DNA of 34,745 nucleotides from a virus: positions 1-34,745 of IMG/VR virus record IMGVR_UViG_3300022200_000178. One strand, 5' to 3'. A program made the translations under genes and the position numbers. This document shows positions 1 through 34,745 of this stretch, piece by piece. Each line of letters opens with the position of its first letter. The stretch's first letter is position 1. Under the pieces are notes generated by a model that was not told the origin of the DNA, did no database searches, and worked only from the letters and a program-made list of their open reading frames with translations.

Positions 1-177
1 AACTTTAATTTGGACTTGGCTCCCGGTGAGTACGTAGAGATGATATGGTCGTCTGATAATATAGACGCCGCTCTTAACTCCGAAACCGCAACTAGCCCCC
101 ATCCGGGGGTTGCTTCTGCTGTAGTAACTATTAACTTTATTTCGGCGCTACCTGAAACGCGCCCAACACCTCCGTAG
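1..177 (+). CDS. 3' end of a virion/tail protein (partial)
   Basis: The reading frame is open from the first base and ends with TAG at 175-177, giving 58 residues of a C-terminus that begins outside the window. The segment contains GEYVEMIWSS, then a hydrophobic stretch around SAVVTINFIS, and ends in a Pro/Thr-rich tail. Alternating beta-type residues like these are common in the C-terminal domains of phage decoration, fibre or neck proteins. No family can be named from 58 residues. It ends 8 bases before the next start, in the same direction as the virion genes that follow, so it belongs to the same structural operon. That it is coding is fairly secure. Its role is inferred from position only. 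Confidence 0.7.
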   Translation, partial: NFNLDLAPGEYVEMIWSSDNIDAALNSETATSPHPGVASAVVTINFISALPETRPTPP

Positions 178-185
178 GTGGGATT

Positions 186-1652
186 ATGCCAGTTTTTAAC
201 GCAGACATATTGACTAGAGACCCTATTCGCGGTGGCGCTGTTAATGCGGCGGGCTTAACTTCTCTACAAGGTATAAATCCTGCTCAAATTGCAGCAAAAA
301 AGGCAGCAGAAGAAGCAGCAAAAGCAGGCGCCGCTAAATTTGGGTTAGGGACTTTACTGCAAGGTCTTGGTCCGGCTTATGGTTTTTACTCAGTTCTTGA
401 TGCTCTAGGTTTTTTTGATGGTAGTGGGCTAGAAGAAACCCCAATGACCCCCGAAGAAAGGGCGAAGTTTGAGGCGGAGAGCCGGTTAGCGTTAGCTTCT
501 AGTGGGCTAGCAGAGGGCGGTGAAGGTGCGTACGAAACACTTATAGATGCCGTTACTCAAGCGGCGCAAACAGGGTTGTTATCTAAAGAAGATATAGGCG
601 TAGCCGGTACATGGTATGACCCCGAAACTGGTGAAGAACTGCCTGACTTTGATCCCAAAACTGGTAAGGGTATGGGCACTCTATTCCCTATTTTTGAGCC
701 TAGCCCAGTGCAAACTGAGGCCGGTGGTGGCGGTGGCGGTGGAGACACAGCAGCGAGTAGTGAAGCAGCCAGTGCGGCTAGTAGTCAAACAGATACCGGT
801 ATTGCGGGAACCGATGAAGACGATTTTGGAAACGTAGAAATTGTAGGCAGGCAATTATACGAGGCTATCGGTGCTGAAAAAGACCCAGCTCTTAAAGACG
901 CTTTGATTAGAGAGTACGAAAGCTATACGGGACAAAAATATGACCCCACCAGCGATCCAACAGCTTCAAAAGCTACCGACCAAAAAATATACGGAACTAC
1001 TACAGATACAACTGCTACAACAAGCTCAGGTGTCGATGATACCAGCCTAAACTTGCCTACTGTTTTGTACTTACCAGACTTTGGCGGCACAAGCACTACT
1101 GGTACTTTAACCCTACCTACTTCTACAACAGGTACAGGAACCACAGGTACAGGAACCACAGGTACAGGAACCACAGGTACAGGAACCACAGGTACAGGGA
1201 CCACAGGTACAGGGACCACAGGTACAGGAACAACAAACATCGGAGGTACGGGTGGTGGGTTAAGCACTGGTACGGGTACTGGTGATGGGGCGGGTGAAGG
1301 TACTGGTACGGGTACTGGAACAGGTAGTGGTGATGGAGCAGGTGACGGTTCTGGTACTGGGGATGGTACTGGTGAAGGTGCGGGTGCGGGTGAAGGTGAA
1401 GCAGGTGCTGAAGAAGCGGCAAACCTAATAAACCAAGGTATGCGCGGCGTGGCTACAGAAAAAGCCGGTGTTGCTGATATAGCAGCGTTATACGACCCAA
1501 GTCTGTCTCTTGCTGAAAATATGGCGCGGATGCTAGGCAAGAAGAAAAGCGAACAAGCTGATGCAGTAGATAGCGCACTTATGTACGGTGGTGGTATAGT
1601 ACAACCCATTGATTTAAATGACGAAATATTAAGAATTTTAGAGGGACGCTAA
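186..1652 (+). CDS. low-complexity Gly/Thr-rich structural protein
   Basis: This gene encodes 488 residues. The N-terminal ~75 residues include an Ala/Lys-rich helix and a hydrophobic stretch (LGTLLQGLGPAYGFYSVLDAL). Then come an acidic region, a poly-Gly run near residue 180, and a long Gly/Thr tract. In that tract the DNA is a 15-bp tandem repeat encoding TGTGT-type pentapeptides (1128-1232), followed by GTG/GDG/GEG repeats up to about residue 410. The last ~75 residues look globular and end in a helix-rich segment. It lies first in a run of five same-strand genes and ends two bases before the next start. I do not recognise a named family. Position and composition suggest a virion or ejection-associated protein. 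Repeat number probably varies between relatives. Confidence 0.75.
   Translation: MPVFNADILTRDPIRGGAVNAAGLTSLQGINPAQIAAKKAAEEAAKAGAAKFGLGTLLQGLGPAYGFYSVLDALGFFDGSGLEETPMTPEERAKFEAESRLALASSGLAEGGEGAYETLIDAVTQAAQTGLLSKEDIGVAGTWYDPETGEELPDFDPKTGKGMGTLFPIFEPSPVQTEAGGGGGGGDTAASSEAASAASSQTDTGIAGTDEDDFGNVEIVGRQLYEAIGAEKDPALKDALIREYESYTGQKYDPTSDPTASKATDQKIYGTTTDTTATTSSGVDDTSLNLPTVLYLPDFGGTSTTGTLTLPTSTTGTGTTGTGTTGTGTTGTGTTGTGTTGTGTTGTGTTNIGGTGGGLSTGTGTGDGAGEGTGTGTGTGSGDGAGDGSGTGDGTGEGAGAGEGEAGAEEAANLINQGMRGVATEKAGVADIAALYDPSLSLAENMARMLGKKKSEQADAVDSALMYGGGIVQPIDLNDEILRILEGR
1128..1232 (+). repeat. 15-bp tandem repeat, seven units, inside a CDS
   Basis: The unit ACAGGTACAGGAACC starts at 1128, 1143, 1158, 1173, 1188, 1203 and 1218. 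Single-base drift occurs in the later units (GGGACC at two, and AACAA at the end). It is in frame and encodes repeats of T-G-T-G-T. Units are near identical at DNA level, which suggests recent expansion by slippage or unequal recombination. Confidence 0.95.
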
Positions 1653-1654
1653 CG

Positions 1655-2980
1655 ATGTCTTGGTTTACAAATTTACTTAAAGATCGTTATACCACCGTAA
1701 GTAGCGGTGTTGGCCCTACTCAACCAAGACTTGACTTGGGGAACATAGCCAAAGATATAGGTGTTGCTGGCGCCCTTTACGGCATAATAAACCCTAATGA
1801 TTCCAGTGGGTTAGCTAATTTCTTTGGTACTGGCGGTCGCCAGCAGCCGGTAGGGTACACAGGCGGAATACCTAACTACACTGCTACTAGAGAGCTAGCC
1901 CCTAATGCTTTTGCACAAACTTATACTACCCCTACTGGAGAGCTTGCACCCCGTCGTCCCGGTGCTGCGGGCCGTAGATACTTTACGGATACTGCGTTTA
2001 CTCAATCTACTACTACTCCTTTTATGGGTATTACGGCAGAGCAAATAGCCGCTCAAAACCAAGCTGCTCAAGAAGAACGAGACCTTTTTGAAACCCTTTT
2101 AGGTTCGGCAGCAACCCAACGAGAAACACAGGCGGCGGAACAAGCGGCGGCTCAACAATTAGCTGCTCAACAATTAGCTGCTCAACAATTAGCTGCTCAA
2201 CAATTAGCTGCTCAACAATTAGCTGCTCAACAAGCGGCGGCAGCGGCAGCGGCAGCGGCAGCGGCGGCCCAACAAGCAACTACGGGTACAACCGGCACAG
2301 CAACTACGGGTACAACCGGCACGCAACCTACTACCCGACAGCGTTTTACTGAGATTTTAGACACACAAATAGACGCCTCGGACGGCCTTGATATGGGTGA
2401 GCAACAACTAATTGCGGATTCCATTACCGAAGGTGCGTTTGGTATAGACGAAATAGCGCAGCGTTACGGCGCGCAGCCTATAGATGTAGTAGAAGGATTG
2501 TTACGCGGCGGTTTCCAAACACCAGAAGAAATAGTGGGTCTGTACGACACTGCTGGTTTTGACGAGCCTATGCTTGTAGCTACTTTGCTAGAACAAGGCA
2601 AAACTACACCAGAAGAAGTCGCTGCGTACTACAAAGACCATCCTGTATACGGCGGTATTACACCAGAGCAAGTAATCCAAGAGTTCCGTAAGCGTGGCGG
2701 CACCCGATTTGCCCGAGGCGGTAACATAAATGGCTACTACTTAGGCGGCCCCACAGATGGTATGGCAGACCAAATTCCTGCTACAATCAACAACATAGAG
2801 CCTGCCCGGCTTAGCGATGGGGAGTTTGTAATACCCGCCGATGTCGTAAGTCATCTAGGTAACGGCAATTCAGATGCAGGGGCACAAAACCTGTACAGCA
2901 TGATGGAAAGGGTGCGCCGAGACCGCACCGGCAACCCCAAACAGGGCAAGCAAATTGACCCTAACAAATACTTAGCGTAG
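1655..2980 (+). CDS. repeat-rich structural protein with Gly-rich C-terminal domain
   Basis: This gene encodes 441 residues. An N-terminal region of ~150 residues is followed by five AQQLA pentapeptides, a run of about a dozen alanines and a Thr/Gly linker. A helical domain (about residues 230-350) has several repeats of the type 'TPEEV/ITPEQV'. The C-terminus carries RFARGGNINGYYLGGPTDGM and then LSDGEFVIPADVVSHLGNG. I have the impression that this C-terminal pattern is common in uncultured marine phage structural genes, but no function is known to me. The gene starts two bases after the previous stop (TAACGATG) and is followed by the next gene 10 bases later, so the virion genes are probably co-translated. 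A minor virion or tail-assembly protein is the best guess. Confidence 0.75.
   Translation: MSWFTNLLKDRYTTVSSGVGPTQPRLDLGNIAKDIGVAGALYGIINPNDSSGLANFFGTGGRQQPVGYTGGIPNYTATRELAPNAFAQTYTTPTGELAPRRPGAAGRRYFTDTAFTQSTTTPFMGITAEQIAAQNQAAQEERDLFETLLGSAATQRETQAAEQAAAQQLAAQQLAAQQLAAQQLAAQQLAAQQAAAAAAAAAAAAQQATTGTTGTATTGTTGTQPTTRQRFTEILDTQIDASDGLDMGEQQLIADSITEGAFGIDEIAQRYGAQPIDVVEGLLRGGFQTPEEIVGLYDTAGFDEPMLVATLLEQGKTTPEEVAAYYKDHPVYGGITPEQVIQEFRKRGGTRFARGGNINGYYLGGPTDGMADQIPATINNIEPARLSDGEFVIPADVVSHLGNGNSDAGAQNLYSMMERVRRDRTGNPKQGKQIDPNKYLA
2150..2224 (+). repeat. 15-bp tandem repeat, five units, inside a CDS
   Basis: The unit GCTCAACAATTAGCT starts at 2150, 2165, 2180, 2195 and 2210, with a partial sixth unit at 2225. 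Each unit is identical and encodes AQQLA. It runs into a GCG/GCA alanine-codon tract (to about 2270). Perfect identity between units implies very recent expansion. Confidence 0.95.
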
Positions 2981-2990
2981 GTAAAAGACA

Positions 2991-3791
2991 ATGGCTGATA
3001 CTAATACAATGCGGGCAGAAGAGTCCTCGTTATCCAGTTGGGCTGGCCCTTATGTAACCGAGATGCTGGGTCGAGGCCAAGCGCTGGCGGGGTTGCCATA
3101 TCAAGCATATATGGGTCCTTTGACCGCCGGTCCATCTGAGCTACAAACCCAAGCTTTTCAAGGACTTGGTGCGCTTAATATACCTACTGCGGCGCAAACT
3201 ACCTACGACCCCGCTTCTTTTACTGCGGCGGGTGCGGCTCAACAGTACATGTCCCCCTACCTACAAGCCGCGCTTGAACCCCAGATTGCAGAGGCCCAAC
3301 GCCAAGCAGAAATACAACGGGTGCAAACTGCAAGTAGGCTGGGCAGGGCGGGTGCTTACGGTGGTGGGCGCCAAGCTATTATGGAAGCGGAAGGACAGCG
3401 CAACCTTCTTAGAAATCTTGCCGATATTACAGGCAGAGGTTACCAGACTGCGTTTGAACAAGCCCAGCAGCAATTTAACGCAGAACAAGCCCGTCAAATG
3501 GCGGCAGCAGGACAGGCTCAACGCTACGGCTTAGACGTATTAGGTGCGCAACGTACGGGTGGTGAGCTACAAAGAGCAATCGAGCAGCAGGGTATTGGAG
3601 CGGACATCGCACAGTTCGAGCAGGAGCGAGACTACCCATATAAGCAAGTCCAGTTTATGCAGTCATTGCTACAGGGGCTACCGCTTGAAACTCAAAGCTA
3701 TACGTACTACGAGCCTAGTGGTCTGCAAAGTTTAGCGGCTGGTGGAAGGGACATACTGAGCATACTCGACCTGCTGTCTGGTAGAGCATAG
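2991..3791 (+). CDS. Ala/Gln-rich virion or ejection protein
   Basis: This gene encodes 266 residues. The N-terminus contains SSWAGPYVTEMLGRGQAL and YQAYMGPLTAGPSELQTQAF. The middle is strongly helical and rich in Ala, Gln, Glu and Arg (about residues 85-215), with a Gly-rich turn (GRAGAYGGGRQA) between helices. The C-terminus ends in a short hydrophobic helix (DILSILDLLSG). The helical, Gln-rich composition and the position before two larger coiled-coil genes resemble the small internal or ejected proteins of podoviruses. This is an analogy, not a homology call. A start at 2991 is supported by its position 10 bases after the preceding stop. Confidence 0.7.
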   Translation: MADTNTMRAEESSLSSWAGPYVTEMLGRGQALAGLPYQAYMGPLTAGPSELQTQAFQGLGALNIPTAAQTTYDPASFTAAGAAQQYMSPYLQAALEPQIAEAQRQAEIQRVQTASRLGRAGAYGGGRQAIMEAEGQRNLLRNLADITGRGYQTAFEQAQQQFNAEQARQMAAAGQAQRYGLDVLGAQRTGGELQRAIEQQGIGADIAQFEQERDYPYKQVQFMQSLLQGLPLETQSYTYYEPSGLQSLAAGGRDILSILDLLSGRA

Positions 3792-3800
3792 GAGCATAAA

Positions 3801-5741
3801 ATGAACGGATTACAATCTTTAATGCAAGGTGCCCCTACACAGCCACAACCTACTCAAGCACCTGCTATGCCAGCACAAAACAATCCGCAAATGGCTGCGG
3901 CTATGGATGTAGTGGACAACGATCTGGATAAATTAAATCTCGATCCGCGCACCAAAGCGCTACTTAAGACACAGGAAGCTTTTGATCTTGTGCAGTCTGC
4001 GCAACGTGAACTGGCTATGAGCCAGCCGCAGCCTATGCCTCCTACTATTGAAGGTCAGCGCCAAATGCAAACAATGGAAGGAATTGCTGGAATACTACAA
4101 AGCCTACGCCCCGGTATGCAACAGCGTGGGCAACAAGTACAGCGTGCACAGGCACGTCAAATGATGGGTGGAGGGATTCCTGCTATGGCTGCCCCTAATA
4201 TGGCTCGTATGGCCGATGGTGGTATTGTTGGGTATCAAGAAGGCGGCCTTCTGAGTAAGCTACGAGAAGTAGACACTAGATTAAACGCCGCTGCGGATGC
4301 AGCTCAAAACGAGCGTATGGCACGTGGCCGCCGTTTGAGTGACTACAATGTCCTATCGAAGCCCTATGATGCGGCTATGAACATTATGTATGACACCGGT
4401 ATAGCAGGTGCATTGCAAAAGCTTACTGGCTACGAAAGCCAACTTAATAAGCCAGAAGAAAAAGACCCGATGGCTGAGCAGTTAAAGCGGTTCATGGAGC
4501 TTCAAGACCTATACAAAGCCCGCAAGGCAGCCGGTGCGGAGCAAGAAGAACTCCGTCGCATAGAACAAGAACTTCGATCTTATAGCGATATGGTACGCAA
4601 CATCGAGGCAGATGCTGCCCGTGCCCGTGCTGGTATGGCTATGGGCGGTCAGGTAAAAGGTTATGCAGAAGGCGATCTAGTTGAAAGTTATGATTATTTT
4701 AGCGACCCTAATCTTTATGTACCTACCGAAGTAGAACAGCCAGATGAAGCTATTCTTCGTTTTGCAAGAGAGCGAATGGGGCGAGACCCTGAAGCTGAAG
4801 CTCTTGCGGCAGGGCAAAGATTAAGAGAGCTAACTGGCGCTGAAGATTTAATGAAGCGGCGAGAAGAAGCAACAGCTAAGCTCGAAGCGCAGCGTGCCTC
4901 TAGATTTAGTCCTGAGATGGAACGTAGGCGTTTGCTACGTCAGGGGCTTGCAGGGTTAGCAGAAAAAGGACTAGGTGGTTTTGGTGCAGGTTATACGGCT
5001 GAAGAAGAAAGAATTGCGGGTGAAAAACTCTCCGCTGCGGAAGCCTCTGTTGCCGACATGGATAAGCTAATTGGTGAGTTACGCGATCTTGGCTTAAGTC
5101 AGTTTGAAGCTGAAAAACAAGCGCGTGATATGGTAGAAAGGGGTGTAGACCAAGGTTTATCTACCGCACAAGCAGTTCTAGCTTCTAGGCGCCAAGCAGA
5201 AACAGCCCTTGCCGATAGAGAAAGCAGGGAGCGTGTTGCGGAAATGCAAACAGCCGCTACTCTTGAATCAGCGCGTAGACCCACGGACTTTATGAATGAA
5301 ATAAATATCCGAGTAGACGCGCTGCAAGAGGCTGACCCCAGTTTGTCTGACATAGATGCTAGACGGCAAGCGCTTGAAGAACGAATTGAAGCGCAAACTA
5401 TGGCACAGTTAGCATTGTCAGGTATACGTGAAGAGTCATTAGAACTGGAAAGATTAAAAGCTGCGTATGCTGCGGCAGCGGACAAGCTAGCGCGTAGAGT
5501 TGACTTAATGTCCAATTCAGAAGCTTATAACAAGGCATTTGCCGAGGAAGTTCAGAAAATTTTACAAGACCTTGGAGGCTCGGCTGCGCCAACTGGAGCT
5601 GGGACTGGAGCTGGAGTAAATATTAGCGGCATAAACCCAAGGGCTATTCAAAGACTTAGAGATAACCCAACTGCGCAGAATAGAGCATTTTTTGACCAAG
5701 CATTTGGGGCAGGTAGTGCAGCGGCGGTTTTAGGCCAATAA
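3801..5741 (+). CDS. coiled-coil internal virion protein
   Basis: This gene encodes 646 residues. The first ~125 residues are rich in Pro, Gln and Met. Two Gly-rich segments follow, ARMADGGIVGYQEGGL near residue 135 and AMGGQVKGYAEGDLVE near residue 280. Long charged helices typical of coiled coils fill about 150-275 and 310-570. The C-terminus is a Gly-rich linker and a short domain. The next gene, for the giant protein, starts 10 bases downstream. The long helical structure and the pairing with a >2000-residue partner suggest an internal or ejected protein, as in podovirus ejection complexes. I know no specific family name for it. Confidence 0.7.
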   Translation: MNGLQSLMQGAPTQPQPTQAPAMPAQNNPQMAAAMDVVDNDLDKLNLDPRTKALLKTQEAFDLVQSAQRELAMSQPQPMPPTIEGQRQMQTMEGIAGILQSLRPGMQQRGQQVQRAQARQMMGGGIPAMAAPNMARMADGGIVGYQEGGLLSKLREVDTRLNAAADAAQNERMARGRRLSDYNVLSKPYDAAMNIMYDTGIAGALQKLTGYESQLNKPEEKDPMAEQLKRFMELQDLYKARKAAGAEQEELRRIEQELRSYSDMVRNIEADAARARAGMAMGGQVKGYAEGDLVESYDYFSDPNLYVPTEVEQPDEAILRFARERMGRDPEAEALAAGQRLRELTGAEDLMKRREEATAKLEAQRASRFSPEMERRRLLRQGLAGLAEKGLGGFGAGYTAEEERIAGEKLSAAEASVADMDKLIGELRDLGLSQFEAEKQARDMVERGVDQGLSTAQAVLASRRQAETALADRESRERVAEMQTAATLESARRPTDFMNEINIRVDALQEADPSLSDIDARRQALEERIEAQTMAQLALSGIREESLELERLKAAYAAAADKLARRVDLMSNSEAYNKAFAEEVQKILQDLGGSAAPTGAGTGAGVNISGINPRAIQRLRDNPTAQNRAFFDQAFGAGSAAAVLGQ

Positions 5742-5751
5742 GGGGCTACTA

Positions 5752-8700
5752 ATGGCGGAGCAAAATTTAAGGGAAGAAAATCCTTTCCTACAATATGTGA
5801 CGCCCGTTGCGGGCGATCTGGGTCTTACACAAGAGGACAACCCGTTTTTACAATACGTAGAACCCGCCGCCGAAGACAATCCGTTTTCACAGTATGTAGA
5901 AACCCCTGCGCCCGTCACTCCTGCGCCTGAACCTATTGCACCACAAGAAGTAGAATCAAATATATTCCGTGAAGCAGCGGATATTCCTTTGCAATTAGCG
6001 GGCGGTATTACTACTGGTGTTAAGATAGTCACTGACATATTTGGTGCGGACAATCCCGTATCGCGGTCTTTGGAAGGTGTCGAAGGGTATATAGATAGCC
6101 TATTATCTGCACAAGCAAAAGCCGATCAGCAAGAAGTCGCAAGGATAATGGCGGAAGCTGAAGACAAAGGGCTTGGTGCTAATGTCAATGCCGCTCTGCG
6201 TGCGCTAGCTACTTCTCCATTAGATTTCATTGCCCAAGGTGTGGGCACAGTTATACCCGCCGCCGCTGCCGCTATTCTTGGTGGTGGAGCAGGTGTAGTT
6301 ACGTATGGTATTGCTTCAGGCGTTGGTCTAATTAAGGGCGCTATATACGACGCTGTTAACGAAGAGATGCTGAAGCAAGGACTACCTGAAGCAGAAGCAG
6401 ACCGTATAGCAGATGCAGCACAAGCCTATACCGGTGATAACATAGACATGCTTGCCCTAGGTGGCGCACTGGGTTTCTTATCTAGTAGATTCGGTGTGCC
6501 CGAAGCATTCTTGAAAGGCAAAATAGGCCAAAAGCTCCTTGAATCTGGCGTCGAGAAAGGCGTTGCTAGAAGAATTGCGGAAGTGGCAGGGCGAGAAGCA
6601 GCGCCAGAAGCATTGCAAGCGGCGCAAGAAAGGTTTGCTCAAAACTTAGCATTACAACGTGAAGGTGTAGATGTTCCGCTTGGTCGTGGAGTAGCCGGAC
6701 AGGCTATATTGGAAGGCGCTATCGGTAGCATTATCGGTGGTGGTGTAGGTGCAGTTGAAGCGCGTGCTGCGGATACTATGCGTGCCGATCAGCGCGCTGG
6801 AAAAGTTCCAGAATGGGCGCCTGTCATACGGTCTCTAGCAAGGGCTGACCTAGCAAAACCTGAAGAAGAATTGTTTGCCCGACAAGAAGAAATACGTGCT
6901 CGATTTGGTGAAGACGCAGCTAACAACTATGCTCGTGTGCTAAATGGGCAAGAGATGGTGTTTGCGCAAGAAGAGGAAGTATTGCTGGGGCCGGGACAAA
7001 TAGAACCCGAAGCTGCGCCTGAAGCTGCGCCTGAAGCTGAGCCAGAATGGCTACCTGCTGTTAATGAAGAAATAGCAAAAGATTTAGGCAAATCTGAAGA
7101 AGAAATTGCTACAAAAATTGGCAAGATTTACGCTGACTATGGTCAACTGGCTGCTGCAACCTATGCTCGGGGTATACAAGGTATCCAAGGCACAGAGATG
7201 ATAGTACCCGCAGTGGCGGAAGAAGGACCCGTTGCTCCTATGCAGCGCGAAGAAATTCAAGCCGAAGCTGCACTTATGGCTGAGCGTGAGGCTGAGCAGG
7301 AGTCTATACAGGAAGCGACTAGTGAATGGCTTAACGAGCTAGAGCAGGAACAAGACGAAACTATACCTACAGAAGCTGAAGAAGATTTAGAGTTCCAAGA
7401 AGCAATAGAAGAAGCTTCAAAAACCACTGCTGGTATACAGCTAGGTACAATAACTGAAGAAGAGCTGGGGGACGAAGCAGTAGCACCTACTCTTGGTGAG
7501 CTTACCGAAGAAGAGCTAGGCACCTTGGGGGTAGACCCAGAAATAGGTGACATCAGTCAAGCAGAACAAGCACCTGCTGCCATTGAAGGCGAAACGCAAG
7601 AAGTTGCTGGCGTAAAAGCAGAGACTACGCAGCCCGTAGAAATACAAGAACAAACTTCGTTTTTAGAGCAGGAAGAAACCACTGCTAAGACTCGCGGACG
7701 CCCATCTTTAAAGCGCAAAACAGAAGTTCAGCAAAATCTAGATCGCATGCGAAAAGCGCAGGATAACCAGCGCAATGCTCAAAATCGTGCGTCTCAGAAG
7801 CTAACTACAACGCTAGAAACTGGTGAGCAAAAAATCCTAAAGAAAAAGCAATACGCTTCTTTATTCCCAACGATGGAAGAGTTTACTGCGTACGCAGAGA
7901 ACCCCCAAGATGCCTACGATACCGAGGTAAAAGGGCTTACTTTGTCTTACGCGTTAGAAGGCCTACCACAAGATCGAGCGCAACAGAAGGCGCAGCGGGA
8001 AGCAAACAAAAAGCAAACTGCGTTTAACCAGATAAACGACGAACTGCGCGCACTTTCAGTTAGGCGCGTAGAACAGCTAGCGGACGTTATAAACATAGCG
8101 GGTAACAAAAAACTAGAGGGTAAAGCTGCCCATACAGCAGCGGTAGAAGCACTACAAGACCCAAGAATTACCCCCGATGAGCTAGAACGTGCGAAGCAGT
8201 TGGCGAAAACCAAGAAGCCAAAAGAGCCTGCCGGAGCCATACCAGTACAAGAACTGAGAAAAGGTGACTTTGAGCCTCTTACTACTAGAGAAACTATCGA
8301 AGCCCCAATCGACGCGGCTGCTACTGCGGAACAAGCGGCAGATATTCTGATTAACGACACAACTCGCACTCCGTTTGAACGTGGGCTTGCACGTTTGTTG
8401 CGCCCTATACTTAGGCAAATAGGCACTGAGTTTGTAACCATCACAGACCTAAGCCAAGTGCCAGATAGCGTTCTGGAGTACTGGATAGACGAGGATGGGA
8501 ATCAGATTGCGGCTGGTATATATGAACCCGAAGAAAACGTTATTTACATTGACTCGGTTGAAGGACTAGACCCGAGGACCATCTTGCATGAAATGATTCA
8601 TGCGGTGAGCCTTAATGTCATAGACGCGGTTCAAAACGATATTGAAGTGTCTGCTGATGCAACGGCGGCTGTTAAAGAACTAGAACTGCTTATGGAGCGC

Positions 8701-11700
8701 GTTGCGCAACAGTACCAAACTCTTCTAGAAACAGGGCGTAATACACCGGAGCTAGACACGTACGCAGAAAGCACTGCTAACTTTACGAACATAAAAGAGT
8801 TTATTACTTACGGACTGACTGGCCCGTCGCTGCAAAGAATGCTGTTAAACATGGCGCCGGTAGCTAACCCACAGCTTGGCACTATACGCACAGCCTTCTC
8901 TAATTTTGCGGACTCAATCCGCCGTTTGATTGGTTTCCCATCCAGAGACCGCAGTGCTTTTGAGGAACTGATTGACCTGACAGGGCGCATAGCTATTGAG
9001 AATGTGCGACAAGCGCCTAAGCGCGCAAGTGAGGTTGTGCAGGCCAAGAAGAAAGTACAAGAACAAAATAAAGTGTTGATAGCTCAAGCCAAACAGACCA
9101 CGCTTCGTAACTTTATGAAGAAGAGCAACAAGCTTGTGGAACTTACTAGAGACCCCAAAGAAGGACTAAAACAGTTCCTAGCTTTTGCAAAAGAAATGAA
9201 CCCTGTTACTTTTGAGAACATGCTCTATGCTCTTACTAATAACATGGTTACAAGACTAGCAGACGATTACAAGGTCGCTGCGGTACGCAAAGTTAATGCG
9301 ATAATAGCTAACATTCATGGCTATAGAAATAGAAAGCTAAAAGCTATTAAACCCAATCTGGATAAATGGGAAAACTTAATCTTTAAAAACAGAAAAACAG
9401 CAGAGCTGCTAGAAGACTCGATTAATCTTAGCTCTTTGTTTGAAGTAGTTCTTTATGATTTAGATAGCGGTAAGTATTTATCTCAAGGGCAATCGCTAAG
9501 ACAAGACAGCCAACTAAATGATTTAAAGTTTGAGTTGCAGGAATTGTCTAAAAACCCTAGCCCTAGCACAGAAGAACAGCGTAAGATGAACCGTTTAGCT
9601 GAGGAGATAAGAAAACGTGAAAAAGAGATAGGAACAGTCTTTGATCTCTTTAATGAAATGCGCAGGGGCAAGGGCGGTTCCGCAGCTTCCGAACTTTACG
9701 CTTGGACTATGCAGGAATACCGTAACGACTTAGATGAGCACAACAGGTTGCTACTTGAGTCTATAAGAAAGGACCCAACGCTTCCCGGTACTGAGTCAGA
9801 TACTGCTTCGCCTAAAGGTAAACTGCTAGCAGAAATAACAGCGGCTTATCAAGAAGCTAGAAAAAGAAAAGTCTATGCGCCGTTAATGCGTTACGGAAAA
9901 TACGCCATGCGCGCCGTTGTGGGTAAGAGGACTCAAGCTTTTTATATGTTCGAGTCTAAGAGACAACGCGATGCTTTCGCAAAAGCTTACAAAAAAGATT
10001 TCCCGTTCCAGCAAGTAATACCTGAAGATATAGAAGATTACAACGCTAGTATGAGAGAACAAATGCTTGGGGATAGCGCCAAGCTGCGCGATATGTTTGC
10101 CTCTATAGACCAGCTAAAGCAGGGCAACCGAGACGCTGCGGAAGAATTAAAAGACAACATATACCAGATGTACCTGCTTTCTCTGCCAGAAGGCAATATG
10201 CGCAAAATGTATCTGCGCAGAAAAGGTAGATCAGGCTTCAACAATGATGCCTATCGCAATCTAGTGTCCACCAAACTTAGCAGCATTAACCAGCTAGCAA
10301 GAATTAAATACGGAAAGGATATAAGAAACGCGCTAAGTCAAGGTGAAGCTGCGCTTGAAGGACAGCCTTTTGAGCTTGAAATACAGGAAAATGCAAAACT
10401 AAGGGGCGAAATTCCTAGAGAAAAGAAACAAGCACTGCTTAATGTTACGCGAGAAAGAGCTACTACAGAACTTACGCCTCCTAGAAAAACCGGAGGAGAC
10501 GCTGTGGCGGATCGCGCTTCTCGTTTAGGCACCAAAGCGGCGTTTATGTGGCTTATGTCTTCCATTCGCTCAGCCGTTATACAGCCACTGCAACTCGCTT
10601 CTTTTGGGTTTGGCACCCTGCATGCTGAATATGGTGCAAAGAAAACGGCGGCTATGGCTGGAAAGTACATAAAAAACTTCTTAACTATGAAGGCGTTAAG
10701 TAGGCAAGAGTTTTCAGAGGACGGCGAGGTTTTAGACACCAAAGGTGAACCAGCAATACGCAACTCTGCTTACGTAACTAATAGCAAAATAAAAAACCAA
10801 TTACAAAAAGCTTTTGATGCGGCGGAAGAAAGAAATGCCTTTGGTGGCCGTATATATGACGTAATGGGTAGAGCTTCGCAAGAACAGGCGGAAATAAGAA
10901 CCACCGCTGGCGCAGAAGACCTAACTTTAAACAAAGGAAAGCGGTTTGCGGAAGGCGTTTTAACCGGAGCAGTGCACCACTTAGAGCGTATTTCGCGCGA
11001 AGTGTTCTTTATGTCGGCCTTCGAACTTGCTTATGAGGACGCATTGCGGCGTGGGGCTACCGGTGATTTAGCCGTAGAAGCGGCTATAGAGAAAGCACTC
11101 GGGCTTACAAACAACGCAATGTTTGACTACTCTACTTACAACAAACCCCTTATAGCTAAAAATCCATTAGGGCGGATGGCATACCAATTCCAAAACTATA
11201 GGGTGCAAGCGACTGGGTACATAGTTCAAAACTTCCAGCAAGCCTTCACTGCTTCTGGGCTTACCAAAGAAGAAAAGAAACAAGCAGCTATACGCTTCTA
11301 CGACATGCTTGGTATGGGTTTAGTTACAGGCGGAGCTACTGGAGCGTTAGGTTATACAGCATTAGTAGCAGTCATAGACGGCGTTCGAGAATTTTTACGC
11401 CCAGACTACGACGATGAAGACGCAGATATATTCTATGATATGGCAAACCCAAATAACCCAATAGGTTTGCGCAGTACGGATTTGTACATACGAGGGAGTG
11501 TAATTCCAAGATACTTTGGGGCTGGTAGTAGTTTTGCCAAACAGTTTGGGTTAGAAGACGAAACAGCAGACTTTATAGCTGAGGCTATAGAAGTAGGTCC
11601 TATATCCGCTCTGACCGATTGGAACTTCCAACCTTCGTTAGCATTAGATGGTTTATGGTTCTCTTCTTATGGAGAAGAGCCAGACAAATGGGGAGAAGTT

Positions 11701-12360
11701 GTTCAGCAGTTTTTATTTGGCATATTCGGTCCTTTTGGAAGTGTGATTACGGATGCAGCGGATGGAACGCAGCTAATTTACGAAGGGGAAGTACTCCGAG
11801 GCATGGAAAAAATACTGCCCGGATTGCTAAGAGAGCCTGTAGAAGCATACCGTTATACTCAGGAAGGTTACATAACTCCCGGTGGAGACGAAGTTGTTGG
11901 TCCTGAATATTACAATACTTGGCGTGTTATAGGCCAAATGATTGGAGCCGGTTCTACAGACTTAGCCACTGCTCAGAGAGCTGCGTACGGTGCCAACCAA
12001 ATGACTAAAACTGACCCAGCAGAAAACAAGCTAGAGATTTATGAAAACTTTGAAAAAGCCATAAAAGATAGAGAGCGAGCCGTCAAGAACTATGGTGCGG
12101 GCAGTAAGCAAGCCGAGGAAGCTCTGGCTAAGATGGAAGAGATACTGCAAGAAGACATAGCGCGCCACAATTACATGTATTTCTTTGACCCAATTACGCC
12201 AGACTCGCTGACTGATTCTATGAGAGAGCGGTTACGTCGAGATGGGATAACGGTGTCTGGGTTCTACTTGGGGGATAAGGTAGCTCCGTTTGCCTACCCA
12301 GTAATCAAAGATATGTTGCTGGAGCCGCTGCCTTCAGAAGTAAAGAACGGACAGGACTAG
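5752..12360 (+). CDS. giant internal virion protein with HExxH metallopeptidase motif
   Basis: This gene encodes 2202 residues, by far the largest product in the window. The N-terminus has three short copies of NPFLQYV/NPFSQYV (residues 10-16, 30-36, 43-49). Residues ~150-200 form a hydrophobic Ala/Gly-rich stretch (IPAAAAAILGGGAGVVTYGI). A long acidic region covers ~380-630, and basic helices follow. Residues 946-950 are HEMIH within ILHEMIHAVSLN, a zincin-type HExxH motif. The C-terminal third has helical domains, a second hydrophobic Gly/Ala stretch near 1850-1880 and the NPLGRMAYQFQNYRVQATGY segment typical of large phage polyvalent proteins. It is probably carried in the capsid and delivered with DNA, the metallopeptidase acting on the host envelope or proteins. 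That role is inference. It ends exactly where the opposite-strand block ends. Confidence 0.8.
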   Translation: MAEQNLREENPFLQYVTPVAGDLGLTQEDNPFLQYVEPAAEDNPFSQYVETPAPVTPAPEPIAPQEVESNIFREAADIPLQLAGGITTGVKIVTDIFGADNPVSRSLEGVEGYIDSLLSAQAKADQQEVARIMAEAEDKGLGANVNAALRALATSPLDFIAQGVGTVIPAAAAAILGGGAGVVTYGIASGVGLIKGAIYDAVNEEMLKQGLPEAEADRIADAAQAYTGDNIDMLALGGALGFLSSRFGVPEAFLKGKIGQKLLESGVEKGVARRIAEVAGREAAPEALQAAQERFAQNLALQREGVDVPLGRGVAGQAILEGAIGSIIGGGVGAVEARAADTMRADQRAGKVPEWAPVIRSLARADLAKPEEELFARQEEIRARFGEDAANNYARVLNGQEMVFAQEEEVLLGPGQIEPEAAPEAAPEAEPEWLPAVNEEIAKDLGKSEEEIATKIGKIYADYGQLAAATYARGIQGIQGTEMIVPAVAEEGPVAPMQREEIQAEAALMAEREAEQESIQEATSEWLNELEQEQDETIPTEAEEDLEFQEAIEEASKTTAGIQLGTITEEELGDEAVAPTLGELTEEELGTLGVDPEIGDISQAEQAPAAIEGETQEVAGVKAETTQPVEIQEQTSFLEQEETTAKTRGRPSLKRKTEVQQNLDRMRKAQDNQRNAQNRASQKLTTTLETGEQKILKKKQYASLFPTMEEFTAYAENPQDAYDTEVKGLTLSYALEGLPQDRAQQKAQREANKKQTAFNQINDELRALSVRRVEQLADVINIAGNKKLEGKAAHTAAVEALQDPRITPDELERAKQLAKTKKPKEPAGAIPVQELRKGDFEPLTTRETIEAPIDAAATAEQAADILINDTTRTPFERGLARLLRPILRQIGTEFVTITDLSQVPDSVLEYWIDEDGNQIAAGIYEPEENVIYIDSVEGLDPRTILHEMIHAVSLNVIDAVQNDIEVSADATAAVKELELLMERVAQQYQTLLETGRNTPELDTYAESTANFTNIKEFITYGLTGPSLQRMLLNMAPVANPQLGTIRTAFSNFADSIRRLIGFPSRDRSAFEELIDLTGRIAIENVRQAPKRASEVVQAKKKVQEQNKVLIAQAKQTTLRNFMKKSNKLVELTRDPKEGLKQFLAFAKEMNPVTFENMLYALTNNMVTRLADDYKVAAVRKVNAIIANIHGYRNRKLKAIKPNLDKWENLIFKNRKTAELLEDSINLSSLFEVVLYDLDSGKYLSQGQSLRQDSQLNDLKFELQELSKNPSPSTEEQRKMNRLAEEIRKREKEIGTVFDLFNEMRRGKGGSAASELYAWTMQEYRNDLDEHNRLLLESIRKDPTLPGTESDTASPKGKLLAEITAAYQEARKRKVYAPLMRYGKYAMRAVVGKRTQAFYMFESKRQRDAFAKAYKKDFPFQQVIPEDIEDYNASMREQMLGDSAKLRDMFASIDQLKQGNRDAAEELKDNIYQMYLLSLPEGNMRKMYLRRKGRSGFNNDAYRNLVSTKLSSINQLARIKYGKDIRNALSQGEAALEGQPFELEIQENAKLRGEIPREKKQALLNVTRERATTELTPPRKTGGDAVADRASRLGTKAAFMWLMSSIRSAVIQPLQLASFGFGTLHAEYGAKKTAAMAGKYIKNFLTMKALSRQEFSEDGEVLDTKGEPAIRNSAYVTNSKIKNQLQKAFDAAEERNAFGGRIYDVMGRASQEQAEIRTTAGAEDLTLNKGKRFAEGVLTGAVHHLERISREVFFMSAFELAYEDALRRGATGDLAVEAAIEKALGLTNNAMFDYSTYNKPLIAKNPLGRMAYQFQNYRVQATGYIVQNFQQAFTASGLTKEEKKQAAIRFYDMLGMGLVTGGATGALGYTALVAVIDGVREFLRPDYDDEDADIFYDMANPNNPIGLRSTDLYIRGSVIPRYFGAGSSFAKQFGLEDETADFIAEAIEVGPISALTDWNFQPSLALDGLWFSSYGEEPDKWGEVVQQFLFGIFGPFGSVITDAADGTQLIYEGEVLRGMEKILPGLLREPVEAYRYTQEGYITPGGDEVVGPEYYNTWRVIGQMIGAGSTDLATAQRAAYGANQMTKTDPAENKLEIYENFEKAIKDRERAVKNYGAGSKQAEEALAKMEEILQEDIARHNYMYFFDPITPDSLTDSMRERLRRDGITVSGFYLGDKVAPFAYPVIKDMLLEPLPSEVKNGQD

Positions 12361-12555
12361 TTAAACTCTCCATACCCGAATACCGCGCACCCCGTCTTCA
12401 ATGACAACCTTAGTTACGACTTTGTATTTAAGGCGGTGCACGGTTTCGAGTATGTATTTACTAGATTTGCGTGGGTTCAGGCAGGGTATAAAGAAAGAAT
12501 ACCCCACCTTAAATTTGGTCCAATCAATCTGATACTGCACCTTCTCCACTTTCAT
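12361..12555 (-). CDS. small conserved-looking hypothetical protein
   Basis: This gene encodes 64 residues rich in Lys, Val and Tyr, alternating hydrophobic and basic residues (KYKVVTKVVIEDGVRGIRVWRV), which suggests a compact beta-rich fold. It is the last gene of the leftward block. Its start overlaps the 3' end of the primase-helicase gene by 32 bases, behind a purine-rich stretch (AGAGAAAAAAG) that can act as a ribosome binding site. Its stop codon abuts the stop of the giant virion gene on the other strand. No family is recognised. Confidence 0.6.
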   Translation of the reverse strand: MKVEKVQYQIDWTKFKVGYSFFIPCLNPRKSSKYILETVHRLKYKVVTKVVIEDGVRGIRVWRV

Positions 12556-15502
12556 CTTTTTTCTCTGGCATAACCAAGTTTTCTATGTCGAAGAACTCGC
12601 TGTTTGAGCAGTCAAGTACCATACAACGGACAGCCAAACCTACATCAATATCCATGCCTTTTGCTAACCGCTTGTTTTTAGTAGTTACAAAGACGCCTTT
12701 CTGCTTTAGTTCTTTGATTGTTTCGTTCTTTGCCGTTTGGTACTTGACGCAATCTTGGTTAAAGTGCCCTACTTTTATAAACATGAGTTTAGTATCAGGC
12801 TCGTAGCGTATAACTAGCTCGCCTTTTGGCTCCCGTATTGGGGAGGAAGGTAAGTGGCTTCGGTTATCTACGCCGTCTTCGACTACCAAGATATTGTTGT
12901 TATGCCTGTACACGTAATCTGCAATTGTTGCGCTTGCGTTACTCAAAGGGGCTTTAGTTTCTAGGCTCATTTGCCCTACTTCTTCGACAACTTTTTCATA
13001 CAGAGTGCCTAAGTCCCATGTTTTTGGTTTACCTGCGTCGTCCCCATCTTCTATAAGTTCCGCTTTTCCTTCTTTATTAGTTATTTGTAGCAGCCCTACG
13101 TTACTAGCGACCAATCCCGCTGTTATGTTTACAGCTACAGCCGCCGACCAAATACGTTCTCTAGAGCTAAATTTAAGTTTCTTGTCTATCTTTGCCTGTA
13201 CCCTAAGTAGGGTTTCTAAGACTTCATCTTTGTTGGCAATTATATATTGTATAAAAGGTTCTATAGCATGCCCGTAATTATTGTTGAGCACGTGGTCAAA
13301 TATTTCCTTGCCTTCTTCTACAGAAATAATATTTTGGTCTGTATAATCAATTTGGAACTCTAACAGCCGCATCATTTCCCCGTCAGCCACTGCCTTGGCA
13401 GAGCTAGACTTATCGTAGAAAGATGCGTTCGCTGAGGTGAGTGTGGGGGTGTTCCACGTAGTGTCGTTTATGCGCAGCTTGTTTGCATCTCGTTCACTTT
13501 TGTCCTTACCTTTACCTTGTGAGTAAGCGTAGGCTAGCTCAGAAAAATCATCTGCGTCGGTGTTGGTTATTTCGTCCACCGTATTAACTATGTTGTTAAG
13601 TATGCCTATCTTAGTAATCTTAGCTACTTTTGTGTCGTCTACAGTACCAAGTAATCTTTCTGGGTGCCCACATATACTATTTGCCATACGTAAGATTGTA
13701 GTTTTACCCGTACCTGCGTAGCGGTGCACGAAGTTTATGATTACTCCTTTCTGTCCAGTGTACTTCAAAAGAACTGAGCCAAAGCCAGTCAGCGCACCAA
13801 ACGCTTGTAGCTCCATACCCTCCCTACCATACAAACCAAAGGCTTTTTTCCATTCTTCTAAAGTACCTGCTGGTTCAAAGTAAGGAGCCAAAGATTGCGT
13901 TATCGAAGACGGCGGGCTGTAGTAAACCCCGTCTACTGTTATCTCTCTATCCCCAACAATGAACTTAGTATCATTGTCAGCCCAACCAAATTGTTTTCTC
14001 ATAACGTCCGCCTTTTTTAAAGTTTGCAGCGCCTTAATAGCGCGTATTACGTATGCAGTTATCTTTTTAAACTGCGCCTCATCAGCCATAACCCCATGTT
14101 TTGAAAGCTCTTTTTTGACTTCGATGTTCTGAGTTATCTTGATGTTAGAAATAAAAAATATCTTTACTCCGTCTTTAGGAGTGTGTAACCGCAGAACAGT
14201 AGTGTCCCCTTCTGCTGGGTCGTTCATTCTTTTTATTACGAACAGGTCGTGCTCGTAGACAAGCTTAGGGCCTCTCTCATCATCATTGGGGTCTAGGTAG
14301 TAAATACCACCGTGCTTACCCCTTGCGTAATTGTCAGGCAAGAATGGCTTTAGGTTAAGCAGATCACGGTCTAGGTATTCGTCCTCTACCTCTTCCACTT
14401 CCACTTCCACTTCTGGTTCAGGAGCTACCTGTTCCGCGTCTTCATCTTCGTCAAATTCAACTAGTTCTTTACCCAAACTAATTGGATTGGTTATCCGTCC
14501 TTTATGGGGGCAACCATCGCACCCACCGGGGTTGGTACGCTCAAACACTGCACAGGAGTGTGGCCCTTCTATGTGCTCGACTTTCTCTTCCACTTTCTCC
14601 CGATTGTAATCAGGGTGCCCTTCAGACAGTATGTGGATAGCCGTGTCTCGGTCATAACAGTGCGCAGCTACAGATAGCGCATCGAACCATCTAGGCTCGG
14701 ACAACGTTGCCCTATTGACATAACAGTCCAATAGCTGCTGACATCCGGTATTACCTGCGCTTCGCTTCATTATCTTAGCAAAGCTACTTTGGACGTTCTC
14801 CTGTAGTTTCCCCATTAACATAGATTTTCTACGCGGGGCACTTGCGTCTAACGCCACAGTCTCTTTAACCCCCAAAATATCCTTAAGCTCATCAAAGTTT
14901 ATTTCGGGAGCCGTAGTAATTACACTTACGGGCTTAGGTGGATCGTCTTTATAATTCAAGGTACCCGGGACTCTAAGCACCCGAGCCGATTCAAAGACAG
15001 AGGGGTCTACATAAAACTCTTGTTTATCGCAAAGCTGACGAAGCCTAGAAGCCACTGGTTTCCATTCTTCTTTAGTAACTGCCCTATCTAGCGCCCAGTA
15101 CACGTGTAGCCCGCGCCCTGAATTAACTAGTGTAGGTTGGGGCAAGCCCACGGTTTCACAGAACTCCCGTAGTTTTTTAGCTCCGGCTGCTTGATCTATG
15201 TAGCCGTCTGGGCGTCCTGTCTTTTCATTTACTTCAGCTTTCTTTTCTCCGCAATCTATGTCTAACCATATCGCCTTGAGGGCTTGTACATTAACCTGCG
15301 TACGTCCTTTGTCTGGGTCTTTAAACTTGGCGACCGCGAAATAAACATCCTGCTTTTTAGCCAAATACTTATCTACTAGGTTTTGTGCTTCTTCCCTAGT
15401 GGCTACAAGCTCAGTTCCTGCAAAATCCCCTGACTCCAACGCTAGCACGCAGTAGTACCCACCTTCGGGTAGCACGTACTCAAGTAAGTCAAAGTTGTCC
15501 AT
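12524..15502 (-). CDS. fused AEP primase-polymerase and helicase
   Basis: This gene encodes 992 residues. Residues ~1-210 match an archaeo-eukaryotic-type primase (PrimPol). The metal-binding aspartates lie in WLDIDCGE (D81, D83). The nucleotide-binding histidine lies in SGRGLHVYW (H133), followed by ARVLRVPGTLNYK. A Cys/His cluster near residues 315-335 (SCAVF to CDGCPHKG) may bind zinc or Fe-S. An acidic linker follows, then a helicase domain with Walker A GTGKTT (K600), an acidic motif NTVDEIT and TLTSANASF, as in DUF927/VapE-like phage helicases. The protein would unwind the fork and prime synthesis for the phage polymerase. It is preceded by the HTH gene with a three-base gap. The C-terminal ~150 residues are less clear. 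Confidence 0.85.
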   Translation of the reverse strand: MDNFDLLEYVLPEGGYYCVLALESGDFAGTELVATREEAQNLVDKYLAKKQDVYFAVAKFKDPDKGRTQVNVQALKAIWLDIDCGEKKAEVNEKTGRPDGYIDQAAGAKKLREFCETVGLPQPTLVNSGRGLHVYWALDRAVTKEEWKPVASRLRQLCDKQEFYVDPSVFESARVLRVPGTLNYKDDPPKPVSVITTAPEINFDELKDILGVKETVALDASAPRRKSMLMGKLQENVQSSFAKIMKRSAGNTGCQQLLDCYVNRATLSEPRWFDALSVAAHCYDRDTAIHILSEGHPDYNREKVEEKVEHIEGPHSCAVFERTNPGGCDGCPHKGRITNPISLGKELVEFDEDEDAEQVAPEPEVEVEVEEVEDEYLDRDLLNLKPFLPDNYARGKHGGIYYLDPNDDERGPKLVYEHDLFVIKRMNDPAEGDTTVLRLHTPKDGVKIFFISNIKITQNIEVKKELSKHGVMADEAQFKKITAYVIRAIKALQTLKKADVMRKQFGWADNDTKFIVGDREITVDGVYYSPPSSITQSLAPYFEPAGTLEEWKKAFGLYGREGMELQAFGALTGFGSVLLKYTGQKGVIINFVHRYAGTGKTTILRMANSICGHPERLLGTVDDTKVAKITKIGILNNIVNTVDEITNTDADDFSELAYAYSQGKGKDKSERDANKLRINDTTWNTPTLTSANASFYDKSSSAKAVADGEMMRLLEFQIDYTDQNIISVEEGKEIFDHVLNNNYGHAIEPFIQYIIANKDEVLETLLRVQAKIDKKLKFSSRERIWSAAVAVNITAGLVASNVGLLQITNKEGKAELIEDGDDAGKPKTWDLGTLYEKVVEEVGQMSLETKAPLSNASATIADYVYRHNNNILVVEDGVDNRSHLPSSPIREPKGELVIRYEPDTKLMFIKVGHFNQDCVKYQTAKNETIKELKQKGVFVTTKNKRLAKGMDIDVGLAVRCMVLDCSNSEFFDIENLVMPEKKDESGEGAVSD

Positions 15503-15505
15503 AGT

Positions 15506-15739
15506 CTAGCGCTCTAACTGCGTTATTAATTTTTCTATTTTGCTAGCCATCTGCTCAGAAGGCCTGCTCTTGCCAGAAAACCAGTGGTAGATTGTTTGTC
15601 TGCTGACGCCTAGGCGCTCAGCTACGTCCGCAACGGGTACACCATGTTTGATGCACGTGCGTCCTAGCTTCACGCCTATAGAGCGAGCACTGGCAGACTT
15701 ATTGAGCGAGACTAGATTTAACGTATAGCCATAGCTCAT
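15506..15739 (-). CDS. small XRE/Cro-type HTH DNA-binding protein
   Basis: This gene encodes 77 residues from the ATG at 15739, preferred because it overlaps the upstream stop as TAATG and has AGGA at a good distance. A longer frame begins six codons earlier. Residues ~32-72 form a helix-turn-helix: VPVADVAERLGVSRQTIYHWFSGKSRPSEQM, in which the recognition helix would be SRQTIYHWF. This is the usual layout of XRE/Cro-type regulators. It sits between the putative ssDNA-binding protein and the primase-helicase. It may therefore control replication genes or recognise the origin. It is one of three candidates in the window for a regulator that binds the dispersed palindrome or the iterons. Confidence 0.8.
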   Translation of the reverse strand: MSYGYTLNLVSLNKSASARSIGVKLGRTCIKHGVPVADVAERLGVSRQTIYHWFSGKSRPSEQMASKIEKLITQLER

Positions 15740-16647
15740 TAGTCGTCCTTGCTCCATGCGTCAATTACAGAGGCTAAAGAATCAGAGTCTTCAGTGGGAG
15801 TATGCTCTTCTTTCTTCTTAGTGCGCTTTACTGGCTCTTCTACTTCTTCCACCAGTTCCACTTCTTCAGGCTCCTCAGAACGAGTTACCTTTGGCTTTGG
15901 GGCTTCTATCCTAGGTGCTTTAGTTACGCCGTCTGTCTGAGCCACAGTGATCTGAGTGTACATCTTAGCTTCAGCTGCAGTTTGTACGCTGCTAACTAAG
16001 TCGTATTCTTCGTCAGTCAATGAGCGCACAGGCGTAAACAATAGCTCCATGGAGTCAGCATCTAGATCGTAACTAATATTAGTTATAACAGTATCAGGCG
16101 CTTCACGGTTGCTGAATAAGTATTTAATATAGCTTTCAAACGGATGCTCGTTGCCAGAACCCTTACCAAACAAAGACTTAGCGGGGATATTGAACTGGTA
16201 AAGGTCGCCCGACGTGTCTCCGGCTAACAGGATAGCTATACGACGTTGGTATCTACAGGCTTTACCGCCGTTGTCACCAGAGCCTTTGACATTCATAGGG
16301 CAGTCAGCGCAGTTGCTATGCTGCGGGTCGGGTGCACCGGCTTCAGGCTTGTCGCCTTGGTTAGACCAACAATTGGGTAGGGTCGCTTCCTTGGTAGGGT
16401 CAAACTTATCCTTGTAATAGATACGAGAGACTTTGGGTAGCATATTAACAATGATCGCTTCAAACTCATCACGGATAGGCTCGCCCACTTGCTCACCGTT
16501 AATGATCTTTCGGAAGAAGCCCTTGTTACTTGTTTGAATACGGCGGCTGTATATAGTTGAACTGGCTTTAAGCTGCTCAGCTAGGGCACTGTGGCGGCGC
16601 GTAGATACGCCTGTTTGGTTCTTAAATATAGATACTTCGTTGCTCAT
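15739..16647 (-). CDS. putative ssDNA-binding replication protein (Cys4, acidic tail)
   Basis: This gene encodes 302 residues. Four cysteines at 93, 113, 116 and 131 (PNCWS, SNCADCP, KACRYQRR) form a likely zinc site in the centre. The sequence after them (RRIAILLAGDTSGDLYQFNIP) looks like an OB-type beta barrel. The last ~60 residues are a disordered tail of alternating Glu and Lys clusters ending in a hydrophobic-acidic peptide (VIDAWSKDD), as in many single-strand-binding proteins. It lies between the helicase/polymerase genes and the primase. A role coating single-stranded DNA or loading replication factors is therefore a reasonable inference. I cannot name the family with certainty. AGGAG precedes the ATG. 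Confidence 0.6.
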   Translation of the reverse strand: MSNEVSIFKNQTGVSTRRHSALAEQLKASSTIYSRRIQTSNKGFFRKIINGEQVGEPIRDEFEAIIVNMLPKVSRIYYKDKFDPTKEATLPNCWSNQGDKPEAGAPDPQHSNCADCPMNVKGSGDNGGKACRYQRRIAILLAGDTSGDLYQFNIPAKSLFGKGSGNEHPFESYIKYLFSNREAPDTVITNISYDLDADSMELLFTPVRSLTDEEYDLVSSVQTAAEAKMYTQITVAQTDGVTKAPRIEAPKPKVTRSEEPEEVELVEEVEEPVKRTKKKEEHTPTEDSDSLASVIDAWSKDD

Positions 16648-16656
16648 TTTAATCTC

Positions 16657-17046
16657 CTATTTAGAGGTAGGTTTTCTTACACTTATTACATATTGGTTTC
16701 TAGCCTGTAGCCCCATTGGTACATCGTCAGGGTTGTCGGCTAGGAACTCTTTCATGTTGCCGTTATGTATTCGCTTTTCTAGCAAATGGTAGGCATCATT
16801 TTCTTTCACAAACTGGTAGAAGCTGTCCCAGTCGCTAGTCCAATAGCTAGAGTTTAGGCGGCGGCTTATGGTTCCGTTTGTGGTATTTAGGCTGTTGGCA
16901 TCTTGCTCGTTGCATAGCTCTAACATCTTGTCAGCTACTTTGGATTGCTGCTCTTTTATTTCTTTTACCTTATCTTCAAGCTCGCGGATTTTCTCACGCA
17001 TCTTGATGTAAATGCCCGCTAATTCGGACGCATTGTAGTCGCTCAC
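16657..17046 (-). CDS. coiled-coil hypothetical protein (GTG start)
   Basis: This gene encodes 129 residues. The start is GTG with AAGGAGG seven bases upstream. Residues ~10-48 form a charged coiled coil (REKIRELEDKVKEIKEQQ), followed by a compact domain with YWTSDWDSFYQFVKEN and LLEKRIHNGNMKEFL. It is the first gene after a good promoter candidate and precedes the putative ssDNA-binding protein, so an accessory replication or recombination role is possible. The layout, a coiled coil followed by a short aromatic-rich domain, is loosely like phage nuclease-inhibitor or SSB-associated proteins. No firm family assignment. Confidence 0.7.
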   Translation of the reverse strand: MSDYNASELAGIYIKMREKIRELEDKVKEIKEQQSKVADKMLELCNEQDANSLNTTNGTISRRLNSSYWTSDWDSFYQFVKENDAYHLLEKRIHNGNMKEFLADNPDDVPMGLQARNQYVISVRKPTSK

Positions 17047-17076
17047 AGAATCCTCCTTTTGGTAAGTGGGAGAGTC

Positions 17077-17104
17077 AGTTTACAACTACTTTTTACATTG
17101 TCAA
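17077..17104 (-). promoter_or_regulatory. sigma70-type promoter candidate
   Basis: Reading leftward, a perfect TTGACA (17099-17104) is followed by a 16-base spacer and TAAACT (17077-17082). The -35 overlaps the stop codon of the SNF2 gene, and the predicted start precedes the GTG at 17046. The first ten bases, TTGACAATGT, are shared with the candidate promoter at 26120-26148. Confidence 0.5.
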
Positions 17105-18654
17105 GCGTTTATTTCTTGTTTATACAAATCGACTATCTTGTTGTGGTTACTGATGTTCGACCGCAACATTTTGTATAGACGCGCTTCTACTTCACTACCG
17201 CGAATGTGCACGATGGTCATTGGGTTGTGTTGCCCCGGCCTGTCGATACGTGCGTTGGCTTGTAGATAAGTTTCTACGCTAGTTACAGGGGCATACCAAA
17301 TTACTGTATTGGCTGCCGTTAGAGTCAAACCGTGGGAAGCGGCTTGAGGTTGGATAATTAAAACATGGGGGTTGGGGGTGGTTTGAAACTGGTCAATTAT
17401 TTCACTGCGCTTATTAACAGATACTTTCCCAGATATAACAGCACAGCTTATTTTGTTCTTATTAAGAAATTCTTCAAGCAATTCAATAGTATGCGTGAAT
17501 GGCACAAAGACTAGCACCTTATGACTAGCTTCTTCTATTACTTCCAGAACTACTTGCAAACGGTTCTTTACGTCAAACTCAATAACTTCTCTATCGTCCG
17601 TATAGACCGCACCCCCTGATATTTGAAGTAGCTTATTTATGTTTGTTGCGGCATTTACCGAGCTTACTTGTTCGCCGTCAGCTTCTATAACCATTTGTTT
17701 TTTAAGAACTTGGTAGTATTTTTCTTGCTGCTTGGTTAGAGGAGCGTCTCGTTCTACGTGGGTTACTGCGGGCAGGTCTAAGCATTGGCCTTTTTCAAAG
17801 CGGATTGCGGGCTGCAATACTTGGTGCACTATCTTGTCGGCGTTAATACTAGGCTTCCAAGTGTACTGAGTAATCTTATACATCACCTTGTCACGGAACT
17901 GCCCGAAATAACGTGGCACGTTTGCAGGGTTAACTAGCCGAGCCAACCCGAAGGCATCTACTGGTGACTGCGCAGCGGGTGTACCAGTTAACATCCACAA
18001 CCAGTCGATGCCATCGGCAAGACGCTTAAGCACTTTCCAACGGTTTGTCTGTACGTTCTTATACGCATTGGCTTCGTCCACCACAATCAGGTCAAAGCCC
18101 GCTTTGCTAATCTCTTCTTGTATCACCGCGACACCATCAAAGTTAATGATGACAAAATCAGAATTGGCAGCGAGTATCTTGCGGCGTTGCTCTGCTGTAC
18201 CGTGCGCTACCGAACAACTGCGGTGCATGGCGAAGGTAAATAGGTCTTGTTGCCAAGCGGATTTCATAATAGACAGGGGGCAAATCACTAGCACCCTACG
18301 TATAAGCCCTAGCTTCATCAAATAATCAGCCGCCCAAATAACAGAGGCGGTTTTACCTGTACCCTGTTCGTTAAAACAAAAGGCTTTACGGCGCACGCTT
18401 AAGAAAGAAGCTGTCTCTCTTTGATGGTCAAACGGCTTATGCTTACCTGTCCATTCATAATCCCTCTGTATGGGAGACGGCAATTTCACGCCTAGACTAG
18501 CAAGTGCTTCGGCTTCGTGCTGTTCCCACTTAACGGATAGCTCATAAAAACCATCATCGTCTTTTTTGATTATGCGGTAGTCTTCTACTTTCTCAGTGAC
18601 TAAGTGCGGTCGCTTTGTGCGCAGCAGCACGTATTTGTTTTCTATTATCTTCAT
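17101..18654 (-). CDS. SNF2-family DEAD/DEAH-like helicase
   Basis: This gene encodes 517 residues with the ordered superfamily 2 motifs. Walker A is in NEQGTGKTASVIWAAD (K101). Motif II is VVDEANAYKN. Motif III is LTGTPA. Near the C-terminus is SHGLTLTAANTVIWYAP and then QANARIDRPGQ, the arginine-finger motif VI. The short length, without extra domains, matches the SNF2-like helicases common in phage replication modules beside PolA and VRR-NUC genes. It probably remodels protein-DNA complexes or assists the fork. The downstream gap of 54 bases holds a promoter. The gene before it overlaps its start by four bases (ATGA). Confidence 0.9.
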   Translation of the reverse strand: MKIIENKYVLLRTKRPHLVTEKVEDYRIIKKDDDGFYELSVKWEQHEAEALASLGVKLPSPIQRDYEWTGKHKPFDHQRETASFLSVRRKAFCFNEQGTGKTASVIWAADYLMKLGLIRRVLVICPLSIMKSAWQQDLFTFAMHRSCSVAHGTAEQRRKILAANSDFVIINFDGVAVIQEEISKAGFDLIVVDEANAYKNVQTNRWKVLKRLADGIDWLWMLTGTPAAQSPVDAFGLARLVNPANVPRYFGQFRDKVMYKITQYTWKPSINADKIVHQVLQPAIRFEKGQCLDLPAVTHVERDAPLTKQQEKYYQVLKKQMVIEADGEQVSSVNAATNINKLLQISGGAVYTDDREVIEFDVKNRLQVVLEVIEEASHKVLVFVPFTHTIELLEEFLNKNKISCAVISGKVSVNKRSEIIDQFQTTPNPHVLIIQPQAASHGLTLTAANTVIWYAPVTSVETYLQANARIDRPGQHNPMTIVHIRGSEVEARLYKMLRSNISNHNKIVDLYKQEINA

Positions 18655-18950
18655 GCTTTAGATGTCTTCTTGCGCTCACGCTTACTAGTCTCAGATACAA
18701 GGTTGCCTTTGGAATCACGTTTGAAAGAACGGTTACGGCTCGCTGTTTCTACTCTAGTACCGTCAGAGTTTTTGCCGCCCTTATCCATAGCCTTCTTGTG
18801 GGCTACGTCTTTACCGTCACCCTTGCTTACTTTACCGTCTCGCTCGGCTTTGCGTCGAGCCGCGTTGCGCTGGGCGCGTTTCTTCTTTTGTTCTTCGGTG
18901 CCTTGGTAGTTTTCATACTCGGATTTGTAATTTCGTTTACTCTTGGTCAT
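18651..18950 (-). CDS. small highly basic protein
   Basis: This gene encodes 99 residues, about a third Lys or Arg (EEQKKKRAQRNAARRKAERD, SKRERKKTSKA), with almost no hydrophobic core. It is probably disordered or nucleic-acid-binding. It overlaps the SNF2 gene start by four bases (ATGA), indicating translational coupling, and its own start lies inside the gene upstream. No named family. Confidence 0.7.
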   Translation of the reverse strand: MTKSKRNYKSEYENYQGTEEQKKKRAQRNAARRKAERDGKVSKGDGKDVAHKKAMDKGGKNSDGTRVETASRNRSFKRDSKGNLVSETSKRERKKTSKA

Positions 18951-19137
18951 TTGTAAAATCCTTCTTATCTAGATTCTCTAGTGTGTCGTTATAAAGATCA
19001 GTAAAGCCATACGCCCAGTCTCGCAAAATATCTAACTGAATAATCCTGTGTTCCCCCCAAAAATGTTCGTCAATTTTAAAAACACCTTCTTCCTTTCTGT
19101 CGTCGTAGTAAAGCGTTCCAAGTTTTTTCTTAGCCAT
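18937..19137 (-). CDS. small hypothetical protein
   Basis: This gene encodes 66 residues, acidic overall after a basic MAKKK start, with an aromatic-rich centre (EHFWGEHRIIQLDILRDWAYGF). It overlaps the next gene by 14 bases and shares one base with the nuclease gene before it (TAATG-type junction). The tight coupling supports that it is real. Function is unknown. Confidence 0.65.
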   Translation of the reverse strand: MAKKKLGTLYYDDRKEEGVFKIDEHFWGEHRIIQLDILRDWAYGFTDLYNDTLENLDKKDFTNDQE

Positions 19138-19802
19138 TATCTTCTCCTGTTATGTTCACAACTAGTAACCGGACAGTACGCACACAGTGGCCCACTCTTC
19201 GCGTTCCACACATCATGTTCTTCTGCCGCAGCTAAAGATTCTAAGGGTTCTTCAAATGTGGCGTAGTAAGAAGCGTGTAAATCCCTACTGTGTTTTTTTC
19301 TTATAAATTCTTTACTTACTACATAGGCTAGCGCAGATTTTATATGGGTAACTTCGGGGAAATGAGTAAACGTAGCGGCGGCTAACATATCTAACTGCGC
19401 AGTGTCCGCGTACTTGGCATTCTTACCTGTTTTGTAATCTACTAGAAACGCTTTGTCCTCGTTGACTATGAGTAAGTCGGCTATGCCCCTAAACCAAACA
19501 TCTTTAGAAAAGAAGCCAGTAGGTTTGTAGTCTTTACCATCGTACGCAACCCCAAACCTAAGCTCGCAATGCTTTTCACCTTCTATATTATTTAATGCGG
19601 TTACTATAGGAACCATATAGTCAAACTTTTTGGGGATTGGTGTTCCTTCTTTTATAAAATCTTCTGCTGCTTTATGCACAAGATTTCCGTAGACCATAGC
19701 CTCACTGCTTGTGTCTTTAACGTCCTTCGCCACTTTTAAATGGTAGTATTTTTTAGGACATTGCTTAAACGTGCTTATGCTGCTGTAAGACCAAGCTGTC
19801 AT
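19137..19802 (-). CDS. Cas4/RecB-like PD-(D/E)XK nuclease
   Basis: This gene encodes 221 residues. It begins AWSYSSISTFKQCPKKYY, the usual start of RecB/Cas4-type nucleases. H43, D109 (RGIADLL) and the D122-Y-K124 motif (VDYKTG) form the predicted catalytic site. Cys15, Cys207, Cys210 and Cys215 (CAYCPVTSC) reproduce the C...C-x2-C-xn-C pattern that holds a 4Fe-4S cluster in Cas4 and AddB. The phage protein probably processes DNA ends for recombination or replication. No cas1/cas2 or CRISPR array is nearby, so a CRISPR adaptation role is unlikely. It overlaps the staphylococcal-nuclease-like gene upstream by four bases. Confidence 0.88.
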   Translation of the reverse strand: MTAWSYSSISTFKQCPKKYYHLKVAKDVKDTSSEAMVYGNLVHKAAEDFIKEGTPIPKKFDYMVPIVTALNNIEGEKHCELRFGVAYDGKDYKPTGFFSKDVWFRGIADLLIVNEDKAFLVDYKTGKNAKYADTAQLDMLAAATFTHFPEVTHIKSALAYVVSKEFIRKKHSRDLHASYYATFEEPLESLAAAEEHDVWNAKSGPLCAYCPVTSCEHNRRR

Positions 19803-20206
19803 AGTAATCCTCTCTCTTTTAGTGCTTGGTAGTTAGCCTTATGTGCTTCTTGTATTTCTTCTTTGCTTTGCCCCTTGTAGGGTACTGCTAGGCGCTCGGT
19901 TACCAGCGCAACGTTTATCGTTAAGTCCCCGCTGATTTTAATCAGCCCGAGGTACCGCCCGTACTTGTCTTTTTCTTTGGTCGTTATTTTGTAGGTTTCC
20001 CCAACGTGGAGCGTTTCGCTGACAAACTTCTTTGCCAAGAGTCCGGCAGCTTTTTCCTCCGCATCTCTTGTGCGGCACTCTGGAGTATCAACTCCGTAAA
20101 GACGAATGCGCTCGTTACAGCGCCAAGTATCGAAACCAAGATCAATATCCACATCGACTGTATCTCCGTCCACTACGGTAACAATTTTGCAGTTGTACTC
20201 GTACAT
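19799..20206 (-). CDS. staphylococcal-nuclease-fold (thermonuclease-like) protein
   Basis: This gene encodes 135 residues covering one SNase domain. VVDGDT (D13, D15) supplies the calcium/metal loop. RIRLYGVDTPECR supplies Arg35, Asp40 and Glu43. DKYGRYLG supplies the second catalytic Arg84. All key residues of the family are present, so it should cut DNA or RNA. No signal peptide is seen, so it acts in the cytoplasm of the infected cell. Host DNA breakdown is a likely role, by inference. Its ATG overlaps the stop of a 40-residue gene (TAATG). Confidence 0.9.
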   Translation of the reverse strand: MYEYNCKIVTVVDGDTVDVDIDLGFDTWRCNERIRLYGVDTPECRTRDAEEKAAGLLAKKFVSETLHVGETYKITTKEKDKYGRYLGLIKISGDLTINVALVTERLAVPYKGQSKEEIQEAHKANYQALKERGLL

Positions 20207-20328
20207 TACCCTACCTCCACCTCGGCTTCTGGTGCGAAGCCCTTGATGGAAACAATGTCTCTGTTGAGCGCTCTTCGCCCATTAATCCATTCGTCTAACT
20301 GCCGTTTGTTGGCAATAGTTAATTCCAC
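20206..20328 (-). CDS. 40-residue protein, GTG start
   Basis: The GTG at 20326-20328 is preceded by AGGAGG with a nine-base gap. The frame encodes ELTIANKRQLDEWINGRRAL and then an acidic end, and stops with TAA overlapping the ATG of the nuclease gene (TAATG). The strong ribosome binding site, coupling to both neighbours and coding-like composition support it. The LDEWINGRRA segment resembles a short helix hairpin. Function is unknown. Confidence 0.65.
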   Translation of the reverse strand: MELTIANKRQLDEWINGRRALNRDIVSIKGFAPEAEVEVG

Positions 20329-20332
20329 TCTG

Positions 20333-20464
20333 CTATTCCTCCTGTTTAACTTGCTTTTTCCCATCCCGCCTTACCAGTTTATTCTGGTCACGCTTCCTGT
20401 ATCTTAAATGCTTCCACCATTCCAGAGTCTTTACGCCGCCTTTTCTTCCGCTAGAGCTTGCCAT
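20333..20464 (-). CDS. 43-residue basic protein
   Basis: The ATG at 20464 follows AGGAGG by eight bases. The product starts MASSSGRKGGVKTLEWWKHL and ends in Lys/Arg-rich sequence. The GGVKTLEWWKHLR core resembles small basic proteins I recall from several phages, but I know no function. It lies four bases before the next gene in the direction of transcription, whose ribosome binding site overlaps its last codons (CAGGAGGAATAG). Confidence 0.65.
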   Translation of the reverse strand: MASSSGRKGGVKTLEWWKHLRYRKRDQNKLVRRDGKKQVKQEE

Positions 20465-20499
20465 TAGTTATCCTCCTGTTTGATGGGGTTCCGCAGTGT

Positions 20500-20712
20500 C
20501 TAAATCTTGTATTTTTCTATGGCCCAGTTCATAATTCCGTAGGCTTCTATCTTAAGTTCTTCGACTAGCCTTGCCTGTTCCTCAAGCTCGAATAGACACC
20601 GTTCCAGTAGATCGGCAAACTTTGGAGCAATCACTATGTTGTGGTTATCATTAGCGGGGTCATATCCTGCTAGCTCTTTTTCAACCTCTTGTTTCAATTT
20701 TTTATAGCTCAT
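20500..20712 (-). CDS. small helical hypothetical protein
   Basis: This gene encodes 70 residues, mainly charged helix (KKLKQEVEKELAG, FELEEQARLVEELKIEAYG). Its ATG overlaps the stop of the upstream membrane protein by four bases (ATGA). It is probably a small coiled-coil protein. No family is recognised. Confidence 0.65.
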   Translation of the reverse strand: MSYKKLKQEVEKELAGYDPANDNHNIVIAPKFADLLERCLFELEEQARLVEELKIEAYGIMNWAIEKYKI

Positions 20713-20909
20713 TTCACCACCTTCACTTCATAGCCAAGCAGGTCTCCATTAAACTCACTCATCTCACCACCTTCAGTGGATAGGATGGCTATTACTTTAT
20801 CGTGTGCCAAATCATAAATGCTCGGTTCGCCTTCAAACACGAAAGCTATCAAGAGCATGAATGCAATCCATCCAATGAAGCTAAAATCTGACTCGTTGTT
20901 TTCGCTCAT
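20709..20909 (-). CDS. small single-span membrane protein
   Basis: This gene encodes 66 residues from the ATG at 20909, chosen because it is preceded by CAGGAGAGAGGA; a longer in-frame start exists 23 codons upstream. Residues ~10-26 (FIGWIAFMLLIAFVF) form one transmembrane helix. It lies in the same leftward operon as the SleB-type hydrolase (about 310 bases upstream). It could be a holin-like or spanin-like partner, but a single short span is weak evidence. An internal in-frame ATG with its own purine-rich leader (about 20760) could give a shorter product. Confidence 0.6.
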   Translation of the reverse strand: MSENNESDFSFIGWIAFMLLIAFVFEGEPSIYDLAHDKVIAILSTEGGEMSEFNGDLLGYEVKVVK

Positions 20910-20940
20910 TCCTCTCTCCTGTGGTACTCTTACTGTGTAT

Positions 20941-21222
20941 TCAATCATCTCTCTTAAACCTCGGTATAAACGCGCCAAGCATACGCTTTATAGGGTCAGT
21001 AATTGGCTCGACGTTGTATGTAACCGCTGTGTGTTTGTTCTTGTGCGTGTCACTATCGCTGTACCTACTGCTGTAACCTACCGCTGGAATGCTGTATGCG
21101 CGTGGGGGGCACTGGGTTATTTTCCCGCCTTTCGCTAAATACGCTTCAACATCACGCGCAACCCGTTCCTGTAGCGCCTCTCTATCTTCAGGGCGTAAAT
21201 TACTTGTTCTCTTTATCGTCAT
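20941..21222 (-). CDS. hypothetical protein downstream of the lysis hydrolase
   Basis: This gene encodes 93 residues, with a charged helical N-terminus (RPEDREALQERVARDVEAYL) and a Ser/Tyr-rich middle. Its ATG overlaps the stop of the hydrolase gene by one base (TAATG), so the two are translationally coupled. The N-terminal part resembles short regulatory or phage-conserved proteins with a 'KGGKITQCPP' turn. Function is unknown. Confidence 0.65.
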   Translation of the reverse strand: MTIKRTSNLRPEDREALQERVARDVEAYLAKGGKITQCPPRAYSIPAVGYSSRYSDSDTHKNKHTAVTYNVEPITDPIKRMLGAFIPRFKRDD

Positions 21223-21620
21223 TACTGCACACCTGTATAGAAAATATGTGTGTATATCCTAGCCGTTACACGCCCCACGAAGGCCCATTCAGGAAACACT
21301 TTTGTACTATGGTAATGGGTCGCGCCCCCTGTAATATCGGGGATAAACCCACTCAGTTTTGCTATGTACAGCGCGTTAAACCAAGCCTGTTTGTTCTTAG
21401 GATTATCGCTCTTGCCATCACAATAAAAACTAAACTGGCACCGGATTGGGTTGCCGTTCCAGTAGTACCCCTGTTTTACCACGTCACACGCGTTGTCTGG
21501 GTAGCGCGGGTCTTCAATTCTGTTTCGTATTACGTGAGCAACTGCAATCTGCCCAGTGTCCGGCTCACCCCTCGCTTCGAAGTAAACTGCTAGTGCTACG
21601 CACATTAGTGAAGTCAGCAT
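21222..21620 (-). CDS. SleB-family cell-wall hydrolase (endolysin candidate)
   Basis: This gene encodes 132 residues, the length of a single SleB/CwlJ (Hydrolase_2) domain. Diagnostic motifs are AVYFEARGE (catalytic Glu15), AHVIRNRI, CQFSFYCDGKSDN and GATHYHS. The family cleaves peptidoglycan glycan strands, often as a lytic transglycosylase. Here it is the only visible lysis enzyme. The N-terminus is hydrophobic but runs straight into the catalytic motif. A cleavable signal is therefore not present, and release would need a holin or other pore. It sits among early replication genes rather than beside the virion genes, an unusual place for a lysin. Confidence 0.9.
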   Translation of the reverse strand: MLTSLMCVALAVYFEARGEPDTGQIAVAHVIRNRIEDPRYPDNACDVVKQGYYWNGNPIRCQFSFYCDGKSDNPKNKQAWFNALYIAKLSGFIPDITGGATHYHSTKVFPEWAFVGRVTARIYTHIFYTGVQ

Positions 21621-21632
21621 ATAGCTACCCCC

Positions 21633-21830
21633 TTAGTCGTATATATTATGGTTTTCCTCAAACGGCACTATCTTTTCTAACACAATACCGTCCGCCTGAT
21701 ATGCTTCTTCGGAAGTCATAATCTCTATATGGTTCGGCTCTATTTCTACCACGTACATGGTGCGCTTTTGTTCTCTGGCTATAAACTCTGCTTCTTCTAT
21801 AGCCGCCATCGGGTCAGTGAAGTACGACAT
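21633..21830 (-). CDS. small acidic hypothetical protein
   Basis: This gene encodes 65 residues, rich in Glu and Ile (AAIEEAEFIAREQKRTMYVVEIEPNHIEIMTSEEA). The pattern suggests one helix followed by a beta hairpin. Its start overlaps the end of the GNAT-like gene by 17 bases and has a GAGG-type leader. No family is recognised. Confidence 0.65.
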   Translation of the reverse strand: MSYFTDPMAAIEEAEFIAREQKRTMYVVEIEPNHIEIMTSEEAYQADGIVLEKIVPFEENHNIYD

Positions 21831-22329
21831 CTTCCACCTCGTATTCGTAATTAACGGTTTCTTCGTTAGAAGAAAATATACCTGCTCCGTTACTCAAGTG
21901 GAACTTCATAGCGGTATGAGTGTGTGGTGACATAGTTATTACCGCATCTACTTCTGGGTGCATTATGGGTGTTGCTTCTAGTAAGTTACTAATTAGCTTT
22001 CTGCCATGACCTCTTTGGTATGACCATATAGAGTAGGGGCATAGCACCGTACCCAACTCCCCATATATTACTTCCCTTTCTGTAAGTCCTTCTTCAATTT
22101 CAGTAAGTTTACCTGCGGCGATAAACTTTATCTGCTGCTCATATTGGGGTACAAATTTACAGATAATTACGCAAACAACTGCGGCTATCTCTCCCGTCTC
22201 GTCATTTATTTCTGCATACACATGAAACGGGTCTTCAAACCGCACACTGTTGTTTTTAAATAATTTAGCTCGTACGGGGTCGTCGTCAATCAAATACAGA
22301 TGGTCTGCGGCATTACACTTTATCAGCAT
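21814..22329 (-). CDS. GNAT-like acetyltransferase
   Basis: This gene encodes 171 residues. The central SYQRGHGRKLISNLL fits the Q/R-x-x-G-x-G/A acetyl-CoA-binding motif A of the GNAT superfamily. It follows a beta-rich half (EIAAVVCVIICKF) and precedes a MHPEVDAVITMSP strand-turn and MKFHLSNGAGIF, the usual 'residue after motif B' region. The substrate is unknown. Phage GNATs can modify host proteins or small molecules. Its start overlaps the preceding 42-residue gene by 17 bases, with AGGAG upstream. The assignment rests on fold-level motifs only. Confidence 0.6.
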   Translation of the reverse strand: MLIKCNAADHLYLIDDDPVRAKLFKNNSVRFEDPFHVYAEINDETGEIAAVVCVIICKFVPQYEQQIKFIAAGKLTEIEEGLTEREVIYGELGTVLCPYSIWSYQRGHGRKLISNLLEATPIMHPEVDAVITMSPHTHTAMKFHLSNGAGIFSSNEETVNYEYEVEDVVLH

Positions 22330-22441
22330 CTTCGAACTCCTGAAGTATGGCTTCTAGCTTTTCCACCGCTTCGCTTGCACGTTGTAGCATAGCCATAATC
22401 TCTTCGGCATCAGCACCATCTACTTCTATTGTTATTTTCAT
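22313..22441 (-). CDS. 42-residue acidic helical protein
   Basis: The ATG at 22441 overlaps the stop of the DUF3310 gene (ATGA). The product, MKITIEVDGADAEEIMAML followed by a charged helix, has a short beta strand and a long amphipathic helix. It overlaps the GNAT gene by 17 bases. Overlaps on both sides and clean codon pattern support it. Function is unknown. Confidence 0.65.
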   Translation of the reverse strand: MKITIEVDGADAEEIMAMLQRASEAVEKLEAILQEFEDADKV

Positions 22442-22713
22442 TTGACGTTATGTATCTCAATCAGCAGGTCAATACAGTGCTTGGCTTTTTCTAAGTCCGC
22501 TAGCGGTTGGCCTTTCAGCTTCCAGCGAGTAATGTATTTAACCACATTCCCCTCCAACAAAGACAAACCATTTTTCTCTGCGTATTCAGCAGGTTGGATA
22601 GCCATACTTTTATAGTGTGTACCACCTGTTTGTCTTTCTAGCGCGGTTTTTTCGGGAGTTTCGCTATGCCCGTACGCTCCAATGTTTGCGTATATCATCT
22701 TATCTTTCTCCAT
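22438..22713 (-). CDS. DUF3310 family protein
   Basis: This gene encodes 91 residues. RQTGGTHYKSMAIQP, then AEYAEKNGLSLLEGNVVKYI and RWKLKGQPLADLEKAKHCID, are the conserved blocks of the DUF3310 family. That family is common in phages, where it appears alone or fused to nucleotide-metabolism enzymes. The protein is thought to act near nucleotide metabolism, but no activity is established. The N-terminal ~25 residues are poorly conserved in character. It lies in the operon between two very small genes, overlapping each. Confidence 0.85.
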   Translation of the reverse strand: MEKDKMIYANIGAYGHSETPEKTALERQTGGTHYKSMAIQPAEYAEKNGLSLLEGNVVKYITRWKLKGQPLADLEKAKHCIDLLIEIHNVK

Positions 22714-22837
22714 TCTCTTTTTTCTCCTGTTGTGGTTTCTTAAAGATTTTTGCCTCTTTAATTTGTTTAAGTTCGGTTGCTATTTCCAACTGGCGGGCAA
22801 ACAACTTTAACATCGCTCTGATTTCTTCGTTAGTCAT
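22700..22837 (-). CDS. 45-residue helical protein
   Basis: The ATG at 22837 follows AAGGAAA. The product, MTNEEIRAMLKLFARQLEIA and a Lys/Glu-rich tail, is one amphipathic helix with a basic-acidic end. It overlaps the DUF3310 start by 14 bases. It is too small to classify. Confidence 0.6.
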   Translation of the reverse strand: MTNEEIRAMLKLFARQLEIATELKQIKEAKIFKKPQQEKKENGER

Positions 22838-22847
22838 AACCGTTTCC

Positions 22848-23039
22848 TTAAAAGTCAGGTTCTATGTATTGGTCAATCATTTCGCACCATTGTTGGTAGG
22901 TACATCTGCTAAGACAGTCGATGAATATCTCACCTTCACCTTCTGTAAAATAAAAATACCCATCTCCTTTAGCAAGCAACGTATCTGTGCTTGAGTTCTT
23001 CGCCTGTATGTAGGCATTTAAAGAATCAATAGTCGTCAT
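22848..23039 (-). CDS. small hypothetical protein
   Basis: This gene encodes 63 residues with a helical start (TIDSLNAYIQAKN), an acidic beta segment (GYFYFTEGEGEIFIDCL) and a cysteine-containing end (SRCTYQQWCEMIDQY). Its start lies inside the end of the gene before it, overlapping by 14 bases. No family is recognised. Confidence 0.6.
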   Translation of the reverse strand: MTTIDSLNAYIQAKNSSTDTLLAKGDGYFYFTEGEGEIFIDCLSRCTYQQWCEMIDQYIEPDF

Positions 23040-23169
23040 ATATGGAGTCGTCCTGATCTGCTAGATATTCGTCTCGTTCACGCTTGAGTTCGTACGGGTC
23101 TACGTAGTCTTCCTCTAGCGTCGTCAGGTACCGATCAAGGTCTACCATTACTGGGTCTTTGCCGTTCAT
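23026..23169 (-). CDS. 47-residue acidic protein
   Basis: The ATG at 23169 follows CTAGGAGATAAAT, a good ribosome binding site. The product is strongly acidic (VDLDRYLTTLEEDYVDPYEL, then LADQDDSIYDDY). Acidic mini-proteins of this kind in early phage regions can be DNA mimics or inhibitors, but nothing specific supports that here. A long-range inverted repeat lies just upstream. Confidence 0.6.
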   Translation of the reverse strand: MNGKDPVMVDLDRYLTTLEEDYVDPYELKRERDEYLADQDDSIYDDY

Positions 23170-23346
23170 ATTTATCTCCTAGTTAAAAGGCCCGTAGCGT
23201 GGGCTAGCCGGTGTACACAAGATGCGGAGGGGCACACAATGGGCCTTTATTCTCTCTTTGTACACTGCGGGTGTTGCGGCTTTCACGAACCTACCCACCG
23301 CCCGCTGGGGTATGCAGAGAGGAAACACAAAAACCCTCTGCGAAAC
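23170..23346. other. 177-bp gene-free segment with inverted repeats
   Basis: This is the largest gap inside the replication block. Arms AAAGGCCC (23186-23193) and GGGCCTTT (23241-23248) can pair across 47 bases, and GTGTACAC and GGCTAGCC palindromes lie between them. Next to the polymerase stop, GCAGAG and CTCTGC arms form a second hairpin. No gene can be called with confidence. A rightward frame starts with ATG at 23239 behind GGAGG but runs antisense into the polymerase gene. It may be an attenuator, an RNA element or a decayed gene. Confidence 0.5.
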
Positions 23347-30792: not shown

Positions 30793-30924
30793 TTACTGCT
30801 TTACTGATTTTCTTACTTTTTTATTTATATTATATAACATTGTGGTACGAATTACAATGTCTTTGGGGACGCGTGTGCCGCGTTCTAGCACTGGCTTGTG
30901 CTTACTGGGTTTATATCTAAGCAC
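30793..30924 (-). CDS. 43-residue basic protein, GTG start
   Basis: The GTG at 30922-30924 has GGGAGG seven bases upstream and overlaps the previous stop (TAGTG). The product starts MLRYKPSKHKPVLERGTRVP and ends Lys-rich, with VRKSVKQ before TAA. Composition and the strong ribosome binding site favour a real gene. The promoter candidate at 30829-30857 lies inside its 3' half. Function is unknown. Confidence 0.6.
   Translation of the reverse strand: MLRYKPSKHKPVLERGTRVPKDIVIRTTMLYNINKKVRKSVKQ
30829..30857 (-). promoter_or_regulatory. sigma70-type promoter candidate for the AAA+/VWA unit
   Basis: Leftward reading gives TTGTAA (30852-30857), a 17-base spacer and a perfect TATAAT (30829-30834). 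The predicted start is near 30822, with copy 4 of the palindrome in the 5' leader. The spacer holds CGTACCACA, a near copy of the TGTGGTACA motif seen in the control region. It lies in the coding part of a tiny gene, which lowers certainty. Confidence 0.5.
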
Positions 30925-31178
30925 TACATATCCTCCCAGTATTCTCTGAGTGTCATCTTGGCTCGTATCAGACGGTCGCGCTCCTCCGCGTCCATGTAAT
31001 GTTTTACTTCTAGCCCAATCTCTTCGGCATCGAAGTTAGTCCGCAGCTTGCGCTCGTCCATTGACACTACACGTAACTTCTTACCGTCAATGTCCTCTAC
31101 AGCCCAAGCTGTGTTTTTGTGGTGAACCACCGAGCCTAGTTCTACTCGGTTACCGTTAGGGAATGAAATCTTAATCAC
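30924..31178 (-). CDS. small beta-rich hypothetical protein
   Basis: This gene encodes 84 residues. MIKISFPNGNRVELGSVVHH and KKLRVVSMDERKLR look like a small barrel, followed by a charged helix (DAEERDRLIRAKMTLREYW). The ATG overlaps the preceding stop by four bases. No family is recognised. Confidence 0.65.
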   Translation of the reverse strand: MIKISFPNGNRVELGSVVHHKNTAWAVEDIDGKKLRVVSMDERKLRTNFDAEEIGLEVKHYMDAEERDRLIRAKMTLREYWEDM

Positions 31179-32083
31179 AATATAAACTCCGCGTTGATTG
31201 GCAAACTAAATACTCCCTCCTCCGCTTTGGTCGGAGTGAATATCTCTCTACTAAACTCTCGCTTGAGCGAGTCGTGCACGTTCTTCTTTATCTTCTTAGG
31301 GATAAGAGAAAACGTAGTTGTGAACCCTGCGCCCGTCCAATTCCTAGTATTTTCTATCGAGTTAAATATCACAGAGGTCGTGGCTTTCGCCCAATAGTCT
31401 GTAATGTTCTCAGGGTCGAACGGTTCAGGAATCGAACCGAAACAGAAAACCCTAGCGTGATTGTAGTTGTAGTAGTACGGGCTATATTCCATGTTGTTTC
31501 TGTAGAAGGATTCAGGGTCAATCACTTTACTTAGGGCTAGGCAGTGATTGATAAAGCTCTCGAACCTCCCGTAGACTTCCCGCGCCGCTGCCCTGTTTAC
31601 TTCCCATCTGGTTACTAGCCTAGGCTCAACGGGTCTAATACTGTTACCGTCAGGCGCAAAAACTACCCTGTCTCCGCTTGGTAACCACCAGTGCTTGCGG
31701 TACGCGTGTAGGTCACCAAGTCCTACCCAAGTCTCACCACCTTTCTCCGCTACCTGCGCACGATACGGGGTAAGTATCTCCTGCATGAACGCATTAGTGG
31801 TTTGTGATGAATAGGTGTTATCCAAGATAATCGTCCCGTCCTCGACAAAGGTCACCACTGGTGTCTCGTACAACACACACTCAATGGCTGCTGGTGCCTG
31901 AGCAGTCTGCACCCTCTCCCTAATTAGGTACTGGGTTTTCTTCCTGCCGTTCTTGGTATCACAAATAGGTCTTAGACCTGCGTTCCTACCTCTACCACCG
32001 ATTGGCTTGATGCGGTCGTGGTACTTCTTTGCAGTAGCGTAGTCCCTCAGATGAAACGGCATATCAGTAAGTTGACTAAGCAT
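31175..32083 (-). CDS. hypothetical protein, 302 residues
   Basis: This gene encodes 302 residues; the ATG at 32083 follows AAGGAGAACAAC. The N-terminus is basic with repeated Gly-Arg (KPIGGRGRNAGLRPICD), and aromatic-rich segments follow (YRKHWWLPSGDRVVF, MEYSPYYYNYNHARVF). The C-terminus is basic (LIPKKIKKNVHDSLKREF). It has an alpha/beta feel but shows no nucleotide-binding or catalytic motif I recognise. It is the largest gene of the upstream half of the accessory block. Palindrome copy 5 lies 47 bases upstream. Confidence 0.7.
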   Translation of the reverse strand: MLSQLTDMPFHLRDYATAKKYHDRIKPIGGRGRNAGLRPICDTKNGRKKTQYLIRERVQTAQAPAAIECVLYETPVVTFVEDGTIILDNTYSSQTTNAFMQEILTPYRAQVAEKGGETWVGLGDLHAYRKHWWLPSGDRVVFAPDGNSIRPVEPRLVTRWEVNRAAAREVYGRFESFINHCLALSKVIDPESFYRNNMEYSPYYYNYNHARVFCFGSIPEPFDPENITDYWAKATTSVIFNSIENTRNWTGAGFTTTFSLIPKKIKKNVHDSLKREFSREIFTPTKAEEGVFSLPINAEFIL

Positions 32084-32128
32084 GTTGTTCTCCTTGGTTG
32101 AAGGTTTAAGTTTTTCTGGTTATCCGCA

Positions 32129-32338
32129 CTACCTAACAGTTGTTAGGTTATGTGCATCGGGTCGGGGTTGCTTCTTGATTGCAGCCAGTGTCTCCTCGGC
32201 TTTCTCAAGGTTGGCTATGGCTTGTGCCACATTGTTACGCCTAGATATTAGACGCGCATCAAAGTACGGGGCTTGGTCTTTCAGCTCCGCATCTATGTAC
32301 TCAAGCATTGAGCGTAGGTCTTCCATCGTGTATTCCAT
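32129..32338 (-). CDS. small helical protein whose end is encoded by the palindrome
   Basis: This gene encodes 69 residues behind AAGGGG, mostly charged helix (DLRSMLEYIDAELKDQ, ISRRNNVAQAIANLEKAEE). The last codons (NLTTVR and part of the stop region) are written by palindrome copy 5. This shows the site can sit on coding sequence. No family is recognised. Confidence 0.6.
   Translation of the reverse strand: MEYTMEDLRSMLEYIDAELKDQAPYFDARLISRRNNVAQAIANLEKAEETLAAIKKQPRPDAHNLTTVR
32131..32148. repeat. dispersed palindrome, copy 5 (AGTT centre)
   Basis: ACCTAACAGTTGTTAGGT: arms intact, centre AGTT instead of AATT. It overlaps the last codons of the 69-residue gene and lies 47 bases before the ATG at 32083. 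Confidence 0.95.
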
Positions 32339-32350
32339 AAGAATTACCCC

Positions 32351-32539
32351 TTAAAATAAGAACGCGAGTACAGTGAGCATATAAATACCCGCAGCGAATC
32401 CAAGTGCGAATAGCACACGCCCTACCCACACCCAAACGGGAGCATTGGCTTCCTCGTCCTGCCATCGGTACTGGTTGTGCGGGTCGTGGATATTCAGGGT
32501 TTTGTAACATTCGCCTACGGTGTGCTTACTTCTTTTCAT
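32351..32539 (-). CDS. small membrane protein
   Basis: This gene encodes 62 residues from the ATG at 32539, behind GAGGAGG. The N-terminal 30 residues are polar. Residues ~36-62 (VWVGRVLFALGFAAGIYMLTVLAFLF) form one strong transmembrane helix ending at the C-terminus, so it is a tail-anchored type protein. It overlaps the upstream gene by four bases. Function is unknown. Confidence 0.65.
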   Translation of the reverse strand: MKRSKHTVGECYKTLNIHDPHNQYRWQDEEANAPVWVWVGRVLFALGFAAGIYMLTVLAFLF

Positions 32540-32727
32540 TGTTGTTCCTCCTCGTTTAAGAACTCGCAAAGCACCCAAAACACCACCTGACAGGCAGCGT
32601 TGTATCCTGCTTCATAAGTATCAGGTGGTAAGCTATCTCCGCATGGGTCGATAAGTGTAATCCACCTATCCTCGGAGTATTCCTCCCTCACCCGTGAACG
32701 TATTGCTTCCAACTCTTCTAGCTTCAT
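32536..32727 (-). CDS. small hypothetical protein
   Basis: This gene encodes 63 residues from the ATG at 32727, behind AAGGAGAACAAC. The product has a charged helix (MKLEELEAIRSRVREEY), an acidic loop (DPCGDSLPPDTYEAGYN) and a hydrophobic helix (AACQVVFWVLCEFL). The TTG-started longer frame is rejected since it would read the palindrome. Function is unknown. Confidence 0.65.
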   Translation of the reverse strand: MKLEELEAIRSRVREEYSEDRWITLIDPCGDSLPPDTYEAGYNAACQVVFWVLCEFLNEEEQQ

Positions 32728-32739
32728 GTTGTTCTCCTT

Positions 32740-32757
32740 ACCTAACAATTGTTAGGT
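32740..32757. repeat. dispersed palindrome, copy 6
   Basis: Perfect copy ending 12 bases upstream of the ATG at 32727, directly before its AAGGAG. Confidence 0.95.
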
Positions 32758-32771
32758 TGTGCGTTGAGTTT

Positions 32772-33020
32772 TTAAGTTGTTCTCTTAGGGTTGATTTTCT
32801 TTGCGACTTCACGTGCGTCTGCGCCAGTGAAAGCCATGTAACATTGCTTGTGCAATGGCAAGATGGTGTGGTGCTTTGCTGCTACCTTCTTAGCTGCATC
32901 TTCCCCGCACTTCATGCACAGGCGGTAGCCTAGCTCGGCGCGGCGGGAATCAAACAAAACATCGCACTCGGGGTTAGCGCAGGGATACTCTGTTAATAAC
33001 TCGCTTTTAACTTTGCCCAT
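32772..33020 (-). CDS. zinc-ribbon hypothetical protein, first gene of the leftward block
   Basis: This gene encodes 82 residues from the ATG at 33020, behind AAGGAG. Cys14-x4-Cys19 and Cys35-x2-Cys38 (CMKCGED) form a probable zinc ribbon, followed by a basic helix (AKKVAAKHHTILPLHKQC). It is the promoter-proximal leftward gene next to the control region, so an early regulatory or DNA-binding role is plausible. That role is inference from position and fold. Confidence 0.7.
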   Translation of the reverse strand: MGKVKSELLTEYPCANPECDVLFDSRRAELGYRLCMKCGEDAAKKVAAKHHTILPLHKQCYMAFTGADAREVAKKINPKRTT

Positions 33021-33043
33021 ATAGTCTCCTTGGTGTGAATGTA

Positions 33044-33061
33044 ACCTAACAATTGTTAGGT
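33044..33061. repeat. dispersed palindrome, copy 7
   Basis: Perfect copy 23 bases upstream of the ATG at 33020, in the leader between it and the promoter candidate at 33123. Confidence 0.95.
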
Positions 33062-33122
33062 GCTGTGGACGGGTCGAAAAACCCGAAACGTGATAAAAAC
33101 CAAAAATAACAGAAAAAAGAAC

Positions 33123-33151
33123 ATTGTACCACATTGTTACGTGAATTTCAA
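33123..33151 (-). promoter_or_regulatory. leftward early promoter candidate
   Basis: Leftward reading gives TTGAAA (33146-33151), exactly 17 bases, then TACAAT (33123-33128), preceded by TGG to give an extended -10. A GTTACG site lies in the spacer and the TGTGGTACA motif overlaps the -10, so proteins binding either would control it. It would drive the genes from 33020 leftward. Confidence 0.6.
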
Positions 33152-33597
33152 GCTGAGTGGGGACGCTCGCGCCAAAGAGTAATGTTACGAAAATGGGGTA
33201 ATGTTACGAAAAACGGTGTAATGTTACGAGGCGTTTCACAATGTGGTACAGAGCTGAAGCCAGTAATGACGCGGGCTGTGGGGGAGTGTTAAGTGTATTG
33301 TTATATTGTTATGGGTTTTTAGGAAAATCAAAGGTTCCATCGGATTGTTTTGCTCATTGCACGAGAGACTCTCTTGCTCTCTAATTTGTCTCAGATTGAT
33401 TTTTTTCACGTAACATTCGTAACATTACCTTTTCTACTGCAAAAACAACGACTTAGCTCGTAACAATACCATTTTCATTTCGTAACAATCGTCACAGTGT
33501 GGTACATCGTTACGTTTAACTCCTTCCGTCCCCTTAGTTACTATCATGAGCACCAAATTTTGTTTTAGGCTTGCTGGGAATCGAAACGTAACATTAC
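33133..33597. repeat. ten GTTACG iteron-like sites in opposed arrays
   Basis: Rightward copies: 33133-33141 (ATTGTTACG), 33181-33189, 33200-33208 and 33220-33228 (AATGTTACG), and 33506-33514 (ATCGTTACG). Leftward copies: 33409-33417, 33418-33426, 33459-33467, 33481-33489 and 33587-33595. The three AATGTTACG copies are spaced 19-20 bases apart, close to two helical turns. Opposed clusters flank a 180-bp segment. Confidence 0.8.
33521..33551 (+). repeat. 31-bp direct repeat, copy A
   Basis: It begins TCCTTCCGTC, contains TTAGTTACTATC and ends ATGAGC. It differs from copy B at one position. TACTAT (33539-33544), 17 bases after TTAACT (33516-33521), could be a weak rightward promoter. The palindrome lies 73 bases downstream. 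Confidence 0.9.
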
Positions 33598-33624
33598 TAC
33601 AGCTAGGCACTTAGCCACAAGATT

Positions 33625-33642
33625 ACCTAACAGTTGTTAGGT
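33625..33642. repeat. dispersed palindrome, copy 8 (AGTT centre)
   Basis: ACCTAACAGTTGTTAGGT inside the control region between the two 31-bp repeats. Same centre as copy 5. Confidence 0.95.
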
Positions 33643-33689
33643 TATGAGCACGAAATGGGTACGCGGTGCAGGTCAGACGGTGACTTAAG

Positions 33690-33720
33690 TCCTTCCGTTC
33701 CCTTAGTTACTATCATGAGC
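33690..33720 (+). repeat. 31-bp direct repeat, copy B
   Basis: It begins TCCTTCCGTT and ends ATGAGC, 169 bases after copy A. TACTAT (33708-33713) follows TTAAGT (33685-33690) by 17 bases, the same geometry as copy A. The palindrome starts 35 bases downstream. A short frame opened by its ATG is not considered a gene. Confidence 0.9.
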
Positions 33721-33755
33721 CCCGCTTCTCGTTCGCACCCTATTGGCTGGGCACT

Positions 33756-33773
33756 ACCTAACAATTGTTAGGT
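33756..33773. repeat. dispersed palindrome, copy 9
   Basis: Perfect copy 36 bases after direct repeat B and upstream of the rightward 239-residue gene. Confidence 0.95.
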
Positions 33774-33887
33774 GCTGAATTATCACCGGACAGAAAAAGT
33801 TGAAAATGTGGTACATTTGATAAAATGGCTTCGCCAGTCAAAACTAATCAGCGCCGCCGTGACTGGGTAGCGGCACGGAGATTCACA

Positions 33888-34607
33888 ATGGAAAATTTCA
33901 CCCTTACCTCAGACTTGAACCTCGACAACGTAGTTGCGCTTTCAGACCGCCTTGCCAAACTGGACAAGAGCGCAGACCAGAATCAGCTTGCCGAGGCAAT
34001 AGGCAATGCGACACTGGTACAAATTGCAGCAGTAAGCAATCATGGCGAGCGCATATCAGGCAGCGCCGAGCGCGCCGTAGCAGCTTGGTTGAATGTCGCC
34101 TTGCCAGTAACATTAGGCGCGCAATGGTACGCTGTAGAGTATCGGGAAAAGTCAGACATCGCGAAGGCACTGGCACCACACAAGAAGGACATTTTTGCCG
34201 CATGGAGCAGCAGCAACCCCAGCACCAAGTGGTCGCGAGTCCGCGACTACGGCGAAGAACTGGCAGAGCCCGCAATGCGCGAACTTGTGGACGCAATCGA
34301 GGACGAAGCCGAGCGCGAGCAGCTAGCGGTATATTACGGACTCGACCAGACCGAGGAAACCGGGGAGACCGAAGCCGAAAGCAGTAATAGCCGCAATCGT
34401 GACTTATACGAGCGCAGCGTAGTAGAGACAGGCAAACTATACCGCGCACTGAATGCCAGTGAGAACGACGGGATAATTAAAGCACACCCCAAGTGTGTTC
34501 AGATTACCGCAGCACTGGAGTACTACACCAAAGCACTCGAGGCGTTGGGCGCGCCGCTTGAAGATGAGGACCTAGCCCAGTTTATGAAGGACGTCGCCAA
34601 GCGCTAA
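33888..34607 (+). CDS. unrecognised 239-residue protein beside the control region
   Basis: The ATG at 33888 is chosen over an in-frame ATG at 33825 because only the former has GGAG at eight bases. The product has helical segments (DNVVALSDRLAKLDKSADQ, ISGSAERAVAAWLNVALPV), an acidic hinge (GLDQTEETGETEAES) and a C-terminal helix pair. There is no HTH, nuclease or AAA motif that I recognise. Codon use looks more GC-rich than that of its neighbours. It is the only rightward gene between the control region and the window end, has its own terminator and is preceded by palindrome copy 9. A replication initiator, partition-type or repressor role would fit the location but is inference only. Confidence 0.75.
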   Translation: MENFTLTSDLNLDNVVALSDRLAKLDKSADQNQLAEAIGNATLVQIAAVSNHGERISGSAERAVAAWLNVALPVTLGAQWYAVEYREKSDIAKALAPHKKDIFAAWSSSNPSTKWSRVRDYGEELAEPAMRELVDAIEDEAEREQLAVYYGLDQTEETGETEAESSNSRNRDLYERSVVETGKLYRALNASENDGIIKAHPKCVQITAALEYYTKALEALGAPLEDEDLAQFMKDVAKR

Positions 34608-34624
34608 ACCTAGCTAGACCATTG

Positions 34625-34654
34625 AGCCGCGCCTAAACAGCGCGGCTTTTTTTT
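34625..34654 (+). terminator. rho-independent terminator
   Basis: AGCCGCGC-CTAAACA-GCGCGGCT, a perfect eight-base-pair stem followed by eight T (34647-34654; the first overlaps the stem). It lies 18 bases after the 239-residue gene stop. Confidence 0.92.
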
Positions 34655-34680
34655 GCCCCGAGAAAACCCAGAGCGCCACG

Positions 34681-34698
34681 ACCTAACAATTGTTAGGT
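34681..34698. repeat. dispersed palindrome, copy 10
   Basis: Perfect copy beyond the terminator, upstream of whatever follows the window. The last ~45 bases are open in frames on both strands, but no gene can be called. Confidence 0.95.
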
Positions 34699-34745
34699 GG
34701 CGTTGACCCCGACCCCAAAGCCGACTGGACAGCCGAACCGCAGAC

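Follow-up and report, generated by a model that had tools for sequence, protein, structure and literature searches.

The window, i.e., the whole stretch of DNA that was analysed, comprises 34,745 bases and is a linear fragment from IMG/VR (IMGVR_UViG_3300022200_000178, positions 1 to 34,745). The same virus is represented by IMGVR_UViG_3300022198_001102 (L012), which shows an identity of 99.97% with the window. The structural genes form a block on the + strand (1-12360), which meets a replication operon on the - strand (12361-33017) encoding a primase-helicase, an HTH_3 protein, an SNF2 helicase, a PD-(D/E)XK nuclease, PolA, and VWA and MoxR-type proteins. The virus is itself a tailed phage, as opposed to a satellite. 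Alignment searches of IMG/VR yielded at least 573 stretches encoding relatives of the primase and at least 592 encoding relatives of the terminase. These relatives are uncultured metagenomic contigs, all classed as linear by IMG/VR and termed 'near-complete' below on the basis of size and gene content. Annotated isolates gave only distant matches at the protein level, and an isolate with the same replication module was not found in the phage collection searched. The nearest annotated phages, Pseudomonas phage Rollin and Rhizobium phage RHph_TM3_14A, are without the repeat and the palindrome described below. DSL-LC04, 023Pt_psg01, HTVC023P and HTVC027P have the terminase/structural module in common with the window, with replication genes that differ as annotated.

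The starts led by a ribosome site that lie nearest to the array are at about 33017 (- strand) and 33888 (+ strand), and the stretch 33021-33887 between them is without a conserved ORF. Within 457 bp of it (33136-33592) the hexamer GTTACG occurs ten times in the orientation ++++ ---- + -. Four sites pointing right form the left set (33133-33229, + strand; cores at 33136, 33184, 33203 and 33223), and four sites pointing left form the right set (33408-33490, - strand; cores at 33409, 33418, 33459 and 33481). Two outlying sites follow, ATCGTTACG(T) (33506-33515, + strand; core at 33509), immediately 5' of the first putative rightward promoter, and AATGTTACG (33586-33595, - strand; core at 33587). 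Nine of the ten sites read A[A/T]TGTTACG, the exception being the one at 33509 (ATCGTTACG). GTTACG was observed 29 times in the whole window versus 16.5 times expected. When the window was simulated 400 times with a first-order Markov model, the richest 465-bp stretch never had more than five copies (mean 2.2), against the ten observed, and in 60 simulations considering any 6-mer there were never more than nine copies. The original prediction had described ten GTTACG-core sites in opposed orientation, three of them 19-20 bases apart, in a gene-free region of divergent transcription; every coordinate was confirmed, the spacings being 19 and 20 bases. A short specific repeat is thus present in multiple non-coding copies, as is looked for in an iteron origin. 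Matches to Rfam were at chance level only.

The opposed sets are separated by a central region (33230-33407), which holds the word GACGCGGG and a GAGAG...CTCTC inverted repeat. An AT-rich block of degenerate iterons, TATTGTTATATTGTTATG (33300-33317, + strand), is a candidate DNA-unwinding element. The 9-mer TTATATTGT or a variant with one mismatch was found in 16 of 19 central regions, compared with at most six in shuffles, and TTGTTATAATGTTATG or a close form is common in the array centres of relatives. Judged from sequence, this conserved TTGTTATAATGTTATG block would provide the AT-rich region next to the repeats that is typical of iteron origins. An AT-rich section and a hairpin had been predicted for the 180-bp gap (33229-33408): the AT-rich block and the inverted repeat are present, but the hairpin is not unusually stable, the gap as single-stranded DNA folding no better than shuffles (z +0.77).

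Array spacing was compared in relatives, a check named in the original prediction. In the closely related contig L033 all ten sites are present with identical spacings (48, 19, 20, 186, 9, 41, 22, 28 and 78), and 98 of the 99 iteron bases are unchanged, whereas other non-coding DNA is 80% identical (Fisher p 8e-8). The AT-rich block (15 of 16 marked bases unchanged), the leftward promoter and the palindromes are also kept. GTTACG arrays were found at the corresponding place in the more distant L008, L020, L032, L035, L041, L042, L043, L067 and L069. Seven large or near-complete relatives (G002, G014, G015, G024, G026, G027 and G028) were then considered that had been found without using the motif; their arrays were detected as the most clustered 7-mers with no motif assumed, the region being read where the scan was unclear. 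In all seven the array lies in or adjoins the gap that separates the terminase block from the start of the replication operon. The repeat itself differs between lineages, i.e., AATGTTACGA, AATGTTAGAA (G026), AATGTAAGAA (G027, iteron TGTAAG), AATATTAGAA (G028), AATGTAAAAA (G015) and TATTGTTGTAA (G014), with TGTAAG/TGTTAG in G024, a GTTAYG-like repeat in G002 and TGTAAG in L083. Repeats are thus kept at the corresponding place in relatives, as expected of an iteron origin under selection. Regarding orientation, 18 arrays together have 48 + and 18 - sites left of the centre, and 22 + and 66 - sites right of it (Fisher p 5e-9; this value is only indicative, given the relatedness of the rows and a centre placed at the largest gap); the convergent pattern is broken by some sites. 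In G022, which is more distantly related (DUF927, 34% identity) and whose wing differs, the same k-mer scan gave no array. In L015 (G001) short degenerate repeats (GCCGTAGCC/GCCGTTGCC) extend over a long stretch at the contig end (about 53.2-53.9 kb), next to the expected array place, and the assembly breaks there.

The best sigma-70-type promoter in the region by promoter scoring is P_L (33123-33151, - strand), the strong leftward promoter of the replication operon, which reads TTGAAA-N17-TACAAT with a TG-extended -10 (GTGGTACAAT) and has the iteron at 33136 in its spacer. In most relatives TTGAMN-N17-TAYAAT is found at the outer left edge of the array, and in G027 the P_L spacer contains CTTACA, the repeat of that lineage. 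The scattered word GTGGTACA is the extended -10 element rather than a second iteron. To the right lie two putative rightward promoters, P_R1 (33516-33544, + strand; TTAACT-N17-TACTAT, a weak match to the consensus) and, 169 bp downstream, a second copy from repeat family D2, P_R2 (33685-33713, + strand; TTAAGT-N17-TACTAT). Both are conserved in L033, though their promoter score is not above that of shuffled sequence, so that the role as promoters is tentative. They belong to a 39-bp direct repeat of 92% identity (33516-33554 and 33685-33723), ending in TTAGTTACTATCATGAGC, which possibly serves as a pair of promoters in tandem or marks where a small RNA begins. Shorter words akin to it, e.g., (A)CTATCAT, recur right of the array in several relatives.

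An iteron in the P_L spacer and another directly beside P_R1 would also fit a plain operator array. Transcription diverges at the array, and an HTH_3 protein of 83 aa (15506-15757) is encoded directly upstream of the primase gene in every relative examined. The main rival explanation is accordingly that the region is an operator only, in which a phage regulator at the GTTACG sites switches divergent promoters while replication starts elsewhere. We regard it as unlikely: the ten sites extend over 457 bp and are mostly away from the promoters, and the central AT-rich block and the convergent layout are conserved. The gene to the right of the array also bears on it. This gene encodes a conserved protein, g260 (33888-34607, + strand), which is all-helical according to its model and probably starts at 33888 and not at 33825; g260 showed no convincing fold match among the chains compared and no match to Pfam or PHROG. 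It points away from the array in the window, L032, L033 and L019, and towards it in L008, L020, L029, L041, L043, L042, L035 and L027. The array has thus kept its position while the neighbouring gene was inverted between clades, and is therefore not simply the promoter region of g260; in most relatives it persists where there is no divergent gene to control. G014 apparently has two copies of g260.

A separate element, the palindrome CCTAACAATTGTTAGG, looks like the actual operator, which also speaks against such a role for the GTTACG sites. In intergenic gaps of the window there are seven palindromes CCTAACA(A/G)TTGTTAGG, nearly identical to each other and perfect or almost so (26206-26221, 32132-32147, 32741-32756, 33045-33060, 33626-33641, 33757-33772 and 34682-34697), several of them just upstream of a ribosome site. 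They look like the operator of a genome-wide regulon. The palindrome or its odd-length form CTAACAnTGTTAG recurs across the phage family (15 copies in G024, 21 in G028), and in other lineages other repeated palindromes or none were detected. Whereas the HTH_3 protein has a strongly conserved recognition helix (RQTVYNWF), the palindrome is variable or absent, and a role of this protein as palindrome binder was therefore without support.

In relatives a few kb separate the array from the terminase genes, as might be expected of a packaging (pac) or terminase-recognition region. Headful pac sites are, however, usually located in or beside the small terminase gene; moreover, an iteron overlaps P_L, and the block that separates the array from terminase differs from clade to clade, also in orientation. 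This explanation is accordingly improbable. Iteron arrays are also typical of centromeres, and the array could in principle be the partition site of a plasmid-like prophage. Neither ParA (PF01656) nor ParB (PF02195) was matched in nine records (the window and eight relatives) in which the controls were positive, which makes an ordinary partition site very improbable. Opposed short sites flanking a central inverted repeat further resemble an attP with arm-type integrase sites on both sides of the core. In the same nine records, several of them near-complete and the window itself a fragment, no tyrosine or serine recombinase (PF00589, PF00239) was found, again with positive controls, and no clear prophage was seen in the genome collection; of the explanations considered, attP is the one to which we give the least credence.

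The proposed initiator is encoded in the replication operon (12524-15502, - strand) by a gene for a PrimPol-DUF927 primase-helicase of 992 aa, in which DUF927 was detected with Pfam (PF06048, E 2e-23). The only solved structure found by sequence was that of SCCmec Cch. An AlphaFold2 model (mean pLDDT 80.5, 41 sequences) was compared with known structures: residues 388-979 match Cch (5dgk) with Z 29.5 over 482 residues and SaPIbov1 Rep (8tch) with Z 26.9 over 458 residues, and residues 3-211 match the S-2L PrimPol with Z 19.0. The DUF927 MCM-like AAA+ helicase thus belongs with the SaPI Rep/SCCmec Cch family. Inside the aligned range a C-terminal DNA-binding domain is predicted by the model, a winged helix at residues 856-964 in the order helix (856-866), strand (898-910), two helices (911-920 and 925-935), strand (938-944), wing (944-957) and strand (958-964). 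The basic wing reads KRLAKGM in the window protein, and KR(L/M)SKGM is nearly invariant. In SaPI Rep the C-terminal domain recognises the iteron origin, and in Cch2 it binds repeats in the neighbouring intergenic region (PMC7581432); for the PrimPol PolpTN2, too, origin recognition by a C-terminal winged helix has been proposed (PMC5862659). On the strength of the model, the primase-helicase is likely to be the phage's own initiator, and it may bind the GTTACG sites.

Taken together, 33120-33600 is probably the replication origin of this phage lineage, with the primase-helicase as initiator. This reading is favoured because the arrays are conserved, the repeats at the corresponding place are lineage-specific, an iteron lies in P_L, the candidate initiator is of the Cch/SaPI-Rep type, and neither an integrase nor ParA or ParB was found in the nine records. 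Points against it are the distance of about 18 kb to the initiator gene, the sites breaking the convergent pattern, and the lack of an array in the scan of G022. The A[A/T]TGTTACG iterons would form two sets facing each other across the AT-rich unwinding block. The primase-helicase, with its PrimPol, its MCM-like DUF927 helicase and its C-terminal winged helix, would bind them and assemble on both sides, melt the AT-rich block and prime synthesis, so that two forks would leave the origin region. Replication would accordingly start at the array, and the initiator would also control P_L through the iteron in its spacer, i.e., the replication operon would be autoregulated. An origin whose initiator also controls the leftward promoter had been proposed in the original prediction, and it is upheld here as the best reading. 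Regarding GC skew, which had been suggested as a further check together with strand bias, the cumulative minimum of the window is at 32,746, and most relatives, though not G027, have theirs near the array. Skew at third codon positions is near zero and GC skew follows gene direction, so that it is uninformative as an origin marker here.

It is conceivable, if somewhat short of probable, that the origin code is specific to each lineage, the repeat (GTTACG, GTTAGA, GTAAGA, ATTAGA, GTAAAA or GTTGTA) changing in concert with the winged helix of the fused PrimPol-helicase, and that the same protein starts replication and represses the operon via the promoter iteron. Among eight genomes, the C-terminal domain of the primase did not clearly track iteron type. 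Residue 959 is R in the window, G002 and G014 and Y in the others (n = 8), which is confounded by descent and a hint at most.

Several known systems resemble the proposed replicon in part. In SaPIs an AT-rich region is flanked by two sets of repeats. SaPIbov1 Rep has, by comparison with the model, the same helicase and C-terminal domain fold, and the SaPI origin likewise has several short repeats, which Rep recognises through its C-terminal domain (PMC7581432). Unlike in SaPIs, which are satellites, the replicon here is that of a tailed phage, the primase is fused to the helicase, the operon promoter contains an iteron and the array is situated between divergent modules. The array (33.1-33.6 kb) is also about 18 kb away from the primase-helicase gene (12.5-15.5 kb) and not directly downstream of it as in the SaPI arrangement, and the two are far apart in relatives too. 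SCCmec Cch is the best fold match to the modelled primase-helicase, and the binding of intergenic repeats by the C-terminal domain of Cch2 (PMC7581432) is a further likeness; in SCCmec, however, primase/polymerase is separate, and Cch2 binds only a few direct repeats. Iteron plasmids differ in that their Rep is not a helicase, whereas the presumed phage initiator is itself helicase and primase. Iteron plasmid origins with Rep autoregulation nevertheless share the iterons and the AT-rich block, and there too the promoter of the replication genes is overlapped by a repeat. The alpha protein of phage P4 combines primase, helicase and iteron binding in one protein; its primase and helicase family and its iterons differ from those of the window. 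The fusion of initiator helicase and primase in P4 has been described (PMC7145576).

If the reading is true, a replication start and an initiator can be assigned to a tailed-phage lineage represented by hundreds of metagenomic contigs, and the SaPI/SCCmec class of self-loading initiator helicases is linked to free-living phages. The different natural repeats at one conserved place form a data set for the choice of DNA by winged-helix initiators.

A further repeat was noticed in self-matches of L012 versus the window: a leader of 33-41 bp with 97% identity is located directly 5' of three successive genes of the replication operon (28121-28161, 29633-29665 and 30733-30773).
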